Positions 1 to 64,000 of a stretch of DNA of 64,000 bases are shown here, one piece after another. The stretch covers positions 62,001 to 126,000 of the forward strand of contig QFXI01000009.1 in NCBI GenBank assembly GCA_003402315.1, written 5' to 3'. Positions within the stretch are counted from its first letter, which is position 1. Each line of letters opens with the position of its first letter. The translations under genes and the position numbers were made by a program. The notes beneath the pieces are model-generated. The model had not been told where the DNA came from and did not search any database. It saw nothing but the letters and a program-made list of their open reading frames with translations. This stretch comes from Candidatus Nitrotoga sp. LAW. GTDB taxonomy: Bacteria > Pseudomonadota > Gammaproteobacteria > Burkholderiales > Gallionellaceae.

Positions 1-44
1 ATCCTGAAACTCAAAAATTTTATTAATTAATGCAAGGAAAACAC

Positions 45-1049
45 ATGAGCAAGAACCTGGTGCAATTTATTATCGAAGAACAAAGGCAATTACCAAGTGC
101 AACCGGTGACTTCACTGGGTTGCTCAGCGACATCATTGTGGCCTGCAAACAAATTTCCCATAGTGTAAATAAAGGTGCATTGATCGGCGTACTTGGGAGT
201 GCAGGTAGCGAAAATATCCAAGGTGAAACGCAAAAAAAGCTAGATGTCATAACCAATGATATCTTTATTGAAGCAAACCAATGGGGCGGCCACCTTGCCG
301 CTATGGCATCTGAAGAAATGGATGACATCTACTCCATCCCTGCGCAATATCCAAAAGGTAAGTACTTGCTGACATTTGACCCGCTGGATGGTTCGTCCAA
401 CATTGACGTAAATATTTCCGTTGGCACTATTTTTTCGATTCTACGTTGCCCCGAAGGAGTGACAAACCCGACCGCGGAAGATTTTCTGCAACCGGGCACT
501 AAACAGGTCTGCGCCGGTTATGCACTATATGGCCCCTCCACAATGTTAGTGCTCACCACTGGCCATGGCGTAAATGGCTTCACGCTAAATAATGATATTG
601 GGGAATTCCTGCTAACTCATCCGAATATGACCATTCCGGCCGACACCCAGGAATTCGCCATTAACATGTCCAACCAGCGTTTCTGGGAAGCTCCGGTGCA
701 ACGTTATGTGGATGAATGCGTAAAGGGTAAAACTCCAGGAGGACGAGAAAAAAACTTCAACATGCGCTGGGTAGCTTCGATGGTTGCGGAAGTGCATCGC
801 ATCCTGATTCGTGGCGGCATCTTTATGTATCCATTCGACAACAAGGAAGTAGGCAAGGCAGGTAAATTGCGTTTACTCTATGAAGCTAACCCCATGTCTT
901 TCATCGTAGAGCAAGCAGGCGGGGTATGCTCCACGGGTCGCGGACGTATCATGGAACTCAAGCCAACGGGCTTGCACCAACGTGTACCGGTGATTCTTGG
1001 TTCGAAGAATGAAGTAGAGCGTGTGGTGGGTTATCACAAAGAAGCATGA
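45..1049 (+). CDS. fbp: Fructose-1,6-bisphosphatase class 1
   Basis: Hydrolyses fructose 1,6-bisphosphate to fructose 6-phosphate in gluconeogenesis and, in autotrophs, the Calvin cycle; cytoplasmic and Mg-dependent. The 334-residue product has the usual family length. The metal-binding motif DPLDGSSN lies at residues 112-119, with the acidic pair of ASEEMDD near residue 90, and [16 protein letters not shown] and GGIFMYP further on. An ATG also exists at position 30, but the ATG at 45 follows an AAGGA Shine-Dalgarno at 34-38 and gives the expected N-terminus MSKNL. Only 44 bases of upstream sequence are in the window, so the promoter cannot be judged. Identity is secure; the exact start is nearly so. 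Confidence 0.97.
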
Positions 1050-1058
1050 CACAATTGA

Positions 1059-1181
1059 ATGAATGCCGCTGACCCGCCGATCAAAACTGCCCCGGCGGGC
1101 AGCCAGCTTTCTTTTGAAGAAGTTTTAAAAACTGGCAAAGCGATTCTGGATTTCAAAAGCACTACACTAAATCAATCTTGA
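1059..1181 (+). CDS. Possible 40-codon ORF downstream of fbp
   Basis: A short open frame begins ten bases after the fbp stop and encodes a 40-residue peptide starting MNAADPPIKT and ending LNQS. The composition (SFEEVLKTGKAILDFK) looks protein-like rather than random, but there is no clear ribosome binding site and I recognise no family. It could be a small co-transcribed gene or the remnant of a longer one. A weak hairpin (arms 1184-1194 and 1201-1211) follows and may end the fbp transcript, although it lacks a T tract. Confidence 0.25.
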   Translation: MNAADPPIKTAPAGSQLSFEEVLKTGKAILDFKSTTLNQS

Positions 1182-1253
1182 TCGTCTCTGAAAAACTCCA
1201 TTTTCAGACACACCTAAGCTTACATAAGAATTACTCAATCAAAAATATTCTGC

Positions 1254-2771
1254 TTAACCGCGTATAAAATATAAAACAATCAATCCAAATAAAATTAAAG
1301 CGACTAATGTAACCAGTTGGTTTATTTGCTTTTGTTGAGCCACTAATTCGCGTAATACGCTTGCAATTTGCAATCCGGGTTTTTCATTCAGGGTCTGGTG
1401 CAGCAGACGTGGTAGTTGCGGCAACAGAATGGCGAAGTGCGGCGCCTCTATTTTTAGCGCATTAAGAAAACCGCGCCAGCCGATTTGCTCGCTCATCCAA
1501 CGTTCCAGCCAGGGCTTGGCCGTCTTCCACAAGTCCAGCTCGGGATCGAGTTGCAGGCCCAGCCCCTCGATATTAAGCAAGGTTTTTTGCAGCAGCACGA
1601 GCTGTGGTTGGACTTCAATGCCGAATTGGCGCGAGGTCTGGAACAGGCGTAGCAAGACACGCCCGAAGGAAACTTCACGCAGGGGTCGGTCAAAGATTGG
1701 CTCGCACACAGCCCGAATCGCTGCCTCCAGCTCATCTACACGTGTATCCGCAGGTGCCCAGCCAGACTCTATGTGTACTTCCGCCACACGTTTATAGTCG
1801 CGCCGAAAGAAGGCAATAAAGTTCTGTGCAAGATAATGTTTGTCGGTATCGGTGAGGGTGCCCATGATGCCGAAATCCAGTGCAATGTAGCGGCCATCCG
1901 CTGCTACCTGCACATTACCGGGATGCATGTCAGCATGAAAAAAACCATCGCGAAAAACTTGGGTGTAGAAAATTTCCACGCCATTGGCTGCCAGCGTGGG
2001 GAGATCGATGCCAGCCGCCCGTAGCGCGTCCACGTGATTGACGGGAAGGCCATTCATACGTTCCATCACCATCACTGCATCCGTACACCAATCCCAATAA
2101 ATTTCCGGAACTAGCAACAATTTGGAATTAGCAAAGTTGCGTTTCAATTGGCTTGCGCTGGAGGCTTCACGCATCAGGTCAAGTTCGTTGTGCAGATGCT
2201 TCTCAAATTCCTCGACTACTTTGCGCGGTTTGAGCCGCCTGCCGTCTTCCCACCAGCGTTCAATTAAACTCGCGCAGATATCAAGCAGTGCGATGTCGTG
2301 CGTGATAATGCGTACGATGCCGGGGCGCAGGATTTTTATTGCGACTTCGCGTCCATTAGGCAGCACGGCAAAATGCACTTGAGCCACCGAGGCACTGGCA
2401 ACAGGGGTTTCCTCAAAACTGTAAAATACTTCATTGAGTTTTTTATTGTAGGCAGCCTCCAATAAAGCCACAGCTTGCGCAGAAGGAAAGGGCGGCACCT
2501 GATCTTGCAGTTTGGCAAGCTCATCAGCGATGTCGACAGGCATCAGGTCGCGGCGGGTAGAAAGCATTTGCCCGAACTTTACAAAGATTGGGCCCAAGCT
2601 TTCCAATGCATAGCGCAATCTCACTGCACGCGGTGCAGAGGTGTCGCGGAAGAATAGCAATAAGTTAATCGATATCCGCAACCAGCGCGTACGTGAATGT
2701 GCCAACAAAAACTCATCCAAGCCGAAGCGCAATACGACAAAAATTATTTTTAGCAGGCGTAACAGGCGCAT
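1254..2771 (-). CDS. ubiB: UbiB-family ubiquinone biosynthesis kinase-like protein
   Basis: Atypical ABC1/ADCK/UbiB protein-kinase-like ATPase needed for ubiquinone biosynthesis, acting at the inner membrane. The signature KFGQ sits at residues 65-68, followed by STRRDLMP, the A-rich loop region (ASASVAQVH), the catalytic FHADMHPGN and the metal-binding LDFGIMG. The C-terminus ends in a hydrophobic segment ([17 protein letters not shown]) that would anchor it. The frame stays open to 2879, but the family-typical N-terminus [13 protein letters not shown] starts at 2771, giving 505 aa, the usual length. No good Shine-Dalgarno precedes either start. The gene stands alone, convergent with fbp, rather than in a ubiE-ubiJ-ubiB operon. 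Confidence 0.93.
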
Positions 2772-2893
2772 GAAAATTTTACGGATAACGGTGAGCTGCG
2801 CTAAGCACTCCGCCATTATTATGAACGGCGGTATGGGTCGGGAAGCGGCGCAACACCCAACATTCCGCGTGCTGGGCAATCTGAAAAAAGTTA

Positions 2894-3022
2894 TCAGTGA
2901 AACCTACCATACCTTTGACTCCCGTAAGTAAATACGCAGACCGTTACTTGGCCGAAGTTCAGTGCCGCTTTAACCGCCGCTTCAATCTTGGCATCATCCC
3001 AAGCGCCTCGTTTCAAGTTCAA
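2894..3022 (-). other. Short coding-like frame after dnaB
   Basis: Overlapping the end of dnaB on the same strand is a frame of about 42 codons with possible TTG starts at 3022 or 3016. It reads AWDDAKIEAAVKAALNFGQV and then VTVCVFTYGSQ before its stop at 2894. The amino acid pattern resembles real coding sequence, but I know no matching family. It may be a translationally coupled small ORF or the truncated end of a lost gene; alr often follows dnaB in related genomes, and I see no alr motif here. Confidence 0.2.
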
Positions 3023-4407
3023 TATTGAGCGTGAGCGAAGTTATCAAAACGCGTAAATTCACCTCGGAAAGTCAACTCAACCTTGCCTATCGGGCCATTA
3101 CGCTGCTTACCGACGATAATTTCCGCCTTACCTTTATCAGGTGAATCGGGGTTGTATACTTCGTCACGATAGATAAACAGGATCAAATCAGCATCCTGTT
3201 CAATAGCACCAGATTCGCGCAAATCGGACATCATCGGCCGCTTGTTTGGGCGTTGCTCCAAGCTACGGTTAAGCTGCGACAGCGCCATAACAGGTACGTG
3301 TAATTCTTTGGCTAGCCCTTTTAGGGAACGTGAAATTTCCGAAATCTCAGTAGCCCGATTCTCACTTGCCTTACTTGAAGGAGAGGACATCAACTGCAAG
3401 TAATCGATGATAATCAATCCTAAGCCATTATTTTGGCGGTGTAGCCTGCGTGCACGCGAACGTAATTCAAGTGAATTTAACGCAGCGGTTTCATCAATGA
3501 AAATGGCTGCATCATTCAACCGTCCCAGCGCATGGGTCAAGCGCGGCCAATCATCTTCCTGCAAACGCCCAGTACGCAAATCATGCTGGTTGAGTTTGCC
3601 TACTGAACCTATCATACGCATGGCCAATTGGATACCACCCATTTCCATGCTAAAAATTGCCACTGGCTTACAGCCTTCCAGCGCTACATGCTCGGCAATA
3701 TTGATAGCAAAAGCAGTCTTACCCATACTCGGACGCCCGGCAACAATGATCAGTTCGCCTGGCTGCAAGCCAGAAGTCATACTATCCAAGTCGGTAAACC
3801 CGCTCGCCACACCGGTTACATCGCTAGAATTATCGCGGCCATAAAGTGTCTCAATCCGCTCCACCACCTTCGTAAGTAGTGGGGGAAGAGGACTGAAACC
3901 CTGGCGGCCGCGCTCACCCGCCTCAGCGATCTCAAACACACGGCTTTCAGCTTCATCCAGCAACTGATTTGCGTCACGTCCGGCCGGGTTATAAGCGCTG
4001 GTAGAAATTTCGCTGCCAACCTCGGCCAACTTCCGCATGACAGCACGCTCGCGCACGATTTCAGCATAACGCCGAATATTGGCTGCGGACGGCACGTTTT
4101 GCGCCAAAGAGCCGAGATAAGCCAATCCACCGGCTTTATCAAGCTCAGCATTCCCTTCCAGCGATTCCGCCACGGTAATAACATCCACCGGTTTGGCATG
4201 CTCGATTAAGCGCGCGATATGCCGATAAATTAGGCGGTGCTCAAAACGGTAAAAATCTTGTTCACTTATAAGATCGGCAATTTTGTCCCACGCGGTGGAG
4301 TCCAAAAAAATACCGCCTAATACCGACTGCTCGGCTTCCACCGAATGAGGCGGAAGTTTTAGCGCCTCAAGCTGAGAATCTGTGGGAGTAATATGATGAT
4401 TATGCAT
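3019..4407 (-). CDS. dnaB: Replicative DNA helicase DnaB
   Basis: Hexameric ATP-driven 5'-3' helicase that unwinds DNA at the replication fork. The N-terminal DnaB domain starts at PPHSVEAEQSVLGG (residues 19-32) and is joined by a linker to the RecA-like ATPase domain. Walker A GRPSMGKT is at residues 224-231, Walker B is LGLIIIDYLQLM, and the DnaB-specific ALSQLNRSLEQRP and SDLRESGAIEQDAD motifs follow. The frame is open to 4443; the ATG at 4407 (MHNHH) gives 462 aa and a normal N-terminus. It lies downstream of the rpsF-priB-rpsR-rplI block, a common arrangement in this phylum, separated from rplI by 119 bases. Confidence 0.97.
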   Translation of the reverse strand: MHNHHITPTDSQLEALKLPPHSVEAEQSVLGGIFLDSTAWDKIADLISEQDFYRFEHRLIYRHIARLIEHAKPVDVITVAESLEGNAELDKAGGLAYLGSLAQNVPSAANIRRYAEIVRERAVMRKLAEVGSEISTSAYNPAGRDANQLLDEAESRVFEIAEAGERGRQGFSPLPPLLTKVVERIETLYGRDNSSDVTGVASGFTDLDSMTSGLQPGELIIVAGRPSMGKTAFAINIAEHVALEGCKPVAIFSMEMGGIQLAMRMIGSVGKLNQHDLRTGRLQEDDWPRLTHALGRLNDAAIFIDETAALNSLELRSRARRLHRQNNGLGLIIIDYLQLMSSPSSKASENRATEISEISRSLKGLAKELHVPVMALSQLNRSLEQRPNKRPMMSDLRESGAIEQDADLILFIYRDEVYNPDSPDKGKAEIIVGKQRNGPIGKVELTFRGEFTRFDNFAHAQY

Positions 4408-4526
4408 AGTGCTAAGTTTTTGCCCCAAAGCTGGCTGTAGCATTCTATCACTGAGAAAATTATTGCCAGCAGAAATAAAATAGAGCTGTTACCAGCTCTA
4501 TTTTATTTACAATAATGCGTAGAAAA

Positions 4527-4982
4527 CTACGGCTTATGTTCGCCCAGCACTGAGATTGTGATATTAGCTGTCACATCGGTGTGCAACACAATGCTCACTG
4601 GATAATCACCAATTTGCTTTATATGCCCCGCCGACATGCGCACTTGAGTTTTTTCCGCAGTAAAACCTTGCAGTGCCAGTGCCGCAACGATATCGGCATT
4701 AGTCACGGAACCAAACAACTTGCCATCAACACCAGCCTTTTGTACGATTTGCACAGTCAATCCATTGTATTTCTCAGCGCGTGCCTGAGCTTCCGCCACC
4801 TTAGCTTGCTCTGCGGCTTCCAATTCAAGACGACGAACTGCAAATTCCGCCTTATTACCTTCAGTCGCGCGCTTAGCCTTGCCTTGCGGAATCAAAAAAT
4901 TACGCGCATAGCCATTTTTGACATTGACTACGTCTCCCAATTGGCCAAGGTTTACCATTTTTTCCATAAGTATCACTTGCAT
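4527..4982 (-). CDS. rplI: 50S ribosomal protein bL9
   Basis: Ribosomal protein that binds 23S rRNA at the base of the L1 stalk. The 151-residue product has the standard bL9 layout: N-domain [19 protein letters not shown] with the family signature [21 protein letters not shown], a long charged connecting helix, and a C-domain beginning around [13 protein letters not shown]. The start ATG has a GGAG ribosome site in the 10-base gap after rpsR. It is the last gene of the rpsF-priB-rpsR-rplI operon. Confidence 0.98.
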
Positions 4983-4992
4983 GTTCTACTCC

Positions 4993-5262
4993 TTAATGCA
5001 AATCTGTGTAAGGCAGCAACGCCAAAAATCTTGCACGCTTGATTGCTATGCCCAATTGGCGCTGGAAGCGCGATTTGGTGCCCGTAATACGTGCCGGGAT
5101 AACCTTGCCATTCTCGGCAATAAATTCCTTGAGAATGTTCAAATCCTTGTAATCCACCTCTGCGATCTTATCTGCGGTGAAGCGGCAAAATTTGCGGCGT
5201 TTAAACAGTTGACGCGAAGTGTTAGTCTTCTTGTCATCTTTTTTCTTAAAAACACGAGCCAT
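4993..5262 (-). CDS. rpsR: 30S ribosomal protein bS18
   Basis: Small-subunit protein that pairs with bS6 on the platform of the 30S subunit. It is 89 residues long and carries the family core [20 protein letters not shown] and the C-terminal [20 protein letters not shown]. It lies between priB and rplI with a 10-base gap on both sides, so the four genes are almost certainly one transcript. Nothing is unusual about it. Confidence 0.98.
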
Positions 5263-5272
5263 GCTGTGCCCC

Positions 5273-5575
5273 TTATACTAATATAATGTTATCAATGTGC
5301 AGCACAAGTTGTGTGATACGTAAACTGCGCTGAGCCAAAAATCCTTCTGCCTTTACCCGCTGTCCAAGTTGCAAACTATTCGCCTGCTGGGCAGCTGCAC
5401 CAAGAGCCAAAGCTGGAATATCGCACTGTACTTGACGCGCAGTGCCGGCCTCCAATTGCGTTGAAGCATGACGAATTTTTAATGCGATTCGCGCTATCCC
5501 CGCCGGGGTGTATCGCAAACCATCTAATTCGACAAGTTCTCCGTCAATAGAGAGCCAATTGCAAGCTACATTCAA
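5273..5575 (-). CDS. priB: Primosomal replication protein N (PriB)
   Basis: OB-fold single-strand DNA binding protein of the replication-restart primosome, working with PriA. The 100-residue sequence contains the family motif [17 protein letters not shown] and ends [10 protein letters not shown]. The start codon is TTG, directly adjacent to the rpsF stop (TGA then TTG), which implies translational coupling to rpsF. Position between rpsF and rpsR is the classic location of priB in beta- and gammaproteobacteria and supports the call despite the short, divergent sequence. Confidence 0.93.
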
Positions 5576-5980
5576 TCAAGCCGCAACTTCAGCTGGCGCA
5601 ACGGACTCAGTCTGGGGAGTCTGTCCTTGGCCTGCCGCAGGGGCAGTCAACGAGCGCGATTTTTCCTCCCTCATCATTGCCGAAGGGATTGTGACCGCAG
5701 ATTTGGTTTTAATAGTCAAATGGCGCAGCACAGCATCGTTAAATTTGAATGCATGTTCCATTTCATCCAAAACTTCCTGGCTGCACTCAATATTCATCAA
5801 CACATAATGCGCTTTGTGAATTTTTTGGATCGGATAAGCCAATTGACGGCGACCCCAATCTTCCAAGCGATGGATCAAGCCATTCTTAGCCGTCACCAGA
5901 GTCCGGTAACGCTCAATCATAGCGGGCACCTGCTCGCTCTGGTCGGGATGCACGATAAATATAATTTCGTAATGTCGCAT
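5576..5980 (-). CDS. rpsF: 30S ribosomal protein bS6
   Basis: bS6 of the 30S platform, partner of bS18. The product (134 aa) starts [19 protein letters not shown] and holds the core [28 protein letters not shown]. The tail is an Ala/Pro/Gln-rich extension ([22 protein letters not shown]) typical of bS6 from this class. The frame is open upstream to 6031, but the ATG at 5980 has an AAGGAG ribosome site and the correct N-terminus. A strong sigma-70 promoter lies about 70 bases upstream. Confidence 0.97.
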
Positions 5981-6048
5981 TAATACTCCTTTTGGATATA
6001 AAGCCCCCCGCCATGCGTAACGGTGGAGCAAGGGTTTGAGGGAACGCG

Positions 6049-6076
6049 ATTATAACGAAAAATCCAGTCAGGTCAA
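6049..6076 (-). promoter_or_regulatory. Sigma-70 promoter of the rpsF operon
   Basis: On the minus strand a TTGACC -35 box (6071-6076) and a perfect TATAAT -10 box (6049-6054) are separated by 16 bases. The transcript would start near 6042, leaving a leader of about 60 nt that includes a G-rich run before the AAGGAG site of rpsF. In many bacteria this leader binds the S6:S18 complex; I cannot confirm that fold here. Confidence 0.7.
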
Positions 6077-6212
6077 GCAAACGCTTGGCCCACAGCCTTA
6101 CTGCATCTATCCCAAATCCTTTAGAAAACCACATTACTACCCCATTTAAGATGGTAGAAATGTATCTATTAAACTGGGTAAATCACCGCGCAAGGTTGAC
6201 ACCTATATAAAA

Positions 6213-7034
6213 CTACATCCGCGTAAAAAAACGGCCACTCATTTCTTCCAGCCCCAAAGTTTGCAGTATTTCCCCCAACCTTTCAGCCGCGCGATTACAT
6301 GGCAAATTTTTAAAATTTGCGATGATAAGTTCATTTTTCATCGAATGTTCCCAACCCACTAGCTCGGTCACTGTAACCTGGTAACCATGGGCTTCTAATT
6401 GCAAACAGCGCAACACATTGGTAACGTGACTGCCAAATTCACGGGTATGGATGGGGTGACGCCATAATTCAGTCAAAACATTTTTAGCCAAATTTTTACC
6501 TTTATTTTTTCTTAGAACCGCCGCTACTTCGGCTTGGCAACAAGGTACCAAGACAACAAATTGGGCATTTTTTTTCAACGCAAAACGTATGGCATCGTCA
6601 GTAGCGGTATTACAAGCATGAAGCGCTGTGACCATATTGACTTTAGCAGGCAAAATCTCCGACTCAATAGACTGCCCTACCGACAGATTGAGGAATGACA
6701 TGCCTGAAAAATTAAGCCGTGTCGCCAGCTCCTGCGAATGCTTTACCAAATCATCACGGGTTTCAATACCGTAAATATGCGACGTATCGTTTAACGTCTT
6801 GAAAAACAGATCATAAAGTATAAAACCCAGATACGACTTGCCTGCCCCATGGTCTACCAATTGAATGCTGTGGTGGTCTTGCTTAATTTCTTGCAGCAGT
6901 GGCTCGATAAATTGATAGAGATGATAGACTTGCTTGAGCTTGCGTCGGGAATCTTGATTCATCTTCCCATCCCGCGTAAGAATATGTAACTCTTTAAGTA
7001 AATCAATTGACTGGCCTGGCTTTATTTCATTCAT
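6213..7034 (-). CDS. Class I SAM-dependent methyltransferase-like protein
   Basis: A 273-residue protein of the Methyltransf_32-like group. The SAM-binding motif I is seen as LVDHGAGKSYLGFILYDLF, followed by an acidic strand end (YGIETRDDLV) and LHACNTATDDAIRFAL with VLVPCCQAEVAA, a Cys-containing segment characteristic of this group. Substrate unknown. The frame extends to 7295, but that extension overlaps the next gene; the ATG at 7034 (MNEIKPGQS) is the likely start. It lies 53 bases downstream of the membrane methyltransferase-like gene on the same strand and may be co-transcribed with it. Confidence 0.75.
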   Translation of the reverse strand: MNEIKPGQSIDLLKELHILTRDGKMNQDSRRKLKQVYHLYQFIEPLLQEIKQDHHSIQLVDHGAGKSYLGFILYDLFFKTLNDTSHIYGIETRDDLVKHSQELATRLNFSGMSFLNLSVGQSIESEILPAKVNMVTALHACNTATDDAIRFALKKNAQFVVLVPCCQAEVAAVLRKNKGKNLAKNVLTELWRHPIHTREFGSHVTNVLRCLQLEAHGYQVTVTELVGWEHSMKNELIIANFKNLPCNRAAERLGEILQTLGLEEMSGRFFTRM

Positions 7035-7087
7035 ACCACTCTCAATAAACCCCGCCGAAATAAATTTCGGCTTAAATATTAACCGTA

Positions 7088-8200
7088 TTAAACAACGCCA
7101 GGAATAAAGCGATATTTTACTTTCTGACAGTATTGGTCGTAGGTATCGTCCACGCTGCGCAGGTGATCTTCTTCGGTCAACGCACGCATATAGTAAATGA
7201 CCGACCAGCCAAACATGGAACCAACCGTCATCAAAATAGCCGTTAATGAAGTCTGTATGGCCAAGATTAACGCCGGTCCCAAACCAATCCACCAAGCCAG
7301 ATTTTTACAAACATACGCCGGATGGCGGATAAAGCGATACGGTCCGTGCGCAATAATACCGCGATGGGTGAGGTTACTGGCTTTGAAATTGAGTGCAACG
7401 GATGCCGATGTATAGATTGCCATTAGCGCCAATAACAATACATTGGCAACCACATGGAAAACTGGGTGATCGAAATGCGGAAAGTCAGCGGAATACCCGC
7501 CGCCAAATATTTTGCTGGTCAGGTCATTGAAGGGAGGATAGCAAGCCAGTGCGACAGTCCAGCCCAACAGGGTAGGATCAACCGAGCGAATTTCGTTGTT
7601 CAGCGCCGGTAGTTCAATCAGATAGCCAATGGTAAAGAAAACCACATCCAAAAACAGAATCAGTTTGAATAGAAACCAAAACCCATGATCGTTGAACAAC
7701 GACAGCCAATCCGTCTCTGGTTTCCCCCAGGCTGCCAGTAACTCACTCCCGTTGCTCAACATGAGGGCCGTGTGGTCAAACAGCCAGACCACCATCAGTG
7801 GAGCAAAAAAAGCTTTCAGTAAGACACTGAGCAACCCCAGCCGTTCGTCCGCAGGCAAGCCCGCCCGCCAAGTAAGCTGCGGCGAAGAGACCAACCGCTT
7901 CAGCGCGCGCAGACAGAGAATGGACTTAGAAATACCGGGGGTCTTTTCGCTTAGGTAAAACACCATTAACAAGAACACATAACCCAAGGTAACTGTCAGT
8001 AGCACTTGCCACCGAGTGAAATCTTCAGCAAAGAAGTGTGTGTGAACAGAAAAATAGCGCTGAAAGTATGGAATGGCGGCATAAAAAACACCAACGACCA
8101 CGATCAGCAGCAATGAAACGGACAGATTTCTCAGCCGTTGGAGAAATATGGGAGTATTGAGAATAGTCATGCTGGAATGGTCAAATTTAAGGCAGACCAT
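7088..8200 (-). CDS. Integral membrane methyltransferase-like protein (ICMT/PEMT type)
   Basis: A polytopic membrane protein of 370 residues with seven or more hydrophobic segments. The C-terminal part has the signature shared by isoprenylcysteine carboxyl methyltransferases and phospholipid methyltransferases: HGPYRFIRHPAYVCKNLAWW, then a membrane helix and YYMRALTEEDHLRSVD with YDQYCQKVKYRFIPGVV at the end. This motif binds SAM at the membrane face. The actual substrate cannot be read from sequence. ATG 8200 has a weak AGGTAG just upstream; ATG 8170 (MTILNTP) is an alternative start. Confidence 0.7.
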   Translation of the reverse strand: MVCLKFDHSSMTILNTPIFLQRLRNLSVSLLLIVVVGVFYAAIPYFQRYFSVHTHFFAEDFTRWQVLLTVTLGYVFLLMVFYLSEKTPGISKSILCLRALKRLVSSPQLTWRAGLPADERLGLLSVLLKAFFAPLMVVWLFDHTALMLSNGSELLAAWGKPETDWLSLFNDHGFWFLFKLILFLDVVFFTIGYLIELPALNNEIRSVDPTLLGWTVALACYPPFNDLTSKIFGGGYSADFPHFDHPVFHVVANVLLLALMAIYTSASVALNFKASNLTHRGIIAHGPYRFIRHPAYVCKNLAWWIGLGPALILAIQTSLTAILMTVGSMFGWSVIYYMRALTEEDHLRSVDDTYDQYCQKVKYRFIPGVV

Positions 8201-8217
8201 GCTACCTGACCAGCCAT

Positions 8218-8246
8218 AAAAAAGCGCGCTGTCGCGCGCCTTTTTA
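8218..8246. terminator. Rho-independent terminator, possibly bidirectional
   Basis: A GCGCGC/GCGCGC stem (8224-8229 and 8234-8239) with a four-base loop is flanked by an A run on the left and a T run on the right. On the minus strand it ends the PEP-CTERM gene with a T tract, and in mirror image it could also work on the plus strand. Confidence 0.8.
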
Positions 8247-8258
8247 TATTATATAACT

Positions 8259-8975
8259 TTATTTCTGGCGACGGCGACGCTGACGTATTAGCAGCGCTTG
8301 GCCCAGCAATCCAGCACTCAATAGCGCCAGCATTCCCGGCTCCGGAATAGTGTTTCCGCTGCTGCTCTGGCCACTTGTGCCGCTAGAACTACTGGTGCTT
8401 GTCACAATTTTCAGGCTGCCCTCACCGTTAGCACCGGTGCGCTGCATCCGAAGAATCGAGTCACTGTCAATACTTGCGAGTGACCATGGATTGGGATCGG
8501 TAACCGTGAGAATCAGCGTCGCGATATCGGGTACCACATTGGTAAAATCCGTAGCCACACCTGAATTGTAGATTCCGCCATTAATGCCATTGTCAGCTGT
8601 GAACGCAATCTCAAATATAGTATTACCTGGCGTAATATTGTTATCTACGTTAAGACCCACCGTCCAACCTGTAATAGCAGTGTTGTTTCCATCCTTAAAA
8701 CTTAATACAGAAGCTGCCGCGATATTAGTAGTAACATTAAAAACAATCCCTGTAATCGCGCCATTCCAACTGCTCGAGGTATTGTTGAACGTAAGCCTTA
8801 GTTGATTCGATCCTAAATCATCGTCATATGTAACGATGCCGCCCTCCACTCCACTGACGAAGGTTTGGGAAATGAGGGTTGCGTTGGCAACGCCGGAGCC
8901 AGCCAATGCCAAGGTGGCCGCCACGAGGGAAAGACGCAGGGCTTTTCCGCAAACCATTTTTATTTTTGTCTTCAT
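8259..8975 (-). CDS. PEP-CTERM sorting domain protein
   Basis: Secreted or surface protein of 238 residues. The signal peptide spans about residues 1-33 (LSLVAATLALAGSGVANA). The middle is a Ser/Thr/Asn-rich beta-type domain with no family I recognise, and a Ser-rich linker (STSSSSGTSGQSSSGN) precedes the PEP-CTERM tail: IPEPGMLALLSAGLLGQALL followed by IRQRRRRQK. Such tails are processed by exosortase (EpsH/XrtA) and go with exopolysaccharide production; no exosortase lies in the window. An AGGAGA site sits eight bases before the ATG. Confidence 0.85.
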   Translation of the reverse strand: MKTKIKMVCGKALRLSLVAATLALAGSGVANATLISQTFVSGVEGGIVTYDDDLGSNQLRLTFNNTSSSWNGAITGIVFNVTTNIAAASVLSFKDGNNTAITGWTVGLNVDNNITPGNTIFEIAFTADNGINGGIYNSGVATDFTNVVPDIATLILTVTDPNPWSLASIDSDSILRMQRTGANGEGSLKIVTSTSSSSGTSGQSSSGNTIPEPGMLALLSAGLLGQALLIRQRRRRQK

Positions 8976-9226
8976 ATTTATCTCCTAGAGGGTTGTATGG
9001 AGTTTATTTTTGTACTTACCACCAACCATAAAGCAAACTTCATGCCAAAAATTGAAAATCACATAAAATAAAGTTTAACTACATGAAAATATTTAGCAAT
9101 TAATTAATCAAAAAATAATTTGTATAGCACTCAAAAACAAGACTGTAAACAATCCCGACAATAAAATCTCCCTGAAGGGTACTTGAAATCTGCAAAGGCT
9201 TGCCGCAAGATTAATCTTATAAACTC

Positions 9227-10319
9227 GGCACGAATTATCCATGAACCTTGCTGAGTTATTGATGAGTCTCATTGCGCATGAAGAAAGAAGACGCAAGGAA
9301 ATAAACAAGGGGGGCGCAAGCAAGTTATCCGCATGCACCGGAAGGGGATGTTGGAGATGCAAATCGTCGAACACAGCGGTCTTAGTTGGTGCGCGGTGAA
9401 TGCTGGGATCAAACGCCATTCAGGGGCAGGCGCTTGCGCACTCAAACCTGAAGCGCGGGGCAAGAAGCAAGGCAGCGGTCGAGCGTTGAGCGAGGCACAA
9501 GAAGCGACCGTCAGGCAGATCATCTGCGACAAGCGACCGGAACAATTGAAGATGGCATTTGCATTGTGGAATCGTGCTGCGGTCGTACAACTGATTGGGC
9601 GCGAATGCGGGATCAGCCTTTCTGTGCGCGGCGTAGGGAACTACCTCAAGCACTGGGGCTTCACCCCGCAAAGCCGATCAAGAAGGCGTATGAACAACGG
9701 CCTGAAGCCGTGCAGGCATGGTTGGGTAAGGACTATCCGGAGATTGAGCAGCGCACCAAGGCAGAGGGTGCCAAGATTCATTGGGGCGACGAAACGATGG
9801 TCGTGCACACTGATGTGCGCGGTCGAAGTTACGCGCCAATTGGCAAGACGCCAGTGACCTTTGCGGTCGGCGGAACACGCCAGAAGCTATCGATGATTGG
9901 CTACCATCACCAACCAAGGCAAGACGCGCTGAATGATCATTGATAAGGCGTTCAACTCGGACAAGCTAATCGAGTTTCTGGAAGCTCTGACCAAAGATGC
10001 GGGGAGGAAAGTGTTCTGATCCTCGATAACCTGCGAGTGCCTCACAGCAAGCCGGTCAAGAAATGGGCGGACGAACACAAGGAAAAAATTGAGCTGTTCT
10101 ATTTGACCAGCTACAGCCCCGAGCTGAATCCAGAAGAACGGCTGAATGCCGACTTGAAGCATGCCATCTCGACCAAGGTTCCGGCGCGCACGAAGGCCAA
10201 ACTGAAGGCCGCAGCAACCAAACACATTCAGGCGCTGGAAAAATCACCTGAATGCATCAAAAAATACTTCCAGGATTCACGCATAAAATATGCTTCGTGA
10301 TTCACGGATAAAACGGGCC
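9227..10319 (+). mobile_element. Degenerate IS630-family insertion sequence
   Basis: About 1.09 kb bounded by imperfect terminal inverted repeats: 9227-9245 (GGCACGAATTATCCATGAA) and the complement of 10301-10319 (GGCCCGTTTTATCCGTGAA), 15 of 19 matching by eye. Size, DDE transposase content and single-ORF layout fit IS630. No clear TA target duplication was seen. The transposase is broken in several places, so this copy is dead unless supplied in trans. Confidence 0.8.
9278..10300 (+). pseudogene. IS630-family transposase, multiply frameshifted
   Basis: The DDE transposase can be reassembled only across three reading frames. The N-terminus MKKEDARK (9278) runs into a stop and a small deletion before the frame carrying RKQVIRMHRKGM resumes near 9325. 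About 9671 one A is missing (CGCAAAGCC where four A are expected). Near 9899 an extra G shifts the frame back. TGG is changed to TGA at 9930-9932, and near 10016 one C is missing. The segments still read IHWGDETMVVHTDVRGRSY, IIDKAFNSDKLIEFLEAL and SYSPELNPEERLNADLKHA, i.e. the DDE core of IS630 transposases. At least five lesions make this an old inactive copy. Confidence 0.85.
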
Positions 10320-10470
10320 GGATCAATAGATAACGGCAGTTAACCGCTCTCAACCTTCCGGAAAACCCTATGAATACTGGTTTTCTTGGCTACGCGAGCC
10401 AGGGACACGAGCCCGCTAAAAAATTGAAAACCCCAGGTGTAAAGTTTTTCGACAAAGAGGATTAAAGGGG

Positions 10471-10566
10471 TCAGAGCCCTTTCACACTTGGCATCACCTT
10501 CGACCGCCCACGTCGATCATAGCCCACTTTGCATCCTAGCGCCTGCTTGATCTGCGCACGGAATCG
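10471..10566 (-). pseudogene. C-terminal scrap of a REP-associated (Y1-type) transposase
   Basis: On the minus strand a frame of 31 codons reads RFRAQIKQALGCKVGYDRRG and then RSKVMPSVKGL before a stop at 10471. The pattern RF..QI...LG.....R.GR resembles the C-terminal tail of IS200-like REP-associated tyrosine transposases. The DNA around the stop (AAAGGGGTCAGAGCCCTTT) is the kind of palindrome often seen next to those genes. Stops lie directly upstream, so only the tail survives. Identification rests on short similarity and is tentative. Confidence 0.4.
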
Positions 10567-10629
10567 TTAAGATTATGTGCCCAAACATCCTGCTTTGCTC
10601 AATAAAATCATAAGTGTAAATTTTACGGC

Positions 10630-10651
10630 AAAAAAGCGCCCCGAAGGGCGC
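10630..10651 (-). terminator. Rho-independent terminator of the subtilase gene
   Basis: On the minus strand a GCGCCC-TTCG-GGGCGC hairpin with a UUCG-type tetraloop is followed by a run of six T. It lies about 27 bases beyond the stop codon of the S8 peptidase. Confidence 0.85.
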
Positions 10652-10677
10652 CTAAACAATCCGCAAAATTATGCTAT

Positions 10678-12540
10678 CTATTTATTAACCGTTACTGTCT
10701 TACTGGTTATGTTATTCGCAGCATCATACGCTTGCACAGTTGCACTATGCGCACCCTTGGCTATGTTGCGGGTATTCCAGTTGTAACTCAGAGAGTTTCC
10801 ATAAGCGGTGGCGACTTGCTTGCCGTCTATACTCAGGACGATTTTAGCGACACTCTGGTCATCAGTGGCCGTTACTTTAATAGCCTGCTTATTGGAGACT
10901 GTCATGCCATCAACCAAGTTGAAACTGCTAATTACAGGTGCAACAGTGTCACTGCCAATGGTTACCGAAACGGTGGGTGAAACGCCAATGTTGCCTGCCG
11001 CGTCATAGGCATAGGCAACAAGGGTGTAAGCACCGTTTGCGAGTGCTGAGGTATCCCAGGAAAAAGCAAAGGGCGCATTGTCGTCAGTAGCAAATTTTTG
11101 ACCGTTAACATACAGCTCGACACGGCTTACTCCTATATTGTCGGAATATTTTACATCGACCGGAACACTACCGGATACCTTGCTGCCGACCGGTGAGGTG
11201 ATGAGAATATCTGGCGCCTGGGTATCCAGGCTAATAGCTGTTTTAATGATTGATCGAGCGGCTGTCACGGCTTTGGCTGCATCAATCCGGCCCGCGCCAT
11301 AGTAAATATCGTAGCCAGCTGCACCCAAATCAAGTGCGGTTGATTTGAGAATCTGGTCAATATCAGCAGGACTAATGTTATTGTTGGCCGAGATCATCAG
11401 CGCGGCTGTCGCTGCCACAATAGGACTAGCAAAAGAAGTGCCCCAATTACTGGAATAGCCACCGCCCATGGAAGGAGCGTAAATGCTTACACCGGGAGCA
11501 GCAAGGTCAACATAATTACCATAACTCGAAAAACTGGCGCGCTGATCGCTGCTATCGGTGGCAGCCACGCTCAGCATGGAATCGTTTGCAGCAATATCTA
11601 CAAGTCCGCTGCTGTTACCTGCCGCGACCACTACAACACCGCCTTTGCTGCGCATATATTGCGCGGCAGACTGAATAGTGGCACTGCCAGAGAGATTATC
11701 AAAGCTGCAATTGACAACCTTGGCACCGTGATCTGCGGCCCAATTGATGCCCTGCGCCACGATGCTCCAATATGTCATACCTTCGGGCGAACCGATGCGC
11801 ACCGGCATAATTTTCGCGCCCCAGGCAACACCTGCGCTGCCTGTGCTATTGTTAGCCGCCATCGCCGCCGTGCCAGCCACCTTGGTACCATGTCCAGTGA
11901 CATCACTCGTATTGGAATTGTTATCGTAAAAGTTCCAACCTGACACTATATTAGGAGCCAGTTCAGGGTGGGTGGCATCAATGCCGGAATCCAGAATGGC
12001 AATAATCACACCACTACCGTTAGCACTATCCCAAGCTGTGGGTGCTTGAATTTTTGGCAGTGCCCAGCTACTACTATAAGATGGATCGGTCACGGATGCT
12101 GCATGGGTAACTGCCATATCCAACTCAACGTATTTTAATCTGTGGTCTTTCTTTAATTCGCGCATGACCTCCACTTCATCAGCATCTTCCGGCAGTTCGA
12201 CTACATGGGCATTGAGTTTTTTGAGGTGGATTCTGGATTTGCCGTTGTGGGGCTTCAATGCATTCTCAAATTCACCAACGGCTAAACCAGCACGTGGCGC
12301 AATCAGCAAACGGCCTTTTGCCCAACCTACAAAGGCTTGAGTGCGAGCGGGTGTGGCATTTTGTACAATCCCCCCCTCCCCGTCCTGGACCGAGACGGAA
12401 GGCGCAGCATGACTTACACTGGCACTTCCTGCCAAAATGGCAGCCAGGAGAAGCGAACGTGCGAAACTGAGCTTATCGCCCAATTGACCGCAATGGCTGT
12501 TGTCAGAAAATGGAACTGAAAATTGATGTTGGCGTGGCAT
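10678..12540 (-). CDS. Secreted subtilisin-like serine protease (S8) with Ig-like domains
   Basis: Exported 620-residue protease. Signal peptide near residues 24-47 (SLLLAAILAGSASVSHAAPS); an inhibitor-like propeptide region follows (FVGWAKGRLLIAPRAGL to LKYVELDMAV). The S8 catalytic triad is visible: Asp184 in AILDSGIDATHPE, His217 in TGHGTKVAGT, oxyanion Asn309 in AAGNS and Ser369 in GTSFASP. From about residue 445 two Ig-like domains follow (ITSPVGSKVSGSVPVDVKYS and a second starting near ISSFNLVDGM), each ending in a YDAAGN or YDAANN motif. The ATG at 12540 has AAGGAG seven bases upstream. Its leader carries a GEMM-like riboswitch, so expression is probably controlled by c-di-GMP. Substrate unknown; surface adhesin or matrix protein processing is plausible. 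Confidence 0.9.
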   Translation of the reverse strand: MPRQHQFSVPFSDNSHCGQLGDKLSFARSLLLAAILAGSASVSHAAPSVSVQDGEGGIVQNATPARTQAFVGWAKGRLLIAPRAGLAVGEFENALKPHNGKSRIHLKKLNAHVVELPEDADEVEVMRELKKDHRLKYVELDMAVTHAASVTDPSYSSSWALPKIQAPTAWDSANGSGVIIAILDSGIDATHPELAPNIVSGWNFYDNNSNTSDVTGHGTKVAGTAAMAANNSTGSAGVAWGAKIMPVRIGSPEGMTYWSIVAQGINWAADHGAKVVNCSFDNLSGSATIQSAAQYMRSKGGVVVVAAGNSSGLVDIAANDSMLSVAATDSSDQRASFSSYGNYVDLAAPGVSIYAPSMGGGYSSNWGTSFASPIVAATAALMISANNNISPADIDQILKSTALDLGAAGYDIYYGAGRIDAAKAVTAARSIIKTAISLDTQAPDILITSPVGSKVSGSVPVDVKYSDNIGVSRVELYVNGQKFATDDNAPFAFSWDTSALANGAYTLVAYAYDAAGNIGVSPTVSVTIGSDTVAPVISSFNLVDGMTVSNKQAIKVTATDDQSVAKIVLSIDGKQVATAYGNSLSYNWNTRNIAKGAHSATVQAYDAANNITSKTVTVNK

Positions 12541-12541
12541 G

Positions 12542-12611
12542 TCAGGCTCCTTAAATTGGGTTAGCAGTCTGCTGATAAAGCAAATGAACACACCAAGGAC
12601 TTAAAGCCTGA
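12542..12611 (-). promoter_or_regulatory. Candidate riboswitch expression platform (anti-Shine-Dalgarno)
   Basis: The ribosome site region reads AAGGAGCCTGA on the minus strand (complement of 12542-12552). Upstream in the same leader, the complement of 12595-12611 reads TCAGGC, six bulged bases, then TCCTT, which can pair over 11 positions with that site. The TCAGGCT segment also lies just 3' of the aptamer and can alternatively pair with AGCTGA (complement of 12689-12694) 5' of the aptamer as a P1-like helix. That would free the ribosome site when ligand is bound (an ON switch). The pairing is visible; the switching direction is inference. Confidence 0.45.
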
Positions 12612-12695
12612 GTATTCTGGTAACTCCGCTATCTTTAATTCCAAGACCGGAAGCTTTGCGTCCCCACCTCGCGATGGGTTTGCCTTTTTCAGCTA
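12612..12695 (-). ncRNA. Cyclic-di-GMP class I (GEMM) riboswitch aptamer
   Basis: The leader of the subtilase gene matches the GEMM-I core on the minus strand. In order: GGCAAACC; a stem CCCATC/GGTGGG closed by a GCGA (GNRA) tetraloop; GGGACGCAAAGC; TTCCGG; a variable loop; and TAGCGGAGTTACC. These are the conserved blocks of the class I c-di-GMP aptamer, in the correct order and spacing, with the tetraloop docked against its expected receptor strand. It is about 70 nt from the start codon of the protease. I base this on remembered consensus, not on a covariance search. Confidence 0.85.
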
Positions 12696-12729
12696 TTTAA
12701 GTGAATCGACAATATTTTGATAAACTTTA

Positions 12730-12870
12730 GGGCATTTCTAAAAATTCAGATTTCGTCACAATACGTCGTTACTCACAAAAAATGTTTCCTTACATATCAA
12801 TTATATGCTGCGTCAACATTTTTTATTCGCGCCTAGCTTTGTTTAGAACTCTTAATTTTTAGAAGTGCCC
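12730..12870 (-). repeat. 141-bp MITE-like repeat, copy 1
   Basis: A palindrome-ended repeat with termini GGGCATTTCTAAAAATT and, as complement of the other end, GGGCACTTCTAAAAATT (one mismatch in 17). It has no coding capacity. Copy 2 lies 306 bases away in opposite orientation and differs at about six positions by eye, so both are recent. It lies upstream of the subtilase leader and may carry its promoter region. The autonomous partner is not in this window. Confidence 0.75.
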
Positions 12871-13176
12871 TCTAGGGTATCAATAAAAAATCCCATAAAA
12901 CTTTTCGGGACTAGAACCTTTCTGGGCTTGCATGGTACAAGCTCAAATTATTATCTTTGCATCGTCTATCTTAGCATCGTCACCGGCATCAAAATTTCAT
13001 CAGCCTTCAGGATTCCTGGAGTTCATTTGTAAATGCCGACAGTTATGTTCCTCCAAAAATTATTCTTAAAAAGATGCTGGCAAACATGCCGACATTTTAA
13101 CAACAAACTCAAAAAGCAATATATATGCCACAAACTATAAAACAATATTTAAACAATTACTTGTATGTTGATTGTT

Positions 13177-13317
13177 GGGCACCTCTAAAAATTAAGAGTT
13201 CTAAACAAAACTAGGCGCGAATAAAAAATGTTGACGCAGCATATAATTGATATGTAAGGAAACATTTTTTGTGAGTAACGACGTATTGTGACGAAATCTG
13301 CATTTTTAGAGGCGCCC
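13177..13317 (+). repeat. 141-bp MITE-like repeat, copy 2 (inverted)
   Basis: Inverse complement of the repeat at 12730-12870, with ends GGGCACCTCTAAAAATT and GGGCGCCTCTAAAAATG. Taken together, 12730-13317 can be read as one 588-bp element with 141-bp inverted ends, and the dinucleotide TA flanks it on both sides (12728-12729 and 13318-13319). The 306 bp between the copies is AT-rich with no gene I can support. Confidence 0.75.
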
Positions 13318-13712
13318 TATTGATATATTTCTATAAAATGGTCAGCTGTAACAACAATAAAGTGTCGTTTTTTACAGACAGTATTATTTTAAATTTTATT
13401 AACCAATTGAATAATAACTTTAGTTTTTGTCGCCAAAATAAAACATCCTCGCACATCAAGTGCAATGAGCCGTTGTAAAGAATTCAGTATTGGCAGCACT
13501 TCTGCGACGAGATGTATTTTTCAGCATTAGTTGCCGGTTAATTCATCGCAGACCGTACGGGTTTCGGAAACGGATTAGTGAAATGGATAATAATACATAT
13601 TAGGCTTGATGATAAACGCGAGGCTCGCAAACAACTTACCATCTGCATGATGGCTTAAAATGGCTCCTTGAAGCCTAAATATTGTAGGGCACTTCGAAAT
13701 AGAAATAGCGTA
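13318..13712. other. AT-rich intergenic region without recognisable gene
   Basis: Nearly 400 bases between the second MITE copy and the Sel1-repeat gene. It is AT-rich, has no open frame of note and no familiar RNA motif. A GGGCACTTC at 13687-13695 resembles the start of the MITE terminus but diverges after nine bases. Confidence 0.4.
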
Positions 13713-14642
13713 TTACTTTTTATGTTTTTTCATCCACTCACTGGCCCGTCGCTGAGCCTCGGCAATTTCGGCTGGCGTCATGAATGATTCCACAATCCCA
13801 AGTCCGCTTCCTATATCTGCGTCATCGCCCATGCCAGCAATATTATTGACCCATTCACCAGCAACTTTAAACCACTTGCCACCTGCGCCAGCAATATTGA
13901 ACCACTTATGTGCTTCAATGTAGTCCCGGGGAACACCCAAGCCCATGTCATACATGACTCCAAGATTATTTTGGGCTTCCACATCGCCTTGTTCTGCTGC
14001 TTTATTCCACCAAAACACAGCTTGTTGGGTATCCTGAGGCACACCTATACCATTATCATACATGAACCCCAGTTTAAATTGAGCGTGTACGACGCCCTGC
14101 TCTGCTGCCTTACCATACCAGAACACCGCCTGTTCGTCGTCTTGAACAACGCCGTTGCCCTCTTCATACATAACGCCCAATTTGTATTGGGCCTGCGCAA
14201 TCCCCTGCTCTGCTGCCTTGCCATACCAAGACACAGCCTGCTTGTAGTCCTGAGTAACACCCTGGCCTTTCTCATACATGAGACCTAGCGTGTATTGCGC
14301 CAATGCATCTCCTTTCTCCACCGCCTTGTTATACCAATGCACAGCCTGCTCGTAATCTTGTGTAACGCCCTGACCTTTGTAATACATAACTCCCAAATTG
14401 AATTGGGCCTCCGCAAACCCCTGATCTGCGACCTTGCGATACCAATGCATAGCCTGTTGGTAGTCTTTTTTAATCCCTTGCCCATCGGCATACATACCTG
14501 CCAAATAAAACTGCGCTTCCACATGTCCATGCTCTGCAGCTTTTTTTAAGGATTCAGCAGCTTTTATATAGTCCTTGCGGTCGACAAACTTCATCCCTTC
14601 CTCGAAGTTTTTTGAAACATCTTGAGGTGTCAGTGCCACCAT
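13713..14642 (-). CDS. Sel1-like repeat protein
   Basis: A 309-residue protein built from about six or seven tandem 36-residue Sel1-like (TPR-related) repeats, each of the form AQ..LG.MY..G.GV.QDY.QA..WY.KAAEQG. The N-terminus (MVALTPQDVSKNFEEGMKF) has no signal peptide, so it is probably cytoplasmic. The C-terminus ends in a helical, Lys-rich tail (AEAQRRASEWMKKHKK). Such proteins act as protein-protein scaffolds; no partner is evident. The frame extends to 14723, but the ATG at 14642 has an AAGGAT site. The gene stands alone in an accessory region. Confidence 0.85.
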   Translation of the reverse strand: MVALTPQDVSKNFEEGMKFVDRKDYIKAAESLKKAAEHGHVEAQFYLAGMYADGQGIKKDYQQAMHWYRKVADQGFAEAQFNLGVMYYKGQGVTQDYEQAVHWYNKAVEKGDALAQYTLGLMYEKGQGVTQDYKQAVSWYGKAAEQGIAQAQYKLGVMYEEGNGVVQDDEQAVFWYGKAAEQGVVHAQFKLGFMYDNGIGVPQDTQQAVFWWNKAAEQGDVEAQNNLGVMYDMGLGVPRDYIEAHKWFNIAGAGGKWFKVAGEWVNNIAGMGDDADIGSGLGIVESFMTPAEIAEAQRRASEWMKKHKK

Positions 14643-14959
14643 AAAATTATCCTTCCTATAAAATAACCACTTGTACTCACTTATTACCAATTTTACCCCA
14701 GAACAACTCCGATTTCCTCCCACTGCTGGCTATACGATTCACGCCAAAGAAATACGCCGCCAACCTCCATAAGGTTTGCGATTAATCTGAGTACACCAGG
14801 ATAAAATTTTTAACCGCCTATACCTACATATTAACCATTGATCAATATCTGACCGATAGATTTTGAAGAATGACTGACTTCTGGTAAAGTTGCACGCTGT
14901 CTAAAAATAGTGCGCGCAACCTTGAGATAGCGAAGGTAGTAGCTAGGAGATGTAAATAA

Positions 14960-16276
14960 ATGCTAAACCCAAACACCCTGACACAAGAAAAAAAAATAAA
15001 GCTGCGTTGGTTTGTTGCTTTATCTAGCCTGCCCTTGCTTGGCGTGGTGACTGCATTTGGAATTGTACCGCAGCCTGACACTCCTTATACTACATCCCTT
15101 ACAATGGTCGCGGAAGAAATCGTCCTGCCCCACGATACGCCAACTATTACTAGCATAACCAATTCCAAGGCCGCCACATACTGGCGCAATGAACGCGTAC
15201 AACGTGGCGATACAGTAACTGAACTGCTGCGCCGTATGCAGGTAGACGACCCCTCCGCAAGCGAATATCTGCGTCGCAACCAAGCTGCAGCATCCTTCCG
15301 TCAACTTGCCACAGGTAAATTCGTGCAAGCTGAAACCAATGCAGATGGTAATCTTCTAGCGTTGCGTTACCTGGATAACAACGGTAACCAGACCCTTATT
15401 GAGAAAAGGGTTAACGACTTCAAGACCAGCATACAGCCCCCCCTGCTTGAACAACGTTTGCTCATGCGTACTGGAGAGATTAGTAGCACACTCTTTGCCG
15501 CGACTGATGCAATTGGCCTGCCGGAATCTACCGCTAACCAATTGGCTGAAATTTTTGGTAGTAATATCGACTTCCATCGTGACCTACGCAAAGGAGACAA
15601 ATTCAGCGTAGTTTACGAAATGGATTATAACAACGGCGAACCGGTTCGTGCCGGACGCATTCGGGCGGCCGAGTTCGTCAATCAAGGCAAGAGCTATCGT
15701 GTAGTGTACTTTAAAACTGACAGTAATCACGGCGATTATTACACGCCGGATGGTAAGAGCATACGAAAGGCTTTTTTGCGCTCACCACTTGAATTTTCAC
15801 GCATTAGCTCCGGTTTCAGCCTATCGCGCTTTCACCCAGTACTGAATACATGGCGTGCGCATAAAGGTGTGGATTATGCCGCAGCGCTGGGTACCAAGGT
15901 AAAAGTCACTGCCGATGGGACAGTATCCTTTGTCGGCAAACAAGGCGGTTATGGCAATGTTGTGATAGTAGAGCATCAAAGCCGCCACACCACCGTGTAT
16001 GGGCATCTATCACGTTTCGCTAACGGCTTGCGCCGCGGCCAGCGTGTGGGGCAAGGGGACATTATTGGCTTTGTCGGTATGACTGGCTTGGCCACAGGTC
16101 CACACTTGCATTATGAATTCATGGTTAATGCTCAACATCGCGACCCCTTGCGTGCCGCATTACCGGATGCCGCCCCATTAGATAATACGCAGAAACTTGC
16201 CTTCCAAGAAGCTACCCGCAGTCTGACCGCCCGTTTGGGCGTGTTACGCGATACTAACCTGGCCAAACTTGACTGA
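14960..16276 (+). CDS. M23 family peptidoglycan endopeptidase (LytM domain)
   Basis: A 438-residue envelope enzyme likely to cleave peptidoglycan cross-links. Residues 16-36 form an uncleaved anchor or signal segment (RWFVALSSLPLLGVVTAFGI). A domain with a LysM/OapA-like flavour (RVQRGDTVTELLRRM) follows, then the C-terminal LytM domain with zinc ligands His301 and Asp305 (AHKGVDYAA), catalytic His349 (YGHLS) and the HLH motif (GPHLHYEF, residues 380-387). The ATG has an AGGAGA site. Its stop overlaps the start of anmK by eight bases, so peptidoglycan opening and anhydro-MurNAc recycling are encoded as one unit. Confidence 0.9.
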   Translation: MLNPNTLTQEKKIKLRWFVALSSLPLLGVVTAFGIVPQPDTPYTTSLTMVAEEIVLPHDTPTITSITNSKAATYWRNERVQRGDTVTELLRRMQVDDPSASEYLRRNQAAASFRQLATGKFVQAETNADGNLLALRYLDNNGNQTLIEKRVNDFKTSIQPPLLEQRLLMRTGEISSTLFAATDAIGLPESTANQLAEIFGSNIDFHRDLRKGDKFSVVYEMDYNNGEPVRAGRIRAAEFVNQGKSYRVVYFKTDSNHGDYYTPDGKSIRKAFLRSPLEFSRISSGFSLSRFHPVLNTWRAHKGVDYAAALGTKVKVTADGTVSFVGKQGGYGNVVIVEHQSRHTTVYGHLSRFANGLRRGQRVGQGDIIGFVGMTGLATGPHLHYEFMVNAQHRDPLRAALPDAAPLDNTQKLAFQEATRSLTARLGVLRDTNLAKLD

Positions 16277-17405
16277 ACAAAATCACGCTGAGCAGACTCA
16301 AATAGTCCAGAACCATTCTGAATTTTATATAGGCATCATGTCCGGCACTAGCTTGGACGGCATTGATGTTGTCTTAGTTGATTTCTCCACCAGCTCCCCC
16401 AAATTGCTCGCTACCTCCTTCCAAGCTTACGGAAGGGGGCTGAAGGATGCGCTGCTAACCTTACATCACCCTGCGCATGATGAGCTGCATCAGATGCAGT
16501 TAATCAATAATGAATTGGCGGGTTTGTATGCGGCAGCAACGGCAACCTTACTGCACACAACCAACATCATGCCCGATCAAATACGCGCTATTGGCTGCCA
16601 TGGGCAGACTATACGCCACCGCCCTAACGAAGGTTATACTCTGCAACTCGGTAATGCGGCCTTGCTGGCCGAATTGAGCGGCATTACTGTAGTTAGTGAC
16701 TTCCGCAGCCGCGACATCGCCGCAGGAGGACAGGGCGCTCCACTCGTTCCTGCTTTCCACGACAAAGTATTGCGTCACCCAAGCATTCATCGCGTTATTG
16801 TCAACATCGGTGGCATCAGTAACCTTACTAACCTACCACCCAAACGTCATACGGTAGGCTTTGATTGCGGCCCGGGCAACATGTTGATGGATGCATGGAT
16901 TGCTCTACAGCGCGGAGAACCTTACGATCAAGACGGTGCGTGGGCCGCCAGCGGACAGATCATTCCAGCGCTGTTACATAAGTTGCTGGATGAACCTTTT
17001 TTGCATGCCATACCACCGAAAAGCAGCGGGCGTGATTTGTTTAACCTAGCCTGGCTGAACGGTAAGCTACGTGGCGGCGAATTACCTGTCGACGTACAGG
17101 CCACTTTACTCGCATTTAGCAGCCGCGTTATTTCAGACGCGATCCATCGTTTTTGTGATGGCGCGCAAGAAATTTATTTGTGTGGTGGTGGTGCGCGCAA
17201 TCAAGCTTTAGTGCGAAGCTTGGGTATCTCCTTGCCAGATTGCCGTATTCAAGCCACTGACACATTAGGCATGGAAGCTGATTGGCTGGAGGCCATCGCT
17301 TTTGCCTGGCTGGCACAGCAACGTTTATATGGTTATAGCGTCAATTTGGTCACGGTTACTGGCGCACGTCACCCATGCGTACTCGGCGCAATTTATTCGG
17401 CTTAA
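16269..17405 (+). CDS. anmK: Anhydro-N-acetylmuramic acid kinase
   Basis: Cytoplasmic kinase that converts 1,6-anhydro-MurNAc plus ATP to MurNAc 6-phosphate in cell-wall recycling. The phosphate-binding signature GIMSGTSLDGIDVVLVDF is near the N-terminus. Then come GCHGQTIRHRP, the catalytic-region VVSDFRSRDIAAGGQGAPLV and the second ATP motif GFDCGPGNMLMDAW; the C-terminus has EIYLCGGGARN. The 378-residue length is normal. The start is TTG at 16269, overlapping the M23 gene by eight bases, which implies translational coupling. Confidence 0.95.
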   Translation: MTEQNHAEQTQIVQNHSEFYIGIMSGTSLDGIDVVLVDFSTSSPKLLATSFQAYGRGLKDALLTLHHPAHDELHQMQLINNELAGLYAAATATLLHTTNIMPDQIRAIGCHGQTIRHRPNEGYTLQLGNAALLAELSGITVVSDFRSRDIAAGGQGAPLVPAFHDKVLRHPSIHRVIVNIGGISNLTNLPPKRHTVGFDCGPGNMLMDAWIALQRGEPYDQDGAWAASGQIIPALLHKLLDEPFLHAIPPKSSGRDLFNLAWLNGKLRGGELPVDVQATLLAFSSRVISDAIHRFCDGAQEIYLCGGGARNQALVRSLGISLPDCRIQATDTLGMEADWLEAIAFAWLAQQRLYGYSVNLVTVTGARHPCVLGAIYSA

Positions 17406-17585
17406 TTTTAATTTCATTTGTATAAGCAATAGTGAAATCCGCGAGTTATGCAAGCTGTTATCCCTTTGAAGCCAACAACCGCACCGTCTGCTCCAAGCGG
17501 GTCCGCACAGCGAATGATATGGGTTGCAATTGGATACCTTCCGGTCACAGCAGGGTGCACAAAATTTTCTTGCGCCTATGAATTA

Positions 17586-17702
17586 AACCCAGATTGTCCA
17601 TTGGAAGCAGAATCCAATAAAATCAATGGGATTTCTAATGGTATCCATTATAGATTTTCCTTATTTTTCAATGATGCGCTGCTCTAATGGACAATCTGGG
17701 TT
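17586..17702. repeat. Small inverted-repeat (MITE-like) element
   Basis: The 17-bp sequence AACCCAGATTGTCCATT at 17586-17602 recurs as its perfect complement at 17686-17702, and the match continues imperfectly inward (GGAAGCAG against AGAGCAG). The 117-bp segment has no coding capacity and may be a non-autonomous element or IS derivative. The rest of the 457-bp gap between anmK and the ABC transporter shows only a short coding-like minus-strand frame (residues SFAVRTRLEQTVRLLASKG, near 17470) that I cannot identify. Confidence 0.6.
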
Positions 17703-17862
17703 AAACGGAGTCCAATTTAGTGGACGGGCAAGTCATCTGAATTGTGCCGCAAAATGTTACCTGCTAGCGTAAATTAGCAAGTGAAATAAGCGGGTACTGC
17801 CCTGTGGGGCGTACATTACGTGACGCGACTATAATACGTTTATTAATTTTCCTCATATCATC

Positions 17863-19668
17863 ATGCGCTCCCGTCCCGCTTCCTCCACCCCGGCACCTCG
17901 TGGCGATTGGAATATCATTCGCACTCTTCTGCCTTACCTACTGGAATTCAAAGGGCGTGTTGTATTAGCGTTATTACTACTGGTGTTAGCTAAACTGGCT
18001 AACGTGGCAGTGCCGCTGTTGCTCAAGGAAATCGTGGATGCTCTGGATAAACCAAAGGCAATATTGTTAGTGCCGGTGTCACTCGTGGTTGGCTATGGCT
18101 TGTTACGGCTCTTCAGCACACTATTTGGCGAGTTGCGCGACGCGGTATTTGCCAAAGTAACCCAACGTGCCATACGGCGCGTAGCACTCAAACTGTTCGT
18201 TCATTTACATAGCTTAAGCCTGCGCTTCCATCTAGAGCGGCAGACTGGTGGCGTATCACGTGATATCGAGCGTGGTACGAAAGGTATCAGCTTCTTACTC
18301 AATTTTATGCTGTTCAGCATTCTGCCAACGCTGCTGGAAATCGGCCTGGTTGCAGGAGTTTTGCTTTATAAATACAACGCGTGGTTTGCGGTTATTACTT
18401 TCATCACGCTGATTGTGTATATCGTCTTTACCTTATTCATTACCGAGTGGCGCATGATATTTCGCCGTACCATGAATGATATGGATTCAAAGGCAAACAC
18501 GCGCGCCATAGACAGCCTGCTTAACTATGAAACGGTAAAATATTTTGGTAACGAGGACTATGAAGCGCGACGCTACGATGAACACATGAGCAAGTGGGAA
18601 ACATCAGCGGTGCAGAATCAAACTTCACTGGCAGCGTTGAATTCCGGGCAGAGCGCTATTATTGCCATCGGCATGACCGCGTTGATGCTACTAGCATCGA
18701 ATGGTGTGGTAAAAGGAGAGCTGACCATAGGCGACTTGGTTCTAATCAACGTCTTCATGTTGCAGCTTTATATGCCACTGCATTTTCTTGGCTTTGTCTA
18801 TCGCGAGATCAAGCACTCTCTGGTGGACATGGAAAAAATGTTCCGTCTGCTTGATGAAAACCGTGAGATACAAGATGCGCCAGATGCGATTGCGCTGAAG
18901 CTTGATCAAGCGGCAGTACATTTTGAGCAAGTGTGTTTTTCTTACGAACCAAAGCGGCAGATTTTATTCGATATCAGTTTTGATATTCCGTCTGGACATA
19001 CGGTCGCTGTGGTGGGCTCAAGCGGAGCGGGCAAATCTACCTTGTCACGGTTGCTGTTCCGTTTTTATGATGTAAATTCAGGACGCATCCTGATAGACAA
19101 TCAGGACATTCGCAAGGTGACACAGGCCAGTTTGCGCGTTGCGATTGGCATTGTGCCGCAAGACACCGTGCTGTTTAACGATAGCATTTATTACAATATA
19201 GCTTATGGCCGTCCCGAAGCCTCACGTGAAGAAGTGTTGCATGCAGCGCAATCGGCCCATATTCACGACTTTATAACATCGTTACCGGATGGCTACGACA
19301 CGATGGTGGGCGAGCGTGGGTTGAAATTATCTGGTGGAGAGAAACAGCGTGTGGCGATTGCGCGCGCTATCCTCAAAAATCCAGCTATCCTGATTTTTGA
19401 CGAGGCGACTTCGGCGCTGGATTCAACATCCGAGAAGATGATTCAGCATGAATTGCGCAACGTTGCACATAATCGAACCACACTGGTTATCGCTCATCGC
19501 CTATCTACCATCGTGGACGCAGATCAGATATTGGTAATGGACGGTGGGCGCATTGTTGAGCGTGGTACGCACCGTGAGTTACTAGGAAAACAAGGGGTAT
19601 ATGCACAAATGTGGGCGCTGCAACAACAAGAAGAAGAGTATCAGCCGATTACACCTATAACACCCTGA
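17863..19668 (+). CDS. ABC exporter of the Atm1/HMT1 (ABCB7-like) type, fused permease-ATPase
   Basis: A 601-residue half-transporter that would dimerise. About six membrane helices occupy residues 25-310 and include the Atm1-family signature LLNYETVKYFGNE. The nucleotide-binding domain has Walker A GSSGAGKST, Q-loop VPQDTVLFN, signature LSGGEKQRVAIARA, Walker B ILIFDEATSALD and H-loop IAHRLST. Atm1-like proteins export glutathione-linked sulfur or metal species. In bacteria they are tied to heavy-metal tolerance and Fe-S homeostasis; the exact substrate here is not known. It stands alone with no partner gene. Confidence 0.85.
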   Translation: MRSRPASSTPAPRGDWNIIRTLLPYLLEFKGRVVLALLLLVLAKLANVAVPLLLKEIVDALDKPKAILLVPVSLVVGYGLLRLFSTLFGELRDAVFAKVTQRAIRRVALKLFVHLHSLSLRFHLERQTGGVSRDIERGTKGISFLLNFMLFSILPTLLEIGLVAGVLLYKYNAWFAVITFITLIVYIVFTLFITEWRMIFRRTMNDMDSKANTRAIDSLLNYETVKYFGNEDYEARRYDEHMSKWETSAVQNQTSLAALNSGQSAIIAIGMTALMLLASNGVVKGELTIGDLVLINVFMLQLYMPLHFLGFVYREIKHSLVDMEKMFRLLDENREIQDAPDAIALKLDQAAVHFEQVCFSYEPKRQILFDISFDIPSGHTVAVVGSSGAGKSTLSRLLFRFYDVNSGRILIDNQDIRKVTQASLRVAIGIVPQDTVLFNDSIYYNIAYGRPEASREEVLHAAQSAHIHDFITSLPDGYDTMVGERGLKLSGGEKQRVAIARAILKNPAILIFDEATSALDSTSEKMIQHELRNVAHNRTTLVIAHRLSTIVDADQILVMDGGRIVERGTHRELLGKQGVYAQMWALQQQEEEYQPITPITP

Positions 19669-19994
19669 GTTGGATTGGTACCAATATGATTGATATGCGA
19701 TCCATTCACCCGAAAATCGATTTAAATCTTTGTTCGATTTCGTGTTCTGCAAATGTCTCGTATATACTTGTCTGGCGTGTATTTTCTATGTGCATTTTAG
19801 ATCATTCAATACCTGTATATTTTTGCAAGAAAGTATGTTGAATTTAAAAACACACATTTCAATCAAAGTTTTATATTAATAATATTATTTACAATAAAAT
19901 CAATATACTATAAATATATAAAAGAACTAATTGGTTAATATTGTGTCTGTAGCGCATCACTTAGTTGCGCACGAAATAGGGTACTGAATCAAAC
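19669..19994. other. AT-rich region upstream of sucC
   Basis: Over 300 bases with no gene I can support. The second half is very AT-rich and likely holds the sucCD promoter. A small GCGCA/TGCGC hairpin lies about 25 bases before the sucC start (around 19950-19970). No strong Shine-Dalgarno is visible at sucC. Confidence 0.4.
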
Positions 19995-21161
19995 ATGAAA
20001 ATTCACGAATATCAGGCCAAAGAAATCCTCCGCCAGTATGGCGTGCCGACTCCACGCGGATCGGTGTGTTTCAGCGTGGATGAGGCCATTGCCGTTGCGC
20101 AGCAGTTGGGTGGCCCGGTGTGGGTGGTGAAAGCGCAGATTCATGCCGGTGGGCGTGGGCAGGGTGGCGGGGTTAAGGTCGTGAATTCGGTGCAGGATGT
20201 TGGTACGCGTGCTGGAGAGATTCTTGGCATGCAGTTGGTTACACACCAGACTAATGCTAATGGGCAATTGGTCAGACGCCTGCTAATTGAGGAGGGCGTG
20301 CAGATTGCAAAAGAATATTACATAGGAATGGTAATCGATCGTAGCAAGCAGCGTGTCGTACTGATGGCCAGTAGCGAGGGAGGAATGGAAATTGAAGCAG
20401 TCGCTGCGCATACACCTGAAAAAATTCACAAGATATGGATAAACCCTTCGTCAGGGCTGACCGATGCTGAGGCAGACACTGTGGCGCGGCAGATTGGCAT
20501 TCCAAATTCAGCACTTGCTCAGGCGCGCGCCTGTTTGCAAGGTTTGTACCGAGCCTTCGTGGAAAAAGATGCAATGCTGGCGGAAATCAATCCACTGGTG
20601 CTGACTGCGGATCAGAATCTACTGGCGCTGGATGCGAAAATTAATTTCGATAGCAATGCGCTATTTCGTCATCCAGAGATTGTGGCGCTACGCGATTTAG
20701 ATGAAGAAGATCCAGCCGAAGTTGAAGCTTCACAATTCGACCTGAGCTATATCTCACTGAATGGCAACATTGGCTGCTTGGTGAATGGTGCCGGGTTAGC
20801 CATGGCGACAATGGATATCATCAAGTTGTATGGCGGTATGCCAGCGAATTTTCTTGACGTAGGGGGTGGTGCCAGTAAGGAAAAAGTAACTGAAGCATTC
20901 AAACTGATGTTGAGAAATCCGAATTTGCGCGCAATTTTGGTAAATATATTTGGCGGAATCATGAAGTGCGATGTAATTGCCGAAGGAGTGGTGGCAGCGG
21001 CACGCGAAGTGCATTTAAAAGTACCATTAGTGGTGCGCTTGGAAGGCACTAACGTTGATCTCGGAAAAAAAATTCTGGCTGAATCTGGCCTGCCAATTAT
21101 TTCTGCTGGAGATATGGCAGATGCGGCAGCGAAGGTTGTTACTGCGGCGAAGGGGGCATAA
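19995..21161 (+). CDS. sucC: Succinate-CoA ligase (ADP-forming) beta subunit
   Basis: TCA-cycle enzyme that makes ATP from succinyl-CoA with SucD. The 388-residue length is standard. The ATP-grasp N-terminus is [20 protein letters not shown], followed by [16 protein letters not shown], the metal-binding AEINPLVL and the C-terminal GGGASKEKV and [13 protein letters not shown] motifs. Its stop TAA overlaps the ATG of sucD by one base (TAATG). Confidence 0.98.
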
Positions 21162-22042
21162 TGTCCATTCTTATCAATAAAAACACTAAAGTAATGACGC
21201 AAGGCATGACTGGTAAAGTCGGTCAGTTTCATACATTACATTGTAAGAATTATGCAAATGGAACGAATTGTTTTGTCGCTGGAGTGACTCCCGGCAAGGC
21301 CGGACAAAGCTATGAGGGTATTCCAATATTCAACAGCGTAATGGAAGCTAGCGCGCAAACTGGGGCAACGGTCTCAGTAATTTATGTGCCTCCTGCCTTT
21401 GCTGCTGCGGCGATTGACGAGGCGGTGGAAGCAGGGCTAGAGCTGGTGATCTGCATCACCGAAGGCATACCCGTACATGACATGCTACGCACGCGTTACA
21501 AAATGCAGGGCAAAAAGACGCTGCTGATTGGCCCGAATTGTCCAGGACTGATCACACCGGACGAAATAAAAATTGGCATCATGCCCGGACATATCCACCG
21601 CAAGGGACGTATTGGCGTAGTGTCACGTTCGGGAACGTTAACTTATGAGGCGGTCTGGCAGCTGACTGAACTAGGTTTCGGGCAATCTTCCTGTGTCGGA
21701 ATAGGCGGCGATCCGATTAATGGCATGAAGCATTTATCTGTAATGAAATTATTCAACGATGACCCGGAGACCGACGCTGTGGTGATGGTGGGCGAAATTG
21801 GTGGCAGTGATGAGGAAGAATGCGCGCGCTGGATCAAAAGCAATATGCAAAAACCTGTGGTCGGCTTTATTGCGGGGATTACCGCGCCGCTTGGTAAGCG
21901 TATGGGACATGCTGGTGCAATTATTTCGGGGGGTCAGGGCGGTGCCGAGGACAAATTGGCAGTGATGGAAGAATGTGGCATACAAATCACGCGCAACCCG
22001 GCTGAAATGGGCAAAGTGATGAAACATGTTTTAAAAGGATAA
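21161..22042 (+). CDS. sucD: Succinate-CoA ligase (ADP-forming) alpha subunit
   Basis: Alpha subunit that binds CoA and carries the phosphohistidine. The 293-residue product starts [21 protein letters not shown], has the Rossmann-type CoA site, [10 protein letters not shown], and the active-site histidine in [10 protein letters not shown] near residue 250. It is translationally coupled to sucC by a one-base overlap. No 2-oxoglutarate dehydrogenase genes are adjacent. Confidence 0.98.
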
Positions 22043-22229
22043 TTTTCTGACAATGTAAGTTTTATTCACTTCGTAATTTAGGCTGTCAAGAAAAAATCAT
22101 CGCTCCTGATCTGTTATTCGTTTGCTGGGTAATTTTAAGAAGCTACGATACTCATGTAACCTACCGCACAAACAATCTTACAAAATTTGCTCTTCAAGTT
22201 GGAACCTGCCACTGACAAAAGGAAGAAGA

Positions 22230-23258
22230 ATGATTTTAGTAACAGGTGGAACCGGTTATATCGGCTCGCATACGGTTGTTGAGCTGATGTTGGCTGGATT
22301 CGAGATTTTAATTGTTGATAATTTTTGTAACAGCAAGGCAACGGTTCTTGATCGTATTGAGCGTATTGTTGGGCGTCGACCGGGATTTGTAAAGGCTGAT
22401 ATTCGTGATCGGCAAGCGATGCAGGTACTCTTTGCACGGCATAAGTTTGATGCGGCAATCCATTTTGCTGGTTTGAAAGCGGTAGGCGAATCTGTGGCTC
22501 AACCGTTACGCTACTATGATAATAATGTCTATGGCAGTTTGGTGTTGTTTGAAATGATGGCCGAGGCGCAGGTAAAAACACTGGTTTTTTCTTCTTCTGC
22601 TACCGTTTACGGTGATCCTGCTTCAGTTCCAATTTTAGAGAACTTTCCACTTGGTGCGACCAATCCATATGGCAGAAGCAAGCTGATGGTTGAGGAGATG
22701 CTCCGTGATCTTGCGATAGCTGATCCTTCATGGCGGATTGCGTTGCTTCGTTATTTTAACCCTGTAGGCGCGCATGAAAGCGGACTAATTGGCGAGGATC
22801 CTGCTGATATTCCGAATAACCTGCTTCCTTACATTGCCCAAGTAGCGCAAGGTCGCCGTGAGATACTGTCGATTTATGGTGATGATTATCCAACTATTGA
22901 TGGCACTGGCATGAGAGATTATATTCATGTTGTTGATCTTGCTATTGGCCATGTCAAGACTCTGGAAAAACTGATTGGTCAGACGGGGGTGGTTACCTAT
23001 AACTTGGGCACGGGGCGGAGTAATAGCGTTTTGGAGATGGTGCGCGCATTTGAGCAAGCCAGTGGGCGGAACATACCCTACAAAATAGTGGGGCGTCGCC
23101 CCGGGGATATCGCTACATGTTACGCAGACACTACGCTGGCGGAGCGCGATCTGGGTTGGAAAGCGGAGCGAAGTATAGCGCAGATGTGTGCTGATTCTTG
23201 GAGATGGCAGTCTTTAGGAAATCTCGATAAATCCAATGATGTCGCTGATTCAGTGTAA
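22230..23258 (+). CDS. galE: UDP-glucose 4-epimerase
   Basis: Interconverts UDP-glucose and UDP-galactose using bound NAD, supplying exopolysaccharide and LPS precursors. Short-chain dehydrogenase fold with the NAD motif TGGTGYIGSH at the N-terminus, the SSSATVYG serine motif, the YxxxK pair (NPYGRSKLMVEE), FNPVGAH and the substrate-binding GTGMRDYIHVVDLA. The frame is open from 22122, but the ATG at 22230 follows an AGGAAGA site and gives a normal 342-residue enzyme. UDP-glucose is also the substrate of the cellulose synthase encoded at 42-44.6 kb. Confidence 0.96.
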   Translation: MILVTGGTGYIGSHTVVELMLAGFEILIVDNFCNSKATVLDRIERIVGRRPGFVKADIRDRQAMQVLFARHKFDAAIHFAGLKAVGESVAQPLRYYDNNVYGSLVLFEMMAEAQVKTLVFSSSATVYGDPASVPILENFPLGATNPYGRSKLMVEEMLRDLAIADPSWRIALLRYFNPVGAHESGLIGEDPADIPNNLLPYIAQVAQGRREILSIYGDDYPTIDGTGMRDYIHVVDLAIGHVKTLEKLIGQTGVVTYNLGTGRSNSVLEMVRAFEQASGRNIPYKIVGRRPGDIATCYADTTLAERDLGWKAERSIAQMCADSWRWQSLGNLDKSNDVADSV

Positions 23259-23401
23259 ACGGTCACTTGGCAAAAAATTGTCAACACAAGCGGGCGGCAA
23301 TGCCATACCAAAAAATAGCCAACGAATTAAGGCTAGTCCCGAACGATTGATTTTGCCTATTAAAATTCTCATGCTGCACACTTCACGCGAGAATCCTGTA
23401 A

Positions 23402-23625
23402 TTATTTTTTGACCAGTTCAAGTGAGTTTCCCAATTTCAAATTAGCATTAATCCACTCTACCGGGTTTAGTGTCTGGCTGTAACTAAGCATGCAGAGCAA
23501 CTCGATTTCTTCTTTATGCTCCCTCTCTCTTATTTTTAACAGATTTGCCGCGATGTACCCGCATTATCGAATATCAGGAATACTTCTTTCTTGCCTATTT
23601 CAGCGTGCATAGATAGGATTAATCG
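23402..23625 (-). pseudogene. Remnant of a second, different IS630-family transposase
   Basis: The minus strand carries the C-terminal third of a DDE transposase in two frames. One part reads MHAEIGKKEVFLIFDNAGTS (from 23610). After a frameshift near 23540 the other reads REHKEEIELLCMLSYSQTLN and then PVEWINANLKL, ending at a stop at 23402. The pattern matches IS630 (FLILDN, then SYSPELNP, then LN.DLK), but the residues differ from the copy at 9.2 kb, so it is a separate lineage. No terminal repeats are visible. The remaining gap to mgtE holds nothing else I recognise. Confidence 0.65.
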
Positions 23626-23745
23626 GTTATGTCACTGCAATTTACCAAGTCAAACTGATAGCATCAACACAGTGCTGTCGATATTATTTCACACGACGGA
23701 CATCCAAGTTCTTTACAATAGCCGCAGTCTTTCAGGTAACACACC

Positions 23746-25200
23746 ATGACCAAAATCCACGAGCCTCATTACACTGAAAACGTGCAAGAGCATTTACAAC
23801 AGGTGCAAAGCCTATTGGATAAGCATGTTCTGGTCGAAATGTTAGCGCGCAAGCAGGAAATGCCACGCCAAGAGCGTCATGAACTATTGGGAAGCATACT
23901 GCACAAGCAACATCTAGCCGAGCTACAAGATAAGCTGGGCAAACTGCATTCCTCCGATATCGCCTTTATCTTGGAGGCTTTGCCCATCGAGCAGCGTTTA
24001 CTGGTATGGGATCTAGTCAAGGCCGATCGTGACGGCGAAATATTAATCGAAGTTTCCGATTCAGTGCGTGAATCATTGATTGCCACCATGAGTCGCGAGG
24101 AACTGCGCGAGGCGGCGGAGCAGCTTGATACAGACGAAATTGCCGATCTGGCGCATGATTTGCCACAGGCGGTGATGCGCGATGTGTTTAAGTCTCTCAC
24201 CATTGAGGAGCGCGAGCAATTGCGCGCGGCAATGTCCTATCCGGAAGATGCGGTAGGCGCGCTGATGGATTTCGATATGGTGACCATCCGCGAGGATGTC
24301 ACGCTAGAAGTAGTGTCGCGTTATCTGCGCCGTTTCGACGAAATGCCAGATCATACTGACCAGTTATTCGTAGTGGATAGAGATGATATTTTTAAGGGTG
24401 TATTACCACTTAATCGCTTGTTGGTGAACGAACCGGAAGTGCCTGTAAGCAAGCTAATGCTGACCGATACCATCAAATTGCATTCGGATGACAAGGCAGA
24501 GCAAGCAGCACAAGCATTTGAGCGTTATGATTTAGTTTCTGCACCCGTGGTAGAAGAAGACGGCAAGCTGGTTGGTCGCGTTACCGTGAACACGGTAATG
24601 GACTATATCCGTTCAGAATCGGAAAGCGACATATTGAATACGGCCGGTTTGCGCGGAGAAGAAGATATTTTTGCTTCAGTATGGAAGAGTGTGAAAAATC
24701 GCTGGATGTGGCTGGCGCTCAACCTGTGTACTGCATTTTTTGCCTCACGCGTGATAGGCGAATTTGAAAATACCATCGAAAAACTTGTCGCGCTCGCGGC
24801 GCTCATGCCTATCGTGGCAGGTATTGCTGGCAACTCAGCAAACCAAACCGCCACCATTATCATCCGTTCACTGGCACTAGGGCAACTTAACCACGCTAAT
24901 ACAAAACGGCTAATTAGCAAGGAACTCACCATCGGCGGACTGAACGGCTTGATTTGGGGCGGAGTAGCCGGATTGTTCGCTTACTTCCTATATAAAAGTG
25001 TATTGCTAGGCGTGATTTTGACTGCTGCCATGGTGCTCAATTTAGTCCTTGGCGCATTGGCTGGTTTACTGATACCACTATCCATGCAGCGTATGGGGCG
25101 CGACCCGGCCATTGGTTCCAGTGTAATGCTTACCGCTATTACCGATAGTGGCGGCTTCTTCATTTTCCTTGGGCTCGCTGCCCTATTTTTAATTCATTAA
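23746..25200 (+). CDS. mgtE: Magnesium transporter MgtE
   Basis: Mg2+ channel of the MgtE family, 484 residues. The N-terminal superhelical MgtE_N domain (residues 30-140, DTDEIADLAHDLP) is followed by two CBS domains (about 145-270). The C-terminal five-helix pore domain includes the ion-pathway motif MPIVAGIAGNSANQTATI and a final AITDSGGFFIFLGLAALF. The cytosolic domains sense Mg2+ and gate the pore. No M-box riboswitch is evident in the roughly 120 bases upstream. Monocistronic. Confidence 0.95.
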   Translation: MTKIHEPHYTENVQEHLQQVQSLLDKHVLVEMLARKQEMPRQERHELLGSILHKQHLAELQDKLGKLHSSDIAFILEALPIEQRLLVWDLVKADRDGEILIEVSDSVRESLIATMSREELREAAEQLDTDEIADLAHDLPQAVMRDVFKSLTIEEREQLRAAMSYPEDAVGALMDFDMVTIREDVTLEVVSRYLRRFDEMPDHTDQLFVVDRDDIFKGVLPLNRLLVNEPEVPVSKLMLTDTIKLHSDDKAEQAAQAFERYDLVSAPVVEEDGKLVGRVTVNTVMDYIRSESESDILNTAGLRGEEDIFASVWKSVKNRWMWLALNLCTAFFASRVIGEFENTIEKLVALAALMPIVAGIAGNSANQTATIIIRSLALGQLNHANTKRLISKELTIGGLNGLIWGGVAGLFAYFLYKSVLLGVILTAAMVLNLVLGALAGLLIPLSMQRMGRDPAIGSSVMLTAITDSGGFFIFLGLAALFLIH

Positions 25201-25524
25201 GTTTGATCTTTACGGATTTGTACCGAGATTTCAGCAACGAAGTGCATGTTTTAGAAAATATTGAATTGCAACTTAACATGAGGCTGATTCAATTCAGAAA
25301 CAGAACCTTTGTAAGGGTGATAGATTCAAGTTCAAACTGCCAGCTACAACCCCAAGCAGACTGAAATTTTAGAATTTACTGACGCTCACAGAGAGAGATT
25401 TGCGCAAAATATACAATCCATCGAAGACATGAATTAGGTTTGAATTCAGGCCGGAGAAGTTGAAAATTACAAGATTTTAAAGATATTCATAGCGTAATTC
25501 TTGCGACTAAAGCACAAGAAATGG
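25201..25524. other. Intergenic region between convergent mgtE and tatC
   Basis: About 320 bases between convergent genes. One plus-strand frame (residues EILEFTDAHRERFAQNIQSI, around 25360-25437) looks coding-like but is short and matches nothing I know. No clear terminator hairpin was found for either gene. Confidence 0.3.
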
Positions 25525-26265
25525 TCATCCACTTTTCATTTCCGTCTCTTTCGAAGATTTTATCATCCACCCCGCCACTACGACACCAACTTCGTACAAC
25601 AACCACAATGGTATAGCAAGCATGAACTGCGATACTACGTCCGGCGGGGTGAGAAGAGCACCGAGAATAAATGCCCCGACAATTACATAAGGACGGATTT
25701 CCTTAAGCTTGGCGATACTTACCATATCCATTTTAACCAATACCACTACCGCTACTGGTACCTCAAAGGTAGTACCAAAAGCAAGGAACATCCCCATTAC
25801 GAAACTCAAGTATTTGTCAATGTCAGTCATCACTGCGACGCCTTGCGGCGCGGCGCCACTAAAAAAACCAAATACCACTGGAAATACCACAAAATATGCA
25901 AATGCCATGCCGAAAAAAAACAACAACACACTGGACGTAACGAGCGGCAACATCAAACGTTTTTCATGTGCATGCATCCCGGGCGCAACAAAAAGCCAAG
26001 CTTGGTACAATATGTAAGGTAATGCAATCAGAAATGCAGCCATCATCGCCACTTTAAGCGGCACAAAAAATGGGGTAATAACATCAATAGCGATCATCTG
26101 CCCGCCTTTAGGCAGCTTAGCGAGCATCGGCTCTGCCAGTAGCGCATAAAGATCACCCGCCCATGGAACAAGGCATACGAACACTAGTAGTAACCCCCCA
26201 AAAGCATACAGAAGGCGGGTGCGCAATTCGAGCAGATGGGAAATGAAGGTTTCGTTAGTACTCAT
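25525..26265 (-). CDS. tatC: Sec-independent protein translocase TatC
   Basis: Core six-helix subunit of the twin-arginine translocase; recognises the RR signal peptide. The 246-residue sequence has the N-terminal FISHLLELRTRLLYAF, the conserved PFFVPLKVAMMAAFLIALPY and the FGTTFEVPVAVVVLVKM motif with the essential Glu, then VGAFILGALLTPPDV. Its ATG overlaps the tatB stop by one base. It is the last gene of hisE-hinT-tatABC on the minus strand. Confidence 0.97.
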   Translation of the reverse strand: MSTNETFISHLLELRTRLLYAFGGLLLVFVCLVPWAGDLYALLAEPMLAKLPKGGQMIAIDVITPFFVPLKVAMMAAFLIALPYILYQAWLFVAPGMHAHEKRLMLPLVTSSVLLFFFGMAFAYFVVFPVVFGFFSGAAPQGVAVMTDIDKYLSFVMGMFLAFGTTFEVPVAVVVLVKMDMVSIAKLKEIRPYVIVGAFILGALLTPPDVVSQFMLAIPLWLLYEVGVVVAGWMIKSSKETEMKSG

Positions 26266-27038
26266 TAATCAATGGGGAATTTTTTTTGCTCGGCAGTCAT
26301 CCGCAACTCGGGCTGCACCTGCTGTATGCTAGCTTGTTTGGGTTGAGTTACTACATTATGAGGTTGCTGGATTAACTGGTCTTGCAGCGCCGTCTGATCG
26401 TTAACGCTGACTTGCTGATCGGCATTTTGCCTCAATTGACGTAATTTTTCCTCCTGAACACGCAAATTGCGTGCCGCCTCTTGCTGAGCATATAAATTAC
26501 GTGTCGCCTCTTGGTACGCTGATGAAAGCGTTTTAAATTCAACCTCATCTGCCAAATTCGCACCGCTAACATGTACAGAACCCTCGATATTGTCGCCACC
26601 CTGTGCACTCAATGGTGGTGCGCCCTTATCTCTTTCGCTAGCCGTGGGGAAATTTTTCTGCTCTGAAGTGCTCTGCTGCACGGTGGACTGCACCTCAGCA
26701 TTCAATTGCGATTGTTGATTGATGCTCTCTCTAGCCTGCTCCACCTGCTGATTGAGAGACTGCGTGACTTCTTGCGCATGCAAGTTAAGCGTTTGCGTGA
26801 CCTGATTCACCGCCTCTTCAGCGCTCTTGTATTCGTTTTGTACTTTTTCCTGCAGCTGGCGCAATTCCTCAATTCTTAAATCCCGTGCTATGTCGGCCTT
26901 AACACCGCTGATATAGCGTTGCCCACGACCCAACAAATGACCAAGAGTACGCGCTACTTTGGGTAGACGCTCCGGGCCGATGACAATGAATGCGACCACC
27001 GCAATCACCATCATCTCGGAGAAATTGACGTCAAACAT
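26265..27038 (-). CDS. tatB: Sec-independent protein translocase TatB
   Basis: Single-helix Tat subunit that forms the receptor with TatC. The N-terminus MFDVNFSEMMVIAVVAFIVI followed by GPERLPKVARTLG is diagnostic. It is long for TatB (257 residues): beyond residue 60 it is a Gln/Glu-rich coiled coil with repeats of VTQSLNQQVEQARESINQQ and LYAQQEAARNLRVQEEKLRQ character. Lies 15 bases downstream of tatA and overlaps tatC by one base. Confidence 0.94.
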   Translation of the reverse strand: MFDVNFSEMMVIAVVAFIVIGPERLPKVARTLGHLLGRGQRYISGVKADIARDLRIEELRQLQEKVQNEYKSAEEAVNQVTQTLNLHAQEVTQSLNQQVEQARESINQQSQLNAEVQSTVQQSTSEQKNFPTASERDKGAPPLSAQGGDNIEGSVHVSGANLADEVEFKTLSSAYQEATRNLYAQQEAARNLRVQEEKLRQLRQNADQQVSVNDQTALQDQLIQQPHNVVTQPKQASIQQVQPELRMTAEQKKFPID

Positions 27039-27053
27039 GGCTGCTAAATCGAT

Positions 27054-27287
27054 CTATACGTTGGTGTGACTCTTGTCTTTAACTTCGCCTTCAATGGTTT
27101 GACCACCCTGTTCCACTTGCTTTTGAGTATCATCCCTAACCACCTCTGGATCTGAGCGCATACCTTCCTTAAAGCCTTTCATCGCCCCCCCCAGATCGCT
27201 GCCCATGTTGCGCAATTTCTTGGTACCAAATATGAGAATGACCACTAATAATACAATCAACCAGTGCCAAATACTGAATGAACCCAT
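27054..27287 (-). CDS. tatA: Sec-independent protein translocase TatA
   Basis: Pore-forming Tat subunit, 77 residues. N-terminal membrane helix [20 protein letters not shown], hinge [20 protein letters not shown] and an acidic tail. AGGAGA lies upstream of the ATG. First of the tatABC cluster. Confidence 0.97.
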
Positions 27288-27316
27288 TTTTATCTCTCCT
27301 AAAAATTTAAGTGGCG

Positions 27317-27661
27317 TTAATCCCGCCGCACCATAGGTGGAATATTTCCGCCTATGATATGAATATGCAGGTGAAACACTTCTTGCCCTCCACCCTTGCC
27401 AGTATTTATTACAGTACGAAAGCCGTTGCTCAGCCCCTGCTTTTTTGCCAGTTTAGGCGCCAGCAACAACATCTTTCCCAGTAACGCCTCATGACTGCCA
27501 TCAGCTTCCATCAGTGAAGCCAAATGCAACTTAGGAATCAGCATGATATGCACTTGCGCGACTGGGTGGATGTCATGGAAGGCAAGCAACTCGCCGTCAT
27601 CATACACCTTTCGGCAAGGTATATCACCGCGAACTATCTTGCAAAAAACACAATCGTCCAC
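27317..27661 (-). CDS. HIT-family nucleotide hydrolase (HinT-like)
   Basis: A 114-residue histidine-triad hydrolase of the HINT branch, which splits AMP-linked phosphoramidates. Cys pair in [15 protein letters not shown] near the N-terminus, and the triad [13 protein letters not shown] near residue 100. Start is GTG at 27661 after a GGGAG stretch. Its position between hisE and tatA is conserved in many betaproteobacteria. Confidence 0.93.
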
Positions 27662-27762
27662 TTTTTTCTCCCTGATCTCACTCCAACTCTATTAACCTGG
27701 TGACAGGAACCAGTAGACACTCACCATACTAACAACCCCCTTCTAACCATGAAAATGGAATA

Positions 27763-28092
27763 TCAGGAGGCATTACTCTTACGACCGGCCTTCTCATCAA
27801 GCCCGGAAACCCCTACCCGTTGCGCCAGCTCTTCCAGCACATCATTTACACTCATGCCATGCTGCGCTAGCAAAACCATACAATGAAACCATAGATCAGC
27901 GGTTTCGTATACTAAATGTTGTTTATCACCGCTCTTAGCGGCCAACAGTACTTCTGTGGCTTCTTCACCGACTTTTTTCAGGATAGCATCTTCGCCTTTG
28001 CTAAACAATTTAGCTACATATGAGCTTTCAACTGCGGTGTCTTTGCGCGCCACTATTGTTTCCATCAATTTTTGAAGAATATCGTTTCTCAT
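27763..28092 (-). CDS. hisE: Phosphoribosyl-ATP pyrophosphatase
   Basis: Histidine pathway step 2: hydrolyses PR-ATP to PR-AMP. 109 residues with the alpha-helical MazG-like fold and the metal-binding [11 protein letters not shown] and [14 protein letters not shown] motifs. It starts three bases after hisI, so the two steps that are fused in enterobacteria are separate, coupled genes here. Confidence 0.95.
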
Positions 28093-28095
28093 TGC

Positions 28096-28491
28096 TTATA
28101 ATTTCTTCTGATAAATTTCATCGGGCGCTTTAAGTACCGGATCGATTTCCACCCACCTATCTTTTTCCAAGCGACTAAAGAAGCAACTGGCTCGCCCTGT
28201 ATGGCAGGCGATTCCGCCAGCCTGCTCCACTTTCAATAAAACCACATCGCCGTCGCAATCAAGGCGAATTTCCTGCACTCGCTGAATATTGCCGGATTCT
28301 TCGCCCTTGTGCCACAATTTTTTACGCGAACGCGACCAATATGTCGCCTCGCCCGATTGAACGGTACACTTTAAAGCCTCGCGGTTCATCCACGCCATCA
28401 TCAGCACATGACCTGTACTTGCATCCTGTGCAATGACTGGCACTAATCCATCTGCCGCCCAGCTTACTTTATTCAACCAGATGTCGCTCAT
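28096..28491 (-). CDS. hisI: Phosphoribosyl-AMP cyclohydrolase
   Basis: Histidine pathway step 3: opens the purine ring of PR-AMP. 131 residues with the conserved [37 protein letters not shown], the Mg-binding [15 protein letters not shown] and zinc cysteines ([14 protein letters not shown]). Its start overlaps the hisF stop by four bases. Confidence 0.97.
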
Positions 28492-29246
28492 AACCGCACC
28501 ACAATACCTTGTTGTGCCATATATTGCTTGGCCTGTTGTATCGTGTATTCACCATAATGAAAAATACTGGCCGCTAGCACCGCATCCGCACCGCCCAACT
28601 TCACGCCGTCCGCCAAATGCTGTAGAGTACCCGCGCCGCCGCTGGCGATAAGGGGAATTTCCAGCGCATCCGTCACCGCACGAATAAGTTGTAAATCATA
28701 ACCAATCTTGCTGCCATCACGATCCATACTGGTAAGCAGAATTTCTCCCGCGCCCAGTGCCTGCATCTTTTTAGCCCATTCCACCACGCCCAAGCCGGTA
28801 GCCTTACGTCCGCCATGGGTGAAGACCTCCCAACGACCAGGCTGAATCTGTTTGGCATCTATTGCCACCACGATACATTGCGAGCCGTAGCGCCCTGCAG
28901 CGTCCGCCACCAGTTGCGGGTTGAGCACGGCAGATGTGTTAATACTTACCTTGTCGGCACCCGCATTCAGCAGGTTACGCACATCTTCCACTTGACGCAC
29001 ACCGCCACCCACAGTGAGCGGAATAAAAACCTGCTCGGCTACCTGCTCAATGATGCGAAATAGAATACCACGGTCATCAGAACTGGCGGTGATGTCGAGA
29101 AAAGTTAATTCGTCTGCGCCCTGCTCATCGTACCGGCGTGCAATTTCTACCGGGTCACCTGCATCGCGCAACTCAACAAAATGGACGCCCTTGACTACGC
29201 GACCAGCGGTTACGTCCAGACAAGGAATGATACGTTTGGCTAACAT
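28488..29246 (-). CDS. hisF: Imidazole glycerol phosphate synthase cyclase subunit
   Basis: TIM barrel that, with HisH, makes imidazole glycerol phosphate and AICAR. 252 residues with [20 protein letters not shown], the catalytic Asp11 in [14 protein letters not shown], the phosphate site TVGGGVR, and Asp in [15 protein letters not shown]. It lies 40 bases after hisA. Confidence 0.98.
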
Positions 29247-29286
29247 GTTATCTAATATGAGCGGGGAAAAATGGAAATCTCAACAC

Positions 29287-30045
29287 TTAACTTTTCACAT
29301 TTCTATTCGCAGTTAACCTGTCTGCCAATTTTTGTGCTGCAGCAAAGTTCAAAGTATCTTCATAAATGGCCCGGCCGGTGATCGCGCCAGCAATACCATT
29401 ATCCTGCACCGCACACAGCGCATGCACATCATCAAGATTAGTGATGCCACCACTGGCAATGACTGGCACCTTAAGTTCACGAGCCAATTCCACAGTAGCG
29501 GGAATATTTACGCCAGACAACATGCCATCACGCCCAATGTCAGTGTAGATGATGGCCTCAATACCATAACTTTCAAAACGCTTAGCCAAGTCAAGCACGT
29601 CATGACCTGTCACCTTAGACCAGCCGTCCACCGCCACCTTGCCAGCATTAGCATCGAGTCCTACCATAACGTGGCCTGGAAAAGCATCACAGGCTTCATG
29701 CAGAAAGCCCGGGGTTTTCACCGCTGCAGTACCTATAATGACATACGCAACTCCAATATCGAGGTAACGCTCTATAGTTCCCAGGTCACGAATACCACCA
29801 CCCAACTGAATTGGCACGTCCAACCCAACCGCTTCCACAATACTACGGACAGCCGCTTCGTTCTTAGGTTTGCCGGCAAAAGCACCATTCAAATCAACCA
29901 AGTGTAGGCGGCGTGCGCCCTGGTTTAACCAATGTAGCGCCATCGATGCAGGGTCTTCGGAAAACACCGTGGCATCTTCCATCACACCTTGGCGCAGGCG
30001 TACGCAATGTCCATCTTTTAAATCAATCGCGGGAATAATCAGCAT
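29287..30045 (-). CDS. hisA: ProFAR isomerase (HisA)
   Basis: TIM-barrel isomerase converting ProFAR to PRFAR. 252 residues with [20 protein letters not shown] carrying the catalytic Asp8, [13 protein letters not shown], the phosphate loop QLGGGIRDL, and the second catalytic Asp in [13 protein letters not shown]. Follows hisH by 37 bases. Confidence 0.98.
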
Positions 30046-30082
30046 GACAGCACTATAAATAATATGAACAAAAATAAAAAAA

Positions 30083-30718
30083 TTAAACTGGCATCCAATT
30101 CACAAAGTTTTTCAGTAACATTAGTCCAGCACCTTGACTCTTTTCTGGATGGAACTGCACAGCAAATAAATTATCGCGCGCGACGGCACAGACAAACTGC
30201 TGTGGATAGCAACTAGTAGCCTGCACAAACTGCGCATCCTGTGGACATACGTAGTAACTGTGCACAAAATAAAAACGCGCGTTCTGATCTATGCCTTCCC
30301 ATAGCGGATGGTTACCATGTTGCACTTGATTCCACCCCATATGCGGCACCTTCAGCTTATTATTTTGCGCATCGCGCAAATTGCTGGCGAAGCGAACCAC
30401 CCTGCCCGGCAGGATGGCCAATCCCGGAATATCGCCTTCCTCACTGTGTTCAAACAGCATTTGCAAGCCAATACAAATGCCCAGAAAAGGCTTAGTTCGC
30501 GCCGCATGCAGCACTGCTGCCCGCAACCCGCGCATATCTAACTCGCGAATACAGTCTGGCATCGCACCTTGGCCAGGAAAAACCACACGCGCCGCCTGGT
30601 CGACTTCTTGCGGATCGTCCGTCACCACGATAGACGCAGCTGGTGCAACAGTACGCAACGCTTGGTACACCGAGCGCAGATTGCCCATACCATAATCAAT
30701 TATCGCAATATCTACCAT
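30083..30718 (-). CDS. hisH: Imidazole glycerol phosphate synthase glutaminase subunit
   Basis: Glutamine amidotransferase that feeds ammonia to HisF. 211 residues; class I triad seen as Cys in [13 protein letters not shown], with His and Glu in [12 protein letters not shown]; the N-terminal [12 protein letters not shown] is typical. A 107-base gap separates it from hisB upstream. Confidence 0.98.
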
Positions 30719-30825
30719 AGCTGTACGTGATTTTTATAAATCTAAATCCACAACATGCAACGCTCAATTTTATTGGGCGCATTATCTCATTGATTACTTT
30801 GTTTATTGAAGCGACTTGAGAATCT

Positions 30826-31413
30826 TTACAATGTACCCTTTGTGGAGGGCATCATGCCTACCATACGCGGATCAACCTCCAGCGCCATGCGCAAAGCACG
30901 ACCGAATGCCTTGAACACAGTTTCCGCTTGATGGTGAGCATTTTTACCAACCAAATTATCGATGTGCAGTGTCACCAGCGCATGATTGACAAAGCCTTGG
31001 AAAAACTCATGAACCAAGTCCACATCAAACTCACCTATGTTGGAACGCACAAAATTTACATTGAACACCAAACCGGGGCGGCCGGAAATATCCAGCACTA
31101 CGCGCGACAGCGCCTCGTCTAGTGGGACATAAGCATGGCCATAACGACGCAACCCCTTTTTGTCTTCTATTGCTTGGCTGAACGCCTGACCAAGAGTGAT
31201 ACCAATATCCTCGACAGTGTGATGCGCATCAATATGCAGATCACCCTTGGCAACTATATCCAAATCAACCATGCCATGACGTGCAACTTGATCAAGCATA
31301 TGCTCGAGAAAAGGCAAACCGGTATCAAATTTAACCTTACCGCTACCGTCTAAATCCAGCTTGATAGTGATCTGAGTTTCCAGGGTGTTACGAGTAACTT
31401 GCGCACTACGCAT
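30826..31413 (-). CDS. hisB: Imidazoleglycerol-phosphate dehydratase
   Basis: Monofunctional IGP dehydratase of 195 residues. Two metal-binding motifs: [17 protein letters not shown] with [13 protein letters not shown], and [11 protein letters not shown] with [17 protein letters not shown]. The frame is open to 31518, but the ATG at 31413 ([10 protein letters not shown]) follows an AGGGA site and lies 20 bases after hisC. No phosphatase domain is fused to it. Confidence 0.97.
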
Positions 31414-31433
31414 AATTTTCCCTAATGGACAGC

Positions 31434-32528
31434 CTAAACAAATTGATGAATACTTTCCTGCAATGCCCGTATGAACTGTTCGTTCTCCTGCGGAGTGCCC
31501 ACCGTAACGCGTAGACAATCAACCAATAACGGGTGGGATTTGCTCAAATTCTTGATTAACACACCCCGTTTTTTTAATCCCTGAAAAACCTTATCAGCAT
31601 GCATCACACGAAATAAGATGAAATTGGCATCACTCACATAAGACCGTACATCCGCTATCCCCACCAGCCGCTCATATAACCAAGCACGATCCTGTTTGAT
31701 TTGCTCAGCCTGCCGTAACAGCATATCGTGATTTTGCAACAATTTTTCCGCCACCTGCTGCGTCAACACGTTTATATTATACGGCAAACGGAGCTTTTCT
31801 AACTGCGCTAGCCACACCTTACTACCCACCATAAAACCCAAACGCAAACCAGCCATGCCAAGCTTGGAGAATGTGCGCATCACCAACAGATTTGGATAGC
31901 GCGTCAGCATGGGCATAAAACTAGCATTAGCAAAAGCATAATAGGCTTCGTCCACCACCACCAAACCGGGGGCGGCCTCAATAATTTGAGCAATAACTTC
32001 CGCATCAAACAGGTTCCCAGTGGGATTATTTGGATAGGACAAAAACACTAGCGCAGGTTGATGTTGTTGCATGGCCAGCAGCATGGCAGGCAAGTCCAGG
32101 GCAAAATCTTCTGTCAGCGGCACGCCTATATATTGCATCCCAGTAAAAGCCGCGATCATTTTATACATCACAAATGATGGCTCGACACTTAATAATGTAG
32201 CATTCGGCTTAGCGACCGCAAGCGCTAACAACTGAATAATCTCATCCGACCCATTTCCAAGCAATATATCCAAACTCTGTGGCAAACCAGTCACGGCACG
32301 GATACTGGCCTTTAGTTTCTGGGCATCGGCGTCAGGGTATCGATTAATGGCGACATTCGCCACCAGGTGGGAGATCTCCTCACGCAATGGCTGTGGCAAT
32401 GAATAAGGATTTTCCATTGCATCCAATTTGACCATGCCAGCGCTATCGGACACAGGGTAAGCTTGCAGATCGAGCACTTCTTGGCGAAGTAAGCTTTCAG
32501 GTGTTACACCAACATTGGTAGAAGACAT
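31434..32528 (-). CDS. hisC: Histidinol-phosphate aminotransferase
   Basis: PLP-dependent aminotransferase of 364 residues. The family core has [40 protein letters not shown] and the PLP lysine in [15 protein letters not shown]; Arg in [12 protein letters not shown] binds the substrate carboxylate. It is the first gene of hisCBHAFIE; hisG and hisD, often just upstream in related genomes, are not in the window. Confidence 0.97.
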
Positions 32529-32557
32529 AGATTATCGGCACTGTTAGACAGTATCAT

Positions 32558-32587
32558 TTTATCCTAATCGTGCTACATTCTGGTCAA
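32558..32587 (-). promoter_or_regulatory. Candidate sigma-70 promoter of the his operon
   Basis: On the minus strand TTGACC (32582-32587) and GATAAA (32558-32563) are spaced by 18 bases, about 30 bases before the hisC start. The boxes are fair, not perfect. No histidine leader peptide was seen. Confidence 0.4.
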
Positions 32588-32711
32588 ATTTCCTTTGACA
32601 GTGCAATTTTTTACTCAAGCCAGCACTTCTCAATCACGCCTAGTCACTCTGTGCCACTTCGATACCTATTGACCCACTACCAGACTGGCTAAGGAACAGC
32701 CATATATGCGG

Positions 32712-32813
32712 TTACTCTGCGGCATCGGTAACCACCAACAGGGTGCGGGCGCGCAAACTTGGCGCAATATCGAACAGGTAGTACTTGCCCCATAGAAACC
32801 ACCTAAATTTCAT
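32712..32813 (-). other. 33-codon coding-like ORF in the hisC-bcsB gap
   Basis: On the minus strand an ATG at 32813 opens a 33-residue frame reading MKFRWFLWGKYYLFDIAPSL and then RARTLLVVTDAAE. The composition is strikingly protein-like, yet there is no ribosome site and I know no family. A second coding-like stretch (residues LSVEEDIAPYKSIIG) lies just upstream in another frame. It may be the tail of a decayed gene. The rest of this 586-base gap is AT-rich with no promoter I can name for bcsB. Confidence 0.25.
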
Positions 32814-33114
32814 GAAATGCTAGCCGATAATAGATTTATACGGGGCGATGTCCTCTTCCACAGAAAGCAAATGAAAAATAATTACGATTTTATTCTTACT
32901 CCTTCAACACAAAAATAAGGTTGCATTACCGAATTTATGTATTACTAAAATGCCAAGCTAGAGGCAATTCTCCACCTTATTCTTTTTATCATGCCCATTA
33001 AATTTCTCTGACAATTCAACTTAAAGAAAATAAATTGTAATGGTAAAAAATAATAACAAAATAAAATCGAATCCTTATACACAATGAAGTCAAACAAAAC
33101 CGAAAAATCAAAAA

Positions 33115-35397
33115 ATGAAAGTCCCTGTGATCACTAACCTCAACAAATCATTCTTACTGTTCGCAGCGCTTTGTTTAAATTTTTCGTCTCTTTCATGGGC
33201 CGATCAGGTAGATGCACCACTTCTTTTGCCAAAGACAGAAGCTACAATAATTCCCAGTCGTCAATCAATATTAACGATGAAGGATATTGGCGCTTCCCGT
33301 CCAATCGAATTGAGGGGCGTGAACAGTAATGCCTATCTTTCTTTGGGCGTGCGGCTGGACGAAGTCGTCACTAAGGCTCAGCTACGCCTAAACTACACGC
33401 TATCCCCCGCACTGCTACCAAATATCTCTCATCTCAAGGTATACCTAAACGATGAAGTATTGGCCACGTTGCCAGTGACCAAAGAAAATCCAGCTGGCCC
33501 ACAAAAACTTGACGTTGAGCTTGATCCCCGTTTCTTTACAGACTTTAACAAAATACACCTGCAATTCATCGGCCATTACACCAACGATTGCGAATTTCCT
33601 CTGCACTCCAGCTTGTGGGCCAACATTAGCAACACGAGCACGCTGGAAATGAATTTGCAATCAATCGCTCTACGCAACGATCTTGCCCTACTACCAGCAC
33701 CCTTCTTCGATCAACGGGACAACCGTTTACTTACCCTGCCTTTCGTGTTTGCCACCAAGCCATCCCTGAATTCCCTGCGGGCAGCGGGCAGTCTTGCCTC
33801 TTGGTTTGGCACTTTGGCGAGCTATCGCGGCGCCCGCTTTCCGGCCTATCTGAATCGTCTGCCAGAGCGTTATGGCGTGGTTTTTGCGACCAATGACGAA
33901 CGGCCAGAATTCCTTGCTAAATATCCCCAAGTGGACGCACCAACCATCTCTTTAATACAACACCCGGAAAATCCTACAGGTAAGCTACTCCTCATCCTTG
34001 GCCGTAATGCTGCCGACCTACAGCTAGCCGCAGACGCCTTGGCTCTGGGCAAGGCTGTTATGACGGGTACTTCAATTGCCGTTAAAAAACTGGAATATCC
34101 ACCGCGCCGTATCGCCTATGATGCACCCAACTGGCTGCAATCAGGCCGTCCCATACCATTGGGTCAACTCGTCAATAGCCCCGCCGACCTACAGCGCCAA
34201 GGCCAGCCTCTCGAACCAATTCTCATCAACGCCCGCTTGCCAGCTGATCTGTTTACCTGGGAAGTAAAAGGAATACCGATTGACCTCAAATACCGTTACA
34301 CGCCACCGGCAGAACAAGGCGATGCCAATCTGAGAATTGAAATAAACGACCAATTTATAGAAGCAATACCGTTGCTATCCAGCACAGGAGCCCGAGAAAA
34401 GAACCACCTGGTACTACCTCTTCTGGATGATGGTTCCTTGCGGGAGCAAAGCGGCGTGGTGATCCCCGCTTTCCATCTGGGCAGCAATAACCAGTTACAA
34501 TTTTCATTTTCCATTCCGCCCAGTGACAATGGCCGCTGCAAATCTTCACCACAAGAAAACATGCGCGCGGCAATCGATCCAGATTCAACTTTAGATCTGA
34601 GCCATTTATACCACTACGCAGCAATGCCAAACCTGGCATTTTTCGCTAATAGCGGATTTCCGTTCACCAAATACGCCGATCTCGCCGAGACCGCGATCGT
34701 CATCCCCGACCAGCCTAACACCTTTGACATGGAAGCCATGTTCGCCTTACTGGGCCATATGGGCCGTTCTACCGGTGTTCCCGCCCTACACTTCAAGCTC
34801 ATCCAGACAAAATCCATACAATCTGCAAAAGATTCAGACTTGTTGATAATTGCCAGTGGTGCCAACAAGGATCTTCTCGCTAGCTGGGGCAAATCCCTTC
34901 CAGCCCTGCTGGAAGAAGGAAGCCGCACCTTTACGTCTTTGGGCAAAGCCATGGATATGGCTTATGATTGGTTCGGAATGAATGAGAACAAAATATTCAA
35001 ACCTGGAGAAAGCAGCATATTGCTTGGATCCGGCCCCTTGGCCGCCATCATCGGCTTTGAATCACCGCTCAGTCCATCACGTAGTGTCGTGGCCCTTACT
35101 GCCAATACCCCAACAGCTTTGACCTCAGCTCTGGATGCCCTAAGCGATGGCGGAAAGGTTCAATACATCCGCGGTGATATCGCTTTAATGCGAGGAGGGA
35201 ATGTCGAAAGTTACCGCGTTAACGATGTGTATTACGTTGGCGAATTGCCTTGGTGGCGCTGGATATGGTTCCACCTGCACCACCATCCTCTATTCCTGAC
35301 TGCTATCGGCATCGCAATTGGTCTTTTTGTTGCCCTGCTTGCGTTTAGTGCCCTACGTAGCCTGGCTGCCAGACGGCTCGGCCAACACAAGAAATAA
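33115..35397 (+). CDS. bcsB: Cellulose synthase periplasmic subunit BcsB
   Basis: Periplasmic, membrane-anchored partner of BcsA that receives the nascent glucan. 760 residues: signal peptide (FLLFAALCLNFSSLSWA), repeated carbohydrate-binding and flavodoxin-like domains (LRLNYTLSPALLPNISHLKV with HYTNDCEFPLHSSLWANIS; later VIPAFHLGSNNQLQFSFSIP), and a C-terminal anchor helix (PLFLTAIGIAIGLFVALLAF). It begins the bcsB-bcsZ-bcsC transcript. No Shine-Dalgarno is evident at the ATG. It is odd that bcsB is not in the same unit as bcsA, which runs toward it from the opposite strand. Confidence 0.94.
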   Translation: MKVPVITNLNKSFLLFAALCLNFSSLSWADQVDAPLLLPKTEATIIPSRQSILTMKDIGASRPIELRGVNSNAYLSLGVRLDEVVTKAQLRLNYTLSPALLPNISHLKVYLNDEVLATLPVTKENPAGPQKLDVELDPRFFTDFNKIHLQFIGHYTNDCEFPLHSSLWANISNTSTLEMNLQSIALRNDLALLPAPFFDQRDNRLLTLPFVFATKPSLNSLRAAGSLASWFGTLASYRGARFPAYLNRLPERYGVVFATNDERPEFLAKYPQVDAPTISLIQHPENPTGKLLLILGRNAADLQLAADALALGKAVMTGTSIAVKKLEYPPRRIAYDAPNWLQSGRPIPLGQLVNSPADLQRQGQPLEPILINARLPADLFTWEVKGIPIDLKYRYTPPAEQGDANLRIEINDQFIEAIPLLSSTGAREKNHLVLPLLDDGSLREQSGVVIPAFHLGSNNQLQFSFSIPPSDNGRCKSSPQENMRAAIDPDSTLDLSHLYHYAAMPNLAFFANSGFPFTKYADLAETAIVIPDQPNTFDMEAMFALLGHMGRSTGVPALHFKLIQTKSIQSAKDSDLLIIASGANKDLLASWGKSLPALLEEGSRTFTSLGKAMDMAYDWFGMNENKIFKPGESSILLGSGPLAAIIGFESPLSPSRSVVALTANTPTALTSALDALSDGGKVQYIRGDIALMRGGNVESYRVNDVYYVGELPWWRWIWFHLHHHPLFLTAIGIAIGLFVALLAFSALRSLAARRLGQHKK

Positions 35398-35407
35398 GCA
35401 CCTGGAA

Positions 35408-36619
35408 ATGACCTATTTATTCGTGGGTATCAGATGTAAAGTTGGCATTTTGCTATATCGTGGACGCCAAATTCTCGCTGCGCTCTGCGTCTGCTTAGGA
35501 ACCGTTCAGGCAGCAACAACCGAACCCACTTGCCAGGCAGATTGGTCCGCTTGGCAAAGCTTCAAGTCAGGGTTCATCAACGAGGGCGGACGGGTAGTGG
35601 ATGGCAGTACCCCCCGCAAACAGACCGTATCAGAAGGACAGGCCTATGCGCTGTTTTTCGCGTTGGTGGCCAACGACCGCAAAACCTTCGACAAAATCCT
35701 GCAATGGACCGAAAATAATCTGGCAAATGGCGATTTGACCAGCCATCTGCCAGCCTGGTTATGGGGTCGCAGAGACGATGGCAGCTGGGGAATATTGGAC
35801 AATAATCCAGCATCGGATGCCGATCTATGGATAGTCTATGCGTTAGGTGAAGCGGGTCGGCTTTGGGGCGAGCGCCGCTTCGTTGCGCTTTCATCGCTGC
35901 TGGCCAACCGTATCTTGCGCGAAGAAACGGCGGATCTGCCGGGCCTAGGCCCTACCTTACTACCTGCACCGCGCGGATTCCAGACCGGGAAAAAAACCTG
36001 GCGCCTCAACCCCAGTTATCTACCCATGCAGCTCATGGATTGGCTAAGCAGCCGAAGTCCTGATTCCACCTGGAAACAAGTTTCGGAATCTTCCCGACGA
36101 ATCCTCTTGGAATCCGCCCCACAGGGATTCTCTCCTGACTGGACGGTCTATGAGGACAGCAAAGGATTCCGAATGGATCGTACAGGGAAAGAAAAAGGCG
36201 CAGGTGGCTATAATGCCATCCGGGTTTATCTGTGGGCTGGTATGCTTGCGCCTGACGTTCCTGTCCGGCCACAGCTTCTTACTGCTTTTGCCCCCATGGC
36301 CAGCTTTACCGCACGCCACGGCTACCCGCCAGAGTCTATCAACATAACGACAGGTGAAGCCAATGGCCCAGGGCCATCAGGATTTTCCGCCGCACTGCTA
36401 CCTTTCCTGGCCGCCCGTGAAGACAGCACTACCCTGCAGGAACAACGCGATCGTTTAACGGCTCGCCCACCGCGTCTGGATGCCTACTATGAACAGGCAC
36501 TTTCCCTTTTTGCCCATGGCTGGATGGAAGGACGTTACCAATTCACGAAAAATGGCAGCCTGCTGCCCTCTTGGCAAAAATCATGCAACTCCGCCTCATC
36601 CCGCTTACCTTCGCACTAA
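35408..36619 (+). CDS. bcsZ: Endo-1,4-beta-glucanase BcsZ (GH8)
   Basis: Periplasmic cellulase of glycoside hydrolase family 8 that trims glucan during export. About 403 residues; signal segment ILAALCVCLGTVQA; catalytic acid Glu in TVSEGQAYALFFALVA, aspartates in NNPASDADLWIVYALGEAG, and the substrate-cleft GGYNAIRVYLWAGM. The frame is open from 35318 inside bcsB, but the ATG at 35408, ten bases after the bcsB stop, is the likely start. Its 3' end overlaps bcsC by about 37 bases. Confidence 0.94.
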   Translation: MTYLFVGIRCKVGILLYRGRQILAALCVCLGTVQAATTEPTCQADWSAWQSFKSGFINEGGRVVDGSTPRKQTVSEGQAYALFFALVANDRKTFDKILQWTENNLANGDLTSHLPAWLWGRRDDGSWGILDNNPASDADLWIVYALGEAGRLWGERRFVALSSLLANRILREETADLPGLGPTLLPAPRGFQTGKKTWRLNPSYLPMQLMDWLSSRSPDSTWKQVSESSRRILLESAPQGFSPDWTVYEDSKGFRMDRTGKEKGAGGYNAIRVYLWAGMLAPDVPVRPQLLTAFAPMASFTARHGYPPESINITTGEANGPGPSGFSAALLPFLAAREDSTTLQEQRDRLTARPPRLDAYYEQALSLFAHGWMEGRYQFTKNGSLLPSWQKSCNSASSRLPSH

Positions 36620-39600
36620 CCCTGGCCGGGTTGTTGAGTGCGCCAACTCTTGCCAGCCCCAAAGATAACGACGCTGGCGCCGACTTGCTGCGCAGCGCCC
36701 GCATGTGGGAAGCCAAGGATCGACCAGATTTAGCGCGTGTCATGCTGGAAAAATTACTGACGATCGAATCCAATCCAGAAGCACTGTTTATGCTGGGTAG
36801 TATTGAACTCCGGTCAGGAAATATAAAACTCGCCAGTGAATATTTGCGTCGCCTGGAACAGAATTATCCCCGACACCCCAACACTCTAGGTCTACGCAGC
36901 CTGTATCGGGTTAACACCACTGAAAAACAGACTCTGGCAAATGCGCGCCTGATGGCTCGAGCAGGCAACACCAAAGAAGCCGCCAAAATCATGCGCCGGT
37001 TATTTTCGGAAGCCCCTCCCCCGGGTGAAGTCGGACTCGAGTATTACCAACTCGTGAGTAACACTGCCAAAGATCAGCAAACGGCAAAATCTGCCCTTGA
37101 CAAGCTCTACCGGGAAACAGGAGAAGCGCGCTACCGCCTTGCCTGGCTTAAACTACAAAGCAATCAGGGCAATAAACAAGAAATCTTGCAAGGTTATGAG
37201 TCCTTGGCCGCCGCGCCTGACGTTAACCGGCAAAAATTACGCGAAAGCTGGTGGGCTGCCATAAACCGCCTCGCGGCAGCACCAGCAACTCTACCTTGGG
37301 TTCGCCGCTATCTGAAAGAATTCCCGAATGACCAGAATGCCATCGAATACTTGGCGGAGCTACAACAATTGCATGAAAAAGCGTTGCGTATCGCCAACGA
37401 CCCTGCGGTACGTGCCCGTCAAACTGGGATCGTATTCCTGGAACAAGGACAACTGGAAAATGCCCAGCGTGAGCTACAAAGCTCTCTAGCCAAACGCCCC
37501 AATGACCCCAAAGTGCTGGGTAACATCGGCTTGCTTCGCTTGCGCCAAGGGCGTCACGAAGAAGCTAAGGGCTGGTTCCAGCGTGCGGTAAGGGCTGAAC
37601 CGGGCAGCAACAAATGGCGTGGTTTGATCCGTACTGCAAGTTTCTGGAGTCAAATGAAACAGGCCGATGAGCTACTCGAAGCGGGCAAGCTGGCTGAGGC
37701 GCAAAAATTTGCACGGCAAGCCCTGAGTATCGAACCAAATAATGCAGATGGGCTTGCCCTGCTAGGCAATATTCTAGCCCGAGGCCAAAATTTGGCCGGT
37801 GCCGAACCACTCTACCGTGAGGCACTCAGACGAGATGCGGGCAATGCTTCGGCTATGCGCGGCCTAATTGAACTGCTCTCCCGTAACGGACGGCGCGATG
37901 AAGCCCAAACATTGATCGCCGAATTCCGTCAGAACAATCCCAAGGAAGCCAACCGGTTCAACGAAAGCCAAGCTAGCCTGCTACGGGATGAAGCCGAAAC
38001 ATTCATCAGCGCTCATAGCCCCAGCCACGCCCTTCTGGCATTAGAAACCGCTGTACAACTCGCCCCTCGTGATGCCTGGATTCGTTATGACCTGGCAAAT
38101 CTTTATGGGAGTCTGGGCTTACAGACACTCAGCCGCCGTGTAATGGCAGAAGGTGCTGCGCTGACTCCGAACGACTCAAGCATGAACTATGCCTATGCTT
38201 TAGTACTGACCGCACAAGAGCGGGAAATAGAAGCTCTGCAACGCTTGGCCCGTATTCCCCTATCGACACGTTCCAACGCCATGAATGAACTGGAAAAGCG
38301 CACTTGGATCAAGTTACGCATCCGCCAAGCCACAAAACTCCAAGCTGACGGCAGGAGAGACGAAGCGATCCGAATGCTGCTCCTTGCCGAACAACATGCC
38401 GCTGACAACAACCCGGCTGCGGTCAAACAAGTGTCAGAAGGCTGGTTTAGCCTTGAGCAACCAGCCCGCGGCCTCTCCCTGATGAAACGACATCTAACTG
38501 ACGTGAAGCCAGCAACGGCGGACAGTCAGCTTTATTACGCCTCGTTGCTCAATCGGGCTAAACAGGATGACACACTGGGCATTTTTTTGCCGGAACTACA
38601 ACAACGTCCCGACTGGAATGACGAGCAACGGGAAACTATGCTGGCAATTGAAACTGACCTTGCTGCCCGGCAAATCGAGCATCTGCTGCAACGTGGCGAA
38701 ACAGCTCAAGCCCGGACTCTTGCTGCCCGGGCGGCTGTTTCAGGGCGGGCAGGCGATATCTCGACCCTGAAAGCCCAGGTTCGCCTGCTGCTGGAGGCTA
38801 ACGATTCAAAAGCCGCCCTGCTAATCTTACGGGCGATTCTGGATAAACATCCGGACGATTTGGAATCACGTCTAAATCTCGCACAAGCTCACGCCCAGGC
38901 AGGAGAAAAGCAGGCTGCCCAGGAGGTAATCGATCAATTGCTACCCCGTTTGCGTGAGAATGATGTGGATACCAGACTGTCCGTTACCCGGCTAGAAGCT
39001 CGCCTTGGAAATATGGATCGGGCCAGAAAGATAATTACGAACCTCCTCGCCAGCAACCCCAACAATCCAGATGTATTGATCCAGGCAGGCCGTATTGAAC
39101 ACAGTGATCGACGATACCATACTGCCCTGGCCTATTTTCGCCAAGCACTAGCCTTGGAGGGACGTGTTCAAAGCGTGGCAACGACCGCTGAATCAGTACC
39201 TCTCCTCGACCTGGATCCCAAGCACCCAATAACCCAACCCAATTACGCCTCAAGGTATCCCAATGTAGTTAAGGGTATAGCTACCGCTGACAAACAAAAA
39301 TCTGCAGCCGATACACCTCTCGTGCCGCCCATACCAGAGCTAGGAAAAACAGATTTAATTCGTCGCCCCACCAGAGCGGAGGAGGAAATTACCCGTATTG
39401 AAGCCAGGCGAGATCCCCGTATTGAAGTAGGGTTCGAAAAACTCAGTAGAAACTCTTCAAACGGCACATCCACCTATAACGGAACAGAGATTCCAGTAGT
39501 CGGGTGGTGGCCGGTGGGTTATGACGGGCACGGTTTTGTCCACGTGGATCAGGTCAGTGTCAATGCAGGTGAACTTACCCAAAGCGATGCACCTCTCTTC

Positions 39601-40536
39601 GGCAAGCTGGGTGTAAGGCCTTCTTCTCTCCCCCCTCCATTTGCGCAGAAAGTAGATGGTACCTCGGTAGGTGTAGGCTATGAAGGTGATGAATTACGCT
39701 GGGATTTAGGCATGGTCGGTATCGGTTTTCCAGTCCAGAATATGGTCGGGGGCATTCGCAAAGGCTGGGAAGCAAACAAAGTGGACTACGCCCTTGAAAT
39801 TTTCCGTCGCCCGCAAACTAACAGCCTACTTTCCTATGCCGGCACGCGCGACCCCGCTACAGGTGAAATCTGGGGAGGTATAGCCTATACCGGGATTGGC
39901 GGTCGGGTCGCCCACACTTTTGGTCAGTTTAATACCTTCGCCAGCGCCGAATATGGCCTATTGCGGGGCAAGAATGTACTCGATAACAATCGTCTCGCCC
40001 TGCGTACCGGCATAGATAAAGACGTGCTACACCGGGAAAACATGTGGGTCAATCTGGGATTCACCCTGACCTACTGGCGCTACAAGGAAAACGAATCTTT
40101 CTACACTTTTGGTCATGGCGGTTACTACAGTCCGCAAAGCTACACTTCAGTGAACTTGCCGATAGAATGGGCAGGCCGCAGCGGAAAACTTTCTTATTTG
40201 GCGCGAGGTTCAACTTCCTTCGCTTGGACCAATGAGAAACGTATGCCTTATTACCCAACAAACAGCGCGTTGCAAAGCGATGCTGTCACTAGTGGCAATA
40301 ACGTCGATCTTGGATTTTACCCTGGGGGGGACGGTGGTGGAAAAGGCTATTCCCTGCGGCTGGCAACCGAGTACCAGGTTACGCCTCACCTGGCCATTGG
40401 TGGATACCACAACATAGACCGTACAGCTTTCTATACCCCAAACCTAACTTTCATCTACCTGCGCTACCTGTTTAAGGCTCACTCAGAACCAGTGCGCTTC
40501 CCACCGATAACGGCTAGACCTTACTCCCGCTTCTGA
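36583..40536 (+). CDS. bcsC: Cellulose synthase outer-membrane TPR/porin protein BcsC
   Basis: Outer-membrane exporter of cellulose, 1317 residues. Signal peptide (LTFALTLAGLLSAPTLA), about 15-19 tetratricopeptide repeats over residues 30-880 (e.g. NPKVLGNIGLLRLRQGRHEE-like units), a linker, then the BCSC_C beta-barrel of about 330 residues rich in GxY strands and ending FIYLRYLFKAHSEPVRFPP. ATG 36583 is used here; a TTG at 36571 is an alternative, and both overlap the end of bcsZ. The stop codon abuts the bcsG stop on the other strand with no spacer. Confidence 0.94.
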   Translation: MQLRLIPLTFALTLAGLLSAPTLASPKDNDAGADLLRSARMWEAKDRPDLARVMLEKLLTIESNPEALFMLGSIELRSGNIKLASEYLRRLEQNYPRHPNTLGLRSLYRVNTTEKQTLANARLMARAGNTKEAAKIMRRLFSEAPPPGEVGLEYYQLVSNTAKDQQTAKSALDKLYRETGEARYRLAWLKLQSNQGNKQEILQGYESLAAAPDVNRQKLRESWWAAINRLAAAPATLPWVRRYLKEFPNDQNAIEYLAELQQLHEKALRIANDPAVRARQTGIVFLEQGQLENAQRELQSSLAKRPNDPKVLGNIGLLRLRQGRHEEAKGWFQRAVRAEPGSNKWRGLIRTASFWSQMKQADELLEAGKLAEAQKFARQALSIEPNNADGLALLGNILARGQNLAGAEPLYREALRRDAGNASAMRGLIELLSRNGRRDEAQTLIAEFRQNNPKEANRFNESQASLLRDEAETFISAHSPSHALLALETAVQLAPRDAWIRYDLANLYGSLGLQTLSRRVMAEGAALTPNDSSMNYAYALVLTAQEREIEALQRLARIPLSTRSNAMNELEKRTWIKLRIRQATKLQADGRRDEAIRMLLLAEQHAADNNPAAVKQVSEGWFSLEQPARGLSLMKRHLTDVKPATADSQLYYASLLNRAKQDDTLGIFLPELQQRPDWNDEQRETMLAIETDLAARQIEHLLQRGETAQARTLAARAAVSGRAGDISTLKAQVRLLLEANDSKAALLILRAILDKHPDDLESRLNLAQAHAQAGEKQAAQEVIDQLLPRLRENDVDTRLSVTRLEARLGNMDRARKIITNLLASNPNNPDVLIQAGRIEHSDRRYHTALAYFRQALALEGRVQSVATTAESVPLLDLDPKHPITQPNYASRYPNVVKGIATADKQKSAADTPLVPPIPELGKTDLIRRPTRAEEEITRIEARRDPRIEVGFEKLSRNSSNGTSTYNGTEIPVVGWWPVGYDGHGFVHVDQVSVNAGELTQSDAPLFGKLGVRPSSLPPPFAQKVDGTSVGVGYEGDELRWDLGMVGIGFPVQNMVGGIRKGWEANKVDYALEIFRRPQTNSLLSYAGTRDPATGEIWGGIAYTGIGGRVAHTFGQFNTFASAEYGLLRGKNVLDNNRLALRTGIDKDVLHRENMWVNLGFTLTYWRYKENESFYTFGHGGYYSPQSYTSVNLPIEWAGRSGKLSYLARGSTSFAWTNEKRMPYYPTNSALQSDAVTSGNNVDLGFYPGGDGGGKGYSLRLATEYQVTPHLAIGGYHNIDRTAFYTPNLTFIYLRYLFKAHSEPVRFPPITARPYSRF

Positions 40537-42105
40537 TCACAACCCAGGCTGATAATCGATCCATGTGCCCTCAGAGCGCATCAGGTAACCGTTGTCACGT
40601 CCAATGACAACGATATCCTCGTTTTCGCTCACGAAAGGCGTCCCCGGAAGATTTTGTACCCGTTCCGCCAGAGGTTTGCCGCCAGTTCCGGCAAAGGGAC
40701 TATCCGCGATAAAACCGGCAAGAAGTGTGCTGATCGCAAAGTAACTCACTGACTTATCCACCTGCAAGGGTAGATGTGGCGTATCCCCGGACTTACCCTT
40801 GAAGCCTACCAGTTTGATGGCGGCGGGCACCAGTGTAATCTTGGGATTGGGAATTTCACGCATACCAGATATCTGCACCTTATCTCCCCGCAAAGCGGCA
40901 CCGTGCTCTGGTACTAAAATCACCACCACCGGCCTTCCTTTATCCTCTAGGAAAGTAATAAAACGATCAAAATCTGACATCAATTTATCCAAACGCGGTT
41001 TGAAGGTTTCCAAACTAGAACGTGATTTAACCCCAGAAATACGGTTTCCATCATGCAAAGCAATCGTATTGTAGTACAAGGCTCGAGGCCGAACTGATGG
41101 CGGCTGGCGTGCCCACCACTCCGAGAGTAATGGGAAATCTTCATAAATAGGGGTATTGTCAAAACTGTGCATCATTACGGGTGCGAAGCGATTGTCATCC
41201 AGCTTTACCCCAAGACCAGATGACTTTTGTACCATATCTGCGAACTGGTCGAAGTGTCCATCGTGGTTAAGCAGACCCCGTACTTCGAAGCCGGCAGCCT
41301 CAAAATTGCGGAAAAGGTTGCATTGGGACGCATCCACTTCATATAGCTTGCGGTGTGGAAGCTGACCGCAATTACTATGAAACAGGCGTAGAACACCGGG
41401 ACCGCTGTAACTAGCGGCCGTATTAAAACGACGGAACACGACGTCAAAACGGTTTAATAAAGTCGAGTTGCTTTCGCCGACATAATCCATGTCATCCCAT
41501 GAAAGGGAACAGACGTGCAGAAACACCACATCAAAGGGCGCGGTAGAGTCTGCAATAGATGGGAAGCCCACCCGCTTGCCCTGTTCGGCGGCATAAAAGG
41601 CTTCCAATTGGGCCGTCGGCTCCTGCTTAATTTGCGAAATTGCGACGTTTCCATCTACTAGCGCCGGGCGGGAAGAAACAATCTGGGCGACATTGGCGCC
41701 CTGCAGGCTCGCAATAGGCGTGCTCAAAATACCAAGAAAAGCCAAAGTGGCAAAACGTACACGGCGACGCAACAACAGGTAAACCACTAGCAAAAGTCCC
41801 AGCGCAGCAAGGATCCAAAGATTTACAAAGCGACCCAAAAGTTCCAAAAGATAATCATTGCCGAACCCTGCCAAAGCGTCCTTCTGGGAAAGAATGCGCG
41901 AAATCGGCGGCAGCCATGAATCATGATAAAGCAGTGTTAGGCCGACTGGCATGGCCAACACCGTGCGTATCAGACGATACCGGGTAGACGCCAACGGCAA
42001 CACAAGTGTAATGGCAAAGGCCAGGTTAGGTAGCCAGTGAAAGCCAATAAACCCGCTATAAAACAGGCCCAGCTTGGCAATAAAATAAACACTCCAGTAG
42101 CCCAT
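40537..42105 (-). CDS. bcsG: Cellulose phosphoethanolamine transferase BcsG
   Basis: Inner-membrane enzyme with an alkaline-phosphatase-superfamily periplasmic domain that moves phosphoethanolamine from phosphatidylethanolamine to cellulose. 522 residues: four or five N-terminal membrane helices (to about residue 135), then the catalytic domain with VFLHVCSLSWDD (zinc-site Cys), the nucleophile Ser in AASYSGPGVLRLFHS and the metal pair in LVPEHGAALRGD. These match the known BcsG zinc-site layout. It lies 40 bases after bcsA and is the last gene of its transcript. Confidence 0.93.
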   Translation of the reverse strand: MGYWSVYFIAKLGLFYSGFIGFHWLPNLAFAITLVLPLASTRYRLIRTVLAMPVGLTLLYHDSWLPPISRILSQKDALAGFGNDYLLELLGRFVNLWILAALGLLLVVYLLLRRRVRFATLAFLGILSTPIASLQGANVAQIVSSRPALVDGNVAISQIKQEPTAQLEAFYAAEQGKRVGFPSIADSTAPFDVVFLHVCSLSWDDMDYVGESNSTLLNRFDVVFRRFNTAASYSGPGVLRLFHSNCGQLPHRKLYEVDASQCNLFRNFEAAGFEVRGLLNHDGHFDQFADMVQKSSGLGVKLDDNRFAPVMMHSFDNTPIYEDFPLLSEWWARQPPSVRPRALYYNTIALHDGNRISGVKSRSSLETFKPRLDKLMSDFDRFITFLEDKGRPVVVILVPEHGAALRGDKVQISGMREIPNPKITLVPAAIKLVGFKGKSGDTPHLPLQVDKSVSYFAISTLLAGFIADSPFAGTGGKPLAERVQNLPGTPFVSENEDIVVIGRDNGYLMRSEGTWIDYQPGL

Positions 42106-42145
42106 TAGTACTATTAGCCCCCGAAACTTATACTATCTGCAACTG

Positions 42146-44653
42146 TCAAATCGTTGGTCTCCCAAGCCAACCCCGCAGCGATTGATGCTGCCTTGCCAAG
42201 CCCTTACCCAGATTACGCCACAAACTGCGGTAACCCTTGAATCCAAATATGGCAATTTCTTTCAAACTTTGCAGCGGGCGATCCACGCCCTGCTCGTCCG
42301 ACCAATTGCTCCACGCATCTGGCCGGGCAAATGTACACTGAACAAAATTTGCTTCTTGCTCTATACTCAGATTATCGAACTGAATTCCAAGTTTGTGACC
42401 ATGGCTCGCAATTACTCGTGCAGGAAAAGCAAATTCCACCTCATCGTGCCAAAGTGAAACCCAAACCCGCTCTTTCACCGGCAATTTCAATTCCTGGTCG
42501 AGCATCAAGCCAAGGCCAGTCATGGAATAATCTTCAGTGCGACACATCTTGGTGCTCCCGTCCTTAAAATGTAATGCAACCAACAAATTAGCGGATACCC
42601 GATGGGATACCCGCACTTGTTTGGCTTCAGTAGCGACGCCAATAGCTGCACCTAATATCAGAAGGTTATAAATTGTCCAACTCAGGTTGAGCAACACTGT
42701 TCCCGTCTCAAAAGTATTCCAGAAGAAAAGCCGTCCTAATCCGATAGACAACCCGACAATATTAAGTGTAGCGAGCACGATATACGGTTTGGAAATGGCC
42801 CAGTCAAAGAAAGAATTCTCAATCAGCCCCCCTTTAGCCGTGACATTGAATTTTCCGGCTTTCGGATTGAAGACGGCGACAGCGGTGGGCAAAATGATGT
42901 ACCAAGCCAAAACTGATTCATACACCTCAGCCCAAAACGAATGCCGGTGCGGCCCTTGAATGTGTGCATTGGCCAAATTAGCCTGCAGCATGTGCGGCAG
43001 TACGTAGAGGGCAAGCATGGCAGCGGCGGCACTGATTATGTGGACTTCGAAATAAAGATAGGTCAGCGGGGCGGTCAGAAAAATAAGGCGCGGAATACCA
43101 TAGAAAAAATGCAGCATTGCGTTGCTGTAACAGATGCGCTGAAAGAAGCTCAACCCCTTGCCCTGGAACGGATTGTCGATTCTAAAAATCTGCGCCATGC
43201 CCCGTGCCCAGCGGATGCGCTGGCCGATGTGGCTAGAAAGGCTTTCTGTGGCCAGCCCTGCTGCCAAGGGAATATTAATATAAGCAGTGGTATAGCCAAG
43301 CCGATGGAGTTTCAGGGCAGTATGGGCATCTTCGGTTACCGTTTCTACGGCAACCCCTCCCACCTCTTCAAGTGGCCCCCGACGCAACACGGCACAAGAA
43401 CCACAAAAAAAGGTGGCATTCCAAAAATCATTACCATCCTGGACCAGGCCATAGAACAAGGCGCCCTCGTTGGGAACCCGGCGAAAAGTGCCAAGGTTGC
43501 GCTCGAAGGTGTCAGGGGAAAAAAAGTGATGTGGCGTCTGCAACATAGCGCAACGCTTGTCCTTGAAAAACCAGCCCATTGTCAACTGCAAAAAGGAGCT
43601 GGTAGGCAAGTGGTCACAATCAAAAATGGCCACATACTCGCCGCGGGTCAATTTTAGTGCATGGTTTAAATTGCCCGCCTTGGCATGGGCGTTGTCAGGT
43701 CGAGTGATGTAGTCCACCCCAGCTTCCTTGGCAAAGCGACGGAATTCATCCCGCCGCCCATCGTCCAGGATATAAATATTGATCTTGTCGCTTGGCCAAT
43801 CCACCCCCTTAGCGGCAAGAACCGTTGGTTCCAGCACCTTGAGCGGTTCGTTATAGGTAGGAATGAAAATATCGACAGTGGGCCACAGGGATGTGTCCGC
43901 TGGCAAGCTCAAGGTTTGCCGCTTGAGAGGCCAAGCATTCTGAACATAACCAAGCAATAGAACCAGCCAGGTGTATGTCTCCGCAAGAAGTAAACCAATA
44001 GCAAGAAAGGTCTCCCAGCCGGCATCCAGCGGGATGGTTTGAGTCAATCGCCACCAGCCGTAGCGGCATGAAGCCAGCACTGAAAGAGTGATTAATATCA
44101 GGGCCGGCAGGTTACCGGGAATACGCCGTACAAACAGCGCAGCTCCCCACAAGCAGACAATAAATAAAAGCTGCCCAAACCAGGTAAAGGGAGTAGTGAC
44201 CACCAGCCAGAAAAAAAATATTGAGCACAAAACCAGCAACCAAAGTAGCCAAGGCTTTTGGAAAAAAGAAGTTTCCAGCCAGCCCTCCAAGCGGTGACCG
44301 ACCGATTCATAATTCACTGACGGCAAAAAAGAAAGTAACCGCTGCCAAAACCAGCGCAAGACCCGAACGCCTGCCAGTACAATTCGCACTGAGATTGAAA
44401 ATAGCAGGCCAATAGTTCGAACCAACAAGACAAGGAACGTATTTCTGGAGGAAGTTTTAATGCGTGTGGCACGATCTGGAGGATAAATAAATAAAGACAG
44501 CACCCACTGCCAAACGCTACGCCTATCAACCACCCCCAGTTCTTCAGCCAGCCAGCCCAGCGGATCAGGGCGTGGCCTAACTTCCACACGGGCTGATGCA
44601 GCCAGCCCATCTGCCTTTGGTAACGAGAACGGTCGCTTCAGCAAATGGCGCAT
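42146..44653 (-). CDS. bcsA: Cellulose synthase catalytic subunit BcsA
   Basis: GT2 processive UDP-glucose beta-1,4-glucosyltransferase of the inner membrane. 835 residues with an N-terminal extension of about 145 residues as in enterobacterial BcsA, then membrane helices around the GT domain. Catalytic residues: DDGRRDEF, the DCDH metal motif, TED in VTEDAHTALK, and QRIRWARG (QxxRW). After the last helices a PilZ domain (about residues 680-790) has the c-di-GMP motif RVSHRVSAN and DYSMTGLGLML. It is therefore c-di-GMP activated. The ATG overlaps the bcsQ stop by one base. Confidence 0.97.
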   Translation of the reverse strand: MRHLLKRPFSLPKADGLAASARVEVRPRPDPLGWLAEELGVVDRRSVWQWVLSLFIYPPDRATRIKTSSRNTFLVLLVRTIGLLFSISVRIVLAGVRVLRWFWQRLLSFLPSVNYESVGHRLEGWLETSFFQKPWLLWLLVLCSIFFFWLVVTTPFTWFGQLLFIVCLWGAALFVRRIPGNLPALILITLSVLASCRYGWWRLTQTIPLDAGWETFLAIGLLLAETYTWLVLLLGYVQNAWPLKRQTLSLPADTSLWPTVDIFIPTYNEPLKVLEPTVLAAKGVDWPSDKINIYILDDGRRDEFRRFAKEAGVDYITRPDNAHAKAGNLNHALKLTRGEYVAIFDCDHLPTSSFLQLTMGWFFKDKRCAMLQTPHHFFSPDTFERNLGTFRRVPNEGALFYGLVQDGNDFWNATFFCGSCAVLRRGPLEEVGGVAVETVTEDAHTALKLHRLGYTTAYINIPLAAGLATESLSSHIGQRIRWARGMAQIFRIDNPFQGKGLSFFQRICYSNAMLHFFYGIPRLIFLTAPLTYLYFEVHIISAAAAMLALYVLPHMLQANLANAHIQGPHRHSFWAEVYESVLAWYIILPTAVAVFNPKAGKFNVTAKGGLIENSFFDWAISKPYIVLATLNIVGLSIGLGRLFFWNTFETGTVLLNLSWTIYNLLILGAAIGVATEAKQVRVSHRVSANLLVALHFKDGSTKMCRTEDYSMTGLGLMLDQELKLPVKERVWVSLWHDEVEFAFPARVIASHGHKLGIQFDNLSIEQEANFVQCTFARPDAWSNWSDEQGVDRPLQSLKEIAIFGFKGYRSLWRNLGKGLARQHQSLRGWLGRPTI

Positions 44654-45426
44654 CAGACTTGTGCCCTTCCGTCAAGACTGCTTGCAGGCCCAGCAAGCAA
44701 CCAATTAAGCAAACCGTTTAAATCATGGGCGACTAAGGAATCTGGGCTCAAGCTCTGCAAGTTCGCATAATTTGCGACTGCACGTGGAACCGCTTCATCC
44801 CGATGTATAGGATAAGGTGACAACCGCATCTGTAGTGCCGACCGGAATTGTGCCAATAAATCACTTTGAAGCGCCCGTGTGCTATCCAGACCGTTCATCA
44901 CATAAATGGGCTGACGCCCTGGAGCACACCGGGCCAACGCAGCTTCCACCGCTGGCACCAGAGCCAGGGAGCGAGTATCTGGCGCCAGCACAGCCAACAC
45001 CAAGTCTGCTGCAACCATGGCTTGGCGTGCATAGAGAGATGGCAGGCGGGGTGTATCCATAATTAGGAAAGCCCCTGGCGGATAATCAATCTGGGCAATA
45101 TATTTTTTGAGCCACTCGGATTCTGTACGCAAGTGTTGCTCAAAAGTGGCCAGACTAGCTTCATTAGCCCGACCAAACGGCAAACAAGCCACTTCGTTTG
45201 AATTGATAAGCGCGCTCTTACCGAACTCTTTCTTTGTTAGAAAATCCGGCAGCAATCCGCCTAAACTAATTTCATCACTACCGAGCAGGGTGGATAATAG
45301 ATTTTGGGGATCAAAATCTAGAGCTAGAACGGCAATTTTGCGCTGGGCAAGCAAAGTGGCTAGACTGGCCGTCAAGGTCGACCGCCCCACCCCGCCTGCG
45401 GCTGAAACAATGGCAATTTTGAACAT
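44653..45426 (-). CDS. bcsQ: Cellulose biosynthesis ATPase BcsQ (MinD/ParA-like)
   Basis: SIMIBI-class ATPase of the BcsQ/YhjQ family, part of the cytoplasmic BcsRQE regulatory complex. 257 residues: MFKIAIVSAAGGVGRSTLTA at the start, the switch LALDFDPQNLL and LIMDTPRLPSLYARQAMVA. The deviant Walker A is degenerate: the signature Lys is Ala and the P-loop Lys is Arg (AAGGVGRST); enterobacterial BcsQ also lacks a canonical lysine there. It begins three bases after bcsF with AAGGGA upstream. No bcsR was found. Confidence 0.9.
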   Translation of the reverse strand: MFKIAIVSAAGGVGRSTLTASLATLLAQRKIAVLALDFDPQNLLSTLLGSDEISLGGLLPDFLTKKEFGKSALINSNEVACLPFGRANEASLATFEQHLRTESEWLKKYIAQIDYPPGAFLIMDTPRLPSLYARQAMVAADLVLAVLAPDTRSLALVPAVEAALARCAPGRQPIYVMNGLDSTRALQSDLLAQFRSALQMRLSPYPIHRDEAVPRAVANYANLQSLSPDSLVAHDLNGLLNWLLAGPASSLDGRAQV

Positions 45427-45429
45427 GGG

Positions 45430-45600
45430 TCAGTCCCTTGCGCCAAGCACCCGTTCGGTGTGACCGGGTTTATAGGGCACTATGCAGCGCAAATGCCGAC
45501 GCAAAAATAGACGTCGTAACAACCGCTTCAGCACATAATAAATAAGTGCAGCTAGCGCTACACCTAAAAGAAGGGATAACAGGAAATTATCAAGCATCAT
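45430..45600 (-). CDS. bcsF: Small membrane protein BcsF
   Basis: A 56-residue protein encoded between bcsE and bcsQ. It has one N-terminal membrane helix (LDNFLLSLLLGVALAALIYY), a Lys/Arg-rich juxtamembrane stretch (KRLLRRLFLRRHLR) and a C-terminal YKPGHTERVL. This mirrors BcsF of enterobacteria in size, topology and in the RYVKPAGTLRRTE-like tail. It recruits BcsE and BcsG to the synthase complex. Its ATG overlaps the bcsE stop by one base, and bcsQ starts three bases after its stop, which supports a real coupled gene. Confidence 0.82.
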   Translation of the reverse strand: MMLDNFLLSLLLGVALAALIYYVLKRLLRRLFLRRHLRCIVPYKPGHTERVLGARD

Positions 45601-47393
45601 CAGGGGGTTTGTTCAGATAAAGTGGAAAGCATGCCAGCCGTTGCATGCAGAGGCAGCGGGAAAGACCGCATAGTCCGGTGCTTGACCACAGTGCGTATCA
45701 ATTTTGGTTCAGTGATTTCAGTTGATGAAAGCAGGGAAACCTGCACCACTTTCTCCTGGGGGCCAGTTGTTGCGGTCGGGCGTTTGGCTTTGTCTTCCAA
45801 AATCGGCAAACCGACTTGCAGCATCGCCGAGTAGTCGGATATAGGTGAATTTTCATTGTCTCGCTGTAGCTGACCCACGCTTTCCAAAATCAGCTCTGGT
45901 GTCGGTTCAATAATATGGGAAGAAAAGAGTTCCGCCACAGGCACAGAAAAAAGCCGGTCGAGCGTCGAATCCACGTCCGACTCCCGGCAAGCAAATAAAA
46001 ATAGATAAACACTATGCTGATCAGCAGTAAAAATGTCGCCAAATCTTCGCGCCTGACAAGCCTGGAGAGCATCCAGTTGTGCTAGCCGGGAAAGAATGGG
46101 GAGACGTATCAGGCAATGGCCCAGATTGATACGCTCGGAACGCTTGAGCATTGCCACTACTTCGCGACAAAAGATGGGCGGCGATAAATAACCGGCAACC
46201 CGGTTCGGCTCAGCGGCCTGCACAGCAAGAAGATATTCGCTCTCAACCAGACGACTGAAAGTCTGGGTAGCCATGTCATTTATTACCTGCAATAAGCGAG
46301 AGAACGAAGTTTCCTTGTGCACCATCAAATTTGCCCCCAAACGCAAGAGCACCAACTCGTTGTTATAACGGAGCTTGTTGCCGACTTCCCGCACAATAAT
46401 TTTTAGGGAACGGGGGCGGGACAAGCGCATACGATGAACAAACCGCGATAACGTTTCGAACTCCTGATCACCATCCGCATGCAACAAGATGGTAGCAGCC
46501 ACCGCATTATTACAGACCGCTTCCATGGCAGATAAATCATTTACCACTGTCCATTCTGCCGGTACTCCCCTTACCCCAGCCACGGTAACGGCTGTCACTA
46601 TGACCCTGTCCTGGTCAGGCGCATAAAGAATCGCCCCTCCTCTTGCATTCATTTCAGAACCATCTGAATGCAGAAATTTATCCTCAGCGGACAATTTCAA
46701 GCCGAATTGCCGATGCACACTCCTATCCTGCCCCGCCCACCGCTCAACCGTCAGCAAACCACCACCACAATCAGCATCCAGCACGGCAAGATTAGGTACA
46801 AGTTCCGGTAAACTTTGCAGTAATGGCAATAAGCCATCAGCGCCATTAATATCGTCGATGATCAAAAGAACAGGAGCATGATGGCTTGCAGCCCATGCCT
46901 TCCAGGCTCGCCACTGTTTAATAAGCAGATCGTGATTTTGCCAATCGAAGATCGCCTGCCCGCCCTGAACCAACACAGCGTGCTGTGTTGTCACGCCACA
47001 CGCTTCAATTTCATCAAATAAACGATTAACGCTCAGTCGCCCCATGATCTTGGCGTACCCATCGGTAATACGGAAAAAAAGTGCTCTGCGGCCATACTCT
47101 ACGGCGCTATCAAAACTACGGGCGGATTGATCCATAAATTTCTGGCCAGACTCCCCCGACGCCAAGATAGCCAGCGACCCAGCCTGCTGGAAATTGCGTG
47201 CTGACGCGAGTACGCAACATTGACCTAATGCCTTGTCCCGCACCAATAAAACACTTGCCAAGCCAGCGCCGCATAAGCCAACATCACTGGGCAAACCAAG
47301 CACTCCCAAGCGAACTTGATTGACCTTAGCTTCTATCGAAACATTGTCTTTGCGCAATAAGCGCATGATCAAAGACGCGAATCGCCCGTACAT
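45600..47393 (-). CDS. bcsE: Cellulose biosynthesis c-di-GMP-binding protein BcsE
   Basis: 597-residue member of the BcsE (YhjS) family, a cytoplasmic c-di-GMP receptor that docks on BcsF and BcsQ and boosts cellulose output. The N-domain resembles a degenerate receiver or NTPase (AVLVQGGQAIFDW, VLLIIDDINGADGLL). The middle GIL domain contains LKIIVREVGNKLRYNNELVL and RLGANLMV, as in known BcsE. The C-terminal ~100 residues are low-complexity. The frame is open to 47432; the ATG at 47393 with GAGG upstream starts eight bases after dgkA and is preferred. Identity rests on the GIL motif and the bcsF-bcsQ neighbourhood. Confidence 0.85.
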   Translation of the reverse strand: MYGRFASLIMRLLRKDNVSIEAKVNQVRLGVLGLPSDVGLCGAGLASVLLVRDKALGQCCVLASARNFQQAGSLAILASGESGQKFMDQSARSFDSAVEYGRRALFFRITDGYAKIMGRLSVNRLFDEIEACGVTTQHAVLVQGGQAIFDWQNHDLLIKQWRAWKAWAASHHAPVLLIIDDINGADGLLPLLQSLPELVPNLAVLDADCGGGLLTVERWAGQDRSVHRQFGLKLSAEDKFLHSDGSEMNARGGAILYAPDQDRVIVTAVTVAGVRGVPAEWTVVNDLSAMEAVCNNAVAATILLHADGDQEFETLSRFVHRMRLSRPRSLKIIVREVGNKLRYNNELVLLRLGANLMVHKETSFSRLLQVINDMATQTFSRLVESEYLLAVQAAEPNRVAGYLSPPIFCREVVAMLKRSERINLGHCLIRLPILSRLAQLDALQACQARRFGDIFTADQHSVYLFLFACRESDVDSTLDRLFSVPVAELFSSHIIEPTPELILESVGQLQRDNENSPISDYSAMLQVGLPILEDKAKRPTATTGPQEKVVQVSLLSSTEITEPKLIRTVVKHRTMRSFPLPLHATAGMLSTLSEQTP

Positions 47394-47401
47394 ATTTATT
47401 T

Positions 47402-47779
47402 TTACCTCAAGGGCCAGAGAATCATAATCCAAATCAAAATGGCATTCGCCAATGCCAATAAAACAGCAGCGCTGCCCATGTCTTTTGCTTTTTTGGCCAA
47501 CGGATGAATATCCAAGGACACCCGATCAACGACGGCCTCTATGGCCGAATTGATCATCTCCACAACTAGCACCAACATAATACTGCCCACCAACAACACC
47601 CGCTGGATCTCACCCACTGGCATCATAAAAGCCACCGGCACAAGAATGATGGCGAGAATAACTTCCTGACGAAAAGCGGCCTCATCTTTCCAGGCAAGTC
47701 GTAGTCCCGACAGGGAATAGCTCAGGGCATTTATCAACCGACGTAACCCGGTAGCTTTGTGGGGATTCACATTTGTCAT
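47402..47779 (-). CDS. dgkA: Diacylglycerol kinase
   Basis: Small three-helix inner-membrane kinase converting diacylglycerol to phosphatidic acid. 125 residues with LRLAWKDEAAFRQEVILA and the family signature EMINSAIEAVVDRVS. It is the first gene of the dgkA-bcsE-bcsF-bcsQ-bcsA-bcsG series, eight bases before bcsE. BcsG releases diacylglycerol when it takes phosphoethanolamine from phosphatidylethanolamine, so a kinase that recycles it is a sensible operon partner. Confidence 0.96.
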   Translation of the reverse strand: MTNVNPHKATGLRRLINALSYSLSGLRLAWKDEAAFRQEVILAIILVPVAFMMPVGEIQRVLLVGSIMLVLVVEMINSAIEAVVDRVSLDIHPLAKKAKDMGSAAVLLALANAILIWIMILWPLR

Positions 47780-48649
47780 GTTTACGAATTTCAGGCCATA
47801 GATTCAATTTCAAAGTAAAACATTCAATAGCGGTTTAATTTAATGCATCATTTTTCAGTAGAAAACTTGTCTTTTCATCAACCATTAAGAAAAATCTAGA
47901 CATAACGTCGTCTGGCCACGACAACACTTTATATTTTTTATTAATTACTCGTAACACCAAGTCTACATTGCACTTTTGTTTGAATATGTTCGCAAAGCAC
48001 CTTTCACTATATTTCTCTACTGCACACTCAATCTGCACAGTACTGCTCCAACCATTAAAATTAAACGTCAGGACAAATTTTTCCGTTTATTTTCGCTATA
48101 TGTTAGGCCATAGCAGATGTACCTACCTCATTGGCAGCCCCAGCACAGAAATAAATACCTGCATGCCATACATAATACGTCCACCCATTTACATCTAAAC
48201 ATCGAAAACATATCTAATCCTGCCCCTACTTTAAATTTGGCTCGGTTGATTTTTTTGCACATTTATCAACGGATTGACCCCACTAACCCTTCTCGCAAAT
48301 CTGACTGAACAAATTACCGATCGCCGGTTTTTCTTCGTTCTCTTGTAAACATTAAACTTTAACGTAATGTTTGTAACTGTAATGGGTATTGTTATTTTTC
48401 TTAACCCAGCAAGAAACTACACCCTTCTAACGCGTTCAACATCTATCCGGTCTTCTGCTGCCTTACCCAACATTAACCACAAACTTCATAGCGTATTTGC
48501 TAGCACATTTTATTAATCGTATTTTGTTTATCGGTTGCTTAAGTCCAAGATTAAGGCAAACTTATAACGAAAGCGATTGAGTAGATCAGTCAAAACATCC
48601 AGTCCAAATATTTTATTATTGTTCTAATGTTGATGATCCTGACCATTTT
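47780..48649. other. AT-rich intergenic stretch with no gene seen
   Basis: About 870 bases upstream of dgkA. Strongly AT-rich, with only short open frames of low quality on either strand. I see no RNA motif or repeat. Together with the remnants to its right it looks like a decayed island. Confidence 0.5.
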
Positions 48650-48838
48650 TTATATTTCATTTAATTCAAAATGATTCGCACGTATTTTTGGATGGCCGAC
48701 CAGTAAAATAGCCAATCTATCACCCCAATAAATATCAGGCGACAGCACTTCCAACAGCACTTCAATCGTTACTGCCTGAGCGTAAAGCCAGCTTGGGTCG
48801 GTCAGTTCGACAGCATACTGCTTGGAGAAGAGATATAT
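48650..48838 (-). pseudogene. Coding-like remnant of unknown gene
   Basis: A 62-codon minus-strand frame without a start reads IYLFSKQYAVELTDPSWLYA, then QAVTIEVLLEVLSPDIYWGD, and ends LLVGHPKIRANHFELNEI. Immediately upstream, in another frame (about 48850-48940), there is LHNQILWREPQLARYWLALC. The two together look like one protein broken by a frameshift. I do not recognise the family. Confidence 0.35.
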
Positions 48839-49014
48839 TCAGGTAGTTATTCCCACACGCTACACAGGCACAATGCAAGCCAGTATCTGGCGAGCTGGGG
48901 TTCACGCCACAAAATCTGATTATGCAAATGTACGAAAAATTACTACCGGCAGCATCACCGCTAGTTCCAAAAATAACAGGATAGCGTTCTTTTATCCTTT
49001 ACTTTTTAATAAAA

Positions 49015-49051
49015 GTAAATGATAATCATTATCAATTAAATAATCATTTAC
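49015..49051. promoter_or_regulatory. Fur-box-like palindrome
   Basis: GTAAATGATAATCATTATC (49015-49033) matches the classical 19-bp Fur consensus at 17 of 19 positions. A second half-site ATCATTTAC (49043-49051) is the inverse complement of GTAAATGAT at the left, giving an extended palindrome of 37 bp. It ends 68 bases before the ATG of the downstream small gene, which would be iron-repressed if this is its promoter. Confidence 0.7.
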
Positions 49052-49119
49052 TAAATCGACTAAAAATAAATAGCTGGAAAAATTGATTTTACCTAACCAA
49101 ATAAACAAGGAAAATTGAC

Positions 49120-49440
49120 ATGGCAATCATTATTTATAGCGTAAATACCGAAGAATTTAAAAATCGATATGTAAATATGAATAATTTACATATCTACAAA
49201 GCATTAGCGGCTAGCCAGTTAGTGATTAATTGTGGCTCTCTAAGGGAAGCCCGAGAGAAATTAACAAAAATCATGGGTCCAAACTTTATCTTGCATCAAG
49301 GAGGCCATCATTTAGCTATCCGTTTAAGGCAAGAAGGAACGACAGAAGATATTCCGTTAGTTAAGCTGTATTCAACGAAAGATAAAGGCCCCCACCAATG
49401 GGATGCCTTGCAAGAACTATCTCATGTAACAGCTGTTTAG
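49120..49440 (+). CDS. Unrecognised 106-aa protein, probably iron-regulated
   Basis: A free-standing gene with a good AAGGAAAA ribosome site 7-8 bases before the ATG. The product starts MAIIIYSVNTEEFKNRYVNM and contains NCGSLREAREKLTKIMG and FILHQGGHHLAIRLRQ. It has no signal peptide, membrane helix or cysteine pair, one Cys, and six His, two of them adjacent in GGHHLA. I recognise no family. The Fur-box-like site 68 bases upstream suggests expression under iron limitation. Codon use and spacing fit a real gene amid otherwise degraded DNA. Confidence 0.65.
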   Translation: MAIIIYSVNTEEFKNRYVNMNNLHIYKALAASQLVINCGSLREAREKLTKIMGPNFILHQGGHHLAIRLRQEGTTEDIPLVKLYSTKDKGPHQWDALQELSHVTAV

Positions 49441-49469
49441 TGCGTCGTTTCGGCTTAATGCCGCGCGAT

Positions 49470-49587
49470 TTTAGGCAAACTGGCAATACATTCGTTTGCC
49501 AGCAAAACTATATAGTCAAACCGCCAATACTTTGCACCATTAGGCTGTACCAGTAGGTACTTTCGCTTGTATCGCAGTCAGTGGCAT
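49470..49587 (-). pseudogene. N-terminal scrap of a phage-type tyrosine integrase
   Basis: The minus strand from an ATG at 49587 reads MPLTAIQAKVPTGTA then stop, then AKYWRFDYI in one frame and FAGKRMYCQFA in the next. This reproduces, with deletions and frameshifts, the N-terminal arm-binding domain of P4-type integrases (MPLTD..vrnAKP..., KYWRFKYRFAGKRK...). Only about 40 codons remain. It indicates past integration of a genomic island or phage next to the unknown Fur-linked gene. Confidence 0.5.
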
Positions 49588-49693
49588 AGCTATTTCTTTT
49601 TGACGGTATCTAAGTAGTGAGCATCGTGGCATACCGTTAAACACACCGTTAAATATTGGAAAACTACAAGAAAACTGGGGAACACTCAGGCAA

Positions 49694-49728
49694 CAAAAAA
49701 CCCGCTATGCTTCTATTCATGCGGGTTG
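49694..49728 (-). terminator. Rho-independent terminator of the lptFG unit
   Basis: On the minus strand an AACCCGCATG/CATAGCGGGTT hairpin is followed by a T run (A run at 49695-49700 on the plus strand). It lies about 30 bases beyond the lptG stop. Confidence 0.8.
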
Positions 49729-49759
49729 TAAGGACTAATCAGGAACACCTAAAACAGCT

Positions 49760-50836
49760 TTAACGTCTTTCAGTAAACCACAACATCCCCGTCGCCAATA
49801 ACAAGAACAACAAAGGTATCGCCACAGCACTCAGCGCGGGCTGCCACTCATTAAGCGCACCCAAATTGGTAAATAGCTTACCCACAAAGTGAAAAGTCAG
49901 TCCCAATATAATACCCAAAAATATTTTTGCGCTAATTCCGCCATCGCGCCGTTGATGCGAAGCAAATGGCAAGGCCAGCAGCAGCATCACCAATATCGCG
50001 AATGGATACACCACCTTGTTCCACATAGCAATTTCGTAAGACACAGTCTTCTGATGGTTATCGCGCAGGTGCTGAATATATTGATAAAGATTTAGCACCG
50101 ACATCTGTCCCGGCCCCACCAGTATCGCCCTCAAAATACCCAAGTTAAGCGCCGAGCGCCACTCCATGCTTGCTTGATGGTTTACTGTCGTGCCTTGTTT
50201 ATTAAAGAGGGTTTGCGTCACGCCTTCTAGTTGCCAGCGATTTTTTTCCATATAAGCAGCGCGTTTTGCCGCAGTTATGGCGCGCAGATGGTAACTCTCA
50301 TCAAATTCATAAATACTAATATTCAATAGGGTGGTATCTGGCAGCACGTTTTTTACATTTACAAAACTGCGTTCATCTTTAGCCCATACACCCGAACGGA
50401 ATTCTCTCAGCGACACTTCAGCATTTTGGGCTTTAAGCCTAAGCTCCTGCGCCATACGTTCACTAAGGGGAGCAATCATATCGCCACACAAATACGTCAA
50501 TAAAAGGAGTGGCAGGCCTATCTTAAACAAAGCCAGTATCATTTGTCGCAATGAAACACCAGAAGAACGGTAAACAGTCAATTCCGAATTGGCAGCCATC
50601 TGCGTCAGCGCAAAAATTGCGCCAATAAGAACTGCCACTGGAAATAACTCATAGATACGGCCAGGCACTGTTAACAGAACAAACAGCACCGCATAGCCTA
50701 GATGATAATTGCCGCTACCCAGTGCGTTCAGTTCATGTATCAGGTCAAAAAAAGAAAACAACATCAGCAAGGCCGCAAACACCAGTGCGATGCTGGCGTA
50801 TATCTCGCGCGCCAAACAACGGGTCAGCAGCTTCAT
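49760..50836 (-). CDS. lptG: LPS export ABC transporter permease LptG
   Basis: Inner-membrane permease that, with LptF and LptB2, extracts LPS for transport to the outer membrane. About 358 residues from MKLLTRCLAREIYASIALVF; six membrane helices in two sets of three around a periplasmic beta-jellyroll domain (about residues 125-265, KNVLPDTTLLNISIYEFDES). ANSELTVYRSSGVS is the coupling helix to LptB. The frame is open to 50923, but the ATG at 50836 overlaps the lptF stop by four bases (ATGA). Confidence 0.95.
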   Translation of the reverse strand: MKLLTRCLAREIYASIALVFAALLMLFSFFDLIHELNALGSGNYHLGYAVLFVLLTVPGRIYELFPVAVLIGAIFALTQMAANSELTVYRSSGVSLRQMILALFKIGLPLLLLTYLCGDMIAPLSERMAQELRLKAQNAEVSLREFRSGVWAKDERSFVNVKNVLPDTTLLNISIYEFDESYHLRAITAAKRAAYMEKNRWQLEGVTQTLFNKQGTTVNHQASMEWRSALNLGILRAILVGPGQMSVLNLYQYIQHLRDNHQKTVSYEIAMWNKVVYPFAILVMLLLALPFASHQRRDGGISAKIFLGIILGLTFHFVGKLFTNLGALNEWQPALSAVAIPLLFLLLATGMLWFTERR

Positions 50837-51921
50837 CGCGCCAACCGCCGCCAAGAAAATACCGACATACGGCGATAGAACAGCAATACCATCACTACCC
50901 ACATCAACACATGAATACCCCAAAAACCAATGACTGGGCCAATTTTACCCTGTCCAACCAATGTATTAGTGACACTAATCAAGTTGTTATAAAGCATGTA
51001 AACCACTATCGCCATAATGAGGTTGAGCGAACGTCCGGCGCGGGGATTAACGAAGCTCAACGGAATTGCCAGCAATGACAAGCTTAGTGCACTGAGCGGA
51101 AAACTGAGCCGCCGCTCCAGTTCGGACATGTTCCAGCTGTTAAGGTTTTGCAGTAACTGTAACGTAGGTAATGAATCGACAGGGACAGGGCGTTGCCGCG
51201 CTTCTACTGCCTTAATGCGCACCGCATAACGCTCAAATTCAACGATCTTGAAATCAAGCTGCCCAGGCGCGCCTTCATAGCGCGTACCATTCAGCAATAC
51301 CAGGAAACGATCACCGTTTGGTGCAGTTTCCTGCATGCCCTGCTTAGCCACCATGGTACCAATCTTGCCATGTTGCAACGATTGCACAAAAATGTTACCA
51401 ACCCGGTTTTTGCCCACATCCACGTTTTCGATAAAAAACACACGGTCAGCTTGCTTGGATTCGCGAAATGTTCCAGGCGATGCGGCAGTTACATCATCAC
51501 GGCTATCCAGCCTGCGCTTTAATTCTTCCACTTGAGACATCGCCCAAGGTGACAACACCAGACTTAGCAGCGCAATCAAACACACCACTGGTAGTGCATA
51601 CCACATCACCGGGCGTATCCAGCGTGTCAAACCAATACCGGAACTGAACCACACCACCATCTCGTTGTCACGATAGCTGCGCGTCAGTGTCAATAACACC
51701 GACAAAAACAAACTTATGGAAAGTAGGGCTGGCAGGTAATTCAGCGCACTAAAGCCCAGCAATGCCAGCACGCCATCCACCGCCAAAGAACCATTAACAG
51801 ATTGACCTAACAAGCGGACTAACTGAGTAAAAACAACAATACCGAGTAGAATGGCGAATACTAATAGCCCCATGCTAGCGGACTCACGCACTAGCTCACG
51901 ATGAAAAATACTGCCTCGCAA
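50833..51921 (-). CDS. lptF: LPS export ABC transporter permease LptF
   Basis: Partner of LptG. Sequence IFHRELVRESASMGLLVFAI opens the first helix, followed by TQLVRLLGQSVNGSLAVDGV, the coupling segment YRDNEMVVWFSSGIGLTRWI and the beta-jellyroll (RVFFIENVDVGKNRVGNIFV). The family usually starts Met-Ile, but here the aligned Met position is AGT (Ser). The nearest plausible start is TTG at 51921, giving 362 residues; ATT at 51909, preceded by GAGG, is an alternative. The long N-terminal extension read from 52329 is antisense to pepA and is not real. Confidence 0.9.
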   Translation of the reverse strand: MRGSIFHRELVRESASMGLLVFAILLGIVVFTQLVRLLGQSVNGSLAVDGVLALLGFSALNYLPALLSISLFLSVLLTLTRSYRDNEMVVWFSSGIGLTRWIRPVMWYALPVVCLIALLSLVLSPWAMSQVEELKRRLDSRDDVTAASPGTFRESKQADRVFFIENVDVGKNRVGNIFVQSLQHGKIGTMVAKQGMQETAPNGDRFLVLLNGTRYEGAPGQLDFKIVEFERYAVRIKAVEARQRPVPVDSLPTLQLLQNLNSWNMSELERRLSFPLSALSLSLLAIPLSFVNPRAGRSLNLIMAIVVYMLYNNLISVTNTLVGQGKIGPVIGFWGIHVLMWVVMVLLFYRRMSVFSWRRLAR

Positions 51922-52012
51922 TAACTTAAATCGCGACGGCTTTGACTTTTGCTTTGGAATCTGCAGATAATCCGGCACTTTGTGTAAAACAAAAATCGTT
52001 AAGGAGATACAA

Positions 52013-53512
52013 GTGGAATTTAGCATAAAACTGGGCAGCCCGGAAAAACAGCGTAGCGGTTGCGTGGTGGTGGGTGTGTTTGAGGGTGGCAAGCTATCGG
52101 ATGCAGCGCAAATATTGGACAATGCCGCCAAAAACACGCTCAGCGGCATCATCACGCGCGGCGACATGGGTGGCAAGATCGCCACTACACTGTTGCTGCA
52201 TAACGTACCTAATATTCCAAGCGAACGGGTATTACTGGTCGGACTGGGCAAACGTGATGAGTTTGCCGCACGCCAATATCTGGACAGTATCCGTGCCACA
52301 ATGCGCGCACTATTTGCCACTGGCGCCAAGGATGCCGTGCTCTATCTGACTGAATTGCCATTGACAGGCCGTGATGGCGCTTGGTGCATCAGCCAGGCAG
52401 TACTTGCCGCATTCGATATGGCATATCGATTTGACCACCTAAAAAGTAAGGCCGACAAAAATAAAAAAGCCGCATGCAAAATTCGGTTTGGCTTGATGTC
52501 CGGCAAATCAACCGCTAAACAAGATGCGGCTCTCACGCAGGCCACAGCAATCGGACAAGGCATGAAGCTGACAAAGGACTTAGGCAATCTGCCGGGTAAT
52601 ATATGCACCCCGAGCTATCTGGCGCAACAAGCAGTGGCTTTAGCCAAGGCGCACAAATCACTCAAAGTTACCGTACTGGAAGAAAAAGACATGCAAAAGC
52701 TTGGCATGGGTTCGCTACTGTCTGTAACCCGAGGCACAGACGAACCCGCCAAGCTGATTACCCTGGAATATCGCGGGGCCGATAAGAAACAAAAACCCAT
52801 CGTATTGGTTGGCAAAGGCGTTACTTTTGACTCTGGCGGCATCTCGCTCAAGCCGGGTGCCGAAATGGATGAAATGAAATATGATATGTGCGGCGCAGCC
52901 AGCGTGCTCGGCACACTACAAGCCATTGCTGAAATTGGGCTCAAGCTAAATGTAATCGGCATTATTCCAACCTGTGAAAACATGCCTAGCGGTTCCGCCA
53001 CCAAACCGGGCGACATCGTCACCAGCATGTCCGGGCAGACCATCGAAATTTTAAATACAGACGCGGAAGGCCGTCTCATCCTGTGCGATGCACTAACCTA
53101 TGCAGCCAAATTTGAGCCAACCACAGTCATTGACATAGCCACCCTTACCGGTGCCTGCGTCATCGCATTAGGCCATGTTGCCAGCGGGCTTTATAGCAAT
53201 CAGGATACCTTGGCACAGGAACTGGTGGCAGCAGGCGAACAAACTTATGACCGTGCTTGGCACATGCCGTTGTGGGATGAGTATCAACCGCAACTGGATA
53301 GCAACTTCGCCGACATCCAAAACATCGGCGGACGCGCAGGCGGCAGTATCACCGCCGCCTGCTTCCTGTCGCGCTTTACCAAAAACTATCGCTGGGCACA
53401 TCTGGATATCGCCGGTACCGCATGGAAATCAGGCAAAGAAAAAGGTGCCACCGGACGTCCCGTTCCGCTACTGGCACAGTATTTGATCAATTGTGTCCAA
53501 GCTGATACTTAA
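52013..53512 (+). CDS. pepA: Leucyl aminopeptidase PepA (M17)
   Basis: Hexameric cytoplasmic aminopeptidase that also binds DNA in some bacteria. 499 residues: LVGKGVTFDSGGISLKPGAE carries metal ligands Lys and Asp, MKYDMCGAASVLGT follows, and the family signature NTDAEGRLILCDAL is present. The start is GTG at 52013, six bases after AAGGAG; the frame open from 51980 lacks such a site. Divergent from lptF with a 91-base shared promoter region, a common arrangement in this class. Confidence 0.96.
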   Translation: MEFSIKLGSPEKQRSGCVVVGVFEGGKLSDAAQILDNAAKNTLSGIITRGDMGGKIATTLLLHNVPNIPSERVLLVGLGKRDEFAARQYLDSIRATMRALFATGAKDAVLYLTELPLTGRDGAWCISQAVLAAFDMAYRFDHLKSKADKNKKAACKIRFGLMSGKSTAKQDAALTQATAIGQGMKLTKDLGNLPGNICTPSYLAQQAVALAKAHKSLKVTVLEEKDMQKLGMGSLLSVTRGTDEPAKLITLEYRGADKKQKPIVLVGKGVTFDSGGISLKPGAEMDEMKYDMCGAASVLGTLQAIAEIGLKLNVIGIIPTCENMPSGSATKPGDIVTSMSGQTIEILNTDAEGRLILCDALTYAAKFEPTTVIDIATLTGACVIALGHVASGLYSNQDTLAQELVAAGEQTYDRAWHMPLWDEYQPQLDSNFADIQNIGGRAGGSITAACFLSRFTKNYRWAHLDIAGTAWKSGKEKGATGRPVPLLAQYLINCVQADT

Positions 53513-53563
53513 TTAGGCTCATAGCGATTTGGGTCAACGTCAGGAATTCAAGTAGCGGCAAAT

Positions 53564-53595
53564 TGTAGTCTTTGCCCTGAAAAACAAGGACTACA
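53564..53595. other. Hairpin between pepA and holC
   Basis: TGTAGTCTTTG and CAAGGACTACA form an 11-bp stem (one G-T pair) with a ten-base loop, 51 bases after the pepA stop and 65 bases before holC. No T tract follows, so it is either a weak terminator or a processing or regulatory site for holC-valS. Confidence 0.4.
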
Positions 53596-53660
53596 TGACA
53601 CCCACCCAGTAGCCATAAATAATCTCACTGAATCATCGCTACCACTCTTAAATTCATTAA

Positions 53661-54092
53661 ATGACCAAGGTTGATTTTTATACCGGTGTGGATGACAAAT
53701 TGCGCACTGCCTGCCACCTTAGCCACAAGGCTATGCAAAACGGACTGCGTGTACTGCTGCATACCCCGGACAAAACCACTACTGAGGCGTTGGACAAACT
53801 ATTATGGCAGTATCCCGTCACGGCCTTTATGCCGCACTGCCGCAACGATGAAGCAACAGCCACCGAGATGCCAATTGTAGTCGACCATCGAGGTGAAAAT
53901 TTCCCACACAATGAAGTGTTGATCAGCCTCCACACCGTGTGTTTGCCATTCTTCAGCCGTTTCGAACGTGTACTTGAAATCGTCAGCCAAGATACAGAAG
54001 ATGCACGTTTGGGCCGTGAACGCTTCAGCTTTTATCGAGACCGCGGCTATGAAATGCGCCACTTCGACCTAAGTAAACAAGTCGAATATTGA
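53661..54092 (+). CDS. holC: DNA polymerase III chi subunit
   Basis: Chi links the clamp loader to SSB. 143 residues with TKVDFYTGVDDKLRTACHLS, LLWQYPVTAFMPHC, the core RFERVLEIVSQDTEDARLGR and the C-terminal FYRDRGYEMRHFDLS. Placement between pepA and valS is conserved in proteobacteria. Confidence 0.93.
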   Translation: MTKVDFYTGVDDKLRTACHLSHKAMQNGLRVLLHTPDKTTTEALDKLLWQYPVTAFMPHCRNDEATATEMPIVVDHRGENFPHNEVLISLHTVCLPFFSRFERVLEIVSQDTEDARLGRERFSFYRDRGYEMRHFDLSKQVEY

Positions 54093-54098
54093 ATATGA

Positions 54099-54114
54099 GG
54101 GCATCTCTAAAAAT
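54099..54114. repeat. Solo copy of the MITE terminus
   Basis: GGGCATCTCTAAAAAT matches the terminal sequence of the 141-bp repeats at 12.7 and 13.2 kb. No matching second end lies nearby apart from a GCCCTC at 54145-54150. It sits in the 89-base gap between holC and the valS frame. Confidence 0.4.
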
Positions 54115-54181
54115 CCAGACTTGAAAGCATCTGCCACACAGCAGCCCTCAAGAAATTTATAATGAATTTTTATAGACACCC

Positions 54182-57100
54182 ATGAGCTATCCGTCCGAAC
54201 AATTAAATAAATTAAGCAACCTTCCTGTACTGACAGAGGTAGTCGATACTGACTCCTTGGAAATTCCCACCTTGACAGAAGTCGTGGCTGAAGAACCTTC
54301 GGCACCCATAGCGGAAAACAAAGAATTCGCCACCTTATCCGATGCACAGTGCCAGCAACTCGCGGCACAGATCGCGCCGCAACTGGAATCGCTGCTACGC
54401 GCGAAACTTGCACCACAGTTCGATACGCTATGGCAAGAGGCTTGGCGCCAGGCCAAACTAAATCTGCCTGAATTAATTCAAGCGCACATTTCCACACCGC
54501 CAGTACCCTCTCCATCCGCTATAATCACGCCCTTTTTCACTGCACCCGACAGAATTAAATTAAATACTATCAACATGGAACTCACAAAAAGCTTTGAACC
54601 ACAAGCAATCGAAGCGCGCTGGTATCCGATATGGGAAAGCGCGGGTTATTTCCAGGCTAAATTAGAGAGCGACAAACCCGCTTACGCCATCATGCTACCG
54701 CCACCCAATGTGACCGGCACTTTGCACATGGGACACGCCTTCCAGGACACGCTTATGGACGCGCTCACCCGCTATCACCGCATGCGTGGAGACAACACCC
54801 TATGGCAGCCTGGTACTGACCACGCCGGGATTGCCACTCAGATCGTGGTAGAGCGCCAGCTGGACGCGCAAAAAATTAAACGCCACGACCTTGGCCGTGA
54901 AAAATTCATTGAGCGCGTATGGAAATGGAAGGAAGAGTCCGGCTCTACCATCACCCACCAAATGCGCCGCCTCGGAGCCTCATGTGATTGGTCACGGGAG
55001 CGTTTCACCATGGACGAAGGCCTGTCCGAAGCCGTTACCGAAGTATTCGTCAAACTATACGAGCAAGGTTTAATCTACCGCGGTAAACGATTGGTGAACT
55101 GGGATCCGGTGCTGGGCACCGCAGTATCCGATCTGGAAGTAGTCGCGCAGGAAGAAGACGGCTTTATGTGGCATATCGCTTATCCGCTGGAAGCCAGTGT
55201 CGGCGCTTTAATCGTCGCCACCACACGCCCTGAAACGCTGCTCGGCGACGTTGCTGTCGCGGTACATCCTGAAGATAGTCGCTACAAGCACCTGATCGGC
55301 AAGCGTCTGCAACTGCCACTGTGCAATCGCACTATTCCCATCATTGCCGATGAGTATGTCGATCCAGCTTTCGGCACTGGCTGTGTGAAAATCACACCCG
55401 CGCACGATTTCAACGACTACATTGTGGGGCAGCGTCACAGCCTTGCACCGATCAACATATTTACGCTGGACGCAAAAATAAACGAACATGCACCCGGCGT
55501 CTATCAGGGGCTGGATCGTTTCGACGCGCGCAAGCAAATTCTGTCCGACCTGTCCACACAAAACCTGCTTGTAGACACCAAGCCGCACAAACTGATGGTG
55601 CCACGCGGAGACCGCAGCCATGCGGTAATTGAACCGATGCTCACCGACCAGTGGTTCGTGAAAATGGAAGGTTTGGCGCAGCGCGGCCTGCAAGCGGTGG
55701 CAGACGGCGAGATTAAATTTGTACCGGAAAACTGGACCAACACATACAACCAGTGGCTAACCAACATTCAGGACTGGTGCATCTCGCGCCAATTGTGGTG
55801 GGGACATCGCATCCCGGCGTGGCATGACGAACAGGGTAATATATTTGTCGCTCGCAACGAAGAAGACGCACGCAAGCAGGCAGGCAATACAAAACTTCAC
55901 CAGGATGAGGACGTACTCGACACCTGGTTCTCCTCAGCATTGTGGCCGTTCTCAACACTGGGCTGGCCACACGACACCAAAGAACTCAAAACTTTCCTAC
56001 CGACCTCGGTACTGGTTACCGGTTTCGACATCATTTTCTTCTGGGTGGCACGTATGGCGATGATGTCGCTACACTTCACTGGCAAAGTACCATTCCGCGA
56101 AGTGTATGTACACGGCCTAATCCGTGACGCGGAAGGACAAAAAATGAGTAAGTCCAAGGGGAATGTGCTAGACCCGCTGGATCTCATTGACGGCATCTCG
56201 CTGGAAGATTTGGTGGCCAAGCGCACGCAGAATCTAATGAACCCCAGGCAGGCAGAAAGTATCGAAAAGCAGACACGCAAACATTTCCCAAATGGCATCC
56301 CAGCTTTCGGTACAGATGCCATGCGCTTCACTTTCGCCAGCTTGGCCTCGCATGGGCGCGACATCAAATTCGACCTGCAACGCTGTGAAGGGTATCGTAA
56401 TTTCTGTAACAAGCTATGGAATGCCACACGCTTTGTGCTGATGAATTGCGAGGGCCAGGATGTCGGGATGAACGAATCATTGCCGGTTAAATACAGTGCG
56501 GCAGACAAATGGTTGATTAGTCATTTGCAGCAGGCGGAAGCTGAAATGGCAGACCACTTTGACCACTATCGTTTCGACATGGCGGCGCGTACGCTGCATG
56601 AGTTAGTGTGGGACACCTACTGTGATTGGTATTTAGAATTAGCCAAGGTGCAACTCAGCCCTCACTCCGGCAACCCACTTCCAGCGGAAGACGTGGCTTT
56701 AAATACCGCGCGGCAACGGGCCACGCGACGTACCCTGGTACGTGTACTGGAAACTATACTGCGCCTGGCGCACCCTATCATCCCTTTTATCACGGAAGAG
56801 CTGTGGCAGAAAGTTGCGCCGCTGGCCGGGAAACAGGGCGACAGCATCATGCTGCAACCCTATCCACAAGCCAACTCCAAGCTAATTGACCCAATTTCCT
56901 TGCAACAAATCAGCCTGCTGCAGGAAATGGTCACTGCCTGCCGCAAGCTGCGCAGTGAAATGAACTTGTCGCCAGCGCAGAGAGTGCCACTGATTGCGAG
57001 TGGCGATGCAACTATCCTGCAAGGCTTCGCGCCTTATCTGCAAGCGCTGGGCAAGTTAAGCGGAGTTAGCCTACTCGATGAACTGCCTGATACCGATGCA

Positions 57101-57349
57101 CCAGTCGCAATCGTCGGTAACTTCAAATTAATGCTGGAAATCGAAATTGACGTGGACGCAGAGTGTGAGCGCTTGGACAAGGAGATAGCCCGTCTTGCGG
57201 GCGAAATCACCAAGGCACAAGGCAAGCTGGGCAATGCCAGTTTCATCTTGCGCGCCCCACCGCAAGTGGTGGAACAAGAACGCAGGCGTATGGACGACTT
57301 CACCGTGACGCTGATCCAGTTACAGGCGCAGCTCGACAAGCTTGGTTAA
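54182..57349 (+). CDS. valS: Valyl-tRNA synthetase with fused N-terminal DUF2486-like domain
   Basis: Class I synthetase charging tRNA-Val. From Met132 the protein is a normal Val[13 protein letters not shown] (HIGH motif at 182-185), editing domain, [20 protein letters not shown] (KMSKS near residue 654), anticodon-binding helices and a C-terminal coiled-coil arm. Residues 1-131 are an acidic extra region with two LTEVV repeats ([22 protein letters not shown]) and a helix [20 protein letters not shown]. This resembles the separate DUF2486-type protein encoded between holC and valS in many betaproteobacteria. The stop between the two is absent, and no Shine-Dalgarno precedes Met132 (54575), so the product may be a true fusion of 1055 residues or ValS may start internally at 54575. 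Confidence 0.93.
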
Positions 57350-57351
57350 AT

Positions 57352-57579
57352 CTATCGGCGGCGCAAGTAAAATACGAACTCGTCGCCCTGCTGCGAAGCA
57401 GACAACAAATCATTCCCGGTTTGTTTGCAAAAATCGATGAAATCATCCGGTGATTTTTTGTCTGTAGCAACCACTTTCAGTACCTGCCCGCCTTGCATCT
57501 GCGACAGCATTTTTTTGGTACGCAGAATGGGCAAGGGGCAACTCAACTGACGGGCATCCAACTCGACATCGAATTCCAT
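57352..57579 (-). CDS. TusA/SirA-like sulfurtransferase carrier
   Basis: A 75-residue TusA-family protein with the signature LDARQLSCPLPILRTKKML, where the Cys-Pro of CPLP is the persulfide site, and DKKSPDDFIDFCKQTGNDLL following. These act as sulfur carriers in tRNA thiolation, molybdenum cofactor or sulfur oxidation pathways; which applies here is unclear. The ATG at 57579 overlaps the stop of the 52-codon ORF (TAATG). Convergent with valS, leaving two bases between stops. Confidence 0.88.
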   Translation of the reverse strand: MEFDVELDARQLSCPLPILRTKKMLSQMQGGQVLKVVATDKKSPDDFIDFCKQTGNDLLSASQQGDEFVFYLRRR

Positions 57580-57737
57580 TATGTACATCCTACGGGTAAC
57601 GTACTTACTTGCGTTTTATCAATAACACCACCCTGTAGCTTGTATGTTTCCGCAAAACTCAGCGCTGGGGCGAAACCCGAAGTATGTGCGCAATCCCCGT
57701 CTATTTGAACCTGCAATTCTGTCTTGTTAATATTCAT
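57579..57737 (-). CDS. 52-codon ORF coupled to the TusA-like gene
   Basis: Directly upstream of the TusA-like gene a frame from an ATG at 57737 encodes 52 residues: MNINKTELQVQIDGDCAHTS at the start, ALSFAETYKLQGGVIDKTQV in the middle, ending LPVGCT. Its TAA stop overlaps the downstream ATG by one base, as in coupled genes. Ribosome site weak (AAAG). Not a family I know. Two cysteines near the ends could be functional in a sulfur-relay context, but that is speculation. Confidence 0.4.
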   Translation of the reverse strand: MNINKTELQVQIDGDCAHTSGFAPALSFAETYKLQGGVIDKTQVSTLPVGCT

Positions 57738-57956
57738 AATCTTTACGGTTAATGATTTTTTCAGTGTTTAAACAAACTATTGCAATCATTAGGCAGCACA
57801 TGTGCAGTAGCAGTAGCAACATTTACAAGCTTACCTCCAACACACGGTCATTATACCTTGCGAATAAGGAAACACGGGCATCCCCGCCTGAATGCCACTT
57901 TGAAATCCTGCGCTCCAAGCGTGGGAACCACCGAGCAAAGCAGGTATCATATTGTC

Positions 57957-59378
57957 ATGAAAAATTTGCTGTACATAGTGCTCTACGCATGGTCAATATT
58001 GTGCCGCGCTGAAGGTTTGCCCGATTTAGGCGACGTATCGCAGGAGGCTATGACACCGCAACAAGAACGAAAAATCGGCGAACAGAGTATGTTTGAAATC
58101 CGCTCCGATAAAGACTACCTTGATGATGCTGAAATCAACGATTATCTTAATCAGCTTGGATATCAATTGGTTTCCAACAGCAACGAACCAAGCCAGGAGT
58201 TTGAATTCTTTGCCCTCAACGACAACACCATCAACGCTTTCGCGCTACCCGGCGGCTTCATTGGAGTAAACACCGGGCTGATACTCATGGCACAAAGCGA
58301 GTCTGAACTCGCCTCAGTGTTGGGCCACGAAATCGCACACGTCACCCAGCATCACTTAGCACGTATGGTAGCGGGCCAGAAGATCGACTCAGTCGCCGCC
58401 ATAGCCGCTCTTGCAGTGGCGATCCTGGCGGCACGCAGCAACCCGCAAACCTCACAGGCCGCCATAGTAGGGATGCAAGCCGGCTCTATCCAACGGCAAT
58501 TGAACTTTACCCGCATTCATGAACAGGAAGCGGACCGTATCGGCCTCAGCACTTTGAAAAAAGCAGGCTTTGATCCGCACGCCATGCCCATTTTTTTCGA
58601 ACGCTTGCAAAAATCCACACGCCTGCTGGACAACAGTATGCCGACTTACCTGCGCACCCATCCGATCACCAGCGACCGCATCGCCGATGTCGCTAACCGC
58701 GTACAGCAGACCCCTTATCGCTTGGTTGCTGACAGCCTCAGTTTCCAGCTGGTGCGTGCCAAACTTCGGGCCATGCAGAAAAACTCACAGGAAACGGTAA
58801 CTTTTTTCAAAAATGCGATTGGGGAGCAAAAACATGGCAATCAGACAGCCCAGCGTTACGGCCTGGTGCTGGCACTGATGCGCGCGGGACAAATCACACG
58901 CGCCACGCAGGAATTTACCCCTTTACAAACACTGGCATCACAAAATCCGATGATCGCGACGCTGGCCGGACAAATAAAGCGTATGAATAAGAGCAACACA
59001 AACATTGCTGAATTCTACCGTAGCGCCACACAGAGTTTTCCACAACACCGGGCACTAGCCTATGATTATGTCGAGCTGTTACTGGAAGCCAAACGTTTTG
59101 AAGACGCGCTCAAATTACTCAACGAACAACTTATCACCCATCCCAATGATTTGCGTCTGCATGAGCTACTGGCGCGCAATTACGCGGCATTAGGCAAACG
59201 GCAAGAAGAGCACCACGCACTAGCCTACACTTACATTCTGCGCGGTAACTTGCTCAATGCAATTGAACAACTGGAATTAGCCAAGAGCGCGGGTACCGAT
59301 TTTCACGAGCTGTCGATTATTGAAAGTGAACTGAAGCAGTTCAAGGAAATCGCGGCGGCGCGGGCAAAGAAGAATTGA
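57957..59378 (+). CDS. Periplasmic M48 metalloprotease with TPR domain (BepA-like)
   Basis: 473-residue protein resembling BepA/YfgC, which quality-controls outer-membrane protein and LptD assembly. Signal peptide (LLYIVLYAWSILCRAEG), peptidase domain with the zinc motif HEIAHVTQHH (His124, Glu125, His128) and the downstream Glu in IHEQEADRIG, preceded by INAFALPGGFIGVNTGL. The C-terminal half (from about residue 265) is a TPR array. The frame is open to 57780, but the ATG at 57957 starts the signal peptide. Confidence 0.92.
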   Translation: MKNLLYIVLYAWSILCRAEGLPDLGDVSQEAMTPQQERKIGEQSMFEIRSDKDYLDDAEINDYLNQLGYQLVSNSNEPSQEFEFFALNDNTINAFALPGGFIGVNTGLILMAQSESELASVLGHEIAHVTQHHLARMVAGQKIDSVAAIAALAVAILAARSNPQTSQAAIVGMQAGSIQRQLNFTRIHEQEADRIGLSTLKKAGFDPHAMPIFFERLQKSTRLLDNSMPTYLRTHPITSDRIADVANRVQQTPYRLVADSLSFQLVRAKLRAMQKNSQETVTFFKNAIGEQKHGNQTAQRYGLVLALMRAGQITRATQEFTPLQTLASQNPMIATLAGQIKRMNKSNTNIAEFYRSATQSFPQHRALAYDYVELLLEAKRFEDALKLLNEQLITHPNDLRLHELLARNYAALGKRQEEHHALAYTYILRGNLLNAIEQLELAKSAGTDFHELSIIESELKQFKEIAAARAKKN

Positions 59379-59414
59379 TATGCCATTTCTATCCAACATC
59401 CGTAATTCTATTAC

Positions 59415-61055
59415 TTATGGAGGAGTATTTTTTTGTTGCCGCTGGTTTAATGCTATGATAATGCAAGCTTCCTTCAATCCCAACTGACAGCTTCTCTCCA
59501 TTTGCTGTACCGACCCGGCCATATCACGCAAATTTTTTAAAACGAAACTTTTCCCATAATAAGCACTGGCATTTTTAGGATTGCCAGCAATCACTTTATC
59601 AAACTCTGCCAGCGCTTCCGAATACCGTCCTGAGTTTGAATATGCGGAAGCCAACGCAATATTCACCTCCGGATAAGTTGAATTAATTGCCAACGATTTT
59701 TTATAGTCGGCAATGGCCACATTCCAATTTTTGGCCTTAGCCGAAGCTTGTGCGCGAATGAAATAGGTACGATGGGCACCGAGGCGATCTTCGCCATGCA
59801 ATAAGCGCACCGCGTCATCCCACAGACGATATTGATCCGCAAACACCCATAACCGATTCCATGCCAGCGGTACGAATAGAAAAACCACTAATGTACCAAC
59901 CAGTATAGTTTTTCGGCTAGGGAGTGAACTAAGCACTAACGGCAATAACAACATATAGCCAGGCAACCATAAATAACTGCGATACAGCACAAAAATTTCC
60001 TGAATACGTATGCTTGAAAATTCTGCCATGAAGTAACACCACGGATACAACAAAGCCAACCCCAATAAGGCGGCACGCCCACCGCGAAACAAAGAAACCA
60101 GCGCAAATGCGCCGTAAACGACAAAAGCAACCAGACCGACCCAGCTTGTCCACTCTTTCCAAGCAAGAATAAATGACTCGCGCATATCCAGCGACATCCA
60201 GGCGGGATTAGGAACTAGCATTAATAAGCAATATTTGAAAAAAAGCCCAGCCTGCGTCAACACGCTCAGCAAGTGCAACGCTGACGTTCCCTGAAGCAGC
60301 GCTTGCTCCCCAAACAATGCCGCCGCATCCATCTCATAAGGCACACCAAATATACCTTTTATGCGCAGCACAACAAACAGCCCAACCAATGCAAACCCTA
60401 ACCAAGTTACCAGCAAGACACGTAACGAAAGTTTATTCTGGGCTTGAATCGCCAAGGTCAAAGGTAACAATATGGCGGGCGCCATCAAGCTGTGTTCCTT
60501 ACTGAACAGTGCTAGAAAATACGCCATGACTGCTAGCGCCATATAGCGTTTGTCGCCCTCCAGCAAACCACGTATATAGGCTAATTGCATAACCAATGTA
60601 AACATGGTCGCCATCAAAATGCTGCGCTGTATCAGATAGCCTACGCCATAAACAGCTAACGGATGACATGCGAATATGAGTGCTCCCAACCACGCGCCCC
60701 AATTCGCGATATTTTCTTTGTTCACATCAGTGATAAATAGCTTGATCCACATCCGTAATACCAACAACAACAACAACACATTCACACCATGCAACAATAA
60801 ATTCTGTACGCGAAAAACAGGTGGGGCCTCACCGAAAAATACCCAGGTAACGCCAAATGTTGTATAGGGAAACCAGCGTAAATCCAAATGAAACAGTGTA
60901 TTGGCGTAATGATCTATGACTGAATTAAAAAATGAAATGTCATCGAATACCAAGGGGTTATTCAAAAAAGGAACATACACCACAACAACCAACAGCACCA
61001 AAAATAGGGCTTTGACTCGGTCACGCGGGTAAACAAGGTTATGAAAAAAACTCAT
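59415..61055 (-). CDS. Polytopic membrane protein with TPRs, candidate pilin glycosyltransferase
   Basis: 546 residues with about eleven membrane helices and a C-terminal TPR region (from about residue 430: KNWNVAIADYKKSLAINSTY, SGRYSEALAEFDKVIAGNPK). The first loop has the acidic NNPLVFDDISFF, typical of GT-C glycosyltransferases with a catalytic Asp after helix 1; FSKEHSLMAPAI is also typical of the O-mannosyltransferase TMTC-like group. It lies 115 bases downstream of the pilin gene on the same strand, past a terminator hairpin. Pilin O-glycosylation is a reasonable inference but is not demonstrated by the sequence. Confidence 0.6.
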   Translation of the reverse strand: MSFFHNLVYPRDRVKALFLVLLVVVVYVPFLNNPLVFDDISFFNSVIDHYANTLFHLDLRWFPYTTFGVTWVFFGEAPPVFRVQNLLLHGVNVLLLLLVLRMWIKLFITDVNKENIANWGAWLGALIFACHPLAVYGVGYLIQRSILMATMFTLVMQLAYIRGLLEGDKRYMALAVMAYFLALFSKEHSLMAPAILLPLTLAIQAQNKLSLRVLLVTWLGFALVGLFVVLRIKGIFGVPYEMDAAALFGEQALLQGTSALHLLSVLTQAGLFFKYCLLMLVPNPAWMSLDMRESFILAWKEWTSWVGLVAFVVYGAFALVSLFRGGRAALLGLALLYPWCYFMAEFSSIRIQEIFVLYRSYLWLPGYMLLLPLVLSSLPSRKTILVGTLVVFLFVPLAWNRLWVFADQYRLWDDAVRLLHGEDRLGAHRTYFIRAQASAKAKNWNVAIADYKKSLAINSTYPEVNIALASAYSNSGRYSEALAEFDKVIAGNPKNASAYYGKSFVLKNLRDMAGSVQQMERSCQLGLKEACIIIALNQRQQKNTPP

Positions 61056-61087
61056 TCAGCACACCAATGTAATATGAGTTATTCACG

Positions 61088-61118
61088 AAAAAACCCGCGA
61101 TCCATTACAGAACGCGGG
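61088..61118 (-). terminator. Rho-independent terminator of pilA
   Basis: CCCGCG and CGCGGG arms (61094-61099 and 61113-61118) with a 13-base loop, followed on the minus strand by six T. It separates pilA from the downstream glycosyltransferase-like gene. Confidence 0.85.
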
Positions 61119-61170
61119 CCTTCAGAAAGTCATCAATCCTACAATTCAAAATCTTGGTTCGGGGATGTTT

Positions 61171-61641
61171 TTATTTCCACTTGGATATGACGTTATTCAA
61201 AACTGAATCAGTAGTAACACTTGAAGTAACCGCCCAAGTTACACCTGTCGCTGAAGGTGTTGGAGTCCAAGTGAGAACCGCGCCGTCGAGTGCGGTCTTA
61301 ATGCAACCAGTACATAGAGTGACTCCGATAGCGCCAGTTGTAGTTGCTAAAGCATAGCTTACAACTTCTGTGGTTTTTGTTGGTCCTGTTGAACCCAATC
61401 CCAAGCCCCTTGTATTCCAATCCCCACCATCAGCTAAGGCAAAATTAGGCGTAGCACCGTTTTCCTGAATATACATGGCAACCGCAAGCTTAATCGGATC
61501 CACAGCGGTCGCGACTTTTGCAAGCTTAGCCTTCACCACGTAATCCTGATAAGCGGGGATCGCTACCGCCGCGAGAATACCGATGATCGCGACCACGATC
61601 ATTAATTCGATCAAGGTAAAACCTTTTTGCATTTGTTTCAT
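61171..61641 (-). CDS. pilA: Type IV pilin, major subunit PilA-like
   Basis: 156-residue prepilin with a short positive leader MKQMQKG cleaved before Phe: [20 protein letters not shown] with Glu5 and the long hydrophobic alpha-1N helix, then [16 protein letters not shown]. The C-terminal part is Thr/Ser-rich. The only cysteines form CTGC (four residues) well before the end, unlike the wide disulfide-bounded D-loop of most betaproteobacterial pilins. Start: ATG 61641 with AAGGAG upstream; the frame open to 61764 is not used. Expression is probably sigma-54 dependent. Followed by a terminator. Confidence 0.95.
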
Positions 61642-61699
61642 GATTGAGACTCCTTCAAGAGTTAAAAATTTGGTACACAAGGTGTGCGGTTTACTACAA

Positions 61700-61714
61700 G
61701 CAGGATTCATGCCA
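61700..61714 (-). promoter_or_regulatory. Sigma-54 (-24/-12) promoter of pilA
   Basis: On the minus strand TGGCATGAATCCTGC fits the RpoN consensus TGGCAYG-N4-YTGC with correct spacing between the GG and GC dinucleotides. It ends 59 bases before the pilA ATG. Type IV pilin genes are commonly transcribed by sigma-54 with the PilSR two-component system. Confidence 0.7.
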
Positions 61715-61817
61715 GTACATAATTTCCTCCAGCCATCACCGTCTAAACCCGGCTCGCCTAACAAACCAGAAAGGCTTTAAAATTTCACATTGAAGAGAGA
61801 AGCCGATTTACGTCAGG

Positions 61818-61840
61818 AAAGTGACGGTTTTTGTCACTTT
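61818..61840. promoter_or_regulatory. Palindrome upstream of pilA, candidate activator site
   Basis: AAAGTGAC and GTCACTTT form a perfect 8-bp inverted repeat separated by seven bases. It sits 104-140 bases upstream of the sigma-54 promoter, the distance expected for an enhancer-binding protein such as PilR. Binding is inferred from position only. Confidence 0.45.
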
Positions 61841-62174
61841 AGATTTTCGCATAAGGGACAATGCAAAAAGACCATGTAATCCACTATCAGCTCTGAGAGA
61901 GGTCATGATTGTGTCAGCGTCGGATTTGGGAACTCTTGAGCACAGCATGTACCACTATTGCTTTTCGAGTACTATCGCCGGAAAACCACTACTCATTGGC
62001 TCAAATATATTTTTTCGCGCAACAAAGACTATTGTGACCGCAATTTTATCCAGTCAGCGCAAATGATAATCATCTGGACGATTTACTTCTTCTAAGGGAG
62101 GTTGAAAAAAGTAAATACGCTCATCCTACGATAGACTCAAGACGGACGGATTTATTTCTTCTACGTGTGCCGTG
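61841..62174. other. Intergenic region upstream of pilA
   Basis: About 330 bases between the PilB-like ATPase gene and the pilA control region. One short plus-strand frame is not convincing. ATGATAATCAT at 62062-62072 resembles the core of a Fur site but lacks the flanks. Confidence 0.4.
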
Positions 62175-64000
62175 TTACTTCATGCAGACGACACGCACCT
62201 GATGCATGTCGGTGATGCCGGATAATACTTTTTCAATGCCATCTTGCTTCAGGGTGCGCATGCCGTCATTGAGTGCATTAGCAAACATTTCCGCGACGCG
62301 GGCATGTTCCTGTATATTCTTTTTTATTAGATCGGTACCCACCATCAACTCATGTAAACCCACCCGTCCGCGATAGCCTGTGCCGGAGCAATCTTCACAA
62401 CCAACCGGCTCATACAGCGTGAATCTCCCCATTTCATCAGCGAACAGCCTGACCCATTCGGCATACAGTGCTTTATAAGCAGCGTTGGTATCCTGCCTCC
62501 AGGATGCGCAGTTCATAAGCTCGGTCGAATATTCAGCAAGCAATGATTTAAGCTCATCTTGAGTAGCGGTATGTGGTTTCTTGCACTTCTTACATAAACG
62601 TTTGGCTAAACGTTGCGCCAGAACACCTAACAGTGCATCGGAAAAATTAAATGGATCCATGCCCATATCCAATAATCGCACAATAGATTCCGGCGCACTG
62701 TTAGTGTGCAGGGTGGCAAACACCAAATGACCGGTAAGCGAGGCTTCTATGCCAATGGAAACCGTTTCCTTGTCGCGCATTTCACCCACCATAATCACGT
62801 CCGGGTCAGCGCGCAAAAAGGCCCTCATAATGGTAGCGAAATCCATGCCAGCCTTCTTGTTGATCTGCACTTGGCGCAAGCCCTTCTGCGTAATTTCTAC
62901 CGGATCTTCGGCCGTCCAGATTTTGGTCTCAGGCTTATTAATGTGGCCGAGCACGGAATGCAAAGTGGTCGTTTTACCGGATCCGGTCGGACCACATACA
63001 AAAAATAGGCCATAAGGTTTGCTGATTACCGTTTTCAGGGTTTCAAGGTTTCGTGCCGACAAGCCCAATTCATTGAGCTTTATCGGCTCGCCGGTAGCCA
63101 AAATACGCATCACGATGTCTTCCATGCCACCCTGGGAGGGAATGGTAGCAACACGCAACTCAATATCCAGAGGACCATATTTATTAAACTTAATTTTGCC
63201 GTCCTGCGGTTTGCGTTTTTCCGAGATATCAAGGTCGCACATGATTTTGATACGTGTAACCAGCGCACTCCGGAAAGATGATGGCACTTCGATATAAGGT
63301 AGCAGCGAACCATCCTTGCGCAAACGAATCACAGTTTTGCCCTTGCCCGGTGCGGGTTCGACATGAATATCAGAAGCACCCATTTTGTGGGCATCCATGA
63401 TGATCTTATTAACCAGCTTAACCAGTTCATTGTCTGCCGCCTCACTTACATCCTCCTGGGCAACATCATCAATCTCTTCTTCATCTCCTCCCATAGCGGA
63501 AAGCATCTCATCCATTGATGTGTCGTCCATTTCCGAGCCACTGGACATGCCACCGCCCCCACCTCCGCCAAAGAATAAATTGAGGGTTGCATTGAATTCG
63601 CGCTGCGAACAAACCCTGTAAACCAGTCGACTCCTCGAAAAAACGTTATTAACCACGCGTGAGGTTTGTATCCACTCAGGATCAGTGGTAAGTATCACCA
63701 AGCCTTCACTAACTTCATCTATCGGCACCCACTGGCTGCTTTCTATATATTCCCGTTTTAAATTTTTGAGTAAATCAGACGGTTTGGCGCGATCAGCCTT
63801 AAACGGTTCGTAGGGCACGCCAAAAAAAAGTGCAAGCGATTTACCAAGCGCGGCCGGTTTAACCTGAAAATCGTCGAGCAATACATCCTCAACATCAGCA
63901 TTTTTGCGCCGTGCTGTGGACACAGCGAGATTCAACTCATCGGCAGATAAAACCGCGTCATAAATCAAATGATCATATTTGGTTTTAACAGTAGGTTGCT
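62175..64000 (-). CDS. Type IV pilus / type II secretion assembly ATPase (PilB/GspE family), N-terminus outside window
   Basis: Secretion-type AAA ATPase powering pilus extension or secretion. The frame remains open to the window edge, so the N-terminus is missing; an internal TTG at 63968 is the only start-like codon near the edge. Visible: an MshEN/T2SSE N-domain, a Gly-rich linker (FFGGGGGGGMSSGSEMDD), LVNKIIMDAHKMGASDIHVE, Walker A GPTGSGKTTT, Asp box AEDPVE, Walker B PDVIMVGEMRD, His box FATLHTNSAPE, and zinc cysteines LCKKCKKPH and CEDCSGTGYRGR. At least 608 residues. Close to pilA, which supports a pilus role. Confidence 0.92.
   Translation of the reverse strand, partial: QPTVKTKYDHLIYDAVLSADELNLAVSTARRKNADVEDVLLDDFQVKPAALGKSLALFFGVPYEPFKADRAKPSDLLKNLKREYIESSQWVPIDEVSEGLVILTTDPEWIQTSRVVNNVFSRSRLVYRVCSQREFNATLNLFFGGGGGGGMSSGSEMDDTSMDEMLSAMGGDEEEIDDVAQEDVSEAADNELVKLVNKIIMDAHKMGASDIHVEPAPGKGKTVIRLRKDGSLLPYIEVPSSFRSALVTRIKIMCDLDISEKRKPQDGKIKFNKYGPLDIELRVATIPSQGGMEDIVMRILATGEPIKLNELGLSARNLETLKTVISKPYGLFFVCGPTGSGKTTTLHSVLGHINKPETKIWTAEDPVEITQKGLRQVQINKKAGMDFATIMRAFLRADPDVIMVGEMRDKETVSIGIEASLTGHLVFATLHTNSAPESIVRLLDMGMDPFNFSDALLGVLAQRLAKRLCKKCKKPHTATQDELKSLLAEYSTELMNCASWRQDTNAAYKALYAEWVRLFADEMGRFTLYEPVGCEDCSGTGYRGRVGLHELMVGTDLIKKNIQEHARVAEMFANALNDGMRTLKQDGIEKVLSGITDMHQVRVVCMK

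Follow-up and report, generated by a model that had tools for sequence, protein, structure and literature searches.

What does the leader of a subtilase gene of Candidatus Nitrotoga sp. LAW sense, which promoter reads it, and does its signal raise or lower protease production? The window, i.e. the whole stretch of DNA that was analysed, is 64,000 nucleotides long and carries the gene and its leader on the minus strand. A preliminary description of this DNA had proposed a c-di-GMP class I riboswitch in front of a secreted S8 protease, with protease output rising with c-di-GMP.

The protease gene and its aptamer

Three features are needed at the outset:
10678-12540, minus strand: S8 subtilase of 620 aa (Pfam; thermitase alignment)
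12552-12547, minus strand: ribosome site AAGGAG, read directly; base-paired in the aptamer-containing consensus fold
12693-12615, minus strand: c-di-GMP-I (GEMM-I) aptamer, 68.6 bits with RF03167; 70.2 bits with RF01051 at 12694-12616

The gene starts with an ATG at 12540-12538 and, according to Pfam, encodes a Fervidolysin-type prodomain, a Peptidase_S8 domain (PF00082, 179 bits) and two Big_7 Ig stretches. Among solved chains, thermitase matches best; its alignment spans residues 151-425 and covers the DSG, GHGT and GTSFASP segments, which we take to be the catalytic Asp, His and Ser segments. The domain match and this alignment confirm the S8 subtilase of the preliminary description. Its claim of secretion stands in part: the N terminus looks like a signal peptide, as judged by reading, and the protease is presumably exported.

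Orthologs (76-89% identity) are found in six other genomes of the genus, so that 7 of 19 genus genomes carry the protease; in all seven, the short aptamer form lies upstream of it. Among 158 family genomes, no subtilase match outside the genus was found at E <=1e-30: the nine matching genomes all belong to the same genus, and seven of them are the ortholog carriers. Between the protease gene and a PEP-CTERM gene (8259-8975), the region 9333-10300 contains short frames which resemble, by reading, broken transposase pieces.

The blocks of a GEMM-I aptamer can be read directly on the minus strand, in the order that the preliminary description had given: GGCAAACC, a GCGA-capped stem, GGGACGCAAAGC, UUCCGG and UAGCGGAGUUACC, followed by AAGGAG and the start codon. 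The covariance search that it had suggested, with the Rfam GEMM-I model, agrees with its class assignment. When the whole window is scanned with cmscan, the match to RF03167 (c-di-GMP-I-GGC; E 4e-14, gathering cut-off 59) is the sole one above a gathering cut-off. The parent model RF01051 has a gathering cut-off of 35 and exceeds it at one place only in the 2,814,534-base genome, one further place reaching 19.1 bits.

The seven orthologous leaders were aligned (alignment A1, 159 columns, 93% mean identity), and their consensus fold contains the GNRA-capped P2 (loop GCGA or GUGA), P3 and the pocket-adjacent P1. Columns G12, A39 and C76 are invariant in 7/7 leaders. We take them to be the equivalents of pocket bases G20, A47 and C92 in Vc2 numbering. 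The G20 equivalent is called a selectivity factor in the available part of PMC9262584.

The retention of RF03167 by cmscan as the best overlapping match of its clan could indicate an altered variant of the c-di-GMP-I-GGC family, with a ligand perhaps other than c-di-GMP. However, RF01051 gives the higher score in bits, and the window aptamer has an A at the Vc2 A47-equivalent position, after GACGC, where the consensus of the GGC model has a G; it also reads GUUACC instead of GcUGCc. The model consensus suggests that the position after GACGC is the defining base of the GGC variant. This base was compared in 122 GEMM-I loci of the family (the genus matches and the stronger family matches listed, leaving out L002, at 19.1 bits, and the duplicate L003): it is A in 117, C in 1 and unparsed in 4. 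Moreover, RF03167 is retained for 6 of 14 other aptamers, described below, which have GACGCAAAG by search design, so an aptamer given this label need not have the variant base. Filing under c-di-GMP-I-GGC was rejected because of the A, and a change of ligand is very improbable. The aptamer is, judging by its sequence, an ordinary new member of the known c-di-GMP-I (GEMM-I) class on a plausible target, with c-di-GMP as its predicted ligand.

A sigma-28-type motif ahead of the aptamer

A motif which the preliminary description had not noticed lies immediately upstream of the aptamer:
12729-12703, minus strand: sigma-28 (FliA)-type promoter motif, with a -35 box TAAAGTTT at 12729-12722, an 11-base spacer and a -10 box GTCGATTC at 12710-12703

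The pattern TAAAGTTT-N11-GTCGAT is matched exactly at 12729-12705. Compared with TAAAGTTT-N11-GCCGATAA, which we take to be the sigma-28 (FliA) consensus, the window promoter agrees at 14 of 16 bases when T is permitted at the second -10 base. The exact pattern TAAAGTTT-N11-GYCGAT occurs at four sites in the genome: before flgM, before flhDC, in the window leader and inside a yhdP gene. With at most one mismatch there are six sites, the additional ones being located before motA and before a NIT/HAMP-domain gene. When two mismatches are allowed, its sites in the genome (57) do not outnumber those of the reversed control (62), so the informative sites are the near-exact ones.

Both promoter boxes are present in 9/9 aligned Nitrotoga leaders, including two (L027 and L043) that precede another gene, and the DNA further upstream is mostly divergent, apart from a partly conserved T-rich stretch beside the -35 box. 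These leaders have a common ancestry, so the conservation of the promoter is not independent evidence. FliA is encoded in the genome (272 bits) and exceeds the curated cut-off in 14 of the 19 genus genomes. It is found in 9/9 genomes that have the promoter-aptamer cassette vs 5/10 of those that do not (p 0.022, a value that ignores kinship and genome incompleteness).

In L027 and L043, the motif and the aptamer stand before a different short frame that starts with MNRIF. No metalloprotease remnant was found behind this cassette by tblastn (E 1e-3) with the metalloprotease of L007. The latter locus (L007:807-2390, genus genome G103) has a GEMM-I leader before a reprolysin-like metalloprotease, with a sigma-28 score of at most 11.

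The same score was calculated for the 122 family loci, in which the position of the aptamer was taken from covariance-model coordinates. Thirteen loci score 14-15 of 16, the rest score at most 11, and none scores 12 or 13; in resampled upstream DNA, a score of 13 is reached in 0.1% of trials and a score of 12 in 0.9%. The high scorers are 10 Nitrotoga loci, from 9 genomes, and three loci of another genus (L032, L129 and L136), which have one common promoter sequence, with the sigma-28-like box 52 bases before the GEMM-I aptamer. The gene downstream of these three encodes, by reading, a predicted membrane protein. Similar genes elsewhere in the family have a GEMM-I aptamer without a sigma-28-like box.

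The motif might be a chance match or a relic, the leader being read from another promoter. Indeed, a sigma-70-like site (9 of 12) lies upstream on the minus strand at 12883-12855, and three such sites are seen over both strands vs 1.3 expected. However, the sigma-28 match is exact, stands at a fitting distance and is kept while most of the upstream DNA diverges, and the two-peaked distribution of scores in the family argues against chance. We consider this alternative improbable. The sequence thus points to transcription of the leader from a flagellar sigma-28 promoter. The message was probably started by the flagellar sigma factor, in which case the swimming state and the level of c-di-GMP would be read on one gene.

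Genome contigs were also scanned for the exact pattern TAAA-N15-GYCGAT, 5-35 bases ahead of a GEMM-I core. The scan gave 23 loci, of which 8 are of the Nitrotoga type (two from one MAG) and 15 are others. One of the latter, L099, has no Rfam match; it was taken as a chance match and discarded. Each of the other 14 has, where the pattern matched, a score above a c-di-GMP-I cut-off (8 with RF01051, 6 with RF03167). At bases that the pattern leaves free, the fifth base of the -35 box is G in 11/14 loci (p 4e-5) and the base following GYCGAT is A in 13/14 (p 1.6e-7), both compared with a flat 25%; the gap is 24-35 bases in 12/14 (p 4e-4, for a range picked after the data were seen). Without the promoter part, the core pattern has 26 occurrences, spread over 22 of 398 phylum genomes; several of these occurrences are non-aptamers by eye. 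From this count, about one chance match or fewer is expected in the whole scan, a rough estimate which could rise in phyla richer in c-di-GMP-I aptamers. Some of the 14 promoters may be chance matches.

A sigma-28 motif followed by an aptamer is thus seen in unrelated phyla as well, in one case in front of flgM. In the MAG Bin_57_9 (L111:4622-4930, minus strand), this anti-sigma-28 gene has a sigma-28-type motif and then a c-di-GMP-I aptamer ahead of it, an arrangement through which c-di-GMP could directly determine how active sigma-28 is. In a Nitrosomonas MAG (L102:724-2259, minus strand), a sigma-28-like box (TAAAT variant) and a c-di-GMP-I aptamer are followed by a reprolysin-like metalloprotease. 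The downstream genes encode Spherulin4 proteins in Burkholderia and Caballeronia (L100 and L105), a FliL-domain protein (L097), an fn3 protein (L106), an HD-domain protein (L107) and a pilin-like protein (L108). No Pfam family was matched by the downstream proteins of L092, L093, L109, L112 and L114 (L113 was left out).

Sigma-28 promoters that run into c-di-GMP-I aptamers may form a recurrent module in unrelated bacteria, in which one mRNA integrates the flagellar checkpoint and c-di-GMP, with secreted proteases, surface proteins and flgM as targets, often with the logic "motile AND low c-di-GMP"; we regard this proposal as evenly balanced. In the parts of the open-access literature that the searches covered, no precedent for a sigma-28 promoter on a c-di-GMP riboswitch was found, which is not proof of novelty, and the open-access texts on Nitrotoga riboswitches that were retrieved deal with guanidine only. 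Within the reach of these searches, three things are new: the combination with a flagellar promoter, the finding of this combination in other bacteria, and the anti-aptamer design described below.

Competing pairings in the leader and the direction of switching

The direction of switching depends on four further parts of the leader:
12693-12679, minus strand: aptamer 5' strand GCUGAAAAAGGCAAA (A1 columns 3-17), either part of the aptamer or partner of the anti-aptamer block
12619-12617, minus strand: CAG, 3' strand of the canonical P1, pairing with CUG 12692-12690 (RNAalifold consensus, 7/7)
12611-12593, minus strand: masking strand, made of UCAGGCU 12611-12605 and CCUUGG 12598-12593, over the ribosome site
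12584-12571, minus strand: anti-aptamer block UUUGCUUUAUCAGC, with one U/C difference among the seven orthologs

The masking strand pairs with 12554-12542 in 98.9% of 91 cells over the seven leaders, a value equalled by 378 of 500 shuffles. In the RNAalifold consensus fold of these leaders, the ribosome site is masked in the presence of the complete aptamer with its canonical P1. Aptamer folding and masking are thus not in competition. The block 12584-12571 forms 13 pairs with 12693-12679 in 7/7 leaders, one G-U being replaced by G-C in one species; in the anti-aptamer state, 98.6% of 293 cells pair (equalled by 196 of 500 shuffles). As this helix and the masking helix cross, a nested fold can contain only one of them. 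The preliminary description had noticed that one segment can pair with either a P1-like strand or the ribosome site, and UCAGGCU does both; it had missed the third and longer pairing, that of the block with the 5' strand of the aptamer.

In nascent RNA ending at columns 126-143, the anti-aptamer pairing has a probability of 0.81-0.94 in 7/7 leaders. The observed pairing of the GGCAAA strand is attained by shuffled downstream RNA in 0-4 of 200 trials (7 leaders). The energy of the bare anti-aptamer duplex is equalled by 28-93 of 1000 shuffles in six leaders and by 1/1000 in the seventh. When the 20-base segments of the aptamer are ranked, the target of the block comes 2nd to 12th of 55-58, so that 1 to 11 segments pair better. 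Since the leaders are 93% identical, covariation is almost nil: relative to the commonest pair, no both-sided change is seen in the masking helix among the seven leaders, and columns 102-143 (G-U, G-C, A-U), considered as covariation, were dropped because no both-sided change was counted. No terminator-like site is present on the coding strand between the aptamer and the gene, which makes a translational platform likely.

Fold energies, which take no account of the ligand, tertiary contacts or transcription speed, were used to compare the states. For the region that extends from the ribosome site to 13 bases beyond the start codon, the opening cost is 11.2-14.3 kcal/mol when the aptamer is formed and 3.8-7.8 kcal/mol when the anti-aptamer is formed, the latter being the lower in 7/7 leaders. 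AAGGAG has an unpaired fraction of 0.00-0.02 in the aptamer state of six leaders; in the anti-aptamer state the fraction is 0.21-0.36, i.e. the site is mostly paired with other bases. In the window leader, it is alike in both states (0.32 with the anti-aptamer vs 0.36 with the aptamer). When the canonical P1 is forced, the cost of opening the whole site increases in 7/7 leaders and that of opening AAGGAG alone in 5/7.

The preliminary description had deduced that the ligand exposes AAGGAG. Such an ON switch would work if c-di-GMP stabilised an extended P1 (AGCUGA with UCAGGCU), which would remove the masking strand and free the ribosome site. The two segments are complementary and invariant in the seven leaders, and the extended P1 is the leading pairing when the nascent RNA stops at column 92 (0.47-0.66 in 6/7). 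When it is forced, the cost of opening AAGGAG alone falls in 5/7 leaders, which speaks for the ON reading. The whole-site cost, on the contrary, rises in 5/7 and falls in 2/7 only (from 8.6 to 6.8 in the window leader and from 11.0 to 7.9 in M5), and CCUUGG still pairs with the ribosome site in these folds. Moreover, the Rfam alignment and the consensus fold both place P1 at CAG 12619-12617, and the ON model leaves the conserved block 12584-12571 unexplained. The extended P1 was therefore set aside as the main model, on account of the whole-site cost and the conserved block. It is kept as a rival, which we find possible but doubtful.

Provided that the leader adopts the anti-aptamer fold when unbound, an OFF switch results whichever form of P1 is taken, as the whole-site cost in the bound state is higher in 7/7 leaders: 6.8-10.8 with the extended P1 vs 3.8-7.8 with the anti-aptamer, for fragments that differ by a few bases. 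The rise in output expected by the preliminary description is thus not favoured, given these costs and the consensus fold in which the site is masked in the presence of the aptamer.

In full-length leaders without ligand, the masking helix reaches at least 0.97 in 5/7 cases (0.39 in the window leader and 0.50 in that called Loclat), so the switch must be kinetic if it is to operate. In most leaders, the equilibrium folds mask the ribosome site whether or not the aptamer is forced. This would also be expected of a constitutively masked leader or an RNA decoy that has lost its switching. However, the aptamer core, the masking strand, the anti-aptamer block and the ribosome site are kept in seven species in which the proteases differ by up to 24%, and such a loss seems quite improbable. 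The models thus predict a kinetic OFF switch, in which c-di-GMP turns the translation of the subtilase off, rather than an ON switch, some of the fold measures being neutral or in favour of ON.

The proposed sequence of events is as follows. Transcription would start from the sigma-28 promoter just ahead of the first helix of the aptamer. Without c-di-GMP, the nascent block 12584-12571 would pair with the 5' strand of the aptamer and destroy the binding site; this pairing would keep the masking strand off the ribosome site, so that ribosomes could load and the subtilase be translated. If c-di-GMP bound early, the aptamer would be locked and the block could not invade it; the strand 12611-12593 would then pair with the ribosome site and translation would be off. 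The net result would be production of the protease in flagellated cells and at low c-di-GMP. An OFF switch would suit a sigma-28 promoter, as both inputs would favour motile cells.

The explanation that we favour, with reasonable but far from complete confidence, is therefore a canonical c-di-GMP-I riboswitch transcribed from a sigma-28 promoter, in which c-di-GMP turns translation off and the protease is made when the flagellar programme is running and c-di-GMP is low.

Context and comparison with known systems

The genome encodes 19 GGDEF domains above the Pfam cut-off, which makes c-di-GMP synthesis likely. The window also contains a cellulose synthesis cluster (33115-47432), in which BcsB, BcsA and BcsE domains are confirmed, and which may represent a second c-di-GMP-linked output within the window. 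Neighbouring frames in this region look, by reading, like BcsZ, BcsC, BcsG and BcsQ.

As a rule, separate proteins connect c-di-GMP with the flagellar programme. Here, both inputs appear to act on one transcript, which would make the leader a compact gate on a protease of a nitrite oxidiser from a genus for which, to our knowledge, few genetic tools exist. For riboswitch work, the leader provides a small system that is predicted to switch translation and in which the anti-aptamer strand is explicit. That the arrangement is also seen in other phyla, in one case ahead of flgM, suggests that the design is more general.

The closest parallel is the Cdi1_12 riboswitch of C. difficile, in front of the gene of the protease ZmpI/PPEP-1. 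The preliminary description had cited a C. difficile protease as a precedent. The precedent holds for the presence of a class I riboswitch on a protease gene, not for the direction: in the available texts, the protease is negatively regulated by c-di-GMP (PMC4591827, PMC6200980). As predicted here, a class I aptamer controls a secreted protease that is made at low c-di-GMP (PMC4591827, PMC6200980, PMC11477304, as far as these texts were available). ZmpI/PPEP-1 is a zinc metalloprotease and its regulation consists in the repression of transcription, whereas the Nitrotoga leader precedes a subtilase and its platform looks translational. The accessible parts of the same three papers mention no flagellar promoter. 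Since the C. difficile protease is described there as freeing adhesins from the cell surface when c-di-GMP is low (PMC4591827, PMC11477304), the parallel suggests a role of the subtilase in dispersal or surface clearing.

In Bdellovibrio, FliA-type promoters are found on many non-flagellar genes, including proteases, and merRNA, a c-di-GMP riboswitch RNA, is abundant in the motile phase (PMC3627812, from the portions at hand). In contrast with the Nitrotoga leader, merRNA has no FliA mark in Table 2 of that paper and, according to its authors, controls no protein gene.

The Vc2 riboswitch of V. cholerae tfoY is an OFF switch, in which c-di-GMP binding prevents translation (PMC7371385, PMC9262584, in the excerpts available). 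It resembles the predicted Nitrotoga leader in being of class I and in blocking translation when bound. It differs in that a regulator gene lies downstream and in having four promoters, with no mention of sigma-28 in the accessible part of PMC7371385.

Finally, Cd1 of C. difficile is also an OFF switch, in which, according to the accessible part of PMC9262584, the aptamer can be folded alongside the terminator, the two competing with an anti-fold of transient stability. The kinetic logic is that of the model proposed here, the aptamer and an OFF helix standing together against a transient anti-fold, except that the OFF helix of Cd1 is a terminator and that of the Nitrotoga leader a ribosome-site mask. 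Cd1 controls the flagellar genes of an operon that encodes SigD (PMC6200980, in the text available), whereas in Nitrotoga the flagellar sigma motif is placed before the riboswitch itself.
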